In this document: positions 1-64,000 of the stretch, in pieces
Numbering within the stretch: position 1 is the first letter of the stretch
How the letters are laid out: each line of letters begins with the position of its first letter
DNA from: Chitinophaga filiformis
Lineage (GTDB): Bacteria > Bacteroidota > Bacteroidia > Chitinophagales > Chitinophagaceae
NCBI RefSeq assembly: GCF_023100805.1
Contig: NZ_CP095855.1
Span: 6,117,001 to 6,181,000 of the forward strand
Length of the DNA stretch: 64,000 bases
Reading direction: 5' to 3'
Program-made: the position numbers and the translations under genes
Notes under the pieces: generated by a model
Seen by the model: the letters and a program-made list of their open reading frames with translations, nothing else
Databases searched by the model: none
What the model was told of the DNA's origin: nothing

Positions 1-167
1 TGAATTAATACCCGCTGACGTCCTTTTTCAATATTCGCAATTGAGGCGTTTGTTAAATCCAGATGCTGTGCTAATTGTTCCTGAGATATAAACGCGTCTA
101 CTCGTGCTTGCCGGATATTTGCTCCAAGTTCGGCATAGAAGTCCTTGGTATCCTCGGCTGTCATCAT
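1..167 (-). CDS. XRE-family HTH regulator (partial, runs off window start)
   Basis: The minus-strand frame starts at an ATG at 167 (a second ATG is at 164) and stays open to base 1. The visible 55 residues include an HTH_3-type helix-turn-helix: an N-terminal helix with IRQARV, then SQEQLAQHLDLT, NASIANIEKG and R. This is the usual layout of a Cro/C1-type DNA-binding domain, which binds operator DNA in the cytoplasm. In Bacteroidota such short regulators are often paired with an ImmA/IrrE-type peptidase or another small gene downstream, but that part lies outside the window. The C-terminus, partner and targets cannot be judged from here. Confidence 0.8.
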   Translation of the reverse strand, partial: MMTAEDTKDFYAELGANIRQARVDAFISQEQLAQHLDLTNASIANIEKGRQRVLI

Positions 168-633
168 GGGAAGTGTATCATTTATCAATACAAATATAAT
201 GTACCACCATCGTATCACAAAATTTAGTTTTGTAATACTTAATAGGTTTTGTAACATTTAATATATTTTTAAAAAAAGAGGTAAAATAATTTTGGAGATT
301 TCGAAAGTGCAATGTATTTTTGTATCGTCTATATGTACAATATAGAAAAACCAAGCAGGAAAATCCGGCTTGGCTAGTAAAATTCACACTTACCAGGCTA
401 GCAGCCTAGTTCGAATGAGGTGTAGTTTCGTATTGAGACCACAAAGCTACTAACTCACGCTGAAAATTACAAGCCCCAGCCCCATAAATTTTCCCGCCTG
501 GACACTTTTTAACATTTTAATATAAGTACAGCTTTAGAGCCACTTTCCCAATGCCGTGCGTTTTCGCACATTTACTACGGTCCTGTTTCAACCAGGACAA
601 TTCTTAATTTTTTAACAATTAATTTTCAAATAA
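168..633. other. Intergenic region between divergent XRE gene and Ubl operon
   Basis: This 466-base, strongly AT-rich stretch has no convincing gene. The minus-strand frame at 178-387 has low-complexity composition and no recognisable domain. The stretch must hold the promoters for the divergent regulator and the ubiquitin-like operon. Two small hairpins lie near its right end (one around 555-568, one at 580-598). I could not pick a Bacteroidota -33/-7 promoter pair with confidence. Confidence 0.5.
580..598 (+). terminator. Hairpin just upstream of the Ubl operon
   Basis: GTCCTG (580-585) pairs with CAGGAC (593-598) across a 7-base loop and is followed by a T-rich stretch. It lies only 35 bases before the GTG start at 634. 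It could be a weak terminator of upstream transcription or a leader attenuator; neither is proven. Confidence 0.3.
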
Positions 634-1779
634 GTGGAAGATTTAAAAGAAGGTACCTCTAAAGCACGTACCTATGATGTAACCATAGACAATGAAAAAC
701 ACACGTTTGACAGGCCTATCATCAACAGGGCGGACATTATAACCAAGGTTGGAAAAGACCCGGATGGTTGTTACGATGTGTTTCAAAAACTTGAACACTG
801 TGATTTTGAGTACGTTAGACCTGACCAAGAGATCGATTTACGTCAACTGGCTGTGGAGCGTTTTGAAATCAGAACTGCTATTAACGCACATTATCGCTTT
901 GATAATGAGCCGGAGCAAACCGATCACAAACAGCTGACTCCGATTCAGATATTAAAAGCAGGTGGAAAAGACCATGAACAGTTCTACCTCGTGCAACTGC
1001 CGGCGCATGCACCGGAGATTGTATATGCTTTTACGGAAACGGAACCTATACAGATCAAATGCCGTGGTATGGAGTTTGTCTCCCGCCCATGGGTTAATGA
1101 AATTGATATAGAACAGTACGGGAAGACCTGTAGGGAAGTTCTGCCAGCTAAACATTATCGTATAAAGGTGAATAACGCTTACTATACGGTAAGTAACCCT
1201 TTCATTACCAGAGAAGAACTATTGAACCTTCCAGGTATCGCCAACCCGGCCGCCTGGGATGTATACAAATTCTATAGCACCAATCCTACACCGGAGCTTA
1301 TTGTACCCGGCGAGGTTGTTGACCTGCAGGAAAGATGCCTGGTTAGATTTGTGCTACAACCTAAGGAACAAACTGACGGCCGTACAGGCCGTCAGCAGTT
1401 CACCCTGCCGGCAGAAGACGCTGAATACCTTGACAAGTTGGGTCTGCCATGGGAAACCCTGGTACAGAACAACATCACTTGGGTATTGATACATCAATAT
1501 CCCTTACCGCAGGGATATACAACAGCCAGCACTACCGTGGCGCTGATGATACCTCCCAATTACCCTATCGCAGAGATAGACATGGCGTACTTCCTGCCCG
1601 CGCTGGTAAAGACCAGTGCGCGCCCCATACCTGCATCCTTTGTGCAGCAATTGGATGGTCAACAATTTCAAGGGTGGTCCAGACACCGTGCCGCTGGGCA
1701 ATGGCAGCCGGGAATTGATAGTCTTGTCACTCACCTGGTGCTGGTCAATAATTGGTTAGTTAAGGAATTAAACCGCTAG
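634..1779 (+). CDS. Triple ubiquitin-like domain protein fused to an E2-like domain
   Basis: The 381-residue protein has three repeated beta-grasp-like segments at about residues 14-80, 86-149 and 174-241, as in the Multi_ubiq family. A C-terminal region (about 256-381) resembles the prokaryotic E2 family E, with the signature GWSRHR, W-x-PG-x-DSL and HLVLV near residues 348-371. By family knowledge, such proteins belong to bacterial ubiquitin-like conjugation operons, and the E1/JAB gene follows 2 bases downstream. The last cysteine is C235, so the E2-like part has none and a thioester on it is not possible as read. The Ubl units are also internal, with no free C-terminal glycine. The GTG start at 634 follows an in-frame TAA (631), so no earlier start exists. 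Ubl and E2-like assignment is confident; biochemical activity is not. Confidence 0.85.
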   Translation: MEDLKEGTSKARTYDVTIDNEKHTFDRPIINRADIITKVGKDPDGCYDVFQKLEHCDFEYVRPDQEIDLRQLAVERFEIRTAINAHYRFDNEPEQTDHKQLTPIQILKAGGKDHEQFYLVQLPAHAPEIVYAFTETEPIQIKCRGMEFVSRPWVNEIDIEQYGKTCREVLPAKHYRIKVNNAYYTVSNPFITREELLNLPGIANPAAWDVYKFYSTNPTPELIVPGEVVDLQERCLVRFVLQPKEQTDGRTGRQQFTLPAEDAEYLDKLGLPWETLVQNNITWVLIHQYPLPQGYTTASTTVALMIPPNYPIAEIDMAYFLPALVKTSARPIPASFVQQLDGQQFQGWSRHRAAGQWQPGIDSLVTHLVLVNNWLVKELNR

Positions 1780-1781
1780 TA

Positions 1782-3158
1782 ATGAATAAAATAAGAATAT
1801 CAAAACATCATTACCAGTTACTTTGTCATCACCTGTTTCCGGGTGATGACAGAGAAGCGGTAGCCCTGGCCCTTTGCAGCAGAAACATACACGGGTCCGA
1901 TCATATTCTTCAGATATTGGAACTTTTTCCAGTTGCATATGAAGATTGCTATGAACGTAAGCCCGATTTGGTGAGATGGCCGACTAACCTGGTGAACCCC
2001 TTGCTGGAAAAAGCGATGGGACGTGGTTATGCCATTCTAAAGATTCACTGCCATCCTGGAGGCGGCGAACGCTTCAGTGAGTTTGATGATGAGTCTGACC
2101 AGACACTTTTCAGCAGTGTGCATGCCTGGTTGGATAGCACGCAACCCCATGCCAGTTGCATCATGCTGCCGGATAAAAGGCTTTTTGGCCGCTTTTTTAC
2201 TGCTGACATGCAAATAGAAACCATTCACCAAATCAGCGTGGCTGGTGACGATCTGCTGTTTTGGAACTATTCAGAGATGCCTGAGCTGGATGAACGTCTT
2301 CAAGCGCGCAACCTGCAAACCTTTGGCAGAGGAACGGTTCAACAATTCAGCCAGATGAGAATTGGTGTTGTTGGAAATTCCGGCACCGGAAGCCCAACTA
2401 TTGAGCAGTTAAAAAGACTAGGCGTAAAGGAGCTGGTGCTGGTAGATCCCGATTATATTGATCACGTCAACCTGAACAGGATACTCGGGGCAACGCTACA
2501 AGATGCCAATCAGCAGGTGCCCAAACCGGAAGTGATGAAACGCGAGATAGAGAAAGTAGGTTTTGGCACAACCGTGACCTGTTTCAATAGTACGGTAGCT
2601 GAACCCGCTGTCATTAATGCCCTGGCCCAATGTGACGTCTTGTTTAGTTGTGTGGATGGTATTGAAGGAAGGCACATCTTGAACCTGATCTCCTCTTGTT
2701 ATCTCATCCCACTATTTGATATGGGTGTAAAACTACAAGCCGACGGTAAAGGTGGAATAACCGGCATCTATGGTACGGTTCACTACATCATTCCTGGAGG
2801 TTCAAGCTTGCTGAGCAGAAAGCAATACACAATGGCTGGACTGCAGGCAGAATCGATCAGGCGTGCAGATCAAGCTGGCATATTAAAGAACCAGTACCTG
2901 GCAGACGTACAGGAATCACAGCCAGCGGTAATTAGTATTAACATGCAGATCGCAGCCATCGCTGTGAACGATTTTCTGGCAAGGATTCACCCGTTTCGCA
3001 ACTTCGATAATGATGAGGTCAATATAATCCGCTATTGGTATTGCGAACTGCTGACAAAGCTGGAATGTGATAATGAACCATGTCCAGTATTCTCCCATTA
3101 CGTCGGACTGGGAGACTGCGAACCATTATTGAACACTCCACAATTTGGTAAACTATGA
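1782..3158 (+). CDS. JAB (JAMM) peptidase - ThiF/E1 adenylyltransferase fusion
   Basis: The 458-residue protein has two domains. The N-terminal half is a JAB/JAMM metallopeptidase with HCHP at 89-92, S99 and D102/D103, fitting the H-x-H-P...S-x-x-D zinc motif. The C-terminal half is a ThiF/E1-type Rossmann domain: GNSGTGS at 198-204, VDPD at 221-224, then N230, N232 and R233. It also has a DVLFSCVDG strand-loop, all typical of ATP-dependent adenylation of a Ubl C-terminus. By family knowledge JAB cleaves the Ubl precursor or conjugate and E1 activates it. It follows the Ubl-E2 gene by 2 bases and overlaps the next start by 4 (ATGA), so the operon is tightly coupled. Several cysteines follow the Rossmann core; which is catalytic is not certain. 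Confidence 0.9.
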   Translation: MNKIRISKHHYQLLCHHLFPGDDREAVALALCSRNIHGSDHILQILELFPVAYEDCYERKPDLVRWPTNLVNPLLEKAMGRGYAILKIHCHPGGGERFSEFDDESDQTLFSSVHAWLDSTQPHASCIMLPDKRLFGRFFTADMQIETIHQISVAGDDLLFWNYSEMPELDERLQARNLQTFGRGTVQQFSQMRIGVVGNSGTGSPTIEQLKRLGVKELVLVDPDYIDHVNLNRILGATLQDANQQVPKPEVMKREIEKVGFGTTVTCFNSTVAEPAVINALAQCDVLFSCVDGIEGRHILNLISSCYLIPLFDMGVKLQADGKGGITGIYGTVHYIIPGGSSLLSRKQYTMAGLQAESIRRADQAGILKNQYLADVQESQPAVISINMQIAAIAVNDFLARIHPFRNFDNDEVNIIRYWYCELLTKLECDNEPCPVFSHYVGLGDCEPLLNTPQFGKL

Positions 3159-3481
3159 TCCATCGGTGGATTCGGGCGATAAGGCGCATATTCGGACTTA
3201 CGGTAAAATATCGCTTCCGAAAAGTAGATGAATTACCAGGCAAGCTTCTGCCTGAAACGGTCTACCTTGAACAACACATTGGGCAGCCATGGCGTGCAGC
3301 CATGACGTGTCCCTGTGGTTGTGGGAAGATACTGTATCTAAATCTGCTAAGAGATTATGCGCCCTATTGGGCGTATAAAACCGAAGGTAAGATCATCAGC
3401 CTCTCCCCTTCCGTTCACAGAACAGTAGGATGCAAAAGTCACTTCTTTATCACCGATGGAAAACTCATTTGGTGCAGATAA
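3155..3481 (+). CDS. DUF6527 family Cys-rich protein
   Basis: The 108-residue protein has the DUF6527 pattern: CPCGCG (C52, C54, C56), then LSPSV at 83-87, GCKSHFFI (C93, H96) and a terminal IWC (C107). Spaced Cys/His residues suggest a small zinc-binding fold. By family knowledge DUF6527 proteins travel with multi-ubiquitin/ThiF operons, and a treble-clef or RING-like role as ligase or adaptor has been suggested for such Cys-rich partners; here that is inference. Its ATG overlaps the stop of the JAB-E1 gene, so it is translated with it. The N-terminal 20 residues are basic (RAIRRIFGL). Confidence 0.8.
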   Translation: MIHRWIRAIRRIFGLTVKYRFRKVDELPGKLLPETVYLEQHIGQPWRAAMTCPCGCGKILYLNLLRDYAPYWAYKTEGKIISLSPSVHRTVGCKSHFFITDGKLIWCR

Positions 3482-3513
3482 CGTCTTTTTTTCAACAACT
3501 TAAAATAACAATC

Positions 3514-3741
3514 ATGTCAAAAAAAAGCAATCAACATGTAGTGCCCAGAGGAAACAACTGGGCCGTTCAGGGCGCCGGTAATTCCAGGGCCACTGCTATT
3601 GTTTCCACTCAACAGCAAGCAATTGATATTGCCAGGCAAATTGCCATTAACCATTCCTCTGAGATGTACATCCATGGTAGAAATGGACGTATCAGAGAAG
3701 CTAATAGTTATGGCAACGATCCTAACCCTCCAAAAGGGTAA
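3514..3741 (+). CDS. DUF2188 family small protein
   Basis: The 75-residue protein matches DUF2188: HVVPRGNNWAV, a central helix with QQAIDIARQIA, and a GRNGRIREANSYG segment. DUF2188 is a short domain, often found as an accessory unit next to toxins or in defence operons; its role is unknown. The ATG at 3514 was chosen over an upstream in-frame start because it begins the domain and lies 32 bases after the DUF6527 stop. It is the last gene before the terminator, so it belongs to the Ubl operon. Confidence 0.75.
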   Translation: MSKKSNQHVVPRGNNWAVQGAGNSRATAIVSTQQQAIDIARQIAINHSSEMYIHGRNGRIREANSYGNDPNPPKG

Positions 3742-3748
3742 TCACTTT

Positions 3749-3780
3749 AAAGAGGTAGTCGGCAGACTGCCTCTTTTTTA
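3749..3780 (+). terminator. Rho-independent terminator of the Ubl operon
   Basis: AAAGAGGTAG (3749-3758) pairs with CTGCCTCTTT (3767-3776), with one G-U wobble and an 8-base loop, and runs into TTTTTT. It ends on the stop codon of the convergent peptidase gene, so it separates the two transcription units. Confidence 0.8.
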
Positions 3781-5349
3781 GTTTGCCATCGTCGTATTTA
3801 CCTGCGTGATGGCACTTAACCTGTGAATGAGAAAATCGATATACTCGATAGCAGCGGGGTGAGTAAACAGCTTAACAAAACCTTCCCTATTACGTTGTAT
3901 ATGGTCCAGCAAAATAGCAGGTAACTCTTCAGGGAAACAAAGCACCTCCGTAAAGATCATTCCTTTGCGAACATGAGTGGCGTCGAAAATAAAATCCATG
4001 ATCTTTTCGGTCCCGATATAGGCAGAAGCTACCCACACATACTTAGGCATGCTTTCTTTCATCAAACGAAGTTTGGTGGCGGCATCAATTTTCTCCGTAC
4101 GTATTTGCTGTTTATACTCCTCACTATAATTGATACTAATATCCCATACCAGATCTGCCACCAGGCTATCTGCCAAAAGAAGTCTAAGAATTGCCGCCAG
4201 CCCAACTACAATTTCCAAAATGTCCTCGTAAGCAATCCTTACTTTCGGATAGACAGGTACAATAATATTGGTTACAGAAGTAGGCAATTGGCCGGGATGA
4301 AACTGCGTCCATGGGGTGTTTAGTTCAAATCTCCCGTTGAAACTTACCCGGGCAAAGGGGCCCCACTGATCATCATGCACATAAATCCGTTCGATGTTAT
4401 CGGCAAGCCACCGAATATCCTTTCGGGGCTTTTTGTTGCTGAGTGGCGTCATGCGATAGCCCATCACTGTAATAGCATGACTGGCATCCGGGCTGTTGCC
4501 TGGTACCTTAATAATTAAAATAATTGGTATACCCAAGGGAGAATAAGCGCGTAGAATACGCCGCAGGTAGCTGTTAGAAATAACCCGATTTTTTTCTCTT
4601 AACACATAGTCCGGCTTTTTAACTTCACTTACCAGGCCGGAGTTAAAGATGGCCTGGCATATCTGAGCTAAATCCAATCCCTTGTTTGGAAACAACCGGC
4701 TGCCGTCAAACGACATTTTAGCCGCATCGCTAGTAATCTCAGCAGGTGTCTTTAAAATGGTGTGGTAGTCTGTCGCAGCCTTATTAAGCATTGTCCAGAT
4801 AGCAGTAGTGGCACATGCCGCTAAAACACCGTCCTGCTCCTGAAAAGCAAGCGATTTCAACTGAACCTTTCTGCCGAAAATGTGAACGTGATAATTTCTA
4901 AGCCCCCAGAAGTGGCGCCTACCAACTGCCGATCCTTCCTCATAAGTCTTTAGCACAGTATATCCTATTACAGTAACGGGGATGGGCTTAACGACCACAA
5001 AACCGAGATAATGCCGCATCCAGAACCCTGCATTCATTTCCTCATTTTCCTCCAGAAGAAGAGCATCTAGCTCTGCTTCAGTAATTTCCTTATCGAAAAA
5101 ATGGATACGCTTGCAAAACTTTGAGAAGTTCTCAAAACAAAGCGCGTAGTAGCTCGCAAAATCGTGCAGGAAATCTTTGCTGATGTAACGGTCTTCTATG
5201 ACGATTGCCTTTGCCTTGATCCCATGCTCTCCGAGATAGTGCACTAAGTATTTGTAGTGATTTTTCTCTTTTATGACGGTTGGTGGCGTTGAATCGTTTG
5301 ATAGTGCTACGGCCAAATTTTCAGGCGTGTAGGGAATAATCTTAACCAA
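3778..5349 (-). CDS. Papain-like-fold cysteine peptidase candidate
   Basis: The 523-residue protein is not matched to a named family, but it shows the order of a papain-like or C39-like peptidase: Q170/Q172, then VLAACATTAIW with C179, then SHAITVMGY with H291, then VHDDQWGP with D326/D327. The Cys-His-Asp order and the small residues around Cys fit a catalytic triad. The N-terminal 160 residues and the last 170 have no recognised domain. There is no signal peptide, so it is probably cytoplasmic. The gene is convergent with the Ubl operon, ending on the shared terminator, so a deubiquitinase-like role is a tempting but unproven reading. A small gene lies 17 bases upstream on the same strand. 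Confidence 0.6.
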   Translation of the reverse strand: MVKIIPYTPENLAVALSNDSTPPTVIKEKNHYKYLVHYLGEHGIKAKAIVIEDRYISKDFLHDFASYYALCFENFSKFCKRIHFFDKEITEAELDALLLEENEEMNAGFWMRHYLGFVVVKPIPVTVIGYTVLKTYEEGSAVGRRHFWGLRNYHVHIFGRKVQLKSLAFQEQDGVLAACATTAIWTMLNKAATDYHTILKTPAEITSDAAKMSFDGSRLFPNKGLDLAQICQAIFNSGLVSEVKKPDYVLREKNRVISNSYLRRILRAYSPLGIPIILIIKVPGNSPDASHAITVMGYRMTPLSNKKPRKDIRWLADNIERIYVHDDQWGPFARVSFNGRFELNTPWTQFHPGQLPTSVTNIIVPVYPKVRIAYEDILEIVVGLAAILRLLLADSLVADLVWDISINYSEEYKQQIRTEKIDAATKLRLMKESMPKYVWVASAYIGTEKIMDFIFDATHVRKGMIFTEVLCFPEELPAILLDHIQRNREGFVKLFTHPAAIEYIDFLIHRLSAITQVNTTMAN

Positions 5350-5366
5350 TGTCGGCTGGTTTGATA

Positions 5367-5591
5367 TTAAAACTGCACCACAGTCTTCATCCCATTTGGA
5401 TCTATCTGTTTGAGTGCTTGAATTTCCTGTTGCTGTTTATTTGTGGAATCTATTATTTTTTTAAATACTTTATCATGTTGCGAATAAACGTGGCTTTTAA
5501 GATTAGTGTTTGGCTTGAGCAAATGCGCAAGCTTTACGTGGGCGTTGTTGTTAGGCTGTTTGAGGCTCATAGTAGCGGAAAGGTTTAGCAA
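5367..5591 (-). CDS. Small hypothetical protein upstream of the peptidase gene
   Basis: A 74-residue frame (67 if the second ATG at 5570, MSLKQPNNN, is used) ends 17 bases before the cysteine peptidase gene on the same strand. Composition is polar and Lys/Gln/Asn-rich with a helical stretch (KIIDSTNKQQQEIQALKQ), which looks coding rather than random. No family is recognised. If real, it is the first gene of a two-gene operon. The opposite-strand frame over the same bases looks less protein-like. Confidence 0.45.
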   Translation of the reverse strand: MLNLSATMSLKQPNNNAHVKLAHLLKPNTNLKSHVYSQHDKVFKKIIDSTNKQQQEIQALKQIDPNGMKTVVQF

Positions 5592-6414
5592 GTTAGGGGT
5601 GTCTCAAAAAATAGATACAGAGTCGCACAACTAAAGATAATTATTTGGCGCAAAATTTCCAAACCAAACGGGGCTATTTTGAATCAATAACGAACATATT
5701 AAATATTAACAAATATATCACGACTTTATGCCTATGTTTAACGTGTATGTAAACTAAAAGTCAGGGATATTATGAATTGAGCTATTGGAGATCGAGTTTC
5801 GATTAAAGAAACCTCATAAGTACCATTCCATGTTGGCATAGATGGGTTGAATGGCATCCCTGCACCGGACACGCAATCAGATGTTGTCAAGGGAATGGCC
5901 CTGACATTCCAGATCCCTCCGTAAAGAGGTCGAAATAATCGAGTTTGAACAGGACAATATCATGTTCGCTTTTCAAGAGGTTTACAGGTAGTTGATATGT
6001 ATGTGCGCAACATGAATAGCAGTGGCGCCGGAAGTGAGGTCTGGACAAACAGATTTCTATTTTTCGACAAATCGATAAAAAAATAGATGGAAAGAAATTT
6101 ATGGCATATTTAGTAATAAAGCTGTCTAAAAATGCAGGAAAACATTTATGGTAAAAGTCTATGAGTGTAATTGAATGATACAATTGATACCGAGTAATTA
6201 TCATTCTCAGGGTGGTTCAAAACGCATTGCAGAAATGAAAGGAAAGGCCTTCACCCCGGCGCCTGGCTGTATGGCTCTTGTGTTTCACTCATTGCATCGT
6301 TACGCCTAGCTTGGCTCTGTTTCCTTTAATAGTTTTGGGTAAATAGCGGCAAGGAGACGATAACATCTGTCAGCCTCTAGGAAATCCTCTGAAGCTTTTA
6401 GTTGTATTAGGTGT
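5592..6414. other. Gene-free stretch with possible decayed ORF
   Basis: No intact gene is seen in these 823 bases. On the plus strand, two adjoining short frames read like a broken gene. One contains EVEIIEFEQDNIMFAFQEVYR and stops at about 5989; the other, one frame over, contains VVDMYVRNMNSSGAGS and ends with a stop near 6080. I cannot name the family. The minus-strand frame at 5887-6204 is its shadow. Confidence 0.35.
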
Positions 6415-7227
6415 TCATTTATAGTTTACCAGACGTGACCCATGCATTTTTAACGGAGTCAATCTAATATTATTCATGGTATCACTTTTAAGACTGTTGC
6501 TTGTAAAGGCTGAAGGGTTTACTAAGCTATCCCTGGTCTGTCTATGCACCATCTTTAGAAGGAACACGATTGAATCTAATTTTTTATTGGTGGCGCCTAA
6601 GTAAAAATCAACCTGAGACATCTGTTGTTGACCAATTTTTGTCCCGTCAGAAAGCCATCCTCTCACGTTAGTATAAGCACTGATCAATAGAGAGATGGTA
6701 GAAATCGCTATCGCAATAAATGTATTCCTGATCTGTCTTTGATACCGTTGTTCATCTCTCGCTATAAAGCCTTCCTTGCAAAATCTCTCGAACTCGTCAT
6801 TTGTGATTAAAACCCTATCCACATAATTGATTAATGAATCTATAATCGCTTTATCATGGAGATCGCACCTTACTGGAACGCCCACTCCACGGTAACCAAA
6901 GTCGTGCTTCTTCTCTGTGGGTGCTTCCTGATGCAGAACCAGATATCCATTTTTCTCCAGTAAACCGATCAAATGGACAGCTGTGACAAGTAAACTCATC
7001 ATTTCCCGATACCGTTTTTTGGCCTCATCCTGGTTTATCTCAGAAGTTTCTTGTGCGCCAGTGAATATTTCTATCCAGGCCAATTTTTCACCTTGTGGAC
7101 CTAATTCGGTGTGAAAGGTTGCGCCTTGGACATGGCGAAGAATGATGTTTTGAAGAAAAATGTAATTGCCGTTTTCTTGTAGGATAGTCATACACAAATC
7201 CTGTTCTAACTTGTTCAATAGTCTCAT
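6415..7227 (-). CDS. Hypothetical protein with one C-proximal transmembrane helix
   Basis: About 270 residues if started at the ATG at 7227 (MRLLNKLEQDL); an in-frame ATG at 7308 would add 27 hydrophobic, less convincing residues. A single TM helix (NTFIAIAISTISLLISAYT) lies at roughly residues 168-187, with a mostly soluble N-terminal region before it and a polar tail after it. No known domain or catalytic motif was recognised. The small-genome neighbourhood is defence-rich, so a membrane-linked effector or sensor is possible, but nothing in the sequence proves it. Confidence 0.6.
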   Translation of the reverse strand: MRLLNKLEQDLCMTILQENGNYIFLQNIILRHVQGATFHTELGPQGEKLAWIEIFTGAQETSEINQDEAKKRYREMMSLLVTAVHLIGLLEKNGYLVLHQEAPTEKKHDFGYRGVGVPVRCDLHDKAIIDSLINYVDRVLITNDEFERFCKEGFIARDEQRYQRQIRNTFIAIAISTISLLISAYTNVRGWLSDGTKIGQQQMSQVDFYLGATNKKLDSIVFLLKMVHRQTRDSLVNPSAFTSNSLKSDTMNNIRLTPLKMHGSRLVNYK

Positions 7228-7530
7228 GAATGGTATAATTTGTTTAGCTTGTTGGTGATTAATATGGCAGAACGCGAATGGAAATGTTACAATTGTCACA
7301 GCATGCATTTTACGTAGGAAAATCGCTTCTATGCCAACGTAATCTATTAGTCAGATAGAAGTATAGCCGAGTTATGCGTAACAAGGGATAAAAAATGTGC
7401 ACATAATAAAGAAGATGGAATTATATCCATTCGATATTAATTATGTAACCGCTATACTGTGAAACACATTCTTTACAACTTGTACGGCCTACCCTATTCA
7501 AGCAGTAGCGACACCTTGAAATCATTGTCA

Positions 7531-8508
7531 TTATATCCCTGGCTTCAGATATGGATACTCAACGCGCCGTGTGTCTGGACCAGTGGCAGTCATCTCCTGC
7601 ACTTGCAACACCGGTTGCTGGTAATGGTCATAAATATACTCCTTCAATCTAAAAAAGCAGACGGTAGCTATTTTACCGCAATACATATAGTAAGTTGGTG
7701 TATTGATTATAAATAAGGCTTCCACAGTCAGCGTATCCGCTTCAAGGACAAGCTCGGGAAAACTATTGCGAAAATGTGCGCAGACCAAGGCTTTATTGTC
7801 ATGCAGCCATTGGCGCTTATTTTCTATTTTTCGTTCATAGTCACCGCTGAATTTCGCGAAGTCTGCTGAATATGATATCATATCATAACGCGCCCTGCTA
7901 TATTTGCAATCTGCAATGACAATGCGGTTGTTCGCAGCGTCGAGCCAAACAAAGTCCATTTCCCCAACATCGTGCACATCAACGCGTACGGAATGTCCTG
8001 GTCGGTCAGAGAAATATTTAACATTTCTGTGATACGGTAATTTTTCCTGAACAAGCACCTCCTCAACCTTATCTTCAAGCAATTTATCGTGCGCTGCAGC
8101 CTTGTCCAGAATGTATTGGTTCATGCACGGATTTCGCAACCACTCCATTGGCGCCCTGTTCCATTGAAAGGCATTCGTGCCCAGCACTGTTATGCTCTCG
8201 GCCCATTTGTTTACCCCGATAAAGTCTCTATCACTCCCCTGATGACGGATCCTCAAAATCGGTTTAAAAATGTGACGGTCCATTTCGTTGACTTTGTATA
8301 CTGCATCCTTAATGACCATTTTGTTATGTCTCCCTATGACAAGCGCATTATAAAAATTTTCTGCATCATCGATGTTAACACTCTTGGCATGGAGATTTTG
8401 GGCAATAATACCAGGCTCTATACTTTGAAACTCCCAGCCGGCTTGATTATGATGTTTTTTTTGTAGACAATCATGGCACATGTCGCGTCGTAATTGATAC
8501 CCATACAA
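7531..8508 (-). CDS. PD-(D/E)XK nuclease-like protein, C-terminal part (frameshifted)
   Basis: The 325-residue frame is the downstream half of a split gene; its real content begins near residue 18. It carries a PD-(D/E)XK-type core: E149 in a helix, D185 in GEMDFVWLD, and DCKY at 200-203 after a hydrophobic strand (IVIADCKY). This is the D...(D/E)-x-K layout of restriction-endonuclease-fold enzymes. The first 17 codons overlap the upstream frame and read in the wrong frame there. Joining the two halves at the A8 run gives an uninterrupted protein of about 570 residues. If intact, it is a likely DNA nuclease of a defence or restriction type; no partner methylase is seen. Confidence 0.65.
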   Translation of the reverse strand: MYGYQLRRDMCHDCLQKKHHNQAGWEFQSIEPGIIAQNLHAKSVNIDDAENFYNALVIGRHNKMVIKDAVYKVNEMDRHIFKPILRIRHQGSDRDFIGVNKWAESITVLGTNAFQWNRAPMEWLRNPCMNQYILDKAAAHDKLLEDKVEEVLVQEKLPYHRNVKYFSDRPGHSVRVDVHDVGEMDFVWLDAANNRIVIADCKYSRARYDMISYSADFAKFSGDYERKIENKRQWLHDNKALVCAHFRNSFPELVLEADTLTVEALFIINTPTYYMYCGKIATVCFFRLKEYIYDHYQQPVLQVQEMTATGPDTRRVEYPYLKPGI

Positions 8509-9173
8509 CGTTGAAGCGCAGCTTTCAAATCACCTGTTGCATTGTCATCCATAATACCACGTGTATAATCTATTTGAGCTTGCGCTTTCAGGCACCCCAC
8601 TACACCTTCCACGTCCGCTGGCCGGGTAACATCAAATTGGCTTTCGCTCAGCTTACAGGTAAAAGTACCTGGCAGCATTCTGATCTCTGCCAAATACTGC
8701 CCAAACCCTACTAATTCATCACCGACGAAAAGTAAATCTTCGATAATTGTATCAAAATGTGTCAACCGTTCTTGGCTTACATTCAGCTGGCCTGTATAAT
8801 CGACATCACAACATTGTTCCAATGCGAGCTTCAAAACTCTACGATTCATACTGAGCGCATCCTCATTTATGCCGAGCGTCTCGGCAATATCTTCCCCTGT
8901 CAACGTACGTTGCCATAGAAGAATACTACATTCATGATATTTGAACAGACAATAAAACAGCAACGGATCTGTCGTGGATTTTACCAGGTTTTCAAAGGTA
9001 GCGGCACGCCAATCAAAGGCTTCGGTAAGAATTGTTTTTACTTCCTGGACGTTTGAAGTTTCTACCGCGCCAAACGTGGCATATAAATGAGTGGTTAGTT
9101 GTGGCAGGAATTTCAATCTACTCCGTTCACCATAATTTATCCAAACAATGTCGTTGGAAACAAAAATTTTCAT
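8418..9173 (-). CDS. N-terminal part of the split nuclease-like gene
   Basis: About 251 residues from the ATG at 9173 (MKIFVSNDIVWINYGERSR); an upstream in-frame start at 9275 adds a non-conserved-looking leader and is less likely. The domain is alpha-rich with no recognised family. Translation ends soon after a run of eight A on the coding strand (plus-strand T8 at 8455-8462). The frame one base back (-1) continues directly into the nuclease half, which overlaps it by 91 bases. Either one base was lost from the run, or a -1 slip at A8 makes a fused product. A sequencing error is also possible. Confidence 0.65.
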   Translation of the reverse strand: MKIFVSNDIVWINYGERSRLKFLPQLTTHLYATFGAVETSNVQEVKTILTEAFDWRAATFENLVKSTTDPLLFYCLFKYHECSILLWQRTLTGEDIAETLGINEDALSMNRRVLKLALEQCCDVDYTGQLNVSQERLTHFDTIIEDLLFVGDELVGFGQYLAEIRMLPGTFTCKLSESQFDVTRPADVEGVVGCLKAQAQIDYTRGIMDDNATGDLKAALQRCMGINYDATCAMIVYKKNIIIKPAGSFKV

Positions 9174-9554
9174 ATTTAAATTTATATATAATGCATAAGG
9201 TAGCTCTGGATGAGAAGGGCTCCGTGAACAACGAGCTAATGTTGTCCGCATGTCAACCAGTATTTGCGTCAGCAAACCACAACGATTGCAGAAATTCCTT
9301 GGGCGCTGTTAGTACAGGTATCCTCAACAATTCCCATCGGTATCATAGATACAGGTCTAGAACTGCCGGTAAACTCAGTAAATTTAACTCCTAATAGGTC
9401 GAAACAAACTGTAAAAAGTACTCTTAAGCCACAAAATTATTTCCTTTTTCACATTCGACAATTCAACGGGCGAAATGGCTTTGAGGAGTCATTCCACCAG
9501 AACTGTTGCGATGGACCGGTTTTTTGATTTTGATAATACTTACCTTGCTCACAG
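9174..9554. other. Gene-free stretch before the first ligD fragment
   Basis: These 381 bases are AT-rich with several short frames and no recognisable protein. The right end (about 9535-9554) already resembles the ligD sequence but is shifted out of frame, so decay of the gene fragment begins here. Confidence 0.4.
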
Positions 9555-9917
9555 ATAGATTTTACTCAAAGCCGCACCATCGCCTCCCGTTTATGTGATG
9601 AAATACACCAGCTGGTGCCTACTGTCAGTACGCGTAGCGAAAGCAGGTCATCCCGGGGTGATAAATTATATATAGATGCCGGCCAAAATGACTATGCAGA
9701 CACCCTGGCGGCACCTTACTCCATCCGCCCCTACCACCAGCCATTGGTATCCACTCCCCTGGACTGGAAAGAACTGCGCCCAACTTTAGACAGATGGGCG
9801 TTCAATATGGATACTATTGCGTCCAGACTGCGCAGGAAAGGCGATTTATTCAAAGGCGTGCTGGATGGAAAAGTAGCCGCTATCAATACCAGGGCATTAC
9901 TCAAACATTATCTGTAG
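9555..9917 (+). pseudogene. ligD: ligD 3'-end fragment, copy 1
   Basis: From ATAGATTTT at 9555 the frame reads IDFTQSRTIASRLCDEIHQL and on to the stop at 9917. It aligns collinearly with the last 120 residues of the intact LigD at 22085-24163 (the end of its polymerase/primase domain), including YIDAGQNDYADTLAAPYS and LDRWAFNMDTI. It has no ligase domain, no polymerase catalytic motif and no start codon in register. Nucleotide identity to the intact copy is clearly incomplete, with many third-base changes, so it is not a recent duplicate. An opposite-strand DUF4240 remnant follows, as at the other ligD-linked loci. Confidence 0.85.
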
Positions 9918-10009
9918 GACATAGGCAGGTACACTTGCGAACTGAAACCAGTATGTACGATAACCGGTAAAATTCTTTTCAGGGCGTCTATCGTGTAAAA
10001 TCACCTTCG

Positions 10010-10150
10010 TCACCTTCTGTTCCATGGGGTTCTCTTCACCCTGGAAACAGTCCTTGGCTTTTTATACATGGCGTCGAATAATTTCGGACATACGGCTCTC
10101 ATGTCACGAGGATTATCCATTTGCCAGGCAAATCCAGCAGAGGATATGTT
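10010..10150 (-). pseudogene. DUF4240 3'-end remnant
   Basis: Minus-strand frame ending at a TGA (10010-10012) reads FAWQMDNPRDMRAVCPKLFD then AMYKK. It aligns with the C-terminus of the intact DUF4240 protein at 20968-21567 (FAWQTGNRNDMRSICPQLFD then LMYKKK). Only about 45 codons are left and the upstream part is gone. It lies just past ligD fragment 1, on the opposite strand. Confidence 0.75.
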
Positions 10151-10192
10151 GAGGTTTTTTGCTAATGAGGAGGGCTATTCCACGATGGGTGC

Positions 10193-11032
10193 CTACAAAC
10201 GTCTATGTTTGGTTTTAATTTGCTTTGGCGCCATGACTCTTTCCGGCGGCAACCCCTTCTTTACTCTATTTTCTTTAATGATGGCAGCCATATAAGTCTC
10301 AGATATGTGTTGAAAAGTCGCTGTTGGATTGACGATCATTTGCACGTCGTTGATGTATTTTGCATCATTCCACTCCTTTTCGGGGCGCCACATATTATCA
10401 ACTCTTGCGGTACCTATGGGATCAATTTTATACCAATCCGGAAACTGCACCCAATATACGTTAGCCGGTGTCGTTACCAGGGCTTCTTCGTCGAAACTGA
10501 CAACCGTTTTATTTTTTTTATCATACCAGCCACAACTACCATTGGCTTCAATTGAAAAGTCAACGAATGGAATCGTAATCATGAAGTTTTTTATTGAGCG
10601 AAGCTCCTGCAACCGAATATCCACGTTGTATTTATCGCCCGCCAGATCCAGTACAGTGAGTGCCCCCTGAAGTCTGTTGAAAATAGTTTTACTCACCACC
10701 ACAAAATTTGATCTGTCTTCAAAACTTGCTGCATTGATGGCATTTAAGCGGCGATCATCTGATATCGGTCCTCCCAAAAGCTGCTCGGGCAACCTGACCA
10801 CCGTTTGAAACGATGTCGTCGGCTGATCTATTAGCAGCAATTTATTTTGCAACCGGTCAAACACCATGGCGTATGTACCATTCACTGCATTTGCCCCGTT
10901 AAGACAAACACCACCTTCAACGTTTCCCTGCGGATAAATTCTTTTGCCATGGTGTTCTAAATTGAAAGCCCGGCCATCAATAAACAACTGCCCTATCTTC
11001 GGATCACCAATGTGATTAAGCTCTATTTTCAT
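10193..11032 (-). CDS. Hypothetical protein
   Basis: 279 residues from ATG 11032 (MKIELNHIGDPKIGQLFIDG); an in-frame ATG at 11056 would add 8 residues. The composition is that of a soluble beta-rich globular protein with repeated strand-like segments (AMVFDRLQNKLLLID, NFVVVSKTIFNRLQGALTVL). No signal peptide, TM helix or catalytic motif was recognised. It ends 43 bases from the DUF4240 remnant on the same strand and may once have shared its transcript. The C-terminus is basic (KQIKTKHRR). I do not recognise the family. Confidence 0.65.
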   Translation of the reverse strand: MKIELNHIGDPKIGQLFIDGRAFNLEHHGKRIYPQGNVEGGVCLNGANAVNGTYAMVFDRLQNKLLLIDQPTTSFQTVVRLPEQLLGGPISDDRRLNAINAASFEDRSNFVVVSKTIFNRLQGALTVLDLAGDKYNVDIRLQELRSIKNFMITIPFVDFSIEANGSCGWYDKKNKTVVSFDEEALVTTPANVYWVQFPDWYKIDPIGTARVDNMWRPEKEWNDAKYINDVQMIVNPTATFQHISETYMAAIIKENRVKKGLPPERVMAPKQIKTKHRRL

Positions 11033-11152
11033 GTCCGTCCAATTTTCAACATACACAGATAATATCTATCGTTGCTTAGACAAAAATGAGATGACATGAA
11101 ACGCTAAAATGGGAGTTATACAAACATGGGAAAAATGAGAGAAGGTGGCTAA

Positions 11153-11311
11153 CCAAACGGATTAGGTCTGCAATCAACCCAATACCACCTCATCGCAATC
11201 CACTCAGGTGAATTGGATCTGCTTGTGATTAGAACCTGTGAAGCCAAGATAGAAGTAACTGGGAGTCCAACAAGAAATTATTGCAACCCTGGGGACAAAT
11301 GGAGTTTATAG
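11153..11311 (+). pseudogene. Possible orphan ORF fragment
   Basis: An open frame of 52 codons runs from just after a TAA (11150) to a TAG at 11309, with protein-like composition (HLIAIHSGELDLLVIRTCEA then KIEVTGSP). It has no ATG. The region around it (11033-11362) holds nothing else I can support. It may be the tail of a lost gene or chance. Confidence 0.25.
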
Positions 11312-11362
11312 GTAGCGAAGCGCGGCAGAAAAGTAAAGCAGGTCCCGAGCAAAAGCGAGCCC

Positions 11363-11605
11363 TTAATTTAACAGGTGATGTAAATAGGCAGCAGAAGTCT
11401 TAATAGCTTTACTCATTTTGATCAATTCCTTCTCGGTCGCTTTCTTTTCTAAGCGGATAATTTTAAGTCTTTGTGGACGTATTTTCGTATCCTTACAGAA
11501 CCGGGTTGGGGAAATAAAAATAAATACAGATTCAAAATTGCGCAGATCTCCTGCCTCAATAACAGCCTTGAGCCCCTTGTATTTCCATTCAATATTACTT
11601 TCCAT
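11363..11605 (-). CDS. Small helical, possibly DNA-binding protein
   Basis: An 80-residue protein from ATG 11605 (MESNIEWKYKGLKAVIEAG); the longer frame to 11644 has an unlikely leader. The order LRNFESVFIFISPTRFCKDT, RPQRLKIIRLEKKA, EKELIKMSKAI, TSAAYLHHLLN resembles a widespread Bacteroidota small protein with an XRE-like helical fold (usually 'F..IF.yiPkT...'). A regulatory role is plausible but unproven. It stands alone, upstream and divergent of the CHAT module. Confidence 0.55.
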   Translation of the reverse strand: MESNIEWKYKGLKAVIEAGDLRNFESVFIFISPTRFCKDTKIRPQRLKIIRLEKKATEKELIKMSKAIKTSAAYLHHLLN

Positions 11606-12026
11606 AACTGAATTAATTTTTGTCAGGAAAGCGCAAAATAACATATTTTGTTTTGAGCTTATGAAAGAGGATATAGACGTGGAAAACTATTAATCGTGTT
11701 GAGTAGTTTCACCTTTATTAAAAATGTGGTAATGTTCTATCAATAACTTGATAAACATCGTCAATCGGAATTCTTTGGCTAACCGCTTGCTTCCAAGAAT
11801 CAGCCTTACTACTCTGCTTTACAATCTCAACAATATTACTGCTACCATAGTTACTGTAATACCTGGAAGGTTCAGAAATACGGGTAAGTTATCATACTTT
11901 TTGAGAATATTTGTAGCGGAAAGGAGCAGCGGTAGTTACATAAAAGGAGGTTGACAATTACCATTTGCCTTAATAATTTGATTTATCATAGAATTTCAGT
12001 AAGTTAGGGCAACTAAACCCCAATAT
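11606..12026. other. Intergenic region upstream of the CHAT module
   Basis: These 421 AT-rich bases separate the divergent small gene and the membrane/CHAT module. The frame at 11748-11954 has no recognisable protein content. The region probably carries promoters for both sides; none could be assigned with confidence. Confidence 0.4.
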
Positions 12027-12443
12027 ATGTCTGCCCCACTTCGTATTGACAAAAAAGCTACAAAAGTAATGGGAGGCGATGAGGCCTTTAAAGATTACTT
12101 AAGTCGGCTGATAAAAATGATCCCCGCTGAAATTGTTGGTCTTTACATGATCGTCACAGGCTTTATTCCGGAAGATGAGCATACCTGGTTGTTAATCGTT
12201 ACCATTATTTGCCTGATCTTTCTTATAATAGTTCGTGTGAAGGCAACCAGTGATAAAGCCAATAATTTACCTCCGCAGCAGTTTCCAATCTTCGTGGCTG
12301 CAATAGCATTTGTACTGTGGGTATATTGGTTAGGAGGCCCATTCAAACACTATGAAGGGGTTCACAAACAATTTGTTGCCTCCGTATTAATTGTTCTGTG
12401 GTCTTTCATAATTCCAGTTTTCTATAAAGGGTCTGTATCGTGA
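12027..12443 (+). CDS. Small integral membrane protein (CHAT module component 1)
   Basis: The 138-residue protein has a short soluble N-terminus with DYLSRLIKMIPAEIVGLYMI, then about four TM helices (around 36-46, 54-71, 89-104 and 117-134). The 'IPAE(I/V)VGLY' motif recurs in small membrane proteins of bacterial conflict operons; the family has no assigned function. Its stop overlaps the next gene by 4 bases, so the two are coupled. It is the first gene of a module ending in CHAT proteases and may anchor or signal from the membrane. Confidence 0.75.
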   Translation: MSAPLRIDKKATKVMGGDEAFKDYLSRLIKMIPAEIVGLYMIVTGFIPEDEHTWLLIVTIICLIFLIIVRVKATSDKANNLPPQQFPIFVAAIAFVLWVYWLGGPFKHYEGVHKQFVASVLIVLWSFIIPVFYKGSVS

Positions 12444-13384
12444 AAAATAAACATGCATTCCAGCTTATTTTATATATCGTCCTGATCTTATCGATACTGC
12501 TAATCGTAAGTGTGCTGCCTGGTATTGATCTGGAAGGACCTATAAGGATCTCTCCCCAAAATGAAGGATTAAGGTCAATACTGATTGTGCTGGGAGGAGG
12601 TGCTATGGGAAGTACATTGCGAGCGATTCTGTCTATGTCGGCAATTATTTATGGTAACATAGATACAGGCACAAGTCTGCCATTCTATTTTCAACGTGCT
12701 TTTACCGGTTTGTCCGCTTCCCTGATCGTGTATTTCATCTTCAAGGGCTTGTTGCTCAGTCCGAACACACCAGCTCAATACATCAATTTTTCGGGTATCC
12801 TGGTCCTGTCTATCATGTCAGGCTTCTTTGCAGATGAATTTCTAAGGCAACTAACCGCTTCGTTGTATCGGTTAGTTAACAAAGATGCCAGGGTAGATGA
12901 GAAAATTAACAATTTGACAATGGCCTTGGGCATCGATATCCTGGATAATTATGACGGGAAGTTCTGTTTTTTTTTAACAGATACTGATGGCAATACTTTA
13001 ATTCCAGCCATGTCCACGAGAAGGTTAACGGTAACCATGAACAGGGAATATATCCTGCATTGGTACCTCAGGCCTAAAACGGAAACGGAAAACCAAGATT
13101 CCATCACCGAAGACCTGATTGTCAGCGGTGGCAAGACAAGTGAAACGGTTACTTTCACCATAGTACCCCATCTGAACGCACAACGCCTAGCACCACGCGA
13201 ACAAACAGTAAGCTTTCCCGTGCACCGACGATCAGAAACCAAGACCATACCTTTTTCAATTACAACAGAAAATGAGCGTCCAGACCTTTGGCTTGAAATT
13301 TTTCAAAAGAACCGCCTCATCAGCGTTATCAACGTTAACCTGAACTTTGAGGAGGCACCTAATTCCAGTACATTGAATCCTTAA
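12440..13384 (+). CDS. Membrane protein with C-terminal beta-rich domain (CHAT module component 2)
   Basis: 314 residues. TM segments lie near 8-26, 43-60, 86-106 and 118-132, including GGGAMGSTLRAIL and YINFSGILVLSIMSGFFADE. From about residue 150 the protein is soluble and beta-rich (KFCFFLTDTDGN, RLTVTMNREYILHWYLRP, TVTFTIVPHLN). The tail looks like an immunoglobulin-like or sensor module, but no family is assigned. It overlaps component 1 by 4 bases and lies 7 bases before the first CHAT gene, which fits a membrane sensor paired with a protease effector. Confidence 0.75.
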   Translation: MKNKHAFQLILYIVLILSILLIVSVLPGIDLEGPIRISPQNEGLRSILIVLGGGAMGSTLRAILSMSAIIYGNIDTGTSLPFYFQRAFTGLSASLIVYFIFKGLLLSPNTPAQYINFSGILVLSIMSGFFADEFLRQLTASLYRLVNKDARVDEKINNLTMALGIDILDNYDGKFCFFLTDTDGNTLIPAMSTRRLTVTMNREYILHWYLRPKTETENQDSITEDLIVSGGKTSETVTFTIVPHLNAQRLAPREQTVSFPVHRRSETKTIPFSITTENERPDLWLEIFQKNRLISVINVNLNFEEAPNSSTLNP

Positions 13385-13391
13385 ATTTTGT

Positions 13392-14648
13392 ATGCATTCC
13401 GGAGCGCCTAAATTAACGATCGATATCGAAGGCAAAGATTGGCTGACCGTAAAGATCAAAGCCGGACGAATGGAATTGCCGGCTATAGAAGTTGATTTTT
13501 CAGACCAACGCATAGGAGAATACTATAATATCTTGTATGATGCGCTTGACAAATTCCTTGAAATCATAGGCGACGAAAAACAGATAAGTATTTCCGATGC
13601 AAACAGAGCTTTGAAGTATCTGAACTCTGCCGGCGCAGGTTTGATGTTCTACCTTTTCGGTAACAGAATCAGTGAAGTACGGGATTTCATGCGAAGAGCT
13701 GTTGAGACATGGAGAATGAGTTCAACAGATGCGTATACTGTGCCGTTTGTGGAAGTAAGATCCCTACAAAACAAATATATTCCGGTTGAATTTTTACCAG
13801 TTTTTGATAGTGCTGCCCCGGCGGCCGCTACCAACTCAAATGACCTGCTACTAATTGCCTCGCGGTTTCTTGGCTTTTCAACCTGTATCAATCGTATCTA
13901 CCACAGACCCTCGCTTCGGTCCCAGGTCAAGACCGATGCAAAAATTGCACAGGACGCCAAAATGCGCGTACGCTTTTTCAAAAACAGAAAGCTTACGCGC
14001 TTGCAGGAGGAGGAAGATTTCCTGAGAAACCACGCCGGTATTGAACTGCTTAGTAAATGGCCGGTTGGCATTGCAGCGCCAGATCAATTTATTAATGAAT
14101 TGGCCGCCTTGATTTGGAATGGCAAGGACATTGCTACGGGCGTGGCTGAACCGCAGGATGATATTCACCATTTCACCTGTCACTGCATTAATGACTATGC
14201 ATTGTCTTCAAACAGCAAATTACATCTTACCTATCCCCACAAGGGCCTAATTTGGACATCAAATAAAGATGTGTATGTTAGCATTGATAGCCTGGCAAAA
14301 GAGTTTGGCCAGCAAAAGAGCCGCGACACCAAAACTTCATATCCCCTGGTGTTCCTGAACGCCTGTAAATCAAATAAACGCAATCCTCTCGGTTTGATGT
14401 CTTTTCCAGACCTGTTTGTGAAACATGGGAACAAAGGCGTAATTGGCACCGAGACAATGATACCAGAGATGTTTGCCGGCGAATTTTCAAGGTGCTTCTA
14501 TGACAAGCTGGTCAATGGCTTTAGCATATCTCAAGCGCTTCATACAAGTCGCTGGTACCTGCTGAAAAGGTTCAACAATCCACTAGGCATATTATATACG
14601 CTCTATGCTGATCCAGATCTGCGCATGGAAAATCATTCTCATGCTTAA
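13392..14648 (+). CDS. CHAT-domain (caspase-like) protease, component 3
   Basis: The 418-residue protein ends in a CHAT domain, a caspase/separase-like cysteine peptidase. The predicted catalytic His is H264 in HFTCHC (260-265) and the Cys is C325 in FLNACKSN (321-328); GNKGVIGTETMIPEMFA and YADPDLR near the end match the family. The N-terminal 240 residues lack TPRs and have no recognised domain. By family knowledge CHAT proteases are effectors in bacterial conflict systems and cleave a target protein once triggered; the target is unknown. It directly follows the two membrane genes and is separated from the TPR half of the module by 194 bases. Confidence 0.88.
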   Translation: MHSGAPKLTIDIEGKDWLTVKIKAGRMELPAIEVDFSDQRIGEYYNILYDALDKFLEIIGDEKQISISDANRALKYLNSAGAGLMFYLFGNRISEVRDFMRRAVETWRMSSTDAYTVPFVEVRSLQNKYIPVEFLPVFDSAAPAAATNSNDLLLIASRFLGFSTCINRIYHRPSLRSQVKTDAKIAQDAKMRVRFFKNRKLTRLQEEEDFLRNHAGIELLSKWPVGIAAPDQFINELAALIWNGKDIATGVAEPQDDIHHFTCHCINDYALSSNSKLHLTYPHKGLIWTSNKDVYVSIDSLAKEFGQQKSRDTKTSYPLVFLNACKSNKRNPLGLMSFPDLFVKHGNKGVIGTETMIPEMFAGEFSRCFYDKLVNGFSISQALHTSRWYLLKRFNNPLGILYTLYADPDLRMENHSHA

Positions 14649-14842
14649 TATTATATTGGAGTCAATGGAATCGTAAGTGAAGTCTGCTAAGATACTGAAA
14701 TAAATTATTGTCAATATAATAGTTTTATTATCGCTTAGGATATGTTATGGATCACTTATAAAAGGGCCATTCATTCAGGGGCAATACCAAGTGGGCTTGT
14801 TTATGATCACAATGATGTATACTCAAATAGAGAGAGACATTT

Positions 14843-15982
14843 ATGGCAAACTTAGATATAGGAACGTTTCGTCTTGATACAGCAAATGAACCTTCATTCA
14901 GTCAGCTAACTCAAGGATCAGAAATAGAAAAGGATGCTGCCGTCCAAAAGATCTATGACCTGGCAAAGACAAAGAACGGAATGGAGCAATGGAACGATTT
15001 TGCCATTGCATTGGGCATCTTAGGTAAAAAGGAAGTCGCCTTGGGCCTTTTTAAAGACCTAATTGAAAGATTTCCAGATCACGATGTACTTCGATATAAC
15101 CTGGCCCTCTCCTATGTTTACTGTGGGATGAATGCTGTAGGTCGATATCATCTGATTCAACTATCCCAGTCAGCAAACGAAAAATCATTCCGGAAGTTCA
15201 GCCGGGAAAGCCTTGAGAAGTTTGAATCTTATTTAGGTATTACAGAAGCCGATGATCGCCTAAAGGATCTGCAAATCTCGTACTTCCGCAAAGCAATACT
15301 TGCGGCTGCACCGGATAGTAACATTTTTTTGTCTCTCGGCAGATTACTTTTCGACAGAATGAATAAGGAGATGGATGATGACTGCGTTTTAGAACTAATT
15401 GCGCTTCTGGAAAGAGGAACTAAAATGTATCCGAGAGATTCTCAGCTCATGGAGATGCTGCTGGCTACCAAACTATGGTACGAACCATATAAAAGCCACC
15501 ACAGTATTGCCGATCAACTCGCTTGCATTTCCCCCTCCTCTCCCTTATTGGTCGAATATCTCAGCAGGAAAAAATGCGATACAATCATGCATTCTAGAAC
15601 AAGCAAAATCTTTAGAGTTCTCGTCGAAGAATATATGAGCGGACAGGAGGAATTCAAACAATATGCACTTAAAGATCTCGCCGCCTTCGTGTTCCTGGAC
15701 CCAACCAATACTGCTTACAGGATTATGTATGCGCTCGCGCTGGCCTGCAACAAGCAGTATGCTGCAGCCTTGAAACAGGTTGCTAAGGCAGAGCAGGAAC
15801 CCCACAAAGATTATGTATATTTTTTTAATGTGTCCCAGATTTTTCACAAGTGTGGTGACAAACAAAAGGCCCTTGATTATGTAGAAAAAGCAGAATCGTT
15901 TGTCGAAACTGAACAGGACAGAACCGATCTTGACAAAGTGATCGCCCTTATCAAAAATGACAGTGAATGGAAAATAGCGTAA
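14843..15982 (+). CDS. TPR-like helical repeat protein, component 4
   Basis: The 379-residue protein is all alpha-helical, with TPR-style repeats visible at WNDFAIALGILGKKEVALGL (about 50-69), VLRYNLALSYVYCGMNAVGR (84-103), and again near 290-365 (ALALACNKQYAAALKQVAKA; FHKCGDKQKALDYVEKAESF). TPR units bind partner proteins, so it is probably an adaptor or sensor for the CHAT protease that follows. Its end overlaps the start of that gene by 16 bases. The 194-base gap upstream may hold a second promoter. No enzyme motif is seen. Confidence 0.8.
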   Translation: MANLDIGTFRLDTANEPSFSQLTQGSEIEKDAAVQKIYDLAKTKNGMEQWNDFAIALGILGKKEVALGLFKDLIERFPDHDVLRYNLALSYVYCGMNAVGRYHLIQLSQSANEKSFRKFSRESLEKFESYLGITEADDRLKDLQISYFRKAILAAAPDSNIFLSLGRLLFDRMNKEMDDDCVLELIALLERGTKMYPRDSQLMEMLLATKLWYEPYKSHHSIADQLACISPSSPLLVEYLSRKKCDTIMHSRTSKIFRVLVEEYMSGQEEFKQYALKDLAAFVFLDPTNTAYRIMYALALACNKQYAAALKQVAKAEQEPHKDYVYFFNVSQIFHKCGDKQKALDYVEKAESFVETEQDRTDLDKVIALIKNDSEWKIA

Positions 15983-18900
15983 CACAACAGTATGTAAAAT
16001 TCGTGGAGGCACTAGTACACACAAAAACTGTTGCCACTATGAAAGACCTTATCCACTCGGCTACCCACCTGAAACCGGCCACACTGCATAATATGCTAAA
16101 CCAACAGAGAAAAGAGGAGAAGGAAGCTGGAAATGAGGAGAAATATAATCTGTTGACCTTCATACATGAGATAGTAAATCGGGAACACAGGAATGACGAA
16201 TTGGAAACAATTACGGATACACTTACCCTATATAAGGCAGCGATAAAACAGCGGAATATCATAAGGTTGAAAAGCCTTCTAATAGCACATAAGAACTTTG
16301 TAAACCTCGACTTGATACAGCTGACTATGGGTGGCAGTAGGGAGAACCAAATTCCCTTGCAGGAGGATATTATGATCATGTTTGTTGCGTCGTTGATTAT
16401 AGCCAACATAGAGTTTAAAATGATCGCCTGCTTATTATGGGTTCGGTTTCTGTTTCATAAGGGGCTTTTCAAAAAAGGAAAAAAACGAATAGACATTGCC
16501 AAAAAACAAATGTCGGATTCGCAGAAGGATCAGTTACAACAAACCCTGCTCGCTCTTGAAATTGCCTATGCTCGGGAACGAAAAGAGTTGCGAACAGCAC
16601 TTCAACTGATGGAAAATATGCGTCTTCTTTTGAAACAGGAAGATACCGGTAATGCTCTTTTTGAACTACTGTATTCCATGGCAAGAATTGCCAGAGAATT
16701 GGGGCAATACGAAAAATCAATCGGGCTGCTTGATGAACTGTTTGAATTGCTAAACATAGCCATGCAACAACCTGACATCAACGTGGATCAATTTATTTTG
16801 GGTACATGTAGGTTACGCGGGCTTGTGCTGGAGGACATTGGCCGTGGCGACCTGGCACAAACAGATTATCAACAGGCATACAACATATCCATAAAGATGG
16901 GCGATAAACACGAACAATTTGTAAACCTGACAAATATTGCTATTTCTTATGTTAAGCTGCACCGGAAACAAGAAAGCCTGTTCCGTCTTCAACAGTTATT
17001 ACAGACAGTGAGAGAGTGGGGCGATCCTATCACAATTGCATCTACCCACAATAATATCGGATCCATTCTTCAAAGCATGGAACGCTATACAGAAGCTCTT
17101 TCACACTATTATGAGGCTCTTGAAATAAAGGTTGACTCCCCATACAAGTTTGGGGAAGCAGTTGCATCGTTGGGCATAGCCGATTGTTATTTGGCCATGA
17201 ACAACCCCGACCTTTATCGCGTGTTTCACAGCTATGCCTTTGTGCCAATACTTCAAACTGGTGATGTAGGCCTAATGGCGACTTACGCAATTGGAAGGGC
17301 TGCGCATTACACAGACGAATCGGAACAGGATCAGAACAGGAAAGATCTTATGCTCGCCTTGAATATTGCCAAGTCGCTAGACCAAGTCGTTTCGGTCGCC
17401 AGACTGATTCCCTGGCTTTGCCAAGTGTATGAAAGAACAAACAAACTGGATGATGCTATTGCATTGTGTCATTCTTTTCTGGAAGAGCATCCCAATCTTA
17501 CTACTCATTCAGTTTTTTTCTATAGCATTTTAGCCACCTATGCCAGACTTCTGCTGGTTCAAGAGGCGCCGATCAGGCATCTTTTTGACAAACTGATGCA
17601 CACGGTTACACATATCAATAAAAATATAGAGGAGACTATTTTCGACAAGCATCGGGGAGAAATGGTTGGTCAATCCATTCTTCTGTACAATACAATTTTC
17701 CGGATATTATTGGAGTATAAGGGAGACGAAGTACTGATAAATGAAAAAAGCATAGCCATTTATTGTTTTAATTTGCATGAACTGGCTAAGTCGAGGACAT
17801 TTCTGAGCGACCTTTCTGTTAGTCGGCTCACTTTACCGGAGAATGTGCCGGAAGCACTTGGCAACAAAGAGCAGGAACTAATAGCCCTTCAATTGAGCTA
17901 TCAGCAAATGGAGAATGCTTACTCTGAAGCATACCGACTACAACGGCTTCAAGAACTGCGTATGGAACTGTTTGCCATCCGGGATGAGATCAAACTTTTT
18001 GCTCCAGATTATGTACGCGCCAGGGCGGGACTTCCCTACCAATATGAGGAAGCACAGGCATTTCTTGATCGCGAACCGCACGTGGCCTTTATATCCTTTT
18101 TTTGTGACACAGAAAACACGACTGTATTTGTGGTGCTTGCAGAAGAACCGGAACCCCGGGTATTCCGATATGCAGTTGGATCGGATGAAATTGAAAAGGT
18201 TGTGAAACAGATGCAGCGTGCATTCAACGGAGCGCCGTTCGAATTTCCCCCTTATCCTCCTATTCTTCCCGATCGCCCTTTTGAAAGAGAACTGGATTTT
18301 TTGGATCAACTCGGAGCATCCCTGCTCGGATTCACACATATCCTCACTGATGTGGAAGTGTTATGTATTGCCGCTCATGGCGTACTGCACCAGGTACCAT
18401 TTCACGCCATACGGCTAATCGATGGCCGGTATTTGGCCGAACAGTTTGCCGTAGTTTATACTGCTAGTATAAGCACTACCCTGCTGCAACAGACCGGGCA
18501 AAAGAGAAGCACTAGGCCGAATACTGTGTATGTTGCCTGTGTGCCCTCAAAGGAGGACAAACGGCCTGATCTCTTTGAGCAGGACCTTGACCTTTTTGAT
18601 CCGCATATCTGGCCGAAAGTTTCAACCGATATAGGAATAGCTGCTTCGCGCGAAAAGGTATACAGCGAAATATCCGGTCACAATGTCATTCATTTCTCGT
18701 GCCATGGCTATTTCGATAACACACAGGGTCATCAATCGGGATTGATTCTTTCAAATGGAATCGAACTGCCTACCCGCTACGGGCAAAACATGTCCTTTTC
18801 TGAACGAAACCAATTTGCCCTTACCGCCAAAGACCTCCTCAGTACCCATATCGATGCCGATCTGATAACGCTTAACGCTTGCTCTACAGCTTTGCAGGAA

Positions 18901-19173
18901 AACCGGAACCACGGCGACGAATGGGATGGATTTATCCGTTGTTTATTGCTGGCGGGCGCCTCATCGGTGTTGTCAACCATGTGGAATGTGGATCAGGCTT
19001 CTTCAGCAGGATTTTTGAAAAATTTTTACGCAGTGTGGAAGGGAGGCGCTAGCGAAGTAGAAAAATGGAAAGCACTGTCGTATGCACAAAGGTCGTATAT
19101 TTATTCTGAGAACATCCATTTACGGCATCCCTACCACTGGGCTGCATTCACACTTTCCGGAACCTGGCATTAA
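15967..19173 (+). CDS. TPR-CHAT protease, component 5
   Basis: The 1068-residue protein carries a long array of TPR-type helical pairs (about 140-560; for example STHNNIGSILQSMERYTEAL) and a C-terminal CHAT domain (about 700-1068). The CHAT catalytic pair is H913 in HFSCHG and C972 in TLNACST, with LAGASSVLSTMWNVDQ and PYHWAAFTLSG typical of the family. It is the same general layout as TPR-CHAT (Craspase-like) and many conflict-system effectors. Substrate and trigger are unknown. It overlaps the upstream TPR gene and is followed, with no gap, by a small gene. Two CHAT proteases within one module is unusual. Confidence 0.9.
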   Translation: MENSVTQQYVKFVEALVHTKTVATMKDLIHSATHLKPATLHNMLNQQRKEEKEAGNEEKYNLLTFIHEIVNREHRNDELETITDTLTLYKAAIKQRNIIRLKSLLIAHKNFVNLDLIQLTMGGSRENQIPLQEDIMIMFVASLIIANIEFKMIACLLWVRFLFHKGLFKKGKKRIDIAKKQMSDSQKDQLQQTLLALEIAYARERKELRTALQLMENMRLLLKQEDTGNALFELLYSMARIARELGQYEKSIGLLDELFELLNIAMQQPDINVDQFILGTCRLRGLVLEDIGRGDLAQTDYQQAYNISIKMGDKHEQFVNLTNIAISYVKLHRKQESLFRLQQLLQTVREWGDPITIASTHNNIGSILQSMERYTEALSHYYEALEIKVDSPYKFGEAVASLGIADCYLAMNNPDLYRVFHSYAFVPILQTGDVGLMATYAIGRAAHYTDESEQDQNRKDLMLALNIAKSLDQVVSVARLIPWLCQVYERTNKLDDAIALCHSFLEEHPNLTTHSVFFYSILATYARLLLVQEAPIRHLFDKLMHTVTHINKNIEETIFDKHRGEMVGQSILLYNTIFRILLEYKGDEVLINEKSIAIYCFNLHELAKSRTFLSDLSVSRLTLPENVPEALGNKEQELIALQLSYQQMENAYSEAYRLQRLQELRMELFAIRDEIKLFAPDYVRARAGLPYQYEEAQAFLDREPHVAFISFFCDTENTTVFVVLAEEPEPRVFRYAVGSDEIEKVVKQMQRAFNGAPFEFPPYPPILPDRPFERELDFLDQLGASLLGFTHILTDVEVLCIAAHGVLHQVPFHAIRLIDGRYLAEQFAVVYTASISTTLLQQTGQKRSTRPNTVYVACVPSKEDKRPDLFEQDLDLFDPHIWPKVSTDIGIAASREKVYSEISGHNVIHFSCHGYFDNTQGHQSGLILSNGIELPTRYGQNMSFSERNQFALTAKDLLSTHIDADLITLNACSTALQENRNHGDEWDGFIRCLLLAGASSVLSTMWNVDQASSAGFLKNFYAVWKGGASEVEKWKALSYAQRSYIYSENIHLRHPYHWAAFTLSGTWH

Positions 19174-19719
19174 ATGATGAACGATTACAGCTTGATACAA
19201 CAACAAGACACTGAAACCTGCATTCTGACTATCAGCCACCTCACCGACAGGTTGCGGCAAGGGCTTTCTGAACAAGAAAAAGGCTGCATCACTAGCCAGG
19301 AGGAGGCAATCAATTTATTGAATGCCCTCGCAGGCGCACCCATAACAATTGTTGACCATGAGATACTGGAAGATATTTTGGATGAAAAACGACTGAAACT
19401 CCTGTTGACGGCACTATGGGAAGATGAGGCAATCAGACCGGAATTGAAAATACTTCTCGATCGTCCTCCTTACTATGCGCAACGATCTTTTGAAGAGTTG
19501 AAAACAGTAGCAGTTGTCTTGGGCTGCCTAGTTGCCTGGCTGCAGACGAAAGTCCATTTCCATATTAAACGCGAAAACGGCAAAACCGAATTTGAATTTC
19601 AGATACTGAAACACAAAACCAGCGATTCTATTTTGCAAAAAATAATAACGGTCATCCAGGAGGTTGCAGGGCGTAAGAAATTGCCGAATGAAAAAGATCA
19701 ATCAACCGAGCATGATTGA
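19174..19719 (+). CDS. Small alpha/beta protein closing the CHAT module, component 6
   Basis: 181 residues, starting at ATG 19174 immediately after the TPR-CHAT stop (a second ATG is at 19177). The first half is helical; the second half has VVLGCLVAWLQTKVHFHIKR followed by a beta-strand/helix ending. This resembles the small effector-associated 'constant component' proteins seen beside CHAT/caspase effectors, but the match is by eye. It is probably part of the signalling chain rather than an effector: no catalytic residues are visible. It ends about 55 bases before ligD fragment 2. Confidence 0.65.
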   Translation: MMNDYSLIQQQDTETCILTISHLTDRLRQGLSEQEKGCITSQEEAINLLNALAGAPITIVDHEILEDILDEKRLKLLLTALWEDEAIRPELKILLDRPPYYAQRSFEELKTVAVVLGCLVAWLQTKVHFHIKRENGKTEFEFQILKHKTSDSILQKIITVIQEVAGRKKLPNEKDQSTEHD

Positions 19720-19775
19720 TCCAGTGAGACGTCAATGAGACCACCTAACAATCTTCTTTACCCACTTATCGTTAA

Positions 19776-19900
19776 CTGGTGCCTGACATCAGTACGCGTA
19801 ATGAAAGCAAGAACGCCCGCCAGGATAAGGTCTATATTGACGCCGGCCAAAATGACTATGCCGATAGACTGGCGCCCCCCTACTCTATCAGACCTTACGC
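19776..19900 (+). pseudogene. ligD: ligD fragment, copy 2
   Basis: The frame reads LVPDISTRNESKNARQDK then VYIDAGQNDYADRLAPPY, matching LigD (intact gene at 22085) at the end of its polymerase domain. The homology stops sharply at about 19900. It lacks both the upstream part and the final 60 residues of LigD. Silent and missense differences show it is not a recent copy of either other ligD segment. Confidence 0.85.
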
Positions 19901-20053
19901 CTTACTTGCCAAAGCGGCAGTCAGGATTTATCAGGTGTCTATCGGTTCGTATCATTACAACCTATTAAAGATTCAGCATTCTATTTTGAGAAACCCTATA
20001 GCCAGTATGGATACATTAGTGAGCGCTACAAAGAACCGGGTCTGGTCAAATAA
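19901..20053 (+). pseudogene. 3'-end fragment of an unknown gene joined to ligD fragment 2
   Basis: Exactly where the ligD homology ends, a new 50-codon frame begins and runs to TAA at 20051: SQDLSGVYRFVSLQPIKDSA then FYFEKPYSQYGYISERYKEP and GLVK. It is in a different frame from the ligD fragment and reads like the end of a real protein. I do not recognise the family. It marks a recombination joint at about 19900. Confidence 0.5.
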
Positions 20054-20123
20054 ATTGGTAGCTGGCATTTTGAAACTACAACTGAAGAAAAAAAGCTGAT
20101 GGCACAAGGCCACCAGCATCCAA

Positions 20124-20678
20124 TTACTCCCATGCATATCGTTGACCATCCAAAATTTCCATTTCGGTGCATATTTCAGCAATTACACTATCCAGCAGTA
20201 TTGCCTGTCCGGTAGTGCATCTGCCCCAATACGTATGCATGCCATCATAAATAATAACCTCACCGTTATCTTTTAACTTATTCCCAAGCCAGTGTGAAAC
20301 TATCCACCATTCATATACCTCTGATGGAACTTCTTCGGCGTTATCAAGCTGGTCTATCCGTTCTCTCAGATCTTGTACTTTACTTTCCAACTCTAAAATA
20401 ATGCGCTCATCCTCGCTTTCATCCTGCAATTCTTGCAAACTTTCCAGTTCCTGCTGGAGTTCCTCCAATAAGTCATCTTTTTCTGCTGCAGTGTAACAAT
20501 TACCATCAGTATCTTCATAGTGGTATAAATTTTCCAGATCATCATAACTAAATGGTGCTTGATTGTTATCGACAGATGTTTGAAGGATGTATTCAACAAT
20601 TTGACTAACATTAGCGATAACATTGGCATTTACAAATGCTCCCTTGATCTTTTGATTCTTAATGCTGTTAGCTTCCAT
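20124..20678 (-). CDS. Hypothetical acidic protein with central coiled coil
   Basis: 184 residues, starting at ATG 20678. The N-terminal part (NANVIANVSQIVEYIL, FSYDDLENLYHY) and the C-terminal part (VYEWWIVSHWLGNKLKDNGE, TYWGRCTTGQAILLDSVI) flank a Glu/Leu-rich coiled coil at about 66-115. The end parts resemble a hypothetical protein common in Bacteroidota plasmids and accessory DNA, with no known function. It lies on the minus strand with DUF4240 upstream and may be transcribed with it. Confidence 0.65.
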   Translation of the reverse strand: MEANSIKNQKIKGAFVNANVIANVSQIVEYILQTSVDNNQAPFSYDDLENLYHYEDTDGNCYTAAEKDDLLEELQQELESLQELQDESEDERIILELESKVQDLRERIDQLDNAEEVPSEVYEWWIVSHWLGNKLKDNGEVIIYDGMHTYWGRCTTGQAILLDSVIAEICTEMEILDGQRYAWE

Positions 20679-20967
20679 AACTAAAAATTTAAATTGTTAA
20701 AAAATTAATTCGGAAGCAAGCGCCGGAAATCCCGATAAAGGCAATGAAGCAACGCAATAAATGAAGGCCAGTGCAACGGCCTTCCGTTTATGGCGGAATT
20801 TCATTGCCGCTTCAGAAGGGATTTCCGGAACTTTGTGCAGGATTAATTGAAAACCGCCCAGGTCTTTACCTAGACCATATCTGTAGGTTATGGGCAATTC
20901 TCCCGCCATTTCAAACAGGAGTGCATCATACCACGATAAGGCACATACTGTTATGTCGCGGGTGAAA

Positions 20968-21567
20968 TCATTTTCGTTTCTTTTGAGTTTTTTTTACCGG
21001 AGCAATCAACCTTTTCTTTTTATACATAAGGTCAAATAATTGGGGACATATAGATCTCATATCATTACGATTACCTGTTTGCCAGGCGAATTCAAGCTGG
21101 GGGTATTTATTTTGACTGTATGGAAAATCCTTAGGATAACCAAAAGGAAACTCCACTCCGGTCTTTAATTTAAAAGCATATTCAGGCGCATAACGAAATT
21201 CTTCAAAACCGTACAATTCACCTTTGGTTTTGACCTCTTTTGTCAAACTGTCTGGCTTGGATAAGGCATCATAGTATACATCCTTTCCTCTGGAGATAAG
21301 CCAGGTTTTAAAGTTCATGAAGTTATCGTCCGAAACAAAACGTTTATTCATTATAGTGGCTGCGCACCATAGGTTATCAGTATGTGCCTTGAACAATAGT
21401 TCTTCGGTTCGTAAATCAAACTGGCAAATAGCATCTGTAGAATATTCCTGTAAAATGGACACAAGATTTACAAGCTGGGATTGCTGATCAGTTGCATTTA
21501 CTAGTGATCTGGCAACAATATTCCAATAAGTGTGTTCATCTAGTGGGAAGGCTCTGGCAGTTCTCAT
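20968..21567 (-). CDS. DUF4240 family protein
   Basis: 199 residues from ATG 21567 (MRTARAFPLDEHTYWNIVAR); an in-frame ATG at 21618 adds a 17-residue leader. DUF4240 hallmarks are visible: WNIVARSL, LVSILQEYSTDAI, LWCAATIM, FVSDDNFMNFKTWLISRGKD and YDALSKPDSL. The family is often found beside toxin or immunity genes and has no established biochemical role. The basic tail (KKTQKKRK) is unusual. A remnant of a second copy lies at 10010-10150, again near ligD, so this gene belongs to the repeated ligD neighbourhood. Confidence 0.8.
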   Translation of the reverse strand: MRTARAFPLDEHTYWNIVARSLVNATDQQSQLVNLVSILQEYSTDAICQFDLRTEELLFKAHTDNLWCAATIMNKRFVSDDNFMNFKTWLISRGKDVYYDALSKPDSLTKEVKTKGELYGFEEFRYAPEYAFKLKTGVEFPFGYPKDFPYSQNKYPQLEFAWQTGNRNDMRSICPQLFDLMYKKKRLIAPVKKTQKKRK

Positions 21568-21794
21568 TTTAATGAAGTTTGGTAATTGTGTTAGTATAAA
21601 TCGCAATACAAAATTCAAGTGCTATAAATATGAAAATGGTACTTTTTGGAACCTTGGAAAAGTTAAGCCCAGTGTTGTAAGACAATCAACCTTGAAAAAG
21701 GGGAGAGTGATCGTAGGCCGGCCTTGGTGCAATAAACGGCTGGTGCCGCTTGGGACGGGCATGCTTATTGAATTCTATCTATTAAAATACTATT

Positions 21795-22091
21795 ATGGAG
21801 CAGATGAGCATGGAAGGGCTGGAAGTGATCTCCATTAATTATGAAGACCCTACCCTTCCGAAGTTGGTTAGGGAGTTTCGTCCCGCTGTATATCTGGATG
21901 GTCAGGACTATTGTTGCCTGCTGGGTCCGGATCCCCAGGAGGGCATTTTCGGCTGCGGCCACAACCGCCAGGATGCCATTAACGACTGGATACAACATTT
22001 TAATGAACGAATCAGCAAACCGGCTGCCAATGATAAAGTGGCAACAGAAATTATTGATTCACTTTCCATTTCAAAGGGTGATGTATGGTAG
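21795..22091 (+). CDS. Small protein coupled to ligD
   Basis: 98 residues with plausible globular sequence: VISINYEDPTLPKLVREF, AVYLDGQDYCCLLGPDP, EGIFGCGHNRQDAINDWIQH. The stop overlaps the ligD start by 7 bases, so it is very probably translated with ligD. No family is recognised. An alternative start is the ATG at 21807. A helper role for LigD is only suggested by the coupling. Confidence 0.65.
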   Translation: MEQMSMEGLEVISINYEDPTLPKLVREFRPAVYLDGQDYCCLLGPDPQEGIFGCGHNRQDAINDWIQHFNERISKPAANDKVATEIIDSLSISKGDVW

Positions 22092-24163
22092 TGGCCAAAA
22101 AAAGTGCTGGCAAGCGGAAAGTTGCGATGCCGAAAGGCATTGAGCCAATGCTATGTACGCTGATCGCCACACCCATTGACGATCCCGATTACATTTACGA
22201 AGTCAAATTCGACGGTTATCGTATCATTTCCTATGTACAAACAGACGACATTCGGCTAGGCAGCCGCGGTGGAAAGGACTATACCAGTAGATATCCGTTG
22301 ATTGTTGAGGCCTTGCGCAAGATTGGATATCAGGTGGTGTTGGACGGTGAAGTGGTGGTCTTTAATGAGGATGGGGTACCGGATTTTGATGCCTTACAAT
22401 CCTATAATGGTCACACCACTCCTATTTCGTACTGTCTATTTGATTTACTATGGCTTGATGGTAGGGATTTAATGCAGTTGCCACTTATGGAAAGGAAAGC
22501 TAAGCTGAGAGATCTTATTGCCGGCATCGAAGGCCTCGTTTACAGCGAATCTTTCGATGATGGTCCTGGCTTGTATGACCTCATGATTAAAAATGGCATC
22601 GAAGGTATCGTCGCCAAACGCAAAGGCAGTAAGTATCTACCCGGCAACCGTGGTTACGACTGGTTGAAGGTGCCAGTTAAAATAAAACAGGAATTTGTGA
22701 TTGGTGCTTATGCGGAGTCAGACACCAAACGCGCCTTCAAATCCCTGTTATTCGGCGCCTACAATGATGAAAAAAAGCTCGAATGGATCGGACGCTCCGG
22801 GGGTGGCTTTAAAGAAAGGGAGATGCCAGCTATTCTCGCAAGGCTCCAACAGCTGGAACAAAAGCGAAGTCCGTTTGTCAACCCGATCCTTGACACAAAG
22901 GGGGCCAGGATTCACTATCTAAAGCCTACCCTAGTGGCAAATTTCGAATTCTCAGGATGGACAAAGTCCGGCCGTATCCGCAAGCCCGCCACTTTTCTGG
23001 CATTTCGCGAAGATAAAGGTCCCAAGGAGGTGATACGGGAAGTACCCCAACAGGTGCACCGCAACACAACCTCTTCGTCTCGCAAGTCGCCCATACCAGA
23101 TATTAAACCGATACTGCAGCAGCGCCTGAAACGCGGCAAAGGTGGCGTGGGCAAATATTTAAATAAAGACAGCAATTGGAAAAAGGTAGATGCAGAACAA
23201 AAGGGCGCCACATGGATGCCGTTTGAAATGGAGCAGTGCACTATCCAGGTGCATAACATTGAACGCGAGCTATGGGAGGGTATCCCAAAAGCAAAGCTGC
23301 TGATCTATTATAATGAAATGGCACCGCTGATGTTACCCTATCTGCGAGACCGTCCTCAATCCTTGCACCTTAAGCTCAAAAACGCGGGCGCATCGCGCGA
23401 CTTCATAAAGGACATGGAAGACCGGCAGCCAGACTGCGCGACCGTTTTTACCGACATTAGGCGGAACAGGAAAGAAGGAAAACGGGACCAGATTGACTAC
23501 CTGGTCATTAACAATGCTGAGACACTGATTTACGCCTGCGATCTGGGTATTGTAGATGTAAATCCATGGGCATCCCACTGGCAAACGCCCGATCATCCGG
23601 ATCAGCTATGGATAGACCTGGATCCCACTTCTGTGGCAGGTAAAACGAGAAGTAATCCGTATCAAAGCGAAGATGAGGGTTTTAAAAAAGCTATCGAGAT
23701 TGCGCGTGCAGCAAAGGAGGTACTAGATAAAAGGAAAATAAAAGGGTTTCTAAAAACTTCGGGAAAGACAGGCATCCATATCTACCTGCCGTGCACGCAA
23801 ATAGATTTTACCCAAAGCCGTATAATTGCATCACATCTATGTGATGAAATACATGAACTGGTCCCTGACATCAGCACACGTAACGAAAGTAAAAATGCGC
23901 GGGGCAATAAAGTCTATATCGATGCTGGCCAAAATGACTATGCAGATACACTGGCAGCACCCTACTCTATCAGGCCTTACCACCAGCCGTTAATATCCAC
24001 CCCGCTGGACTGGAAGGAATTGCGCCCCAGTTTAGACCGATGGGCATTCAATATGGAGACAATTCACGCCAGGCTAAGCAAGAAAGGAGATTTATTCAAA
24101 GGCGTTCTGGACCGGAAATTAGCCGTCGTTAACACCAGATTGTTGCTCAAACATTATCCCTAG
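22085..24163 (+). CDS. ligD: ATP-dependent DNA ligase LigD (ligase-polymerase, no phosphoesterase)
   Basis: 692 residues. The N-terminal ATP-dependent ligase domain has the nucleotidyl lysine K41 in KFDGYR (motif I), LDGEVVVF, EGIVAKRKGS and WLKVPVKIK (motif V). A C-terminal primase-polymerase (AEP-type) domain follows from about residue 385, with LWIDLDP (catalytic acids), KTSGKTGIHIYLP and IRPY. It joins DNA ends in bacterial non-homologous end joining, normally with Ku; no ku gene is visible in the window. The N-terminal phosphoesterase domain found in many LigD proteins is absent. Its 3' end is duplicated as fragments at 9555-9917 and 19776-19900. It is coupled to the small upstream gene by a 7-base overlap. 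Confidence 0.93.
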   Translation: MVVAKKSAGKRKVAMPKGIEPMLCTLIATPIDDPDYIYEVKFDGYRIISYVQTDDIRLGSRGGKDYTSRYPLIVEALRKIGYQVVLDGEVVVFNEDGVPDFDALQSYNGHTTPISYCLFDLLWLDGRDLMQLPLMERKAKLRDLIAGIEGLVYSESFDDGPGLYDLMIKNGIEGIVAKRKGSKYLPGNRGYDWLKVPVKIKQEFVIGAYAESDTKRAFKSLLFGAYNDEKKLEWIGRSGGGFKEREMPAILARLQQLEQKRSPFVNPILDTKGARIHYLKPTLVANFEFSGWTKSGRIRKPATFLAFREDKGPKEVIREVPQQVHRNTTSSSRKSPIPDIKPILQQRLKRGKGGVGKYLNKDSNWKKVDAEQKGATWMPFEMEQCTIQVHNIERELWEGIPKAKLLIYYNEMAPLMLPYLRDRPQSLHLKLKNAGASRDFIKDMEDRQPDCATVFTDIRRNRKEGKRDQIDYLVINNAETLIYACDLGIVDVNPWASHWQTPDHPDQLWIDLDPTSVAGKTRSNPYQSEDEGFKKAIEIARAAKEVLDKRKIKGFLKTSGKTGIHIYLPCTQIDFTQSRIIASHLCDEIHELVPDISTRNESKNARGNKVYIDAGQNDYADTLAAPYSIRPYHQPLISTPLDWKELRPSLDRWAFNMETIHARLSKKGDLFKGVLDRKLAVVNTRLLLKHYP

Positions 24164-24473
24164 CATATGGCAGTACGACTAGCTTCAAATCGTTAGGCGA
24201 ATAGTTAAAAGACCGATCAAAATATTTGTCGTGCCCAATACATAAACAATCGCATATAAATCTCAGATCCTTGTTGAATTCGCCTGGTTTCCTTGGTCCC
24301 CAATTCACCAACTTACAATATACGTCTCCCACGACGGCATCAGTTGGTGTAGGTTGCCTTTTATCTAATGAAGAAATCCGGAATGCGAAACGGAAAGGTG
24401 CCCCTACTAAACTTTCATATCCCTGGGCAATAGCCGATATCGCTTCATAATGTTGCCCCACCTCTAATCTCAT
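24147..24473 (-). CDS. Hypothetical protein overlapping the ligD end
   Basis: 108 residues, beginning MRLEVGQHYEAISAIAQGY, with globular-looking content (APFRFAFRISSLDKRQPTPT, FICDCLCIGHDKYFDR). Its 3' end overlaps ligD by 17 bases on the opposite strand. No family is recognised. It may belong to the immunity-like strip that follows to the right. Confidence 0.55.
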   Translation of the reverse strand: MRLEVGQHYEAISAIAQGYESLVGAPFRFAFRISSLDKRQPTPTDAVVGDVYCKLVNWGPRKPGEFNKDLRFICDCLCIGHDKYFDRSFNYSPNDLKLVVLPYARDNV

Positions 24474-24687
24474 GACGCCAAATTACTAATTTTTTTAGCA
24501 TCTTAATAGAGCAGTACAAACTGGTGATATATTTTGATGCACCTTCTTCTATCACTATAGCTTTTACTTTCCATGAAACAAATGCGTATTCACCAACTGT
24601 CCCACCACTTTTGGTAACAAAATTAACTTTCTGTCATACTGGAAGGGCACAACTCCAGCAGACGGTATATCAGTCTATAAAAATCAA

Positions 24688-24975
24688 TACTACGCTTGAT
24701 GCCTATCACGATCAGGAATTGGAGAGACATTCCAAGGCTTATTGGGAGATGACCTTGTAGCCCTATGTCAATGGCAAATCTGCTATTTCGAGAAGCGTTG
24801 AGTCATAAGATACAACGTTGCCTAAACCAATCACTTTATAATCCGAATCTTCAATGCCTTGAGTTGAACCTGTAAACTCCCACATTCCATCATCTTCGTG
24901 ATGAAACACGTTCAGTATTGGTTCTGCTCTTTGGAATACCCACTTGGTAATAATAACCGCAGTATTTGCTTATTC
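24688..24975 (-). pseudogene. Decayed immunity-like gene, copy 1
   Basis: The minus strand reads ILNVFHHEDDGMWEFTGST then QGIEDSDYKVIGLGNVVSYD and ADLPLT before an in-frame TAG, with further stops after. This matches a common Bacteroidota protein motif (VFHDEDG-x-WQF...ADLPLG) found near toxin genes. There is no start codon. The whole 280-base stretch is repeated in the same direction at 26408-26690. Confidence 0.7.
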
Positions 24976-25064
24976 TTTAAAACGTTTCATTCATGGAATT
25001 TGACTGTTAACATCGATGTAATATAAATGTAATCTACATTTGACACGTTCCATCAATAACAAAT

Positions 25065-25532
25065 CTATTTCACAAAATTTATTTGATTTCTATGTTCATC
25101 TGAAAGACAAGACTCCTCATAATTCCACTTTCCCTGATCCTCTCCATTCTGTAAAAAGATTTTTATCGGCCGATAATCAACATTTTTACGGATATTAACA
25201 GCCAAAAGATTCATTTCTTTTAGCATAGTGGTTTTACATCCAAATGTTTCTTCAAACTCTTTGTTGATCTCTCTACGAAATACTTCGTCTTCTATTACTA
25301 ATCTGACTGTACTGTTTCCAGAATATTCAATAAACTCATCGAAGTAATACTTATCGTCTCCCTGGTCATATTCGACACTAATAATGTCACTGAGGGAGAT
25401 ATTTTTAGCAATACACGGTATGTTATCAAGAATATAATTCTCACTATCTTTATTACACCACATCGTTTCCGTGTGATATTCGTCACCTTCTAATGCTTGA
25501 AGGAAATGTACTTTGATCTGTTCCGTATTCAT
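25065..25532 (-). CDS. DUF4265-like protein
   Basis: 155 residues from ATG 25532. It has the DUF4265 signature: ETMWCNKDSENYILDNIPC, then IAKNISLSDIISVEYD, then EYSGNSTVRLVIED. By family knowledge DUF4265 proteins are short alpha/beta proteins that often accompany toxin loci as immunity or accessory proteins; this is not proven here. It lies in a run of small minus-strand genes downstream of the RHS toxin operon. Base composition is visibly AT-rich compared with the RHS genes. Confidence 0.72.
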   Translation of the reverse strand: MNTEQIKVHFLQALEGDEYHTETMWCNKDSENYILDNIPCIAKNISLSDIISVEYDQGDDKYYFDEFIEYSGNSTVRLVIEDEVFRREINKEFEETFGCKTTMLKEMNLLAVNIRKNVDYRPIKIFLQNGEDQGKWNYEESCLSDEHRNQINFVK

Positions 25533-25603
25533 TGTTGGATTCTATTTGATTTTGCGTTATTACAATCGGGGCGGGGTTATGGAGTACGAGTACTATTCAG
25601 GCA

Positions 25604-26143
25604 TCAGGGAATAATAAACTTCGATCCGTCGACGGTCATGGTGGCCCGCGTTTTATTAACCCAGTTGATGAAATTTTTTGTACCATAAATATCTGTTAAT
25701 ATACTTTTATCCTTCACTAGAAACGCCTTCTTAAAGGCTTTAAATATATTGTCTGCCCAGAATAAGAATTCTTCATCCTTTTGGAAAAGGCCATCGCCTT
25801 CATAATACCGCGGAACAAAATACAGTCTGCTCCTATGAAGTTCTTTGTCGCTATAAGGATAAAAGCCGCCAATGGAAAATTCAATAGCATTACTTTTTGT
25901 TGTGTCTATAGAATATTCCTGCCTGGTATCAAGATATGTAAATATCAGCGTTTCCAGATACTCTGGTCTGCAAAGGCAAACCTGAAATACAAAATCCAGA
26001 TTTTCTTCCACGTCATAGTAAACGGGTTGCCCCGCATTACGGGTTTTCGTCTTAATAACTTCACAACCCTTATCTGTGAGAAATTTAATCACATCAGCCA
26101 GATCTTCTGGTGCTAAAAAGAAATTTACCTGTTTTGATCTCAT
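25604..26143 (-). CDS. Immunity-like hypothetical protein
   Basis: 179 residues from ATG 26143 (MRSKQVNFFLAPEDLADVIK). The N-terminal part, with a helix plus KGCEVIKTKTR, and the C-terminal WADNIFKAFKKAFLVKD then TDIYGTKNFINWVNKT resemble a family of small proteins encoded near RHS and contact-dependent toxins. No domain name is certain. It is in the same orientation and cluster as the DUF4265-like gene (71 bases downstream of it). Confidence 0.6.
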   Translation of the reverse strand: MRSKQVNFFLAPEDLADVIKFLTDKGCEVIKTKTRNAGQPVYYDVEENLDFVFQVCLCRPEYLETLIFTYLDTRQEYSIDTTKSNAIEFSIGGFYPYSDKELHRSRLYFVPRYYEGDGLFQKDEEFLFWADNIFKAFKKAFLVKDKSILTDIYGTKNFINWVNKTRATMTVDGSKFIIP

Positions 26144-26360
26144 TTGAATTTGAAAATTAAAATATCAATTATATGCTACAAACCTGGGACGCTGTATACT
26201 TGCATTTCGTACATCATCCATAACATTTACTTTCCATAAAACAGCCGTTCCATTTGTGTTTGCCTACCTTGACCTGGTCTTTTGTTTCAGTTTTTCTCTG
26301 ATCGGTGATTTATTCGATTTTTCGGCTAATAAAGCAGAGATAAAACTGCACGTTACTTAA

Positions 26361-26395
26361 AGAGAGGGAGGACCTTTTGTGAGTCCCCCTTTTGT
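26361..26395. terminator. Hairpin between immunity-like genes
   Basis: AGGGAGGAC (26365-26373) pairs with GTCCCCCT (26383-26390) with a bulged base and runs into TTT. It lies downstream of decayed copy 2 and is a weak terminator candidate. Confidence 0.35.
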
Positions 26396-26407
26396 CAGAG
26401 CTATTTT

Positions 26408-26690
26408 ATACTACTCTTGATGCCTGTCCCGATCAGGAATTGGAGACAATTTCCAAGGATCGCTCGGTGATGATCTTACTGCCCTATGCCCTAACGGTAA
26501 GTCTGCTACTTCATAAATTCCGGGATCAATAATAACCAATTCCAATCAGCGTCTTCTACTGCCTGGGTGCCTCCTGTAAATTCCCAAGCTCCATCTTCCT
26601 CGTGATGAAACACATTTAATATAGGTTTACCTTTGTTGGTGACAAATCGTGTCATAAACACAAGCGTAATTGGTTTATCGTTAAAAGTCT
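26408..26690 (-). pseudogene. Decayed immunity-like gene, copy 2
   Basis: The minus strand reads MTRFVTNKGKPILNVFHHEE then DGAWEFTGGTQAVEDADW, then shifts one frame and continues IIDPGIYEVADLPLGHRA and VRSSPSDPWKLSPI to a stop. It matches copy 1 over about 280 bases in the same orientation (both contain VFHHE-D-G and ADLPL). A single-base frameshift near AATTGG breaks it, and stops lie just upstream of the possible start. Confidence 0.7.
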
Positions 26691-26898
26691 TCCTTGCTTA
26701 CGCTTATATGTTTATTTTGTCATGCCAATTCTCTTTCATAAGGACAACCCTAGAATTACTGTTACTATTCGAACCGTCATCTGTCGTTTACTTGATATTG
26801 GCAGGAAAGTGATACAGAGAAAAATTCTCTTGTTTTTTTCTCCACAACACCGGCGTCTAAAACCAATGGTGCCTAAAATTTATCCGGACATTTTATCT

Positions 26899-26951
26899 AA
26901 AGAGAACGTGAGGAAGCCTACAATGTAACTTCTTCTCGTTCTCTTTTTTTT
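26899..26951 (+). terminator. Strong hairpin terminator
   Basis: AAAGAGAACGTGAGGAAG (26899-26916) pairs with CTTCTTCTCGTTCTCTTT (26929-26946) with one mismatch and one G-U, followed by a T run. It is the best terminator in this strip. It can also stop transcription from the minus side, but the T tract is better on the plus strand. Confidence 0.7.
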
Positions 26952-26985
26952 AATGTTCTGAATTAAATACTAGTCTCGCGCAGAG

Positions 26986-27375
26986 TCAAATTGTACTAAT
27001 AATTCTATCTACAATTACGTCTTCCTTGCCACGATCGTCTCTATGTCAATTATAAGTTCCAAAAATCACCATGTTATCCTTTTTAAAAACCCAATATTTC
27101 CAAATGCCATCATCTTCATACGGAAGATAGTCCGTATATGCATAGTGGTCTGTCAATTTTACAGAAAAATCAGTATGTCTGTCAGTTAGGTATTCCTCTA
27201 AAAGATCTTTTAAAAAAACCTCTTTATCCTGTGGCGGATAATAAATTGAAAATTGAAGTACACCAATAGAGTTATTACCATCGAACAAAGCAATAATGCC
27301 GTCATTATTTTCGACAGTCCAATCATCAGGAAAGGAAAAGCCAAAGTTATTGGTTTTATGTTTATACAGCTGCAT
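26986..27375 (-). pseudogene. DUF3805-like gene with nonsense mutation
   Basis: The first 109 codons from ATG 27375 read MQLYKHKTNNFGFSFPDDW and on to FGTYN, then TGA. Past the TGA the same frame continues HRDDRGKEDVIVDRIIS to a second stop at 26986-26988, giving 129 codons. This matches the paralogue at 28095-28487 (130 residues), which has FGTYNCDKEQRGLEEKVV at the same place. A Cys codon (TGC/TGT) to TGA change therefore explains the truncation. Otherwise it is a small soluble protein of the DUF3805 type, probably an immunity relative of the RHS system. Confidence 0.75.
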
Positions 27376-27469
27376 GCTGAAAATTATTTAAAACGGAAGG
27401 TAGAATTGTTATGGCTTCGATGGTGCCGGTGATACCAACGAAAGGGTCGGTGGATCTTTTCGTTTCATT

Positions 27470-27507
27470 CTTAGCAAAAAAGAAGGTGCCTCAACAACTT
27501 GAGACAC
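27470..27507 (-). terminator. Terminator after the secreted small protein
   Basis: On the minus strand GTGTCTCAA and TTGAGGCAC (27486-27507) pair with one mismatch and a 4-base loop, then CCTTCTTTTTT. It follows the stop of the gene at 27535-27951. Confidence 0.6.
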
Positions 27508-27534
27508 GCATTTGTTTTGAGTTCACTTTTTTTA

Positions 27535-27951
27535 TCAGTTATCTATCAGACATTTCTTTTTCACGACATCAAATAGTTCTTTGTTCTTGTAAAATTTACC
27601 TTCTTTTTTGTTGAAAAACACTCCACTTATATCAGTACAGTATTCGACGCCCTTATGTTCAAATTCAAATCTTATCACGGCCCTGACATCCATAGATCTC
27701 CGCGCAGTTGCAACAAATTTACGCCTATACAAGTTTAATTTAGGAAGCTCACTGTCTTCTAATACAATCGTGTGAAGCGTTTCTTTGAAAGTAGGTCTAA
27801 ATGCCTCACAAGTAACATTTTCACCTGTCGTAGTCGTAAATTCTTCATATTCTATTACAACCTTCTTAAGTCTTTGGCTGTTTGTTTGCCCATATGAAAA
27901 GTTAACGACACAAAAACATGTAACAATCAAAGCAAATATAAAAGTTCTCAT
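27535..27951 (-). CDS. Secreted hypothetical protein
   Basis: 138 residues with a clear N-terminal signal peptide (MRTFIFALIVTCFCVVNFSY, then GQ; cleavage probably near 20). The mature part is small and Lys/Glu-rich (LKKVVIEYEEFTTTTGENVT, ISGVFFNKKEGKFYKNKELF). No family is recognised. It is the only signal-peptide-bearing gene between the two DUF3805-like genes and may act in the periplasm, where an RHS-related toxin could be met. Confidence 0.6.
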   Translation of the reverse strand: MRTFIFALIVTCFCVVNFSYGQTNSQRLKKVVIEYEEFTTTTGENVTCEAFRPTFKETLHTIVLEDSELPKLNLYRRKFVATARRSMDVRAVIRFEFEHKGVEYCTDISGVFFNKKEGKFYKNKELFDVVKKKCLIDN

Positions 27952-28030
27952 TTGTTTGTCTTTCAGCTTAATAAATCAGACAGCTTGGCCATTAACACCT
28001 TCATCTGTCCCCAAAAACAGTAGAAATGAA

Positions 28031-28058
28031 AGCCACCTCAATAACAAAGGAGGCGGCT
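28031..28058 (-). terminator. Terminator after the DUF3805-like gene
   Basis: On the minus strand AGCCGCCTC and GAGGTGGCT pair over 9 bases with one G-U wobble and a 10-base loop, then a modest T tract. It lies 37 bases past the stop at 28095. Confidence 0.6.
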
Positions 28059-28094
28059 TCACTTCATCTAACTTATTTTACGTATCAATATATT

Positions 28095-28487
28095 TTATAT
28101 TGCTTCAATTATTTCATCGACGACCTTTTCCTCCAGGCCACGCTGTTCTTTATCACAATTATAGGTACCAAAAATGATTGCTTCGTCTTTCCTAATCACC
28201 CAGTACTTCATGTACGATCCGTTTTCTTCCAATAGATAATCAGTATAAACATAGTGCTTGCCTTCATGTATATCAAAGTCATTATGATTGTCACTCACAA
28301 AATCTATCAACTCATTTTTCAGAGATACAGATCCTGCATCCGGTGGGTAATAGACCGAAAATTGTAACACTCCTAGTGAGTTCACATAATTGTACATTGT
28401 TATGAGATTATTCTCGGTCTGATCCAATTCCCAGTCATTAGGAACCAGGAAATTTAAATTTGTGTTTTTATAATTGTAATACTCCAT
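28095..28487 (-). CDS. DUF3805-like protein, probable RHS immunity candidate
   Basis: 130 residues from ATG 28487 (MEYYNYKNTNLNFLVPNDW); an upstream ATG at 28517 would add a 10-residue leader. It has FLVPNDW, LGVLQFSVYYPP, HYVYTDYLLEENG and YWVIRKDEAIIFGTYN. This type of small protein is often encoded near toxin loci. It is the first gene after the RHS toxin gene (64 bases), the position expected for the cognate immunity gene, though that is inferred from position only. The paralogue at 26986-27375 is the same protein broken by a stop. Confidence 0.7.
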   Translation of the reverse strand: MEYYNYKNTNLNFLVPNDWELDQTENNLITMYNYVNSLGVLQFSVYYPPDAGSVSLKNELIDFVSDNHNDFDIHEGKHYVYTDYLLEENGSYMKYWVIRKDEAIIFGTYNCDKEQRGLEEKVVDEIIEAI

Positions 28488-28550
28488 GTCAAAACTTTTA
28501 AGCGAAAAAGAATGCAAGCAAATTTCATGTTTCTGCCTTTATAAACCAAG

Positions 28551-31500
28551 TTAAGGTGTTGGTGGTGTTGGTGGCGTCGGCCGATTTGGTGGATTTGATG
28601 ATGGAGGATCATAGTAAATTACTCGTCCAGGCTTGCCGGTAGCTCTTTCATACTTTTTTATTTGTGATGCGCCCTTTGCGCGTCCAGACGGCGTATTCGG
28701 CTTGTATTCAAGTGGATTTCCACCTGGGGTAACGACATCTGGTACAACTGTTTGCCCAGTAAGGGGATCTATTAATCGTGGTTCCGATTGCCAATTTGGT
28801 TTAGCTTTCACTTTGTTAGCGAGCTCTGCATGCTTCAGGCTTCCATATCTCGCTTTGCTTGCTGTAGCCGGATTATTCATTCCCCTCAAGGTGGGGGCTG
28901 AAGTTGGCGGAGCTTCTACAGTTGGGGCTGTTGCCGCCGGAGCTTGACCTATTCCTTTTGCAGCCCCTTTCAATGCACCGAGTCCTCTTGATGCGCCTTC
29001 CGTCACTAATGCAAGTGACGCTTGTCCTGCTGCTTTACCCACAACTTTCCCAGCACCATAGCTGCCTTCATTTACCACTGTCCGAACATTGTCGATTGCA
29101 TTATAGGCAGAACTCATAACGCCTAATGGGTCTACTAATCTTATAGCTATATTCCGGACTGTATATTGGCTTTTTAAAGTTTCAATTGGGTGAGTAACCG
29201 CATTAACAATACCTGAAAAATAGCCGGTAAAGCCTGCTTTTACGCCCTCTAAAAAACCTGGTCCGCCAGGACCTGGAATATCTCCCAACACATCATTATA
29301 TTTAACCGGATTGTCATAATTGGAAGCGTATGGACTCCAGTTTTCCATTTCATCTGTCTTCGGATCCATTTGCAGCCACCTTCCGATTTGGGGATCCAAT
29401 GTCCGGAATTGAGCCTCGTACTCATTAATATCGAGGTCGCCATTGAATTCAATACCGTTGTATTTTTTCCGGTTGGTATAATAGTCATCACCTTTCAGCG
29501 CATGACTACTAATGCCAGCCATTGTCAAGCCATACGGATAGTAGTGCGTTTCTTCCAGTAGTGGCCCACTGTTGTGGATGACTGAAAGATTATCGAAATA
29601 AACGTCCTGGCCATTCTCGTTATTTACGTATATATAAATGAACCCCGTCCGTTTGATAACGATCTGTCCTGTTGCCAGGGTCTGCAGGATATCCGGGGAA
29701 TTCTGCACCTGACGTACCGCCGAATTTTCACTAACCAGGTTGAACTGGTCGTCAAAGGCTGCGTAGGTCAGGTATGCTTTAGGCCTGTCCGATAGGTTCT
29801 GACTTGGATCATTGTTTTTGACATCGTTGTATAAACTGGATGTCATTGCAGTGATAGGGCTATTAGCACCTGATCCCTGATGTATGCCATCTATCACCCC
29901 ACTACTATTAAAAGACGATAATAAGGCGTTCAGCATGTCGGTGGCCGTTGCATTGTAACTGGTTGACCCACCACTTTTATAAAATGCTTTTACACCGGCC
30001 TGAATTGTATCTCCTGCCATCACACGCAGCACAATCGATGGCCCTATTTTCTGACCATTCTGGGCGTTTAGTTTGGCCACAGAACTATTCAGGCTTGTGG
30101 TAGGATCGGCCGGATAACCACTTGGTTTAGCCGAACGAGTATTGTCGATATTACTGAACAGCAGGTTTTCAGTTTGCGTATACTGACTTTCCATTGTAGC
30201 CATGTACCTACTTGTGTCCATACTGGTGCCCAATACCATACGGGTATTGCCGATCGGATCACGTACAAAATAATCCAAAGTATACTTCACTTCGCCGTTG
30301 CTGTTATGTTCAAGCCGTACGCGGCCTTCATCATGCGTAAACTGCTGAAGGGTATCATTTTGGTAAGTAAACGCATCCATGTAGTCTGTCACCGTCTGTT
30401 TGGCCGGGGTTACGGAAACATCATTTACAGTTTTACGAAGGCGTTTACTGTCGGCAGTATACACAAAGCTGATGGTTCCTTTACCGGGGACAGAGATATA
30501 TTCCGGCAGGTTCAGCTCATTATAGCGAATACTATCAATACCCTTGTTTTTGTCGCGGGTAAGGTTATTATTGGCGTCATACCAATAATCACGAGAGGTA
30601 TCGTTGGTAGTTTCATTAAAATCGCCTCGCTTACTTCCGGTTTCGTTCTTATAGTCCTTAACGTAGTTTAGCCTATTAGATGATGCGAAATATCCAAACT
30701 CAAGACTATCTATGGTCTTTATTACCGGCCCATCGAGCCCTTTCTGAACCATGGAGTTTATATTTCCGTTTTCGTCGTAGCGGAAAGTGGAACTGAAATC
30801 GACAAGATTGCTTTGCCATGTAATACCTCCCTGATTCTGCTGGTTAAATGAAGAGCCTGTAAGTCTTCCGCTATTGTCATAGTAAAAGGCCATGGCACGT
30901 GCAACACCATCTCCCCTACTCTTCCATTTGGTGCCGCTCATTAGGCCACTGAAGGATTTAACATTAAAACCTTTGTCATAACTATTCACCAGTCCAAACC
31001 AGTTAGCAGTACTGCCAGGCGTATTGACAAACGCTTCGTTGATCGTGGTGATATCACCATTCAAGGTATAGCCATAGTCAAAAGTTTCTAGTTGCGTGTT
31101 GATACCTGTTACACTTACCTTTTTCTGACTGATTTGGTTTAGTTCATTATAGGTAGTGTACGCTATGGTTCTCTGTGTGGCGGCATCGTTGTTGAACCTT
31201 ATTTTTACGGAATCGGGTTTGCCTGCCAGGTTCAGGTGATAAAGATATAAGACAGGCTGTGGTGCACTGGCCTGCGCATTTGTGTGCGATACATATTTAC
31301 TTAATAATGTGCCTTTAAAATTATATAGGGAGCTGGTTACTGTGGTAGCACCGCTGAGATTCTGCTCCACAGTCTGGCTTAGTTTTCGGCGCGGCGTATA
31401 GTACAACGTACTGGTGAGCCATTGGTCAGTACCCAACACGCGGTTTTTTATTCCGGTGGCCAAGCTTGTGTTGATAGGATTAAACGAACTATAGGCGTCT

Positions 31501-34500
31501 GCATTATTATTGCTTAGCGCCAACGGCTTACCGAGATCACTGGTAAGGCCTTGTTGAGCGCCAGGGAAATTATAATCGTCATAATACAGATAGACATTCG
31601 GCTTTATGGCGGCTGTATTGATGGCGCTCATAAAGTTGTCAGGCGCGAATGCAAGCGTTTCACCTGTGGCGGCAGCGTTGATCTCCAGTGTAGTGACATC
31701 AGTGTCGGAATCAAAACCAGGAAGCAGCGTAATGCTATTTGTGGCCTGATATAAAGGCGAACCATCATGCTGGTCCAATACCAGGTTAATGTTAGGATAT
31801 GTTTTTGAAATCGTTTGGCTTTGAGTAGAATAATTGTTGATACTATCCTGCAGAACAGCCCTGGTCCCCGGGGACACATAAAAACCGTTCATAATCGGGC
31901 GGTTTAAAGCATCAAAGGTGTAAATAGACCATTGCCCTTTGTTTTTCTCCAGGTTCGTGCGACTAAACACTTTCCTTTCCCGACCATCATATACATTCTC
32001 AACCGTCACGTACCCCGGTTTGCGGCTTATGATGGGGTTACCATTGTTATCGTAATAATGACTAAAACAAAGTTCATTATAGACAGTGGCATTCAACACC
32101 CAATTGCTCTTAATGGCTTCTACGGCTTTTGGCGTGATAATGCACCGCAGTTTATCCATTTCATCATATACATAGTAGGTACAGAGCCAATCTGTATGGT
32201 CCTCGCTTATCTGTCCACTATTTTGTCGCTTGCTTAATACAACCCGGCCATCCTTATTGGTATATTTGATAACCTTATTATTATCCTCGTCAGTTGTTTC
32301 CGTCACCAGAAGGCTACCAGCTGCATAGGCGGTAGTACTGGTGGGGATATCTGTTTCATTGTACCCTATATCCCATATACGTACAGCTTCGCTTGATCTG
32401 TTTGCCCGTATTAAAGTGCGGCTGCCCCGGGCGTTTCCTTCGAAGGATTTACCCGCCTGGCGGCTTTCCAGCACATCACCATCTGGAGAATTATCATAGA
32501 TCAACCTCTTATAAAAGAAGTTCTCCTTACCGCCAAACATTGCATTATAAAATGCAGGTTGTGCAATAGCCGGGTCTGTTTTGAAGTTACCATCGTTGGT
32601 GCTGGCGCCATAGCCTTTATATTCAAGCGACTCACGTCCATAGGGATCATAAAAGTGCAGGGTGATCAAATCCTTGCTGGCTGTGGTTGCCTGTTTGCTT
32701 ACTATTTGGAGCGATCGTCCAAGTCCATCAAAATATTCCGTTTCCTGCTCAACATCCGCGAAACTTGTTAAAGCAGTAGCTGCCGCTTCGGTAGTTACAC
32801 CCGCTTTGTTGATGATACGTGTACGGATGTAGTTCATGTTGGTCGTATTGGCGCCGCTGCCATACGCTGGCATAGCAGCTACCGGCTGGGTGGTGCTTAC
32901 CATCGTTACCGTATCAGGAGCACTGGCCACACCGCTGTTGACCCTTACGATCACGGTATTGGAATAGGTTACTTCCGTTCCGCAAGTCACTTTTCTGCGA
33001 TACCAGGTGCTTGCCATAATGTTGGAGACAGTAGCGGAGGCGAAATCTGTCCAGTCAAGCTCATTGGCCGATTTCTGCCAGATATAAGTATAACTGCCAC
33101 CACAGCTACCATTGGTGGCCGGCGCAGCGCTGGCTAAAGTAATAGTGCCGCCGGGCGCCACCGATGATACCGAGGCGGAGATTAACCCACCGGTCAACTG
33201 CACCTGCACCAAAGCCGATGCGGAATAAACTGTTACCCCGTTGCTGGTAACCTTCAGCCGATAATAGGTATTAGCGCTTAACTCCCCCGGATCGACAGTC
33301 AGCGCATTGCTGTTGGTAATATCCGTCCAGGTAGTGCCATTCGTTGATTTTTGCCAAACATAACTGTAACTGCTACTGCCACCTGCAGGCGCTCCACAAC
33401 TGACAGGTGTGGCGGCGGTACCCGGCAACACTGTTTGAGCCAGGGGCATAATGGCGCCCACTGTCAATGGCGGGTATACATTGACAAGTGTACTCTGGCT
33501 GATAGAGGTTACTCCACCGCTGGTTACCAGGCAGCGGTAATAGGTGTCTTCCGTCAGATTGCCCGCGGCATAGGTACTGGAAGAACTACCCACATTCAGC
33601 CAATAACTATTGTCACCGGAAACCTGCCATTGATAGGTATATGTTCCATTTCCCCCTGTCGGTGAAACACTAAGGTTCCCAGGGGCAGTATTATAGTTGA
33701 TGGAAGGATTATTGGGCGTGATGGCTCCAGCTTTGAGCTGAGGCAGCACATTCACTACCACACTGCCGGATGTAGCAGATACGCCATTGCTGGTAACAAT
33801 AACGCGGAACCAGGTGTTTGCGGTTAATCCACCGTCATAATCGAGATCCTTATCGGCGAAGCCATCATAATTCGTCCATGTTGAATTGTTCGGTGACGTT
33901 TGCCACACATAGCTATACGTCCCGTTGCCGCCCGTTGGATTAGCTGTGAGTGTTGGTACGATAGTATTATAGCTGATCGTTGAACTGGCTGGGGTAATAC
34001 TGCCTGCCTGCAGGGCTGGATACACATTAATCGTGGCTGTATTACTGTAATTGGTAACACCATTGCTGGTAACCTTTCTGCGGTAATATTTCTTTGCTGT
34101 CAGATTGCCCGGCGTGTAATGCTGACCCGTCGCTGTGGGAATATCAGTCCATGTCGCATTATCATCGGAGGATTGCCATACGTAATCATAAACGGGCCCT
34201 CCTCCTGAAGGAACGGTACCAGTAAGCTGGCCAGGACTGGTATTGTAATTAATCGTTTTGGAGGCAGGCGAAATAGTGCCTCCTGATGTAAGTAGTGGTG
34301 TTACTGTAATGGTCAATACATTACTATATGCGGTAGCCCCATTGCTTTGCGCCGCTCTACGATAATAGGTCGTTGCGGTAAGCGCAGGCGGGCTGTAGTT
34401 GATAGCTGTAGCCCCAAAGACACCGGTAAATGTGATATTATCGGGGGAAGACTGCCACTGGTAGCCAACCGTTCCATTGCCTCCGGAAGCGACACTTCCG

Positions 34501-35804
34501 GTCAGTTGGGCAGGAACATCATTATAATCTATGGTTTGATTACCGGAGATAGTTCCAGGCGATATGGCCGGATACACCTGAATATAAATGGCATTTGTGC
34601 CTTTGTTTTCTATGCCACAGGTAACGATCAGCCGGATATACCTGGACACGGTCATGGTGCCAGGATTATAATTCAGGGCATTTGCACCATTAATATTTGT
34701 ATAATTAACGCCGTCCGCCGATGCCTGCCAGCGATAGGTATAAGAGCTGCTGCAGCCGCCTCCGGAAACTGTAGGACCATTGATGGTGCCTGGCGCCGTA
34801 CTGTAATTGATAGGCCCAGACACCGGGTTGGTAATGCTACCAACGACAAACTGCGGATATACGGTGATGGTCACTACGTTACTGTACTGTGTTTCCGACC
34901 CAATGGATACTTTTCTGCGGAAGTATGTTGTGGCAGTGAGGTTACCAGGTGCATAGCTGGTGGAAGAAGCACCCTGAATATCATTGTAGGTACTTCCATT
35001 AGTGCTTTTTTGCCACACGTACACATACGAACCTACTGCACCACCCGTAGCCGTAGTCGATGAGGTGATGGTACCCGGGTTGCCATTATAGACAATTGGG
35101 CCTGATACGGGGCTACTGATGGTTCCTGCATCAAGAGGGGCAGTAACCGTAATGGTAATCTCATTGGAGTACATAGAATTGCCATTGGCCGACACCTGTC
35201 TTCGGAAGTCGGTCGTAGTGGTCAGTGCCGGCACACTGTACGTCGCATTGGTTGCGGTGGTAATGTTGGTCCAGCTACCCCCGGATACCCTTTGTTGCCA
35301 GAGATAGGTGAAGCCACTGCATTCCGGCGCAGTTTCAACAGAAGTTAGCGGCGTAGGTGTATTGCCGGATACCACTTGCTGATTGCCGGTAATATTGATC
35401 TGATTAGTTGTTAGGACCACTGGCGCCAGCGTAGTAAAAGAGCCCCCATTTACCGTGAGTGATACCTGGGTAGAAGGTGCATCCGCCGTAAAGGTGACCG
35501 TGATGCTGGGCACAGGTGTTCCGCTCTTGCAACTCGAGGTGGTGCCCTGGATACTACCTCCATTTACACACCACTGCGAGTTATCACCCAGGTTGGTTCC
35601 GGTAGAGTAATAACCAATCGGAAAACCGGGCAATACGCAACCAGGGCCCTCTATAGTGACAACGCGCTGGCCAATCATTCCCGACAACGGAAAGGGAAAG
35701 CTAACGGTTGAAGGAGACGTTTTGGGAACCGCCGCCCAACTCGTGTGTGACAAGGCCACTACTGCGACGAGCAGTAAGAGTAGCCTCCATTTAATATCTT
35801 TCAT
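28551..35804 (-). CDS. RHS polymorphic toxin with Ig-like repeats and PD-(D/E)XK tip
   Basis: The 2417-residue protein has: a signal peptide (MKDIKWRLLLLLVAVVALSH then TSWA); nine Ig-like repeats of about 92 residues (about 140-970), each with a Y-x-W-Q core such as YVWQKS or YQWQSS; a DUF6443-like segment beginning NYIRTRIINKAG near 990; YD/RHS repeats; and the RHS core YYPYGLTMAGIS...YNGIEFNGDLDINEYEAQFR...DPQIGRWLQMDP at about 2085-2150. The last 90 residues are the variable tip: GSLKHAELANKVKA, then D2356 and E2366-Y-K2368 in PDVVTPGGNPLEYKP, a PD-(D/E)XK nuclease-like motif, ending in a Pro-rich tail. By family knowledge such tips are cut off and enter rival cells; nuclease activity is inferred. 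Last gene of a four-gene operon. Confidence 0.9.
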   Translation of the reverse strand: MKDIKWRLLLLLVAVVALSHTSWAAVPKTSPSTVSFPFPLSGMIGQRVVTIEGPGCVLPGFPIGYYSTGTNLGDNSQWCVNGGSIQGTTSSCKSGTPVPSITVTFTADAPSTQVSLTVNGGSFTTLAPVVLTTNQINITGNQQVVSGNTPTPLTSVETAPECSGFTYLWQQRVSGGSWTNITTATNATYSVPALTTTTDFRRQVSANGNSMYSNEITITVTAPLDAGTISSPVSGPIVYNGNPGTITSSTTATGGAVGSYVYVWQKSTNGSTYNDIQGASSTSYAPGNLTATTYFRRKVSIGSETQYSNVVTITVYPQFVVGSITNPVSGPINYSTAPGTINGPTVSGGGCSSSYTYRWQASADGVNYTNINGANALNYNPGTMTVSRYIRLIVTCGIENKGTNAIYIQVYPAISPGTISGNQTIDYNDVPAQLTGSVASGGNGTVGYQWQSSPDNITFTGVFGATAINYSPPALTATTYYRRAAQSNGATAYSNVLTITVTPLLTSGGTISPASKTINYNTSPGQLTGTVPSGGGPVYDYVWQSSDDNATWTDIPTATGQHYTPGNLTAKKYYRRKVTSNGVTNYSNTATINVYPALQAGSITPASSTISYNTIVPTLTANPTGGNGTYSYVWQTSPNNSTWTNYDGFADKDLDYDGGLTANTWFRVIVTSNGVSATSGSVVVNVLPQLKAGAITPNNPSINYNTAPGNLSVSPTGGNGTYTYQWQVSGDNSYWLNVGSSSSTYAAGNLTEDTYYRCLVTSGGVTSISQSTLVNVYPPLTVGAIMPLAQTVLPGTAATPVSCGAPAGGSSSYSYVWQKSTNGTTWTDITNSNALTVDPGELSANTYYRLKVTSNGVTVYSASALVQVQLTGGLISASVSSVAPGGTITLASAAPATNGSCGGSYTYIWQKSANELDWTDFASATVSNIMASTWYRRKVTCGTEVTYSNTVIVRVNSGVASAPDTVTMVSTTQPVAAMPAYGSGANTTNMNYIRTRIINKAGVTTEAAATALTSFADVEQETEYFDGLGRSLQIVSKQATTASKDLITLHFYDPYGRESLEYKGYGASTNDGNFKTDPAIAQPAFYNAMFGGKENFFYKRLIYDNSPDGDVLESRQAGKSFEGNARGSRTLIRANRSSEAVRIWDIGYNETDIPTSTTAYAAGSLLVTETTDEDNNKVIKYTNKDGRVVLSKRQNSGQISEDHTDWLCTYYVYDEMDKLRCIITPKAVEAIKSNWVLNATVYNELCFSHYYDNNGNPIISRKPGYVTVENVYDGRERKVFSRTNLEKNKGQWSIYTFDALNRPIMNGFYVSPGTRAVLQDSINNYSTQSQTISKTYPNINLVLDQHDGSPLYQATNSITLLPGFDSDTDVTTLEINAAATGETLAFAPDNFMSAINTAAIKPNVYLYYDDYNFPGAQQGLTSDLGKPLALSNNNADAYSSFNPINTSLATGIKNRVLGTDQWLTSTLYYTPRRKLSQTVEQNLSGATTVTSSLYNFKGTLLSKYVSHTNAQASAPQPVLYLYHLNLAGKPDSVKIRFNNDAATQRTIAYTTYNELNQISQKKVSVTGINTQLETFDYGYTLNGDITTINEAFVNTPGSTANWFGLVNSYDKGFNVKSFSGLMSGTKWKSRGDGVARAMAFYYDNSGRLTGSSFNQQNQGGITWQSNLVDFSSTFRYDENGNINSMVQKGLDGPVIKTIDSLEFGYFASSNRLNYVKDYKNETGSKRGDFNETTNDTSRDYWYDANNNLTRDKNKGIDSIRYNELNLPEYISVPGKGTISFVYTADSKRLRKTVNDVSVTPAKQTVTDYMDAFTYQNDTLQQFTHDEGRVRLEHNSNGEVKYTLDYFVRDPIGNTRMVLGTSMDTSRYMATMESQYTQTENLLFSNIDNTRSAKPSGYPADPTTSLNSSVAKLNAQNGQKIGPSIVLRVMAGDTIQAGVKAFYKSGGSTSYNATATDMLNALLSSFNSSGVIDGIHQGSGANSPITAMTSSLYNDVKNNDPSQNLSDRPKAYLTYAAFDDQFNLVSENSAVRQVQNSPDILQTLATGQIVIKRTGFIYIYVNNENGQDVYFDNLSVIHNSGPLLEETHYYPYGLTMAGISSHALKGDDYYTNRKKYNGIEFNGDLDINEYEAQFRTLDPQIGRWLQMDPKTDEMENWSPYASNYDNPVKYNDVLGDIPGPGGPGFLEGVKAGFTGYFSGIVNAVTHPIETLKSQYTVRNIAIRLVDPLGVMSSAYNAIDNVRTVVNEGSYGAGKVVGKAAGQASLALVTEGASRGLGALKGAAKGIGQAPAATAPTVEAPPTSAPTLRGMNNPATASKARYGSLKHAELANKVKAKPNWQSEPRLIDPLTGQTVVPDVVTPGGNPLEYKPNTPSGRAKGASQIKKYERATGKPGRVIYYDPPSSNPPNRPTPPTPPTP

Positions 35805-35821
35805 ATGGTTTGGCGTTAACG

Positions 35822-38800
35822 TTATTTCTTGTATTGGTATTCAATCGTCTTTATAATGTTATTGAACTCACGTGCCAGTTTAAACCGGTTGAAGCTGTCA
35901 TATTCGTACAACTTAAGGTTGCCTGCATCATCGGCAGTGGCAGTAACGCCTACCAGTGGATTGACCGACCGTGTGCCCATCCTGGATCCGAAGGGGCAAA
36001 GACGGAGTTCATCAATCATGCCCGTACCCGAAAACGTCAGGCTCGTGATACCGGTGATCTTGTGCTCATAATAGGTCCAGCCCTGGTAGCTCAGGCCCTT
36101 TATCGGATAACCGGTCTGTGTTCCTGAAAGCGTATAAGGGGTGCTGTTCTTTGTCCAGTATGATATGCGATAGGACTGCGAGGAGCTCAGTGTGGGGAAG
36201 GTGATGCTGCCACTGGTTTGCCCCAGGTTATAGACCATTTGACCGGTAGGCGCTGTAGCATCAGCCGTAGCAGTGCCGGTATAAATAAAATTACCTTTAG
36301 TGGCAGTTTCAAATGAGGTATAGGCTACCTCGGATATATTTGCGTTGACGGCGACAGCCACGACTTCCTCATTATTATAATCCCAGAGCTGGGCTGTAGG
36401 CCCGGCCATCTTTTCTGTGAACTGAGACAATGCTCCTCCAGTATTATAATTATTAAATACCGTGCGATTCTGGTAACGCGAGTCAAACTGCAAGGCGCCG
36501 CCAGAAATGGAGGATGCTACAAAATTGGTAACAGGCCCGTCTATAGCCAGATCCTTTTCGGTATCCTTTACAATATCCCTGCTGCTGTTTACCAGTTTAT
36601 ACGTGGTCAAATCCGCACCAGTGATTTTTTTTGTGCTTGTTCCTTTATCAACTTTATAATTTACTGCTTCAATAACCGGGGTTTGTACGTTACGGGCCAG
36701 CATGCTGTCCAGCACCGCGCTCCCGGTAGTATTTCCTGATAGATAATCGGCCGCATATTTTTTGGTCTGAAACAAGGTATCTCCTTCGCTGTTTATCTGG
36801 TAAATCCTGCTCACCTGCATGTGCTTAAGATTATTATAATCATTGACCACTACGGTTTTATGATACCTGTTTGGATCACCGTCATCATAGGTCATATTGA
36901 CCTTACTTGTCAGCAGGTTATCCCCGGAAATAATGTTGTAATAGTTATAACGAAACGAACTGGCGTCATTTGGACTCAAACTACTGGAAGGCAGAACAAC
37001 GCCATCATCTATTGTACCTTCATTCACCACCGTTTTAATGGCCACCATTCCCACATTCTGGAAAGTGCTATCAATAAAGGCCTGGTAATAGGATTGTTCA
37101 GCTTCCTTTAAGAGATACTGGCTACCCACGCGTTTATAGATCGTTTTGCTCAGCGGCTGTCCACGCCGGAAAAAGTAACTATTCTTCACCGGTTTGGTCC
37201 ACGAAGCAGAGACCAGTGGATCGGTAATATCATTAAATGTTACCACTGTTTTACCGGAGGCACCTAAGCTGTCAATATATTCGGTTACCTGAGGGTACAC
37301 CACTGCGGCTCCGTCCCATGGGACAATGTCAATAGCCGGACTGGCAGCAATGGTACGGGAGGTTTTGGTAGCAATTATGTTAATCCCATAGGAAGACGGA
37401 TACCAGTAGCGGTGCGTACGGGTAGCTATATAATAAGAATTATTTAAAGTAAAGTTTTTAGTACCTGCACTGTTTTCATTTAAACCATATTTATAAAAAC
37501 GGGTCAACCGGGTGTTGCCAATCGGATCGTAGGCCTTAATAGACTTAATACGCAAGCCACCTGCCAGTTGTACAGCACCATTCTCCAGGTACCGGTTCGA
37601 CTCATATTCGTAATCGTTATATCCCCCTGTTGGCAAATACAATCGCTTCAGGATAGATGCCTGCGCTTTTACCGAATCCACCTCCCGGCCGTCTGCAATG
37701 TTACTCCCCACAGTGATCTGTGTTCCGGTACCCACTACGCCGGTAGTATAGACTACCTGCATTTGGGGGATCAGCGTATTATTGTTTTTCCCATTGTAAT
37801 ACCCCCAGAGATCTTTTGCTTTGGAGCTACGCACGGGGAGCATCTGGTTATCATACTGCATACGGTAAGAAAATACCCGCACATTGTTTTTATCCAGCAC
37901 CTGTACAGAGTCCAGCCGTAGCCTGCGACTCAGCGAGTCAGTTCCGTTCATGAAATAACTTTGGTACAGCGTAAACGTCTGCAGCAACTCATAGGTGGTG
38001 GTGCCCGGCTTCAGGTTATAGATTTGTATACTTTGAAGGGCTTTTGATGTATTAAAACCAAAAGTAAAATCCTGTCTGCCTAATGGCGCCTGGTTAAATA
38101 CGATCTTGCCGTTTTTAAACAAGATCTGGGTTGGCATATACTCACCGGTGATCGAAGAATGGCCGCTGGATGACTTAGAAGCCATTGAATTGGGGGAATA
38201 TGGCGGGGTCGGTTGTTGTTCCAGGCTGCCTGGCGGTAAAGTAACGCCATAATTTTGCACATTGTCTTCTATCACCCATGTATCGGCAGCATCTTCTTGT
38301 GGAATAGAACTTTGCATGACATAGCTAAACGCTATCGTGTCACGCGTGTCTGCAGACACCATTTTCTCAAGCATCCAGGCAGTGGTGTAATCGAAGCTGA
38401 CACCACCATTACTGCCGCTACTGACCTCACGATAGTTATCTCCGAAAATACATTTTATACCTTCGGGATTGGCTATATCAAACCATAGCTTGCCGGTGGA
38501 AGCATTAAAATATTTGTTTACTCTTACCGGCGCAAAAGGGATCAGTGATGGTGCAAAATTGTTATTCCGGTTAAAGAAGAAACGCCCTGAGTAGCCAGGG
38601 ACATCATAGGAGAAGATATCCGGCTCGGCGTCATAATCTCCTTTTGCAATATCATTGATGTATAGCAGGTCAGCATCTACGTTGGTGTTCAAATCCGTTC
38701 GTAGGGTGTTTCGAAGAAAGCCTGTGCCGGATTCATCGGCCTTATTGCCCACGATGGCGCGGGTAACTTTACCGCCGCTGCCCAGGCTCCAGCCCATGCC

Positions 38801-39082
38801 CGCCCAGCCGGGCACTTCATTGACTTTATTACCGCCTGCATGGTAAGAGAGTGTAAGCGGTAAATTGAGACTGCCTGATTCGATGGTATATATTGGAATC
38901 TGGATTTCCGGGACGCCGGTATGATAAGCCACTTCAAAAGTGGTGAACTTATGAAACTGTGTGGTGTTGGGTCCTGCCGTTACAGTTTTCGGTAGCAGAT
39001 CAGCGTTATTACTGCTTTGTGCCATCAGCTGCCCGGCGCTTGCCGATATTAGTACGGCGAGGTAGCAAATTAAAAATTTCAT
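35822..39082 (-). CDS. SpvB/TcdB-like RHS partner protein
   Basis: 1086 residues with a signal peptide (MKFLICYLAVLISASAGQLM then AQ). The N-terminal region (TTFEVAYHTGVPEIQIPIYT, LPLTLSYHAGG, VPGWAGMGWSLGSGG) matches the SpvB/TcdB-type domain found at the front of many RHS-associated secreted proteins. The C-terminus has a YD-type repeat (YEYDSFNRFKLAREF). It is 17 bases upstream of the RHS gene, so the two are co-transcribed and probably co-exported; it may form part of the RHS shell. No toxin tip is seen here. Confidence 0.85.
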   Translation of the reverse strand: MKFLICYLAVLISASAGQLMAQSSNNADLLPKTVTAGPNTTQFHKFTTFEVAYHTGVPEIQIPIYTIESGSLNLPLTLSYHAGGNKVNEVPGWAGMGWSLGSGGKVTRAIVGNKADESGTGFLRNTLRTDLNTNVDADLLYINDIAKGDYDAEPDIFSYDVPGYSGRFFFNRNNNFAPSLIPFAPVRVNKYFNASTGKLWFDIANPEGIKCIFGDNYREVSSGSNGGVSFDYTTAWMLEKMVSADTRDTIAFSYVMQSSIPQEDAADTWVIEDNVQNYGVTLPPGSLEQQPTPPYSPNSMASKSSSGHSSITGEYMPTQILFKNGKIVFNQAPLGRQDFTFGFNTSKALQSIQIYNLKPGTTTYELLQTFTLYQSYFMNGTDSLSRRLRLDSVQVLDKNNVRVFSYRMQYDNQMLPVRSSKAKDLWGYYNGKNNNTLIPQMQVVYTTGVVGTGTQITVGSNIADGREVDSVKAQASILKRLYLPTGGYNDYEYESNRYLENGAVQLAGGLRIKSIKAYDPIGNTRLTRFYKYGLNENSAGTKNFTLNNSYYIATRTHRYWYPSSYGINIIATKTSRTIAASPAIDIVPWDGAAVVYPQVTEYIDSLGASGKTVVTFNDITDPLVSASWTKPVKNSYFFRRGQPLSKTIYKRVGSQYLLKEAEQSYYQAFIDSTFQNVGMVAIKTVVNEGTIDDGVVLPSSSLSPNDASSFRYNYYNIISGDNLLTSKVNMTYDDGDPNRYHKTVVVNDYNNLKHMQVSRIYQINSEGDTLFQTKKYAADYLSGNTTGSAVLDSMLARNVQTPVIEAVNYKVDKGTSTKKITGADLTTYKLVNSSRDIVKDTEKDLAIDGPVTNFVASSISGGALQFDSRYQNRTVFNNYNTGGALSQFTEKMAGPTAQLWDYNNEEVVAVAVNANISEVAYTSFETATKGNFIYTGTATADATAPTGQMVYNLGQTSGSITFPTLSSSQSYRISYWTKNSTPYTLSGTQTGYPIKGLSYQGWTYYEHKITGITSLTFSGTGMIDELRLCPFGSRMGTRSVNPLVGVTATADDAGNLKLYEYDSFNRFKLAREFNNIIKTIEYQYKK

Positions 39083-39107
39083 TAGGAAAAGGTTTACGGA
39101 TTAACAA

Positions 39108-40241
39108 TTATTGAATGCGCGTTTTGAGCACATCTATTTCTGCTTTTAACTGGAGGATATAGAGCGTAAGTTCCTCTACGGTTTTTACCAGCGCCTTCTG
39201 GTTTTCTGCCAGGTCGATCCCCGAAGCCTCTATTTGGCTGGCAGCGGGCAAATGCGGGAGGTGCTGTTCCTTATCAATGTACTCCCTCAAAGTGGTAAGG
39301 GATGGCAACTCATATTCTTTCCTAAATACATAGTCCGGCCAGTTGCCGTAGAGTTTAATAACTGCTTTATTAAAAATGGCAGTGCCATTTACAGCCAGCT
39401 TATAGCCTTTTGTATCTGTGGTGCCAATACCTACATTGCCTCCCATCCAGCCGTTACCTGTGATGCGCAGGTCAGCTACCTGATCTGCCACCTGCTGGTT
39501 TTGAATGGTATTGTCTCGAACATCGCTCAGATCATAGACGGCAGACGATGCCACTTGCCATACCAGCGGCGTTGATACAGTGGGTGTGTCGCCTGTCAGG
39601 AAAACGTAACCACCGGTGCTGAACGTACCTGTATAACCACATACGATCATAATAGCATAGTCTTCCCATTTGCCGGTACCAACATTATTGGTAAGCCATT
39701 GGCGGACAAATCCGGTACCCATTAAATTGCTGGCATAGTTGAGCGTATAACCAACGGGGATCTTGGCACGGAACAACTGCACCAGTGTTTTATTTGCGCC
39801 ACTCATTGCAGGCTGATAGTAGCCACCCAGACCGGGGGCCGCAGCACCTGTATGTGTAATTTCCAAACAATATCCTGAAGTATTGGGCACCCCGGTTACG
39901 GCAACACGGTTCAGGGTAACATTTCCGTTGCCTGCGTTATTATAGAGAACACAACTATTAGTGCCATTGTTAAACTGCTCATCGGGATGTAACCGCTTAC
40001 CAGACCGCAAAGCCGGCAAAATGAGGTTGAATATCCCTCGTTCCTGTGTGGAAGCTACCTGCGGCAGGACGAGTTGCTTGCCAAGTGATATGGAATTGGC
40101 ATTAAAAGTACCATTTACATCAAGGTTGTAGGCCGGTGTTGTCGTGTTTACGCCTGCGTTTCCAGAGGTAGGGAAAGTGTTTTGTGCAAAGGCGAGACCA
40201 GCACTTAGGGTAAGTGCGGCTAACAATAGAATCTTTTTCAT
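39108..40241 (-). CDS. Secreted tail-fibre-like protein
   Basis: 377 residues with a signal peptide (MKKILLLAALTLSAGLAFA then Q). It has NVGIGTTDTKGYKLAVNGTA motifs and a C-terminal TTLREYIDKEQHLPHLPAAS segment followed by a coiled-coil ending, as in Bacteroidota tail-fibre or collagen-like cell-surface proteins. No chaperone or S74 catalytic residues were confirmed. It precedes the SpvB-like gene by 25 bases and probably contributes to surface display or target binding of the RHS product. Confidence 0.75.
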   Translation of the reverse strand: MKKILLLAALTLSAGLAFAQNTFPTSGNAGVNTTTPAYNLDVNGTFNANSISLGKQLVLPQVASTQERGIFNLILPALRSGKRLHPDEQFNNGTNSCVLYNNAGNGNVTLNRVAVTGVPNTSGYCLEITHTGAAAPGLGGYYQPAMSGANKTLVQLFRAKIPVGYTLNYASNLMGTGFVRQWLTNNVGTGKWEDYAIMIVCGYTGTFSTGGYVFLTGDTPTVSTPLVWQVASSAVYDLSDVRDNTIQNQQVADQVADLRITGNGWMGGNVGIGTTDTKGYKLAVNGTAIFNKAVIKLYGNWPDYVFRKEYELPSLTTLREYIDKEQHLPHLPAASQIEASGIDLAENQKALVKTVEELTLYILQLKAEIDVLKTRIQ

Positions 40242-40270
40242 GTTTGATCGATTGTGAGTAATTATGCTGA

Positions 40271-41677
40271 CTATTTAGAATATCCGAAACGAATGATCAG
40301 TGGACTTTGACGCGGCGACTGATGGGTGGCCAGGAAATCATACAGTAGCTGTACATTTCCTTTTATCTTGGAGTTGACCTTGTATTTTTTACTGATGCCC
40401 AGCAAGGCGGCGGGTTGCCATTTGTTCCAGGCTTTTACATCATTAAAATCCCGTATGGCGGTAATATACCTGCCTTCAAATCCACCATTGAAAAAGAAAG
40501 AGCCCTTTAGCTTCCAGTCCATAAAACTGCGGATGCCCAGGGCGTGATGGCTAAATTTGATATGATCCCAGCCCGTGCCCATGCCGAATGCATAAGATGC
40601 CCCCAGGCCCGCACTGCTTTTATTGTTAAGTTTATAGGCCACCTGCACTGCGAGCTCTGTATTGGAAGGGAAATACGTGGAGCTCTTTTTAAACTGAATA
40701 TTGCCGCCGACCTCCAACCGGCGAAGGAAGGTCTTCCCCTTCATGGGGTTGGGTTTAAAATCGGGCATGTCGGCAGCACTGTTAAGATCAGGGAGCCTGG
40801 ATTTATAAGTGGCAAATTCCTGCTGCGCCTTATCCATTAACTCGGAAACTGCTTTTTTGGCCTCAGGACTGGTACCAATGTGCTGTTGAATAGTTTGTTC
40901 TACTGCTGTACGGGTCTGCAGCCCCTCTAATTGCTGCGCGCCATTGCCACCGGGGAAATTAAATAAGTCTGCCAGCATTGAATTGCGCTGCATGAAAGTG
41001 CTATAGGGCTTATACTTAGAAAGCAACTCCAGTGCTTTTTTCTCAGCTTTCTTCTTATCACTGAGCATAGCCTTGTATTCACATACCTGCTGACTATAGT
41101 AATAGGCCGTTTTATTCAGTTTGGTAAGATCCTTTGTCAGGTTGCTATAGGCACTCAGTTGCGCTTTGATAGCATCCTTTTGTGATTTAAGGTATTGCTG
41201 GATCTGAGCGGCATTGTTAATCGACTGCTGTAAAGTGGCCACCTTTCCTATGGCTCCTTCAAGGCTGCCTTTACCATTTTGTAAAAATGCCTTGTGTTCG
41301 TTTAAGAACTTCAAGGTTGTCTGACTGCTGTCCAGGTAGGGTACGAACTGCTTTGCAGCACCGGGCAATTGCAAACTTTTTAGTCGCATCGCCTTCTTCA
41401 GCACAACCAGGCTGTCCATAGACTTTTGAAATAGCTGGCTGGCTTGTTCAGGATTAATTTTTTGCACCTCTTTATATAACTTCGACTGCTGCTTCATTAA
41501 AGCGGCCATCGCTTTTTGTGTACTGGCATCTATGCGGCGAGTTGCCCGATTCGCTTTTTTTGTGAGTTGATCTACATATTTATTAGGTATGTTAAGCAAA
41601 CTGTCCTGAGCAAAGGAATAGTGCGTAAGGGATACCGTTAGGGCAAAGCATAACCCTACGAAGTAAAAAAGCTTCAT
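40271..41677 (-). CDS. Secreted coiled-coil and outer-membrane barrel protein
   Basis: 468 residues with a signal peptide ending near SFAQ. Residues about 30-300 are helical coiled coil (KKANRATRRIDASTQKAMAA, LEGAIGKVATLQQSINNAAQ). From about 330 the protein has alternating amphipathic strands (FLRRLEVGGNIQFKKSST, AVQVAYKLNNKSSAGLGASY, GGFEGRYITAI) ending IIRFGYSK, as in outer-membrane beta-barrels. It is the first gene of the RHS operon, 29 bases before the tail-fibre gene, so it is a candidate outer-membrane anchor or export component. The 369 bases upstream probably hold the operon promoter. Confidence 0.75.
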   Translation of the reverse strand: MKLFYFVGLCFALTVSLTHYSFAQDSLLNIPNKYVDQLTKKANRATRRIDASTQKAMAALMKQQSKLYKEVQKINPEQASQLFQKSMDSLVVLKKAMRLKSLQLPGAAKQFVPYLDSSQTTLKFLNEHKAFLQNGKGSLEGAIGKVATLQQSINNAAQIQQYLKSQKDAIKAQLSAYSNLTKDLTKLNKTAYYYSQQVCEYKAMLSDKKKAEKKALELLSKYKPYSTFMQRNSMLADLFNFPGGNGAQQLEGLQTRTAVEQTIQQHIGTSPEAKKAVSELMDKAQQEFATYKSRLPDLNSAADMPDFKPNPMKGKTFLRRLEVGGNIQFKKSSTYFPSNTELAVQVAYKLNNKSSAGLGASYAFGMGTGWDHIKFSHHALGIRSFMDWKLKGSFFFNGGFEGRYITAIRDFNDVKAWNKWQPAALLGISKKYKVNSKIKGNVQLLYDFLATHQSPRQSPLIIRFGYSK

Positions 41678-42046
41678 CTGCTACTGTTAGGTGGTTAATA
41701 AACGTATGCTTATTTATGAGGGGAAAAGAAGGTATTGGGGTGATGGGTAAACTATTTCATAGAGGGGCTGGATTTATTGAGGATCAAAAAAACAATTATC
41801 ATCCTAAAGATAAATGTATACACGTATAAAATAGTTAATTCCATGTTAACGTAAATAAATTATTGAATTATACACTAAATATGAATTTTTGAAAACACTA
41901 ACGTATATGAACAGGTGTGTTCATTTTTCATTAGAAATTTACCAGAAAAGCGCCAGTAATGCTAACAGGAAAAAAATGTCAGCCGCCGCTGCAAAGGTAG
42001 GAAACTCGTCGGGCGCCACGCAGATGGCGCCGGGTTTACCATCCTT
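41678..42046. other. Intergenic region between RHS operon and unknown gene
   Basis: This AT-rich stretch holds no gene; the short minus-strand frame near 41960-42040 looks random. It contains the probable RHS operon promoter and a 7-base-stem hairpin (42012-42031) just after the stop of the gene at 42047. Confidence 0.4.
42012..42031 (-). terminator. GC-rich hairpin after the 42047 gene
   Basis: GGCGCCA pairs with TGGCGCC across a 6-base loop. There is no T tract, so it is a weak terminator or a transcript-end stabiliser. Confidence 0.3.
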
Positions 42047-43039
42047 TCATTCATATAAGCCATATTGAGGTAATTGAATGACGTAACAAATACATTGCCT
42101 TGACTTTTGAATGTCAAAATTCCACCTGGCCTTTGTGGCCGCCATATCGATCGTTCTCCATGATTCCGTAATAAAATTCAATGCCATTAGCTGCTCAAAT
42201 TCAACGTCTCCCCTTAACGGTATGTTGATCTCAATGTTGATATAATCATCCTCCATGAAGCAGCTCAAAGACACGATCGATTGAATCTTTGCCAGACAAA
42301 ATGATGTCATTCCCAGATTTCTGAAAATGAGCTGTAGATTTTCTGTGGCCACGATTGCGAGCGGTGGTACATCCGGGTGCAAATTGCGGGTCACCTCAAT
42401 TTCCAGCATCGGAAAAAAGGACCACCATGGCTCAACTTCGCTGTCAAACAGCTGCATAATATCAACTGCATTGTTCTTAAGCTTATCTTTTTTACGGTAT
42501 CTTGATATATAAATCTGGTCTTGTTGGATAAGCTGATAGGTTAAGCCAATAAGGCGGTAATGGTTCTGTCTATAATACTCCAGGGTTCCTTCGGCGTTCC
42601 CGGCAGCATTATCCAACAGAGCGTTTTGTGCAACCACTGATGTCGCTGCTATGCTATCGGCTGTAATATCCATTGTACCGAGGAAGGTGACCACATCTGT
42701 CAGGTTTTTAAACAATACATGTCTAAATAATGTGAGCAATTGCTTACGCTTTTTTTTAGGAATTTTAAATGATGCACCCTGGCATTTGGCAGCCGTGGCC
42801 ATACTGTTGATGTACTGCAATAAAAAATCCTGGTCTTGTTTGTACTTCTTATAATTTAGACGTGCAAACCAACCAAACGAATTCCATTGGAGTTTCCTCA
42901 ATATTTTCTTTATCCAACCCCTTGAACTAGCTACTTTACGAATCATATTTATATAATAGTGTGTTTTCCATTTAAATGAGTAAGTGTACTGCCTATCTTC
43001 CCCTGGTATTCGAACACGTTTATACCATCTTAAATGCAA
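42047..43039 (-). CDS. Hypothetical protein
   Basis: 330 residues from ATG 43039; a later ATG at codon 32 (MIRKVASSRGW) would drop a basic leader and could be the true start. The protein is helical in the middle with a C-terminal alpha/beta region (PLAIVATENLQLIFRNLGMT, INIEINIPLRGDVEFEQLMA). The latter is faintly like a degenerate histidine-kinase ATPase fold, but no N or G box is clear. No function is assigned. It is in the same orientation as the RHS operon but 369 bases away. Confidence 0.5.
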   Translation of the reverse strand: MHLRWYKRVRIPGEDRQYTYSFKWKTHYYINMIRKVASSRGWIKKILRKLQWNSFGWFARLNYKKYKQDQDFLLQYINSMATAAKCQGASFKIPKKKRKQLLTLFRHVLFKNLTDVVTFLGTMDITADSIAATSVVAQNALLDNAAGNAEGTLEYYRQNHYRLIGLTYQLIQQDQIYISRYRKKDKLKNNAVDIMQLFDSEVEPWWSFFPMLEIEVTRNLHPDVPPLAIVATENLQLIFRNLGMTSFCLAKIQSIVSLSCFMEDDYINIEINIPLRGDVEFEQLMALNFITESWRTIDMAATKARWNFDIQKSRQCICYVIQLPQYGLYE

Positions 43040-43243
43040 CTAACAACTTCCCCGCCCAGGAATAAGCAGGGTTTTGCCCGTCGTATATATACACAAAATG
43101 TCTTCGTTACCGGATCCTTTCAAACAGAACCAGCATTATTAATTCCGAAAATTCCTGTCTTAAAATGGAAATCTCTAAGAGTGAGTTTTGAAACTAAAAT
43201 CGATTAATGGTGAACAAGGAATTATATTTTGTGGTAATTATGA

Positions 43244-43474
43244 CTATTGTCCCGATTTATCAATCACCAGATTTATACTATTACCTATTGTTGCATCTGT
43301 TACCACTAACTGTTGCCAAAATATATTTTTTGCCTTTTCAACTTTTCTGTCATCTTTAATATATGGGGATCCGCAACTGATAGTGATATTCACGTAGGTG
43401 ATATCAGGTAATGCTGATAATTTATTTATAAATTCTTCAGAGATCATCATGAGTTGATCATAATTATTTTCCAT
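43244..43474 (-). CDS. Small hypothetical protein
   Basis: 76 residues with balanced coding-like composition (MISEEFINKLSALPDITYVN, KVEKAKNIFWQQLVVTDATI). It is alone in a gene-poor stretch between the 42047 gene and FecR. No family recognised. Confidence 0.4.
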   Translation of the reverse strand: MENNYDQLMMISEEFINKLSALPDITYVNITISCGSPYIKDDRKVEKAKNIFWQQLVVTDATIGNSINLVIDKSGQ

Positions 43475-43898
43475 AAAACCAATCTTTTAAAACAATAATT
43501 GGAGTATTAAAAACCATCCCGACCAGGAGTGTGTCAGGACTTCACTTAATTTGTTAAACCCTAGTTGTTTGAAAACTCTATCAATCATATCATGCAAATT
43601 GATAGATTCGATGAAATCCATGTAATTGAAATATACCGCAAACAAAATTTACAGTTCAGAAAAAGGCCTGGTATAATCGATGCCTTTACCCCAGAACACA
43701 ACCCAGAAAACTAACAGAAATCCAAGAGCAGACTCTGGATTGTTCATCCTGATGGTCGGGTAAAAGGCATCGATTAAGGCATAATAGATGATTGGTATTT
43801 AACTAAGCAACCGAGAAAATTTTTTATCCTGAGTTGTTGCCTATACGAATACAAAAGGGAGGAAATGGGTGATTCTAAAAGCAGATTTTTTAAAATTT
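43475..43898. other. Gene-free stretch with an inverted repeat
   Basis: No gene seen. The main structure is an 18-19-base imperfect inverted repeat listed separately. Short frames are AT-rich and lack protein features. Confidence 0.4.
43674..43776. repeat. Inverted repeat flanking an 66-base core
   Basis: TAATCGATGCCTTTACCC (43674-43691) and GGGTAAAAGGCATCGATTA (43758-43776) are inverted copies differing by one inserted base. The core contains a nested short palindrome (CCAAGAG/CTCTGG). Transcription would give a long hairpin; it could also be a small mobile element end pair. No gene is inside. Confidence 0.65.
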
Positions 43899-45017
43899 TT
43901 AATACCAATGGTATTTACCTTCCTTATAATATACATGGATTCCGTATGCTCTTACAAGGTCCATAGAGGTTTCTAAGGTTTCATTTCTTAGGATGGTTCC
44001 GGTATAATGCTTGTTTTCAGCTTTCTTTTTATTGTCTATAACAATTTCAACACCATATAGGCGGTAAAACAGGCGCGCAAGCTCCATGGGTGATACCTGA
44101 TCGAACTTATATCGTCCCGTTAGCCAGGCAAGCTCCCATTCATTAAGTTTTTCAACCTTGATAGCATGATTGTGCATAATAGCGGCTTTTCCTGGTTGCA
44201 GTTTCACCTCCTGGTCATCAATTATACAGGCTACTTTACCCTTGACCAAAGAGACCTTTGTTATACCGGTAGTATATGTGTTGATGTTAAAAGCAGTTCC
44301 CAGTACCCGAACCGTTCCAGAAGGCGTGTTGACCACAAATGGTGTCATACCAGGTGCTATCTCCATATATGCTTCTCCGGTAAGGGAAATTTCGCGGTAT
44401 TTACCAGAAAACTGCAGTGGGAATGTCAGCTCAGAGACACTATTCAAATGAATCTTTGAGCTGTCAGATAGAATAATCTGGTAATTCATGCCTATCGGAA
44501 CCCTTAAAATATTGGAACCCTTGCCCCCGGTTCCGGCATACTTAACGGCAATCACTTTAGCGTTCGTGTCAATTTTTAAGCGTAAGCCACCCATTATTAC
44601 ATCGGCAGGCTGTGCATACAGGTCAATAATTTCACCTGTTGCAAATTGTATTTGCAGCGAATGAGAGGATACATTTTGGGCAAAGACTACCGTATCCCTG
44701 CTCTTTTCCGGCAGGAACATTTTAGTCAGGATAACTATGCCTATACCTATGGCCGCGGCGGCGGAATACCCAATAAGCCTGCGTCTTGCTTTCCTTCTTT
44801 TTATCGCACTATTAATTATTTCCCAGTTAGCTTCAGCACTCCCCTCTTTATAGTGAGGATCATTGATGAATGCTACAAATTCTCTTTGCGCCTGAAGGAG
44901 TTCTTGTTTGACTTCGGGGTTGTCTCTTACAAGTTGCTCAAGAATTTGGTCATCTGCCTCACTAATTATTCCCGTTACTTTGTCAGAGATAAGTTGCCTT
45001 ATGCTATTTTGATCCAT
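43899..45017 (-). CDS. FecR-family anti-sigma factor
   Basis: 372 residues. An N-terminal cytoplasmic anti-sigma part (1-80) is followed by a TM helix (LIGYSAAAAIGIGIVILTKM, about 79-100) and a periplasmic FecR domain (VFAQNVSSHSLQIQFATGEI, PFVVNTPSGTVRVLGTAFNI, VSLVKGKVACIIDDQEVKLQ), then a secretin/DUF4974-like C-terminus (YKFDQVSPMELARLFYRLYG, YTGTILRNETLETSMDLVRA). By family knowledge it senses a signal from an outer-membrane TonB receptor and holds the sigma factor inactive. It starts 3 bases after the sigma gene. No SusC/SusD pair follows it, so its receptor is not here. Confidence 0.92.
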   Translation of the reverse strand: MDQNSIRQLISDKVTGIISEADDQILEQLVRDNPEVKQELLQAQREFVAFINDPHYKEGSAEANWEIINSAIKRRKARRRLIGYSAAAAIGIGIVILTKMFLPEKSRDTVVFAQNVSSHSLQIQFATGEIIDLYAQPADVIMGGLRLKIDTNAKVIAVKYAGTGGKGSNILRVPIGMNYQIILSDSSKIHLNSVSELTFPLQFSGKYREISLTGEAYMEIAPGMTPFVVNTPSGTVRVLGTAFNINTYTTGITKVSLVKGKVACIIDDQEVKLQPGKAAIMHNHAIKVEKLNEWELAWLTGRYKFDQVSPMELARLFYRLYGVEIVIDNKKKAENKHYTGTILRNETLETSMDLVRAYGIHVYYKEGKYHWY

Positions 45018-45020
45018 TTA

Positions 45021-45626
45021 TTAATAAAAGAGATTTAATATGATTGCCAGAAACAGCGTAGTATTAGTCACGCCCAACTGTTCACGAAGTATTTTCATGG
45101 CATTGCTCAGGTGCGTTTTTGCAGTATTATCGCTGACGCCCATGATGTCTGCGGCCTCTTTTCTTTTAAGATCTTTCAGGATAAACAATTCTACAACTTT
45201 TCTTTGCTGATCAGTAAGTGCCTTCCATAATTTAGGAATGTCAATTTTCCTGGAAGTAGAAGCTCCTTCTATTGGTGTTTCAGCAATATTGAGAAATTCC
45301 TCATCGACCCTATAACTAACCGGGTCATTTTTTTTCCTTTTCAATAAAAGCAGGCAGTTATTTCTTATAGACATGTAGGTATATCCCTTAAAATCCCCTT
45401 TTACATGCAGATATCTCTTTTTATCCCAAAAATCTACATAGAAATCCTGCACCACATCCTGGGCCCATTCAAGGTCTTTTAACATTTGATAGGCTGTAAA
45501 CAGAAAGGTTTTGTGATATCGCCTGATGGCCTCGGCAAAGGCGAGTTCATCGCCCAGCTTTATATACTCCGACAATTGTGGCTGGGTAAGATTTTGGTAC
45601 GATGAGGGGTTGCGGAATTGTTTCAT
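45021..45626 (-). CDS. ECF RNA polymerase sigma factor
   Basis: 201 residues from ATG 45626 (MKQFRNPSSYQNLTQPQLSE); an in-frame upstream start to 45701 is unlikely. Region 2 (FAEAIRRYHKTFLFTAYQML then KDLEWAQDVVQDFYVDFWDK) and region 4 (LTDQQRKVVELFILKDLKRK then EAADIMGVSDNTAKTHLSNA) are typical of Bacteroidota ECF sigma-70 factors that direct SusC/SusD operons. It is in an operon with FecR. The 500 bases upstream hold no gene and should contain its promoter. Confidence 0.92.
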   Translation of the reverse strand: MKQFRNPSSYQNLTQPQLSEYIKLGDELAFAEAIRRYHKTFLFTAYQMLKDLEWAQDVVQDFYVDFWDKKRYLHVKGDFKGYTYMSIRNNCLLLLKRKKNDPVSYRVDEEFLNIAETPIEGASTSRKIDIPKLWKALTDQQRKVVELFILKDLKRKEAADIMGVSDNTAKTHLSNAMKILREQLGVTNTTLFLAIILNLFY

Positions 45627-46126
45627 TTTCAGGGAGATTGGATTCAGTTTAAAGATAAAACTCTTTCCATAACTATATTGCTCACCCAAATTAAATAACA
45701 CAAACGTGTTATTAACGAATATAGACAGCCGGCGTAACCATCAACCAGATAAATGATAGTTGGTATCATACAGCAGAGCCTGGAATGTGATCCTTTTTTA
45801 AAAAAATCAAAACGCTGCCACAGCTGCTATAATAGTCACAAAATCGGGTAAGATAGACGTATCAAAATTACGTACAGATAAAAAGTTGATATTAGCTTTA
45901 CATCAGCTTATCAGACTGACTACAAAAAATAACTACACATTAGTTATTATTTGGTAAGTGAATATTTGGCCACCCCTCGCCTTAAAATGGCACATATTGC
46001 CACTCACACAGGTTAATATACTGATTATATAGCATCGCAAGAGCGGTGTAGTTATGAGTGACTGAATGAATAATTCAATCAAAATCTTTATACCTCAATA
46101 TTTCTTCACAAGAAAGTCTATCATTT
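45627..46126. other. Intergenic region between sigma and plus-strand cluster
   Basis: About 500 AT-rich bases with no gene. The region is divergent between the sigma gene (minus) and the HTH gene at 46127 (plus). No repeat or RNA gene recognised. Confidence 0.4.
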
Positions 46127-46516
46127 ATGAAATCGAATGTATCTACCATTAAATTAAACGCTGTTCAGGGAAATGTAATTCAGGAAAAAATCAGTTTATT
46201 ATGTAATAATGGATTTACCTGGAGAGAAATATCCGCACTGACTGACCTCCCTAAAAAATTAATTAGGCTAATCGCTAAAGGCAATTATGCGCCCAACAAG
46301 GAGGAGACCCATCGGTTAGAAAAAATTTTTGATGACACCATAGAAAGGTTGCGCATAGGCACTGAGCGTGTTACTGAAAATACCTTTCCGGAGGCTGATT
46401 TTGACGCGGAAGATCACGTATGTTACAAATTAGATGTCAAGAGTGTAACCTTATATAAAGGAACATATGATGACAAAATGATTGTTCAAATTCACGGTAT
46501 TATTCTGCATTCCTAG
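46127..46516 (+). CDS. Helix-turn-helix-like small protein
   Basis: 129 residues. The N-terminal half fits a DNA-binding helical fold (FTWREISALTDLPKKLIRLI, then AKGNYAPNKEETHRLEKIFD). The C-terminal half is beta-rich (VTLYKGTYDDKMIVQIHGII) and unassigned. The next gene (RadC-SymE) starts 63 bases downstream of its stop. Confidence 0.5.
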   Translation: MKSNVSTIKLNAVQGNVIQEKISLLCNNGFTWREISALTDLPKKLIRLIAKGNYAPNKEETHRLEKIFDDTIERLRIGTERVTENTFPEADFDAEDHVCYKLDVKSVTLYKGTYDDKMIVQIHGIILHS

Positions 46517-46579
46517 CCTTTGTTCGGCTTAACCCAGCCCGTTTTTAATCTCGACTCTTACAGTAATTGCGAATACTTT

Positions 46580-47416
46580 ATGAAAACTAAAAACTGCTGC
46601 CATCCCTCCAGCCATTTTAATATTCCTCAGGTAAAACTTTCCTATAAAACTAAGGTCAACATATCGGAACGTCCTTTTATAAGGGGATCATTAAGTGCCG
46701 GAAAGTTTTTATTATCAACCTGGGATAAAAATACACTTGAGTTGCAGGAAACATGTAGGGTAATGCTTTTGTCTCACTCACATCGAATACTCGGCATTTA
46801 TGACTCAACCATCGGAAACGGCGCTTCTTGTATTATTGATATACGTCATATTTTTGCTACTGCTTTACTGGCTAATGCTGCTGCTATTATTGTTGCACAT
46901 AATCATCCGTCAGGCAATTTGAAACCAAGCAGGGCTGACGAAGCCATTTGTAATAAATTAATTAAAGCCGGCAGATATCTGGATATTGCTGTTCTGGATT
47001 TTATAATAATTACGCGGGGCAAGTTTCTATCATTTGCTGATAATAAACTAATGGAAAGTGTCCAGATTTATGATAGTGTTTTGGATGAACAGGAAGAACA
47101 GATCTCCCGGGATTGTATTGAAAGTCAATCAGGGTTACCGGATTTGGAAGATACATCAAAGGTTACCAAACACCTGCATGAGTTAGCAACATCTGTTAAA
47201 CAGATTCCGCATTTATTAAAGGCATCACCTCGCAGTCTAAAGGTAGAACCTCATAATCGAAGAAGCCGGTCCAAATGTACATTTCGTCCCCCGCCCGGTC
47301 GTACGACCAGCAAAATAAGATTAACCGGCAATTGGCTACAGAAGTCGGGCTTTCACTGTAACAGCCGGGTATCAGTTTTACCAATGGAGCGTATGTTGAT
47401 AGTAATTCCGGAATAA
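46580..47416 (+). CDS. RadC/JAB-domain protein fused to a SymE-like domain
   Basis: 278 residues from ATG 46580 (MKTKNCCHPSSHFN), preferred over a TTG at 46520. Residues about 25-160 are a RadC-type JAB domain with AHNHPSG (H107, H109, P110, S111) and D120, preceded by ISERPFIRGSLSAG and CRVMLLSHSHRILGIY. Residues 234-278 (TSKIRLTGNWLQKSGF, then VSVLPMERMLIVIPE) match the SymE/AbrB-like fold, a toxin family first known from the E. coli SymE endonuclease-like toxin. RadC genes usually mark plasmids or integrated elements; a C-terminal SymE-like domain on them is unusual. The linker (160-230) is long and poorly conserved. Function is inferred only. Confidence 0.75.
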   Translation: MKTKNCCHPSSHFNIPQVKLSYKTKVNISERPFIRGSLSAGKFLLSTWDKNTLELQETCRVMLLSHSHRILGIYDSTIGNGASCIIDIRHIFATALLANAAAIIVAHNHPSGNLKPSRADEAICNKLIKAGRYLDIAVLDFIIITRGKFLSFADNKLMESVQIYDSVLDEQEEQISRDCIESQSGLPDLEDTSKVTKHLHELATSVKQIPHLLKASPRSLKVEPHNRRSRSKCTFRPPPGRTTSKIRLTGNWLQKSGFHCNSRVSVLPMERMLIVIPE

Positions 47417-47426
47417 AGTTACCACC

Positions 47427-47867
47427 ATGATCCGCAATCGTTGTATAGATCATCATGCAGCAGCTACAGAAGCCAGGTATTGCTTATTATGTGGTGCAGC
47501 ACTCAAGGGGCGTGCAGATAAAAAATTTTGCGACGATTACTACCGAAATGAATACAATAATACCTCACAGAAAGACACAATTCCACTTATTAAACGCATA
47601 AATCGGATCTTGAAGCGTAACCGGGATATTCTACGGGAGGCGTTGGGGAATGGCGTTAATATAGAACTTCATTTACAGGTTTTGATAGAAATGGATTTTA
47701 ATTTCAGCTATCATACCCATTTCAGACAAGATGGGTATGGTAATACAACTTTTTTTTGTTATGAGTATGCATTCAGATTATTAAGAGATAGCTGTGTAAT
47801 GATTTATAAAATAAAAAACCTCCCTTTGGAGGGAGGTGCGCTAATCAATACCAACATTCACCATTAA
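47427..47867 (+). CDS. Zinc-ribbon protein, variant with lost Cys
   Basis: 146 residues. The ribbon RYCLLCGAALKGRADKKFCD has C-x-x-C then C35 (in KFCDD), but the next residue pair is YYRN where the family usually has YCRN, so the fourth Cys is missing. The C-terminus runs ...FFCYEYAFRLLRDSCVM then IYKIKNLPLEGG, the last part encoded by a hairpin at 47818-47837; a one-base shift would give the expected earlier stop (AAA TAA). The frame may therefore read through its own terminator. Such proteins are common in Bacteroidota accessory DNA, with unknown role. Confidence 0.6.
   Translation: MIRNRCIDHHAAATEARYCLLCGAALKGRADKKFCDDYYRNEYNNTSQKDTIPLIKRINRILKRNRDILREALGNGVNIELHLQVLIEMDFNFSYHTHFRQDGYGNTTFFCYEYAFRLLRDSCVMIYKIKNLPLEGGALINTNIHH
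47818..47837 (-). terminator. Hairpin inside the 3' end of the zinc-ribbon frame
   Basis: ACCTCCC (47818-47824) pairs with GGGAGGT (47831-47837); on the minus strand it is followed by TTTTTTATTTT. It fits a terminator, possibly bidirectional, and overlaps the end of the zinc-ribbon frame. Confidence 0.6.
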
Positions 47868-48201
47868 TCATAATTAGTTTTACCATCATAGATGCTGATT
47901 AAGTCTTTATCCAACGAACCGCCTCAAAAGTTGCCGGTTGTATGGTAGTCCTGCACCATGACTGTAATGTTATTGGACGGCTCCTAAGGGAGGCCGGATT
48001 TACCGGATCATTTGGGTGGTTCAATACAAGGGAAGTACCGCTGTTCATATGTGTCCTATTTGGATTCCCCGAAATAACGGCAAACCCACTTTCTATTGAA
48101 TTTTTTAAATGTTTATCTTAGCGGCAAAAGCGTTACTTTTAGCGCTATTTTACCATATTATTTAAGTAAAATATATTTGCAATATGTTAACCTCTACAGA
48201 T
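47868..48201. other. Intergenic region before the XRE gene
   Basis: These 334 bases hold no gene that I can support. A promoter for the XRE gene must lie near 48140-48190, but none was assigned with confidence. Confidence 0.4.
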
Positions 48202-48621
48202 ATGCCAGAAAAAGTACACCATGGAAAAAACATTAAACGTTTCCGGGAGATGCTGGATATAAAACAGGAGGCTTTGGCACTTGAATTGGGAGCTGAATGG
48301 ACGCAACGAAAAATATCTTTGTTGGAACAAAAAGAAACAATAGAGCCAGAAGTGTTGCAACAGATAGCTAAGGCGTTAAAAGTACCTGTAAAGGCCATCG
48401 AGAATTTTACAGAAAATGGCGCTGTTAACTATTTCAATTCGTTTCATGATCAAAGTTTAAGTCATAGCAATGGTGCTTTTGGGGCTAGCCATTGCACTTT
48501 TAATCCGCTGGAAAAGTACATTGAAACAGTAGAAGACAATAAAAAATTATATGATGCTTTGTTGAAAGAGAAAGACGAAAAGATTGCGTTACTTGAAAGA
48601 ATACTAACCGATAGAAAATAA
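48202..48621 (+). CDS. XRE-family HTH regulator
   Basis: 139 residues from ATG 48202 (MPEKVHHGKNIKRFREMLDI); an ATG at 48184 would add 6 residues. An HTH_3 domain covers about 8-70 (IKQEALALELGAEWTQRKIS then LLEQKETIEPEVLQQIAKAL). The C-terminal part is coiled coil (KYIETVEDNKKLYDALLKEK then DEKIALLERILTDRK). It probably binds DNA as a dimer and may regulate neighbours. It is followed 39 bases later by an IS end. Confidence 0.75.
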   Translation: MPEKVHHGKNIKRFREMLDIKQEALALELGAEWTQRKISLLEQKETIEPEVLQQIAKALKVPVKAIENFTENGAVNYFNSFHDQSLSHSNGAFGASHCTFNPLEKYIETVEDNKKLYDALLKEKDEKIALLERILTDRK

Positions 48622-48703
48622 AGGAAATCGCAGTGATCATAAAAGCCGCCTTTGATGTGTAATAGTCAATATTTGATCTGACAGTACAAGGGATTTTGTA
48701 TGA

Positions 48704-49024
48704 TTAAACTGTAGCTAAAGATAACTGATTTAGTTGTTTTTCCTTCGCCAAGTGTTTAGTTGCCATAAAAGTCTCCATGGGAGTTTTACCGTAACAGTAT
48801 TTTCCGCTATGTGGCCGTTCATTGTTATAGTAATTGAGCCAACTATCTAAGTCAGTCTGCAGCTGCTCTAATGTAGTGTAAAGTCTCTTGCGGAATGCGA
48901 TAACGTAAAACTCCTCCTTTATCGTCCTATTGAGCCGTTCACATATTCCATTTGATTGAGGGCTACGAACGTGTGTTTTAGAGTGTTCTATGCCTTCTAT
49001 AGTCAGGGTATAGCTCATATTCAT
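48704..49024 (-). CDS. Transposase C-terminal part (frameshifted)
   Basis: 106 residues; real content begins near codon 5. It continues the IS481-type catalytic core: [20 protein letters not shown] then [13 protein letters not shown] and [20 protein letters not shown]. It supplies the last catalytic Glu region (E in [10 protein letters not shown]). It overlaps the N-terminal part by 47 bases in another frame, so the active enzyme needs a shift or a repair. Confidence 0.75.
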
Positions 49025-49757
49025 GATGCTCGTATTTGCCCTTATATTCGGATCCTCTATCGGTTAGGATACGTAACATAGGCACATCTTGATCTTCGAA
49101 GAAAGGCAACACCCGATCATTAAGAATGTCAGCTGCAACAATTGCATTTTTGCGATCGTAAACCTTTGCAAAAGCGATCCTGGAATAAGTATCGATGAAT
49201 GTCTGCTGATAAATACGGCCAACGCCTTTAATGCTGCCCACATAGTAGGTGTCTTGTGCTCCGAGATAGCCAGGATGCTCTGTTTCGATCTCACCATAAG
49301 CTTCTTTCTTTTCCTTTTTGCGCTCAAGTGCCATCATTTGGGCTTCCGTGAGAATAATACCTTCCTTGGCAATCTTTGCTTCCAGCGACTTTAATCTCTT
49401 ATCGAATACCTCCAGGTCGTGCCTTTGCCATACGCTACGAACACCGCCTGCAGATATAAAGATGCCTTGCTTACGAAGTTCATTGCTTACTCGCTGTTGA
49501 CCAAAGGCGGGATACTCACAAGCAAGCTTTACAACTGCATCTTCAACAAATGGTTCTACTCGATTTTTAAGAATGGGCTTAGATCGGCTGATCTCCTGAA
49601 GGGCTAATTCTCCGCCTGTATCATACATCTCTTTTATGCGATAAAAGCTGTCTCGACTGTATCCCATCACTTTACAAGCTCGAGAAACATTACCTAGATT
49701 TTCTGCTAACTTGAGCAGTCCTAACTTGGTTTTGATTAACTTGTCATTACTTTTCAT
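48978..49757 (-). CDS. IS481-type transposase, N-terminal part (frameshifted)
   Basis: 259 residues: an N-terminal HTH ([20 protein letters not shown] then [20 protein letters not shown]) and the first part of an rve/DDE core ([20 protein letters not shown] then [11 protein letters not shown], with the Asp of TDRGSE). It ends in an unrelated tail ([10 protein letters not shown]) because of a frame change near TATACCCTGAC; one extra C there explains it. Confidence 0.8.
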
Positions 49758-49839
49758 ATCTGACAGTTTTAAAGGGGATTAATTAGAAGTGTGGTTACTT
49801 AAAGTTAATCCCTTACTGTCAGATTAAGTCTTGACTATT

Positions 49840-50108
49840 TCATTTGATGAAAGGGGCTTTTGATTGATCTTTCTCAATTTCGAACCAAAATTTCTTCGCA
49901 CCATTAATTAATTTAATGCTAATGGCATCTAGCATTGTGGGATGGCGAAATAAAATAAACTGAAGGTGGTGAAAAATTCGAATACCATTTTCTCCCATTA
50001 CTTTACTACCACGTTTTAACAGCATCAACATTTTTTCAAGTTGGATTCCAGCTGTTCCTCTCTCCAGTTGACAGGATTAGCCTTTAATGAAATTAAGAAT
50101 TTGCGCAT
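49840..50108 (-). pseudogene. Truncated and frameshifted gene beside the IS
   Basis: From ATG 50108 the frame reads MRKFLISLKANPVNWREEQL then ESNLKK and breaks at a run of six A (plus-strand T6 at 50031-50036). One base over, the reading continues MLMLLKRGSKVMGENGIRIF then HHLQFILFRHPTMLDAISIK to a TGA that abuts the IS end at 49839. The two parts together look like one protein of about 90 residues, perhaps cut short by the IS. No family is recognised. Confidence 0.45.
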
Positions 50109-50490
50109 ATTGACTTCTTCTCAACACTTTTTTAGCACTATTGTGTACTACCTCGAAAGCCCTATCAACCTCGATAAGAGTATCTGTCAAATATTCCTGC
50201 TGACATGATGCTCTATGTTCGCAAATATACCAATGTTCAGAGACAAGACGGTCTATGGCCGCTCTTGCTTTTTTTGTCAGATACAGACCAGCTATACTTT
50301 GGCACTCTCTTACGCTTTTAAAAGCTTTTATTCCTTCGTTTCGGCATGCCTCGTAATTTGGCGTGTTTACATGTACATTATATATGATGAGCCAGGCTCC
50401 TGATAATAATTCAACCTTTCCTGAAGTGATTGTTTCCATAAACCTATATTTCGCAGAATATCGACATAATATTTTTCGGCCGTATTCCAT
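50077..50490 (-). CDS. Second half of a split hypothetical gene
   Basis: 137 residues. The credible part starts near VNTPNYEACRNEGIKAFKSV then RECQSIAGLYLTKKARAAID and runs to the end QILNFIKG. It is helical and soluble. The start in this frame overlaps the TM-containing frame upstream by 124 bases, so the two are probably one gene of about 200 residues with a frameshift in the overlap. Confidence 0.45.
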   Translation of the reverse strand: MEYGRKILCRYSAKYRFMETITSGKVELLSGAWLIIYNVHVNTPNYEACRNEGIKAFKSVRECQSIAGLYLTKKARAAIDRLVSEHWYICEHRASCQQEYLTDTLIEVDRAFEVVHNSAKKVLRRSQYAQILNFIKG

Positions 50491-50642
50491 TTCAAGGCCT
50501 GTCTACCCCACAGAAATAGAATTACAGCAGTCAACATAATTGGCAAAGGAATCCCTATGCTGGCCGCCGACTCGTTAATTTTTTGGAATCCCTGGAAAAA
50601 GCCTTTGAAACTGAGTTGAATTGTGTTTAACAACATTGACAA
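50367..50642 (-). CDS. First half of a split hypothetical gene (TM)
   Basis: 91 residues with one TM helix (IPLPIMLTAVILFLWGRQAL) after an N-terminal helix (MSMLLNTIQLSFKGFFQGFQ). The last 25 residues (VDILRNIGLWKQSLQERLNY) remain protein-like up to a stop. The following frame continues in the same direction, which suggests a broken membrane protein rather than two genes. Confidence 0.45.
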   Translation of the reverse strand: MSMLLNTIQLSFKGFFQGFQKINESAASIGIPLPIMLTAVILFLWGRQALKWNTAEKYYVDILRNIGLWKQSLQERLNYYQEPGSSYIMYM

Positions 50643-50704
50643 ATATTTTTAACTGTATGAATCTAAAATGGAGTATAGCCTTTTTGATTTGCAGCTCGGA
50701 ATCA

Positions 50705-51418
50705 TCAAAAAACATCTAAAGCAGATAATCGCTGTTTCAGTCCTTCTAACACTTGTTCATTCACCTTTGCCAGCGTTTCCAGTCGCCCAATATCTTTCTT
50801 CAGTTGTCCTATCTCGTACCTTTTTACCTGGGCCTGATCGTCGAGTTCATTCTCATCCTCGCTTCTGTCATCCGAAAGTGCGATCATCAACTGGATATCG
50901 ATTTTGTCCGGCAGGTCTATGCCGGCTTCTAAGAACTGTTTTGTTGTATCATTGTCTATTGTAAGGGCCGCCTGTTTTAATAAGTACTTGATGCAGGCCC
51001 GGGCGCCTCTATCCACGTCCATAATTTGGGTGTCAAATTGCTGTTCTGGAGTGAGATTAGTTTTTCCCTCGGCCAGTGTCGCCCTTTTAAATTCGGCGAC
51101 CGTTGAATAGAACGGATCCCTATTGTCTGGTGATAATTTTTCCAACACCTCGAGAAGATGCTCATAGCTTCTAAGTGGCTGTTTGCCTTCGGGGAAAGAC
51201 CATCGTTGCTTCCATAGCTTCAATATAACATCGAAGCATTCTACACGTGCATCCTCTTTTTTCTGTTCTGTGGCCGCCGTTTCAATTAATGCCATCTTTT
51301 CCGCCAGGTAGTGGGCCATCCATCGGGAAAGGATATCAGTGCTATCTTCCAGACCCAATTGATCAACAAGGATTTTACCCAAGTTGATAATCTGCTGTTG
51401 TTGTAGTAAGTTTTCCAT
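50705..51418 (-). CDS. Helical partner of the Avs-like gene
   Basis: 237 residues from ATG 51418 (MENLLQQQQIINLGKILVDQ). This start lies inside the end of the Avs-like gene (overlap 44 bases); the longer in-frame leader to 51547 is not credible. The protein is entirely helical, with coiled-coil ends (VKRYEIGQLKKDIGRLETLA) and no catalytic motif. Overlapping starts point to tight translational coupling, so it is likely a required partner, inhibitor or structural subunit of the large NTPase. I do not recognise the family. Confidence 0.7.
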   Translation of the reverse strand: MENLLQQQQIINLGKILVDQLGLEDSTDILSRWMAHYLAEKMALIETAATEQKKEDARVECFDVILKLWKQRWSFPEGKQPLRSYEHLLEVLEKLSPDNRDPFYSTVAEFKRATLAEGKTNLTPEQQFDTQIMDVDRGARACIKYLLKQAALTIDNDTTKQFLEAGIDLPDKIDIQLMIALSDDRSEDENELDDQAQVKRYEIGQLKKDIGRLETLAKVNEQVLEGLKQRLSALDVF

Positions 51419-54400
51419 GTTTTGATAATAAAAAGATTCTGGAAACAGGGTGTCGATATTCAGCATCTCGGCTTCGGTATTCGGCCGGGATATCTCTTCT
51501 GATGCGTACATCAAAAATAATGTCACAGTCAAAAATATCGCATACATGCTGCAGGAAAGGCAGGGTGGCTATCAGCCGCATGCCGTACTGGCCTGGCTCT
51601 TTATCTGTCGCGTCCTGGTAACTGCCCCACGTATCACATTGGAGGGCCAATTGACCAGTAGCACCATCCAGCCAATGGTTCTCAACGTTTCCCATTTCCA
51701 GTCCACATTTTCCGATAATACTATCTCCTAATTGAAAGAAAGGGTAGTCAACACGACCTGCATATGGGTCTTGTTGGTCTATACCCTTGGAAATATGATG
51801 ATCCTGCACCCATCCTTTAAGTGCAAAGGGAGCTATATCAAACTCCAGCCAGGCATCCTCATAAGCGGGCAGACCGTAATCATACGTACTTTCATATGTT
51901 GACAATGTCCGCAGAAGTGCCGAGGCTGCTGCTGTAGACACCAATGCAGAAGATATTGATACTGATTGCATTCGACTGCGGGTATTTTCCTGCCAACTTC
52001 CCTTTATTATGAGCCCCTCTTTATCTAAAAGCTGCGTTTTTAAACAGGCGAGAAAATCCTCCGTAGTAATCTCTTCCTGCCAATGTGTAAAGTCATTTTG
52101 TGCAGCCTCATTGTTGACCAGCCTTGGTGGCAATGGCGCCCTATGATCTGCCAACCACTTACCGTCTTTTCTGGTCAACCAATGCTCTGATAACCAATCT
52201 TCCAAGGGATCCTCTCCAGTTTCTTCTATTATCACTGGCATAGTTTGCAGCAGACGCCCAGCGACGACCATCAGAGCATGGTAGGATAGGTAAAACTGTA
52301 GATTGTCCGTCTTGGGATAGTTTCCATGGCTGCTCCATACTCCATCTTCAGCCGAGGAGCTTGCCCATTGAGTGCGTCTGGCGTCCTGCTTAAATGCATC
52401 TTTATTCCCTTGTGCCCATTCATTGATAACGACGTTTGCAGCTATCTGTTCAACCTGTTGTTCTGAAATACCAAATACCTTTCCCTGCGGTGCAAACCAA
52501 TAACGGTCAAAATCCCAGGCAAAATCGAATTCGATGTTATCGTCTACCCTACCCTCTTGGTGCAGATAACTATCTGTAGTGTAACGATGTGATTCAACCC
52601 TTTGACCAATTGGTCTTCCAACGTTGTTCAGCGCTTCCAGCATTTGCGCATCAAAAGTGTTGGGAAAAGACTGTTCAACAGTTAAAGCAATATCTCTTGC
52701 CGCACGTTGAATTAGAATATGATCCTGCTTTAGTGCCAGATCTGCAAAGCTTACTGCATATGAGTTGAGCAATGTAACCCGGCTCTGGCTTATCCTGGAA
52801 AGGGCTATTAACAGGTAAAGCCTTGCATGCAGATGATAAAAAACAAGCTGCTTTCCGCCGAAGGCACCAACATGGTCGCTATGCAAACACTGTATCAACG
52901 CATCTATTTCTGCGTTACAACCGAAATCTGAAAGTTTTCTTACACAATGGGCAGCACTCCATCGCTGGCTTGTTTTAGGAGCACCCAGAACCGACCATAT
53001 AAATTGAGCAATGTTTTTAGCCGCAGTGTTGGAAGGACATAGCCACTCACTCCATGGCCCATCACCAAAGTCTGGTTCGCAGTGCAGCTCAAAACGCCCG
53101 ATGGCATAATCCAGTACCTGGGTTGCCTGCTGTGCATTCAAAAGTGAAGCCACCTGTTGTGCCAAGCCAAAAAATACAGTAGCATCATTTACTTCAGAAC
53201 CACCTGCCAGGCCAGCCATGACTCCTACTTTGAGAGGTTTTGACTGTGGCTCCTTTATACCTGTCTGCTTGATGAATGTATTAAAGTTATACTCATTGGT
53301 CAGGTCATGTGCATAACGCATTCCGCAATCATGGATTACTTTTTCCCATTTTTGCTTAAAACTCACTCTATTTTGCCAGTTTGTTGGAATCAGTGAAAGA
53401 AAGGTCGACATCTCAAAGTGATTGATATGGTCACAATCCAATAATACGTTAATAAAATCCCATAGCTGCCCTTCTTTTATCCGACCGATCACTTCAGCGA
53501 AAAGTATCTTATGTCCTGTATCGTGCATAAGATTATTTGACTTGTCTAACAGCATCAAAAAGTCGTTGAGGTTGAAAAGGTCAATACCTGCAAACACTTC
53601 ATTCCAATCTATGATTTTCGGGCTGGCATTGTCAGTTGGAGTGATTTTATCGGGTGCATTATCACTGTCATGCCTAACCGTTACAGCGACTTTGTCGTGC
53701 ACGATGTCGGGGATGCCAAGAGAATGGCGCTGGCCCAACGTTGACATTTTCACCCAAGCGTCGTCCTGGACTCCTTGCTGTGATAGGAGCACTATAGCGT
53801 CATCAAAAATCTGCTGTTGTATAACCGGTGAGGGTTCATGGATTAAACAACTCTCTAGTATATGCTTAACATCATAGCCTGGAAGCAGCCGTGTCAGGGA
53901 CCAGCTGATTACGGGAGTGATGTATCCGGATTTAAGGAGTTCTATTATTAATGCCTGGAAATTGTACTCAAATCTACCAACTGCTCTGTCTCTCCACCGG
54001 CTAAGGGAAGCCAAGGCAACTGCCGGAGACATCTTAGCACAGATACTGATAGCCTCGTTGCGGCTCCAGTGTTTTTCACGGGTGACGCTATTGCCGACAA
54101 GTTCAGCACAACGGATAAAACGGTACGCCAATTCCTCCGGTATCACGCCTCCGGCAGCCTCCTTGGCGAGCGATGCGACTGCTTCCCATCGCTGCACAAG
54201 TTCGTCTCCAAACTTGGACACGATGATTATCGCCTCATTAAAATACAAGCGGGCGTCATCAATGGAGGTATTAATTACAGCGCGGGACAGTGCCACATAA
54301 TCGTCCGAAATTTCATCCTGTCCTCGTCCGGTTGCCCGCTTTACTAATTCGAACGTCGATAATTCCAAATCCTGGGCTATAGACACCAAATGTGTTGTAC

Positions 54401-57400
54401 GATTAGCTGCACGAAGTATTTGCAATCGGATGCGAATATCAAATGTTGAGGCCTTATGAAGATATTGTTGGTAAAAAAAGGCAATTTCATCAGCGCTTCC
54501 CTGTTGGTAGTTAATCAAAATACTCGCACATACTTCGGTAATTTCTACAGGCAAGCGATCATAGGCCCGATATCGGAGCCTTGTCGCTTCTTTAGAGGCA
54601 GTGGACACTTCGCCGATAAGTTCCAACAATGGTAATCGACTGTTATATATTAGTTTTGCTCTTAGCAAATACCAGGGCAGCAGTCCACCCGATATTTCCA
54701 CAAATTGTTGACGAGATTCTCTTTCGTAATCTTCTTTACTGAGTACCCATTGCTGCGGCATCAGATGATCGGGAGATATGCTGACATTTTCCTGCAACAA
54801 TGATCTGATAGCAACTGCTTTGAAGAACAGCGCCCTGTCCTGGCTATAATTCGAGCTGACAGACATTGTCATCGCCCTCATCGGCACATATGCGCGCAAT
54901 ACCCATAATATTTTCACTTTAGACAACCGGGATGCCAGACAGGCTTCTAAAAACAATATAATGGCAGGCATTACCCTGTCATGAAGTAAATCTTCGGGTT
55001 TTGCAATGCGTGTATCACGATGAAAAAGCAGGTCTAAGCAGCCGGTAAGCAAAGACGCTTCGGGATAACGTCCCACCTCCGCAAGTGCGCTGGTGATCGC
55101 GACCGTAAAGTAGGGTTCAGATTGGCACTGATACAGTAGTGTTGTGATCTCATCAAAACGCCCCATATCTACCAGCCTGTTTGCCAGGTCCTGGACAATT
55201 CGGAAAACTGCTTCATTGGGCTGAAAGCCGGATAAAAATTCCAGGCAAGCGTCGACGCCATGAATATTTAAACTGGCGTAGGCCATTTCCAAAATATCCT
55301 GCTCGGCAACTTTATAGCGGCGCCCATCGGTATCATCCTCCTTGCCCGCTTGCTCAAAACAGATTTCTAACCACCGCTTTGCCGCCCGTAAAAAGCCGGC
55401 CGCTTCTCCATGACTATCTTTAATACCCGAAAGCAATGCAGCAGCATATATATTCTCTGACCCGTCCCATTGTCCCTTCAGCGATCGCTTAAAGGCAATT
55501 TCCTGTACCTTCTCTTTGTCCTGGAGGCTGACAAGCAAATCGATATTGTTCTGCAATAATTGAAATTGCCGCTGATCACCTGCTACTTCCTCCCCTGCCC
55601 GCATGGCCAGCTGAACAGCATCCTTATATTGAGATAAGCGCAACGCCGCTTTAAATGCAAATTGAAGACGGTAGACCCTGACATTTCTAGCATCGATCGG
55701 ATTGTCGACCGGCAGATACCGGTCCGAAAGCGCGATATCAATCAATTTTGCGTATTGCTCTGTCTGAAGATATAATTGAGGCAGCACAGCCGCGACGTAA
55801 ACAAAATCTGTGGCTATAGGTTCCAACAATTCCATGTACTTTTCATAGGCCTGCCGGGAAGCGATGAAAGTTTTACGGAACCAAGTTTCTGTCGGCTCAT
55901 CCCGGAACTGGATGGAAGTATCCGATATCCATAATGAACTACCAATGTCTGCAACAAAGCTACGCAAAGTGCTGACTTCAATATCTGATACCTTCGCAAG
56001 CACCTCAATAGGGATATAGGGGGGCAGACTTGCCAATCCCTGGCAAACTGCGTCAATATTGCCATGATAAAGTCCGGGTAGGCTATCCTTCAATCTACCT
56101 ATGGCCAGGCGTAGCTGATGTTCGATCTGCTGGTCTACCGATATCCCTGAAGGGCCAAGCGATTTAAGAAGATCCTCCACTGTTGCGTATTTCCCATGGA
56201 GTGTGTTGGCCTGCGCTCTTGGATTGCCAGCGGTCAACCGGTGAAATTCCGTCCCTTCGATGGATGACGACGCTGGAAAATGCTGTTGAAGGTTGTGCCG
56301 CGACTCTTGCGGTGAAAAAGGCGCTAACTCTAATCGTTCGACCAGACTGGGAGGCTGTAATAAAGCAATACGCTCTGTCCGACAAGAGTACACAAGGGTA
56401 CACCCCTGCGGCATTGTTTCTCTAAGCAGTTCATGTACAAAACAGGGCTCTCCGAATTCAGTGGCTGCCATTTCAGCATTGTCAGCCGCATCAATGATAA
56501 TAAAGAGCTTCGCATCCGGGACGGTTTTACGTAAGGAATCCACAACCGTATGCATCCGGACAAGAAAGGTACGCATAATCTCCTTTTCCTGGCTTCCCGC
56601 ATGCACGATCATGGGTGAACAAAACCCCTGAGACGCCAGTTCATTTGCAATCTGCACTAATGCATCTCGGTGTCTGTGTCGGGTAGAGCTTCGGTTTCTG
56701 TAGCCACCAGCTCCAAAACAGTCATATGCGATGCCCAGGGATCCTTCCGGTAAAGATTTGACGAATTGTTGACAAAACACAGACTTCCCAACGCCACCAT
56801 CTGCATGAACAATAACAGGTGCCGACGCGGCTATGATTTTCGATATCAGCACATCATAAGCCTGCCTGTTGATGATGTTATCAATATGGTTAAATATTGG
56901 TGGTGCCGGATGTAAGTCCCGCTCAGCAGTGACACCAAATCGTTGTAAAACATCTTCTTTTTTGATAACACCATTCGAATCAGGCATTACCTTGTCCTGC
57001 ATCAGGGTCGTCACGCTGTCCATTTGGGGTGTGTCGATAGCACCTGCCATCAGCTGGTTCAATTCAGCCCTAAGCTCATCGCGCTGGACATTATAATCTC
57101 CCAGGCCGTCTTCAAACCTCAGTCTACCACAGAATAGCTGCAGCTCATCTGGGCTAAGACCCTGTCCGTAACGTTCAACCGCACGTTTAAACCGGGTATC
57201 TTGACACCTGCTTTCAGACATAGCCAGCATATTGTCCTTTACATCCGGCTCAATAGGTCTGTTAGTGATAATAGTAAATGTAATATCTGCCGGTTGAATA
57301 TCTCCTAAACGAAGATGCTGGATAAATTTTTTGGCAAAACCAGTCAGGGTCTTTTTAAAATTACCTAGTTTAAATGGTGTATCCCCCTGAACGGTTGTAT

Positions 57401-57626
57401 GTTTGAGCTGTTGATATTCTACCTTTTCTCTTCCATCGAAAGTGGCATATTCCGACAGGTCAATAACATGTTCCCCTTCATGCTCTTCCTCCGAAGGAAT
57501 TGCTCCCTCAATGACAATGGTATGTAATGCTGCATTTGGATAGACCAGTCGCAAACAGCGTCTGGCCGCCCATCTATAATGAAAGACATCTCCTGCCCTG
57601 GAATAACTAACTGATTCGTTCGACAT
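51375..57626 (-). CDS. Avs-like STAND NTPase with N-terminal nuclease-like domain
   Basis: The 2083-residue protein begins with a restriction-fold-like domain: an Ile/Glu strand (TIVIEGAIPSEEEH), D56, and VEYQQLKHTT (E70, Q73-L-K75), the D...Q-x-K variant seen in DUF4297/Cap4-type nucleases. A STAND NTPase follows: P-loop ADGGVGKS (275-282) and Walker B FIIIDAAD (375-382), then CTLVYSCRTER as a sensor-1-like strand. From about 530 to 2083 it is a long helical-repeat region, as in sensors of Avs/STAND proteins. By family knowledge these detect phage proteins and trigger the nuclease; the trigger here is unknown. Length is at the upper end for Avs proteins. Confidence 0.82.
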   Translation of the reverse strand: MSNESVSYSRAGDVFHYRWAARRCLRLVYPNAALHTIVIEGAIPSEEEHEGEHVIDLSEYATFDGREKVEYQQLKHTTVQGDTPFKLGNFKKTLTGFAKKFIQHLRLGDIQPADITFTIITNRPIEPDVKDNMLAMSESRCQDTRFKRAVERYGQGLSPDELQLFCGRLRFEDGLGDYNVQRDELRAELNQLMAGAIDTPQMDSVTTLMQDKVMPDSNGVIKKEDVLQRFGVTAERDLHPAPPIFNHIDNIINRQAYDVLISKIIAASAPVIVHADGGVGKSVFCQQFVKSLPEGSLGIAYDCFGAGGYRNRSSTRHRHRDALVQIANELASQGFCSPMIVHAGSQEKEIMRTFLVRMHTVVDSLRKTVPDAKLFIIIDAADNAEMAATEFGEPCFVHELLRETMPQGCTLVYSCRTERIALLQPPSLVERLELAPFSPQESRHNLQQHFPASSSIEGTEFHRLTAGNPRAQANTLHGKYATVEDLLKSLGPSGISVDQQIEHQLRLAIGRLKDSLPGLYHGNIDAVCQGLASLPPYIPIEVLAKVSDIEVSTLRSFVADIGSSLWISDTSIQFRDEPTETWFRKTFIASRQAYEKYMELLEPIATDFVYVAAVLPQLYLQTEQYAKLIDIALSDRYLPVDNPIDARNVRVYRLQFAFKAALRLSQYKDAVQLAMRAGEEVAGDQRQFQLLQNNIDLLVSLQDKEKVQEIAFKRSLKGQWDGSENIYAAALLSGIKDSHGEAAGFLRAAKRWLEICFEQAGKEDDTDGRRYKVAEQDILEMAYASLNIHGVDACLEFLSGFQPNEAVFRIVQDLANRLVDMGRFDEITTLLYQCQSEPYFTVAITSALAEVGRYPEASLLTGCLDLLFHRDTRIAKPEDLLHDRVMPAIILFLEACLASRLSKVKILWVLRAYVPMRAMTMSVSSNYSQDRALFFKAVAIRSLLQENVSISPDHLMPQQWVLSKEDYERESRQQFVEISGGLLPWYLLRAKLIYNSRLPLLELIGEVSTASKEATRLRYRAYDRLPVEITEVCASILINYQQGSADEIAFFYQQYLHKASTFDIRIRLQILRAANRTTHLVSIAQDLELSTFELVKRATGRGQDEISDDYVALSRAVINTSIDDARLYFNEAIIIVSKFGDELVQRWEAVASLAKEAAGGVIPEELAYRFIRCAELVGNSVTREKHWSRNEAISICAKMSPAVALASLSRWRDRAVGRFEYNFQALIIELLKSGYITPVISWSLTRLLPGYDVKHILESCLIHEPSPVIQQQIFDDAIVLLSQQGVQDDAWVKMSTLGQRHSLGIPDIVHDKVAVTVRHDSDNAPDKITPTDNASPKIIDWNEVFAGIDLFNLNDFLMLLDKSNNLMHDTGHKILFAEVIGRIKEGQLWDFINVLLDCDHINHFEMSTFLSLIPTNWQNRVSFKQKWEKVIHDCGMRYAHDLTNEYNFNTFIKQTGIKEPQSKPLKVGVMAGLAGGSEVNDATVFFGLAQQVASLLNAQQATQVLDYAIGRFELHCEPDFGDGPWSEWLCPSNTAAKNIAQFIWSVLGAPKTSQRWSAAHCVRKLSDFGCNAEIDALIQCLHSDHVGAFGGKQLVFYHLHARLYLLIALSRISQSRVTLLNSYAVSFADLALKQDHILIQRAARDIALTVEQSFPNTFDAQMLEALNNVGRPIGQRVESHRYTTDSYLHQEGRVDDNIEFDFAWDFDRYWFAPQGKVFGISEQQVEQIAANVVINEWAQGNKDAFKQDARRTQWASSSAEDGVWSSHGNYPKTDNLQFYLSYHALMVVAGRLLQTMPVIIEETGEDPLEDWLSEHWLTRKDGKWLADHRAPLPPRLVNNEAAQNDFTHWQEEITTEDFLACLKTQLLDKEGLIIKGSWQENTRSRMQSVSISSALVSTAAASALLRTLSTYESTYDYGLPAYEDAWLEFDIAPFALKGWVQDHHISKGIDQQDPYAGRVDYPFFQLGDSIIGKCGLEMGNVENHWLDGATGQLALQCDTWGSYQDATDKEPGQYGMRLIATLPFLQHVCDIFDCDIIFDVRIRRDIPAEYRSRDAEYRHPVSRIFLLSKHGKLTTTTADYQLG

Positions 57627-58430
57627 AATATTGATACGACTATTATTCAGGATCCTGGTCCCTCGTCCTGTCGGCCATTTTCATATATCCATATTCTCCT
57701 TCATACCATCCAAAACGGCGCCCATTCCGCATTTCAAATCCTATGAGGAGGGATCATGAACAACACACTCCTATCTTCAGGACTTGATTAATACAGGATC
57801 CCAATTTCTAAATCTGATAAATAGCGCTTAGACTTGTAAACTTACCGAAGCTGAAACTACCCACACTAAAAGTGTGCACATGGAGGTTATTTCATTAGGA
57901 GTCAGGAACAACCAAGCAAATTTTACCATCTCGAATGTAAGTAATTTTGCGCAACCATGTGGCAGGTGAGACATAAATGTTCTAAATTAACCATGTACTG
58001 ATCGCCGACGCAGGAAGTATCTCTACGAAAATATTTAACTGTGAAATTATTTCTGCGTAGAAGAAAGGATTAGCATTTACACGCTTTTGCTACTGTATGC
58101 ACAGATAATGGTTGTAGTGAGTGCGACGAACAGCCAGATACAATTTTTTACATGTCTTTCCGTAGAAACTATTAATCGGATTTCAATATTGAAATTGCTC
58201 ACCTCAACGCATGCAGATGTCATCGTCGTTTTGCGAACTTTTCTGCTATGAATCGCCAATTAAGGTAATTGTTAATGATTTATCTTTTTTAGCTTTTTTA
58301 TTTATATTAGTAGCAGCGTTTGTTAGCATCTTATACTTCAAGCCGGGACAATAAGAATGAATTAAAGCGGCAGTTAACCCATACGAACCTCCCCAGGTTT
58401 TCCTCGGATATACGGCTTAATTCAACAATC
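57627..58430. other. Intergenic region between Avs-like gene and MauE gene
   Basis: About 800 bases with no credible gene; the minus-strand frame at 58077-58259 is Thr/Ser-rich and not protein-like. It is the shared upstream region of the divergent Avs-like gene (minus) and MauE gene (plus). No terminator or promoter was assigned with confidence. Confidence 0.4.
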
Positions 58431-58871
58431 ATGAAAACAACTACCCTTGTGGCATGGATATCCTATGCTTTATTCTTTCTGTTTATGTATGCCAGCATCA
58501 GTAAGCTGATAGCGTTCGAATATTATCTGTACGATCTTACCAGGTCACCTTTATTAAAAACCTATGCGCTGACAGTAGCCATAGCTGTTCCTGCCTTGGA
58601 ATTCATAACTGCAGCCTTACTGGTGCCTGGAAAAACACGTGTTTTTGGATTGGCAAGTGCAGTGATACTGCTGCTGCTGTTTACAGGCTATGTCTTGTAT
58701 GTACTTTCGTTTACTAAAGATCGCCCGTGTACCTGCGGAGGCATCGTAAGACAGCTCACCTGGCCGCAGCACCTGGTTTTTAATCTGGCTTTTTTGCTCC
58801 TGGCCATTGCCGGGTTCTGTCTACAACATATTTCTTTTACCCTTAAAAACAAGTATCATGAAAAAGTCTAA
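58431..58871 (+). CDS. MauE-like membrane protein
   Basis: 146 residues from ATG 58431 (MKTTTLVAWISYALFFLFMY); the upstream in-frame start to 58320 adds a basic leader and is unlikely. About four TM helices surround a CTCGG motif (RPCTCGGIVRQLTWPQHLVF), the MauE/DoxX-like methylamine-utilisation family hallmark, where a Cys pair may act in redox transfer. Such genes are common, in small clusters with DUF6520 proteins, in Bacteroidota. It overlaps the next gene by 14 bases. Confidence 0.8.
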   Translation: MKTTTLVAWISYALFFLFMYASISKLIAFEYYLYDLTRSPLLKTYALTVAIAVPALEFITAALLVPGKTRVFGLASAVILLLLFTGYVLYVLSFTKDRPCTCGGIVRQLTWPQHLVFNLAFLLLAIAGFCLQHISFTLKNKYHEKV

Positions 58872-59094
58872 AATTATACTGGTGGCAATCGTTCTACTTG
58901 CCGCAGTTGGCGCGGCTATGGCTACAAAAGCCCGGTCCTTTATTGGCTATATCAATATGGGGGGCGTTTATTCTCCCGTATGGGTGCCTTTTGATTGTCC
59001 ACAGGCTGGCTGGGGATGTGTGTATACGTCAAACAACATGACGTATCAAATCTATACGCTGTCAGGCATCTGGTTTAATCCTGTACGTCCATAA
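58858..59094 (+). CDS. DUF6520 small secreted protein
   Basis: 78 residues from ATG 58858 (the earlier ATG at 58807 gives a non-conserved leader). It has a signal-like start (KKSKIILVAIVLLAAVGAAM then ATKARS) and a short mature part with two Cys in FDCPQAGWGCVYTSN. DUF6520 is a small Bacteroidota family found beside MauE genes, as here. A redox substrate of the MauE-like protein is a plausible guess. A strong terminator follows. Confidence 0.75.
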   Translation: MKKSKIILVAIVLLAAVGAAMATKARSFIGYINMGGVYSPVWVPFDCPQAGWGCVYTSNNMTYQIYTLSGIWFNPVRP

Positions 59095-59097
59095 AAG

Positions 59098-59123
59098 AGG
59101 GCTGGCAAAAAAACCAGCCCTTT
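59098..59123 (+). terminator. Terminator of the MauE-DUF6520 operon
   Basis: AGGGCTGG (59098-59105) pairs with CCAGCCCT (59114-59121) across C-A7, then TTT. It lies 4 bases past the DUF6520 stop and about 35 bases from the group II intron end. Confidence 0.85.
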
Positions 59124-59159
59124 ATACCTATTTATCAACCAATTTTCAACTATCAATTA

Positions 59160-60497
59160 TCAGTAAGTAAACCCAGGTATCACAACCTGAGATTCTGTTA
59201 GAACGGCACGTAACAGTCTCCCGTTATGCCGCTCCGATTTTCCTACCGTTGGTTTCGAGTTAAGTAGTTCCCAGTGTGCAAACAACTTTGGTCTGCGCAC
59301 GGAGATTTGATGAAGCCATTTAACTGTCTTCATTCCTCCTGTTCGAAGTCTCTTGTATTTTCGTCTTGCCCATGCTTGGAGCTTGACATTTAAAATGTGC
59401 ATAAACTCTTTCAATTTTGTTTTGTAAAATGTTCCATAGTAATGGATCCATCCTCTAACTACAGGATTGATCTCACGAGCAATATCCTGCAGCGTATTTG
59501 TTGTCTTCTTCAACACTTCCCACTCTTTCATCTTCTCATTCATCGCTTTCATCGCTTTTCTGCTCACAGCGGGTAGAAAGCTGGTGAACCATTCTCCTCT
59601 TATACTGTTCTGTGCACTTCTTGGCATAAACGTAAATCCAAGAAAATCGAACGATATATTTGGATAGTCCTTGTAAAACCTTCTGTTACTGTCCTTGCAG
59701 AAGACAAGCTTTGTTTTCGATGCATGCATCTGAAGACCACATTCGGATAACCTCTTAGCTACTGCTTTCATCACTGTCTGGCCTTCATTCTGTGACCAGC
59801 ATGTTATGATAGCGTCATCAGCATAGCGAATAAGAGTACACTGTGGGAACTCAATGCTTAACCATTTATCCATTGTGTAATGGAGATAAAGGTTGGCAAG
59901 CAGTGGCCCGATAACAGAACCTTGAGGAACTCCTTTGGTTCTTGCTACTAGTGTTCCATCTTTTAGTTGAAGTGGAGCAACTAACCATCTTTCAATGTAT
60001 AGAAGTATCCACTTCGTGTCGCAATGCTTCCTGACTGCTTTCATCAGCAGATCATGTGGAATGTTGTCAAAGAACCCTTTGATGTCCATGTCTACTACCC
60101 AAGACTGTTTCCAGCAACTTTTCTTTGCTTTCTCTACAGCTTGTACAGCAGATTTTCCTGGACGGTAACCATAAGAGTCATTTAAGAACAGTGGCTCAAG
60201 CGTAGGTTCGAGTAAACCTCTTACTACGGTTTGGGCAATCCGGTCTTGGATGGTTGGTATGCCAAGAGGTCTTAGTCCACCTCCTTTCTTTGGTATCTCA
60301 ACCAGTTTCACCGGTGGTGGCATGTAAGAGCCTGAACTCATTTTGTTCCAAAGCTTGTACAGATGATTTCTGTAATCTTTGTCAAACTCGTTCATGCTTA
60401 CTTCATCCACTCCTGCGCTACCTCTGTTTGATTTTACTTTCTGATAGGCAACCATTACCAGTCTTCGACTGATACTAAACGGTTTTGTTTTGCTCAT
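59160..60497 (-). CDS. ltrA: Group II intron reverse transcriptase/maturase
   Basis: 445 residues from ATG 60497 (MSKTKPFSISRRLVMVAYQK), chosen because AGGAGG lies 8 bases upstream (60505-60510 on the plus strand reads CCTCCT), a rare clear Shine-Dalgarno site here. Reverse transcriptase motifs: RPLGIPTIQDRIAQ, SYGYRPGKSAVQAV, YADD near residue 225, GVPQGSVIGPLLANLYLHY. The maturase region (GWIHYYGTFYKTKLKEFM) follows, with no endonuclease domain. By family knowledge it splices and mobilises the intron. The last 25 codons contain the intron domain V. The N-terminus to 60563 is an upstream extension and unlikely. Confidence 0.9.
   Translation of the reverse strand: MSKTKPFSISRRLVMVAYQKVKSNRGSAGVDEVSMNEFDKDYRNHLYKLWNKMSSGSYMPPPVKLVEIPKKGGGLRPLGIPTIQDRIAQTVVRGLLEPTLEPLFLNDSYGYRPGKSAVQAVEKAKKSCWKQSWVVDMDIKGFFDNIPHDLLMKAVRKHCDTKWILLYIERWLVAPLQLKDGTLVARTKGVPQGSVIGPLLANLYLHYTMDKWLSIEFPQCTLIRYADDAIITCWSQNEGQTVMKAVAKRLSECGLQMHASKTKLVFCKDSNRRFYKDYPNISFDFLGFTFMPRSAQNSIRGEWFTSFLPAVSRKAMKAMNEKMKEWEVLKKTTNTLQDIAREINPVVRGWIHYYGTFYKTKLKEFMHILNVKLQAWARRKYKRLRTGGMKTVKWLHQISVRRPKLFAHWELLNSKPTVGKSERHNGRLLRAVLTESQVVIPGFTY
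59201..59234 (-). ncRNA. Group II intron domain V
   Basis: On the minus strand the 34 bases GAGCGGCATAACGGGAGACT-GTTACGTGCCGTTC fold as domain V: lower stem GAGCGGCA/UGCCGUUC (8 pairs, one G-U), a 2-base CG bulge, an upper stem UAACGG/CUGUUA and a GAGA (GNRA) tetraloop. The catalytic AGC triad is in the lower stem. It overlaps the maturase reading frame near its C-terminus (SERHNGRLLRAVL). Confidence 0.88.
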
Positions 60498-61070
60498 TTT
60501 CGTACCTCCTGACTTGTTCGTCAACAAATCAGTTTTCGTTAATGAATAAAAACTGGAAAACAACTTCCCTTCGCTATTATTACTTTTCAGTAACCGTCAT
60601 CACTACTACGGAAGTTTCTGCCCCAGTGCTGCACATCAATACTTTCCTTCTTGTAGTGTCTCTTACTTGAAGTTTTCTCTTAGCATTGCAACGACTGGTT
60701 CTCACGTTCCATGTAAATGCCTGTGTTAAGCTCACGCTGTCTATACGCCGGATGCCGCAGTATCAGTAAACAGGTATCCTTACTGCTTATCCCAACATTG
60801 CTACTACATATTGGTTTTGACATCATTTAATCCTTTCGACGCTTCTGCTGACAGTTCACTTATTGTTCGTCTTCATTAACACATACCTGACATCTTTCTC
60901 GATGCCTTTTCCTTTGATGCTCACTACCACAACTCTTTATTGCAGCAGCTAAAGGTGGTTTGATAACAACTCCTGTAAGCCGTTACCGATGGGCCGTCCA
61001 TCATCATCTACATAGCATTAAATAACAATCTCAAAGAACTAATTTGAAAATGATCATTTATTCGTGACAC
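60498..61070 (-). other. Probable 5' ribozyme part of the group II intron
   Basis: No protein gene is seen on either strand in these 573 bases. They lie between the SusD stop and the maturase start, in the position of intron domains I-IV. The exact 5' splice site (GUGYG) is not identified. Confidence 0.45.
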
Positions 61071-62501
61071 TCAGTAGCCTGGATTCTGCTGCAAGTTGGG
61101 ATTGAGCAGGGTTTCGGCTTTAGGAAAGGGCAACAGCTTATATTCAGGCTTCCAAAAGTTATTGTTATTGAGAGCCAGGGCCTCCATTACTGCATCGCAG
61201 CTGCCGGAGCGTTTAAGATCGAACCAGCGGTGGCCTTGTTCGGTGAACAGTTCTACCTGCCGCTCTTTCATTATTAACTTTAGCAGGTTGGCCTGTGATA
61301 TTTGCGTATTGTTTAACGTATATAAAAATAAGCCGGCCCGCTTTCTCAGTACATTTATATCAGCCAGCGCTTCCGCATATCTACCTAAATGCACACGTGC
61401 CTCGGCTCTTATCAAATATAGCTCCGCCAAACGAAGCATCATAGTATATTCCGTTGGATCGGTACTATTCTTTATTTTATATTTATACGCATAGTAATAT
61501 GATGCGGGATGTACAGAGGCAGTGTCAATATAAACCCCTGTCCAATAGGTTCTTCTTTGGTCACCTGCTTCAAATGCATCCATTAATGTTTTGCTCAGTG
61601 CTGTTCTATGGTCATTTTTGGGTGTATTTGTGAGTATAAACCAGAATCCTTCCATAGTATTAATGTTCATCGCGTTAGGCGTAGGTAATGCGAACTGCCA
61701 GATGGCCTCCTGGGAGGTACGCAGAAAAGCCGACTGGATAGACTCTATTTTATAAGCCGGATTGCTGATTACTAAAGACGCCGCCCGTTCGGCTTCTGCA
61801 TATTTAGCATCATACAGATAGGCCCTTGCCAGCAGCGCGCCGGCACAGGCGCTGTTAGGCCGGGTACGTTCGGCATCTATACTTAAATTGCTGTCCTTTA
61901 CATATGTTATGCTTAGCTGTTGCCGGGCAATGATAAGATCATCTATGATCTGTTTATATACATCACTCACAGGCGTACGGGATAATTCAGCATTCGCTTT
62001 ATAGTCGCTATTAAGCGCTAGGGGTATATCACCAAACAGATTAACCAAGTTCAGATACCAGTAAGCCCTTATAAACAACGCTTCTGCCATTAATTGCTTT
62101 TTTACGCTGGCATCAAGTGACGGTGAAACACTACATTTTTCGAAAATTACATTAGCCCTGGAAATATAATTATATGCCAGCTTCCAATACTGGGAAATGT
62201 AACCATTGGTACCACAATTGATGCGGTGGTAGTAAAACTCCTCTTCATCTTCATTAGTAGGATAATCCAGTTCGTCCCCTATAAGACCGGTAAGCACCGC
62301 CGTATAATAGGGACTGGCTTGCATGATCAGCATTTCGCCATAAATGCCGCGCATGGCAGATATAGCGGTTTCATTGGAACTAAATACTTTCTCTTCTTCA
62401 ATTTGGGTGCCGGGCTGCGGTACATTTACAAATTTTTCACAGGCAGTAGCCGGCAGTAGACATAACAGTAGTAAATAAATTCTCAGAACATTCTTTTTCA
62501 T
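61071..62501 (-). CDS. RagB/SusD family outer-membrane lipoprotein
   Basis: 476 residues with a lipoprotein signal (MKKNVLRIYLLLLCLLPATA then C21). SusD features: VFSSNETAISAMRGIYGEML, ALFIRAYWYLNLVNLFGDIP, RTPVSDVYKQIIDDLIIARQ, and the C-terminal RLAELYLIRAEARVHLGRYA and KERQVELFTEQGHRWFDLKR, as in the SusD_RagB fold. By family knowledge it sits on the cell surface over a SusC TonB channel and takes up a glycan or other ligand. The SusC gene lies 26 bases upstream. Its ligand is not predictable. Confidence 0.95.
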   Translation of the reverse strand: MKKNVLRIYLLLLCLLPATACEKFVNVPQPGTQIEEEKVFSSNETAISAMRGIYGEMLIMQASPYYTAVLTGLIGDELDYPTNEDEEEFYYHRINCGTNGYISQYWKLAYNYISRANVIFEKCSVSPSLDASVKKQLMAEALFIRAYWYLNLVNLFGDIPLALNSDYKANAELSRTPVSDVYKQIIDDLIIARQQLSITYVKDSNLSIDAERTRPNSACAGALLARAYLYDAKYAEAERAASLVISNPAYKIESIQSAFLRTSQEAIWQFALPTPNAMNINTMEGFWFILTNTPKNDHRTALSKTLMDAFEAGDQRRTYWTGVYIDTASVHPASYYYAYKYKIKNSTDPTEYTMMLRLAELYLIRAEARVHLGRYAEALADINVLRKRAGLFLYTLNNTQISQANLLKLIMKERQVELFTEQGHRWFDLKRSGSCDAVMEALALNNNNFWKPEYKLLPFPKAETLLNPNLQQNPGY

Positions 62502-62527
62502 AAAATACGTAGAATTGTTATTGATAA

Positions 62528-64000
62528 TTAAAAGGTGATTTGAAGACCTGTCACCATAGTGCGCATGGGAGGTAAGGATGGCGGTAGACCGTAATGGCTG
62601 GTTTCCGGATCAGCGCCTTCATAGCCTGTTATAATGAACAGGTTTTGTCCCTGCATATAAAACCGAGCATTTTGAACTTTTAGCTTGCGGAGTATACGAT
62701 TGGGCAATGTATAGGATAAGCATACATTTTTGAGCCTTATAAACGAGGCATCCGTAATAGTGGCATCACTTTGCTCATACTGCTCAGCAGCCAATAACGC
62801 CGCCGCGTCCGAAGCGGAGGCCCGCTGGTACCGCGCAATGTCACCAGGTTTTCGCCAGCGGTTAGTGTACCGTGCGGGCTGATTGGCGCCGCCGTATAAA
62901 TTGCGTCCCGGGGAAGTAAGACCGCCGGGAAGATAACCGGTTTGTTTTACAAACTGGAAGAACAGATCCAGGTTCCATCCTTTATATGACAGGGTATTAC
63001 CTAACCCGCCAAAGAAATGCTGCCCTATAAAGGTGGGCACCTTATCATATCGGTTTAGCACGTTGTCCTCTTGGTGTTGGTGAAAGGTGTACAATCCTGT
63101 GGTAGGGTCCACCCTGTTATAATCATACAAATAACGGATACTGAGCGGCATATCCAGCGCGTATTTGAGCGCATAGTCAGATGCCGGAAAATTGGGATAG
63201 GATAAAAGCCTGTTTTTTGGAAAAGAAATATTAAAGTTTGTTTGCCAGCTAAAGTTGTGCATGCGGATATTTTGCGAATGCAGCTCCAGCTCAAATCCAT
63301 TATTTTCCACCTTAGCGGGAATATTTGTCGTAATACTGCTATAACCTGTAGTGGCTGGTATGGCATAGGCCACCAGCTGATTGGTGGTGCGGTGCAGGTA
63401 ATACATAGCATCAATAAAAATCTGGCTGCGTAAGCCCAACTCCAGCCCGATCTGCGATTTTTTGATCACCTCCCATCCAAAAGCATTATTGGTAAGCTGC
63501 ACAGGAACCAGTCCCCCATTGCCACCCATCCCCGCGCCTACCATATACCGGTTTACATATTGATAATCCTGTATCTGGTCATTGCCCGTAATACCATAGC
63601 TGGCCCTTATTTTACCGAAAGTTAAAAGCGGCAGCAGCTTTTTCATAAACTCCTCCTCGGTAAATATCCAGGCAGCACCAATGGCTCCAAAGTTTCCGAA
63701 ACGTTTGCCAGGGCTCAAACGGCTGCTTCCGTCCCTTCTTCCTGTAAGGTTAAGCAGGTATTTGTCGTTATACCGATAGCCGACACGGGCAAACAACGCG
63801 TTATAAACATATTTACTGTTGTCTTGCCGACCGGTTAACAGTTTGCCCGCGGCTACATTAGTGATCATATCGTCGTTATCAAATCCCAGGGCGTCCAACC
63901 GGGTTCTATTATTGATGCTCTGCTGAAAGGTTGCACCGGCAGTTACTTCCAGGTTGTGTAAGCCGTTAAAGATTTTGCTGTAGTTAACCTGTGGCTCATA
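62528..64000 (-). CDS. SusC/RagA TonB-dependent receptor (partial)
   Basis: The frame stays open to base 64000, giving the last 490 residues. C-terminal half of a TonB-dependent barrel: YKYLLNLTGRRDGSSRLSPG style strands, GAIGAAWIFTEEEFM, RASYGITGNDQIQDY, WNLDLFFQFVKQTGYLPGGL and a terminal LQITF aromatic ending. It is the energy-coupled outer-membrane channel paired with the SusD gene. The plug and start lie outside the window. Confidence 0.95.
   Translation of the reverse strand, partial: YEPQVNYSKIFNGLHNLEVTAGATFQQSINNRTRLDALGFDNDDMITNVAAGKLLTGRQDNSKYVYNALFARVGYRYNDKYLLNLTGRRDGSSRLSPGKRFGNFGAIGAAWIFTEEEFMKKLLPLLTFGKIRASYGITGNDQIQDYQYVNRYMVGAGMGGNGGLVPVQLTNNAFGWEVIKKSQIGLELGLRSQIFIDAMYYLHRTTNQLVAYAIPATTGYSSITTNIPAKVENNGFELELHSQNIRMHNFSWQTNFNISFPKNRLLSYPNFPASDYALKYALDMPLSIRYLYDYNRVDPTTGLYTFHQHQEDNVLNRYDKVPTFIGQHFFGGLGNTLSYKGWNLDLFFQFVKQTGYLPGGLTSPGRNLYGGANQPARYTNRWRKPGDIARYQRASASDAAALLAAEQYEQSDATITDASFIRLKNVCLSYTLPNRILRKLKVQNARFYMQGQNLFIITGYEGADPETSHYGLPPSLPPMRTMVTGLQITF

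Follow-up and report, generated by a model that had tools for sequence, protein, structure and literature searches.

Gene layout of the locus

The window, by which we mean the whole stretch of 64,000 nucleotides from Chitinophaga filiformis that was analysed, carries six genes, A to F, all on the same strand (Table 1). The six ORFs are real, and their coordinates were exactly those of the original prediction, which had also described the set as tightly packed. The packing was borne out: A and B overlap, D and E overlap, E and F abut, and B and C are separated by 7 bp, leaving the 194 bp between C and D as the sole real gap. We refer to A-B-C as module 1 and to D-E-F as module 2. Consensus scans returned numbers near chance both for promoters (24 found, 19.0 expected, sd 3.4) and for terminators (7 found, 8.2 expected), and these scans do not discriminate between shared and separate transcripts of the two halves.

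Table 1. Features of the window discussed in the text (positions are those of the window)
Feature	Positions	Strand	Description
ligD 3' fragment, left bracket	9537-9836	+	77% DNA identity to 23783-24082
Gene A (module 1)	12027-12443	+	ORF of 138 aa with four hydrophobic stretches (hydropathy)
Gene B (module 1)	12440-13384	+	ORF with GTG start; N-terminal TM region and C-terminal beta domain
Gene C (module 1)	13392-14648	+	418-aa CHAT protease, H264/C325; Pfam CHAT E=2.3e-10
Gap separating the modules	14649-14842	+	194 bp, read from the sequence
Gene D (module 2)	14843-15982	+	TPR protein; ORF and TPR matches
Gene E (module 2)	15967-19173	+	TPR-CHAT protease, H913/C972; Pfam CHAT E=4.6e-44 and TPRs
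Gene F (module 2)	19174-19719	+	Divergent EACC1-type protein (family-level assignment) with a helical N-terminus, a hydrophobic helix and a beta hairpin
ligD 3' fragment, right bracket	19774-19898	+	82% DNA identity to 23856-23980; 55 bp after F
Intact ligD-like ORF	22085-24163	+	692 aa; own-genome matches

Most of the predicted protein features held as well. A has the hydropathy profile of the four-TM protein that it had been called, and B combines a hydrophobic N-terminal region with a C-terminal part homologous to three relatives described below. Pfam matches confirmed D as a TPR protein and E as a TPR-CHAT protein, and placed a CHAT domain in both C and E. The catalytic His/Cys pairs are complete and conserved, H264/C325 being invariant in 4/4 aligned C-family proteins and H913/C972 in all 11 of the aligned E-family proteins. 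For F, the description as a small alpha/beta protein was incomplete, since F also contains a helical section at the N-terminus as well as a hydrophobic helix and a beta hairpin; in the structure model (pLDDT 67) N-terminal helices are followed by a helix, two strands and a further helix. With Pfam, A, B and F gave no match above cut-off. PADLOC contained no system that fits the six genes, its sole match being a generic TPR model for E. The C. filiformis genome (a single contig of 8.26 Mb) encodes three CHAT domains, namely those of C and E and one elsewhere.

D, E and F recur as a triad in distant bacteria

A search profile was built from the C-terminal halves of window E and of its relative on a Streptomyces plasmid (L010), and 84,980 species genomes were scanned. 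The scan reached loci with one of two short patterns, and the best 80 of the 162 confirmed stretches represent 78 loci. Among these best 80 stretches, the ten closest loci (L013-L022) lie in Scytonema hyalinum (L013), Nocardia (L014), Saccharopolyspora (L015), Nonomuraea (L017), Actinomadura (L020) and Streptomyces (L016, L018, L019, L021 and L022). Hence, with the plasmid included, D, E and F were found together at 11 other loci, in Scytonema, in nine actinobacteria and on the plasmid. The D, E and F profiles matched the same 11 of 81 loci compared, the best 80 stretches included, and the sole extra match outside the triad loci was a weak one of D in L082 (5e-5). As the D profile comprises the window and four of the triad loci, and the F profile the window and ten of them, matches at those loci arise by construction.

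Window E shares 32-42% identity with the proteins of the ten closest loci, and F follows E in every one of them by tblastn. In the first tblastn detection, window F was found at 8 of the ten loci and the F piece of the plasmid locus at all ten, while window D was found at one and the plasmid TPR piece at five. The D profile matches just before E at all 11 triad loci, partially in L010, L016, L019, L021 and L022 and split between two frames in L017; general TPR similarity could be a partial source of the weakest of these matches. In L010 the F gene is also split between two frames. An ORF of that plasmid with a length similar to D (9116-10267) was rejected as its counterpart for being in the wrong frame, the TPR ORF there being 10119-10526. 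In viral contigs the E profile yielded eight pattern stretches and no confirmed one, and a search for D in plasmids was without result.

By these comparisons, D, E and F form a conserved three-gene system. Judging from titles and the openings of abstracts, with subscription papers and preprints outside the scope, we found no published description of the triad. The claim of an undescribed system is thus supported for this part of the locus, and is not supported for the six-gene unit as a whole.

F is assigned to the EACC1 type at the family level

We compared the F family (11 rows) with nine EACC1 proteins by hhalign, which gave a probability of 87.7, E=3.4e-6 and a score of 41.5. None of 100 column shuffles (best 14.6) and none of 100 local shuffles (best 30.0) reached this score, and a reversed profile scored 17.2. 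The Pfam EACC1 model, run over 11 genomes, gave five matches that coincide with independently placed F genes, corresponding to 5 of the 11 F genes. The best, in the genome of L015, scored 25.4 bits against a cut-off of 23.6 and was the sole one above it; four further F genes lay below the cut-off with E values of 0.002 to 0.009, and the remaining six, window F included, did not reach E 0.01. F of L014 taken alone gave E=0.012 with this model, behind a 2TM SLATT model at 0.0055. One of 14 control genomes also gave a match to the EACC1 model below its cut-off. For the hydrophobic helix, the best mean over 19 residues ranged from 1.49 to 2.43 across the F family and from 1.15 to 2.04 across the EACC1 set; the helix of window F, at 1.49, is only moderately hydrophobic. 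Of 12 genomes searched, 11 had a single copy of F, and the other, G667, had none and carries a locus of the B-C type.

These results identify F, at the level of the family and on profile similarity, as a divergent EACC1-type component. They also sustain the earlier suggestion of a kinship with the conflict systems of Aravind and colleagues, of which F is an EACC1 relative.

Genes B and C of module 1 have relatives in operons with a Pepco gene

Full-length relatives of C were found at three actinobacterial loci, on a Streptomyces plasmid (L006), at L112 and in S. natalensis (L128). C and the L006 CHAT protein share 27% identity over 385 aa. At all three loci the gene order is a TM protein with a C-terminal beta domain, the CHAT gene and a Pepco gene, Pepco being identified at L006 by Pfam (PF24393, E=8.3e-18) and at the other two by tblastn with the L006 Pepco protein. 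The C-terminal domain of B is homologous to the gene 5' of CHAT at these loci (hhalign with three rows, E=6.6e-5). The shuffle control was made with the two-row profile, which gave E=6e-4 and a score of 34.1 against 20.2 for the best of 100 shuffles.

What the window shares with these operons is hence the TM-beta protein upstream of a full-length C relative; the C-terminal domain of B and the C protein both have homologues there, in an unchanged order. The window differs in having A upstream and in lacking Pepco: Pfam found no Pepco gene among the six genes, and C is followed by the 194-bp gap. Gene A, which was compared solely with the loci described here, does not resemble the TM part of the L006 and L112 proteins, and we therefore do not call it a split-off piece of those proteins, a possibility that was considered and rejected. 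Confirmed matches to C were found neither in genome contigs (26 pattern stretches) nor in viral contigs (134 pattern stretches), and a search for B in plasmids was without result. The C profile also matched 101 residues in genome G531 (E=1.3e-12) and 99 residues in G562, which we took as generic CHAT ends. We found no published description of the TM-beta/CHAT/Pepco operon, and no relevant paper in the literature on Pepco as a domain.

Rarity and defence genes in the surroundings

Both modules are rare. Within the family, C and D each turned up in a single genome out of 147, namely that of the window. At the phylum level the C profile matched one of 395 genomes at E<=1e-12 and the E profile two of 395 at 1e-30, one of them weakly (L012 in G367, E=6e-32). 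In the Nocardia phylum the C profile matched two of 246 genomes at 1e-15, one over 99 residues only, and the F profile matched one of 214 genomes of the Scytonema phylum and one of 246 of the Nocardia class, in both cases the centre genome. This scattered occurrence, together with one plasmid copy of the triad, points to horizontal transfer of the modules.

A 2083-aa protein of the window matches PADLOC Avs3a along almost its entire length (1507 bits), and the window also carries a multi-ubiquitin/E2 gene with an E1-JAB gene behind it. The presence of an Avs3a gene and a ubiquitin-like operon favours, and thereby suggests, a defence role of the modules. The modules could instead be proteases of developmental or stress signalling, since CHAT and TPR domains also serve in the ordinary signalling of complex bacteria. 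Their relatives among the best 80 of 162 stretches are mostly actinobacteria with one cyanobacterium, bacteria with complex life cycles, and none of the six genes was assigned to a system by PADLOC. However, the very patchy occurrence, the defence genes around and the EACC1 kinship of F speak against such a role, and we consider it unlikely. FecR and DUF6443 proteins were also found in the window, as fits a member of the Bacteroidota.

The two halves occur apart

The original prediction treated the six genes as one unit, in which membrane sensing stands at the top and one CHAT protease activates the other. At the triad loci we compared sequence up to 10 kb beyond the E match (shorter in L013, L014 and L020), and the tblastn threshold for C and for the L006 CHAT protein at the ten closest loci was 1e-6. 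Within these limits, A, B and C were not detected by tblastn at any of the ten loci, and tblastn found none of the three at L010. The C profile gave one match at the triad loci, to E's own CHAT in L018 (E=1e-5). Conversely, D and F were absent from all three loci with a full-length C relative, where E as a query found nothing beyond the CHAT gene (E=0.001 in L112), as expected of generic CHAT similarity. S. natalensis carries both modules on separate contigs, with F on C29 and the C relative on C62. The window is the sole place found, the best 80 of 162 stretches included, where module 1 and module 2 touch.

Taken together, 11/11 D-E-F loci and 3/3 C-relative loci carry one half alone, so that the check on co-occurrence found the halves apart at every relative, the outcome that the original prediction had named as refuting it. 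As D-E-F and B-C recur apart, the reading as one system fails, and the locus is most likely a pair of distinct membrane-linked protease modules that neighbour each other in a defence island. The common strand and the gap of only 194 bp make a joint transcript or a joint function possible in the window itself. These features and the close packing would suit a single six-gene system with a C-E protease cascade, as would the homology of the C and E families (hhalign E=1.7e-10); yet there is no second joint case, the S. natalensis halves lie on different contigs, and we regard a single system as quite improbable.

The cascade between C and E, too, has no comparative support. A second CHAT was found elsewhere, in Scytonema, where the F gene continues into a CHAT domain (E=1.4e-10; PADLOC 'chat' 1.7e-14) that retains the His and Cys motifs. 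This domain is slightly nearer to the C family (E=5e-4) than to the E family (E=0.012), both values being weak, and its leaning to C is a further point that fits the one-system reading. Because Scytonema F carries this second CHAT, a CHAT relay inside D-E-F, rather than between the halves, appears plausible from the domain arrangement. As a single case, the fusion hints that a second protease may be a target of E, and does not establish a rule.

Likely insertion at ligD

The original prediction had the six genes bracketed by ligD fragments. Such fragments are real on both sides; the bracket is loose at the left, where 2.1 kb with other ORFs separate the fragment from A. In two other genomes of the genus that were searched, the sole ligD relatives had 28-39% identity. 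The ligD pieces resemble scars left behind by insertions that recurred at ligD. That the modules are decaying debris, recent non-functional passengers among these fragments, is highly improbable, for although ligD fragments surround them, Pepco is missing from module 1, unlike its relatives, and F of L010 is split between two frames, the six window ORFs are all intact and tightly spaced and their catalytic residues are retained at 26-42% identity.

Comparison with known systems

Because F is EACC1-type, D-E-F resembles the two-gene, membrane-associated EACC1-caspase conflict system described as 'System 4' by Kaur et al. 2020 (PMC7159879), which likewise places an EACC1-type component beside a caspase-superfamily protease. 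In the proposal set out in its main text, the membrane component senses and activates the caspase, and autoproteolysis frees effectors (PMC7159879). As that text describes it, the EACC1 gene is 5' and the protease gene 3', whereas in the window, L010 and L013-L022 F is located 3' of E. The partner there has an N-terminal caspase and a variable C-terminal domain, whereas E has a C-terminal CHAT behind TPRs and no such variable domain, and D-E-F adds a TPR gene. The word CHAT is absent from the main text of that paper (PMC7159879), and the 2021 follow-up has no whole word 'CHAT' (PMC8195603). Elsewhere a CHAT domain is described in a hypervariable target protein with TIR, an arrangement unlike the present one (PMC10907252).

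TPR-CHAT proteases are best known from Craspase (type III-E CRISPR, Csx29), with which E shares this architecture. The E family profile found solved TPR-CHAT/Csx29 chains (best 7zoq_A, E=6e-6). However, the NCBIfam Csx29 model gave E=2.4e-8 and 33.3 bits, far under its cut-off of 300, and we rejected E as a member of the Csx29 family; E is accompanied by a TPR protein and by an EACC1-like one.

CATRA systems include a TPR part, and their models are presumably contained in the Pfam set used here. Neither CATRA, whose inclusion in that set we thus assume, nor TPR-S was among the Pfam matches of the window proteins; TPR-S matched weakly in Scytonema D (E=0.0037) and E (E=0.024). The likeness of D-E-F to CATRA is one of name, a caspase ternary system being a three-part caspase system (PMC8195603). 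Borvo (CHAT), named as an anti-phage system (PMC10952713), is likewise compared by name alone, as another CHAT protease. The PADLOC CHAT models matched neither C nor E, and that called 'chat' matched the Scytonema F-CHAT.

Proposed mechanism

We consider it probable that the locus holds two independent, horizontally acquired protease modules that adjoin in a defence island, at an insertion site marked by ligD. Against this two-module reading count the lack of a Pfam EACC1 match for window F, the detection of window D by tblastn at one of ten loci, the partial D matches, the moderately hydrophobic helix of F and the lack of a PADLOC system.

The membrane linkage of the original prediction is likely. 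In module 2, the hydrophobic helix of F would most likely place this protein in or on the membrane, and F could be a sensor or a substrate. D and the TPR half of E may form a scaffold that senses an intruder or keeps the protease inactive. Once triggered, the CHAT of E would cleave a partner protein; F and D are the likeliest candidates, and their choice as substrates is the weakest step of the model. The cleavage product might then arrest growth or kill the infected cell. In Scytonema the signal may be handed to the second protease, the CHAT on F. Module 1 would be a membrane-anchored CHAT protease with B as the tether of C, and active C would probably release or activate A, a putative membrane effector.

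A bolder reading, which we hold to be doubtful, takes D-E-F as an undescribed immune system spread over very distant bacteria: a TPR-scaffolded CHAT protease would work with a membrane EACC1-type sensor and, in some lineages, with a second CHAT on that sensor as an initiator/executioner pair; in the window, C may be the executioner.

On the two-module reading, a six-gene idea that was hard to test is replaced by two small testable modules. D-E-F is the compact triad of the two, spread across very distant bacteria, and would link an EACC1 membrane component to TPR-CHAT proteases. The Scytonema fusion may be a natural two-protease relay, and if phage protection proves true, D-E-F would offer a simple bacterial model of a caspase-like cascade set off at the membrane.

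Besides its two CHAT-protease modules, the window carries an Avs3a-like gene and a ubiquitin-like gene pair (see table). PADLOC Avs3a covered residues 5-2075 of the 2083-aa protein with a score of 1507 bits and Pfam NPHP3_N was also found in it; the protein is an Avs3-type anti-phage NTPase, apparently intact. At the other end of the window, the PADLOC E1-E2 models matched the second gene of the pair, that of the ThiF protein, and the two genes are a defence-kind operon for ubiquitin-like conjugation.

We also looked at homologues of the module genes at other loci. The gene for F, the divergent EACC1-type protein, is divided over two reading frames on the Streptomyces NBC_01483 plasmid (L010:13490-14089), and the third CHAT domain of the window's own genome showed weak similarity (2e-8) to the CHAT protease C. 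Two of the four hypothetical genes behind CHAT-Pepco matched tyrosine recombinase weakly (E=0.0012 and 0.0033), and these are possibly mobility genes carrying this module.

As for the remainder of the window, Rfam intron matches were located on either side of the maturase ORF (60885-61002 and 59156-59236). The DUF6443 domain lies in a 2417-aa protein, whose 1086-aa neighbour had no Pfam match at E<=1e-5; next come 377-aa and 468-aa proteins, also with no match. The direct repeat pairs, in each of which the copies are spaced by about 1.7 kb, retain identities of 80% (81 nt) and 73% (84 nt), which suggests gene duplication as their source.

Features of the window and of related loci
Feature	Position	Strand	Remarks
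Multi-ubiquitin and E2 protein	634-1779	+	First gene of pair 634-3158
ThiF (E1) protein	1782-3158	+	Directly after multi-ubiquitin/E2 gene; JAB match borderline
Two diverged direct repeat pairs	24687-24923 and 26408-26627		81 nt and 84 nt
DUF6443 region, large proteins	28551-39082	-	Pfam
Avs3a-like protein, 2083 aa	51375-57626	-	PADLOC Avs3a and Pfam NPHP3_N matches
Group II intron	59156-61002	-	Rfam intron matches flanking RT/maturase ORF
Reverse transcriptase/maturase ORF	59160-60563	-	Inside group II intron
Four annotated hypothetical genes	L006:13769-19789		Streptomyces plasmid, downstream of CHAT-Pepco genes
Scytonema F homologue	L013:6632-7816		C-terminal CHAT fused on
Third CHAT domain in genome of window	G000:C1:36892-37386 (L002)		Within 869-aa open frame
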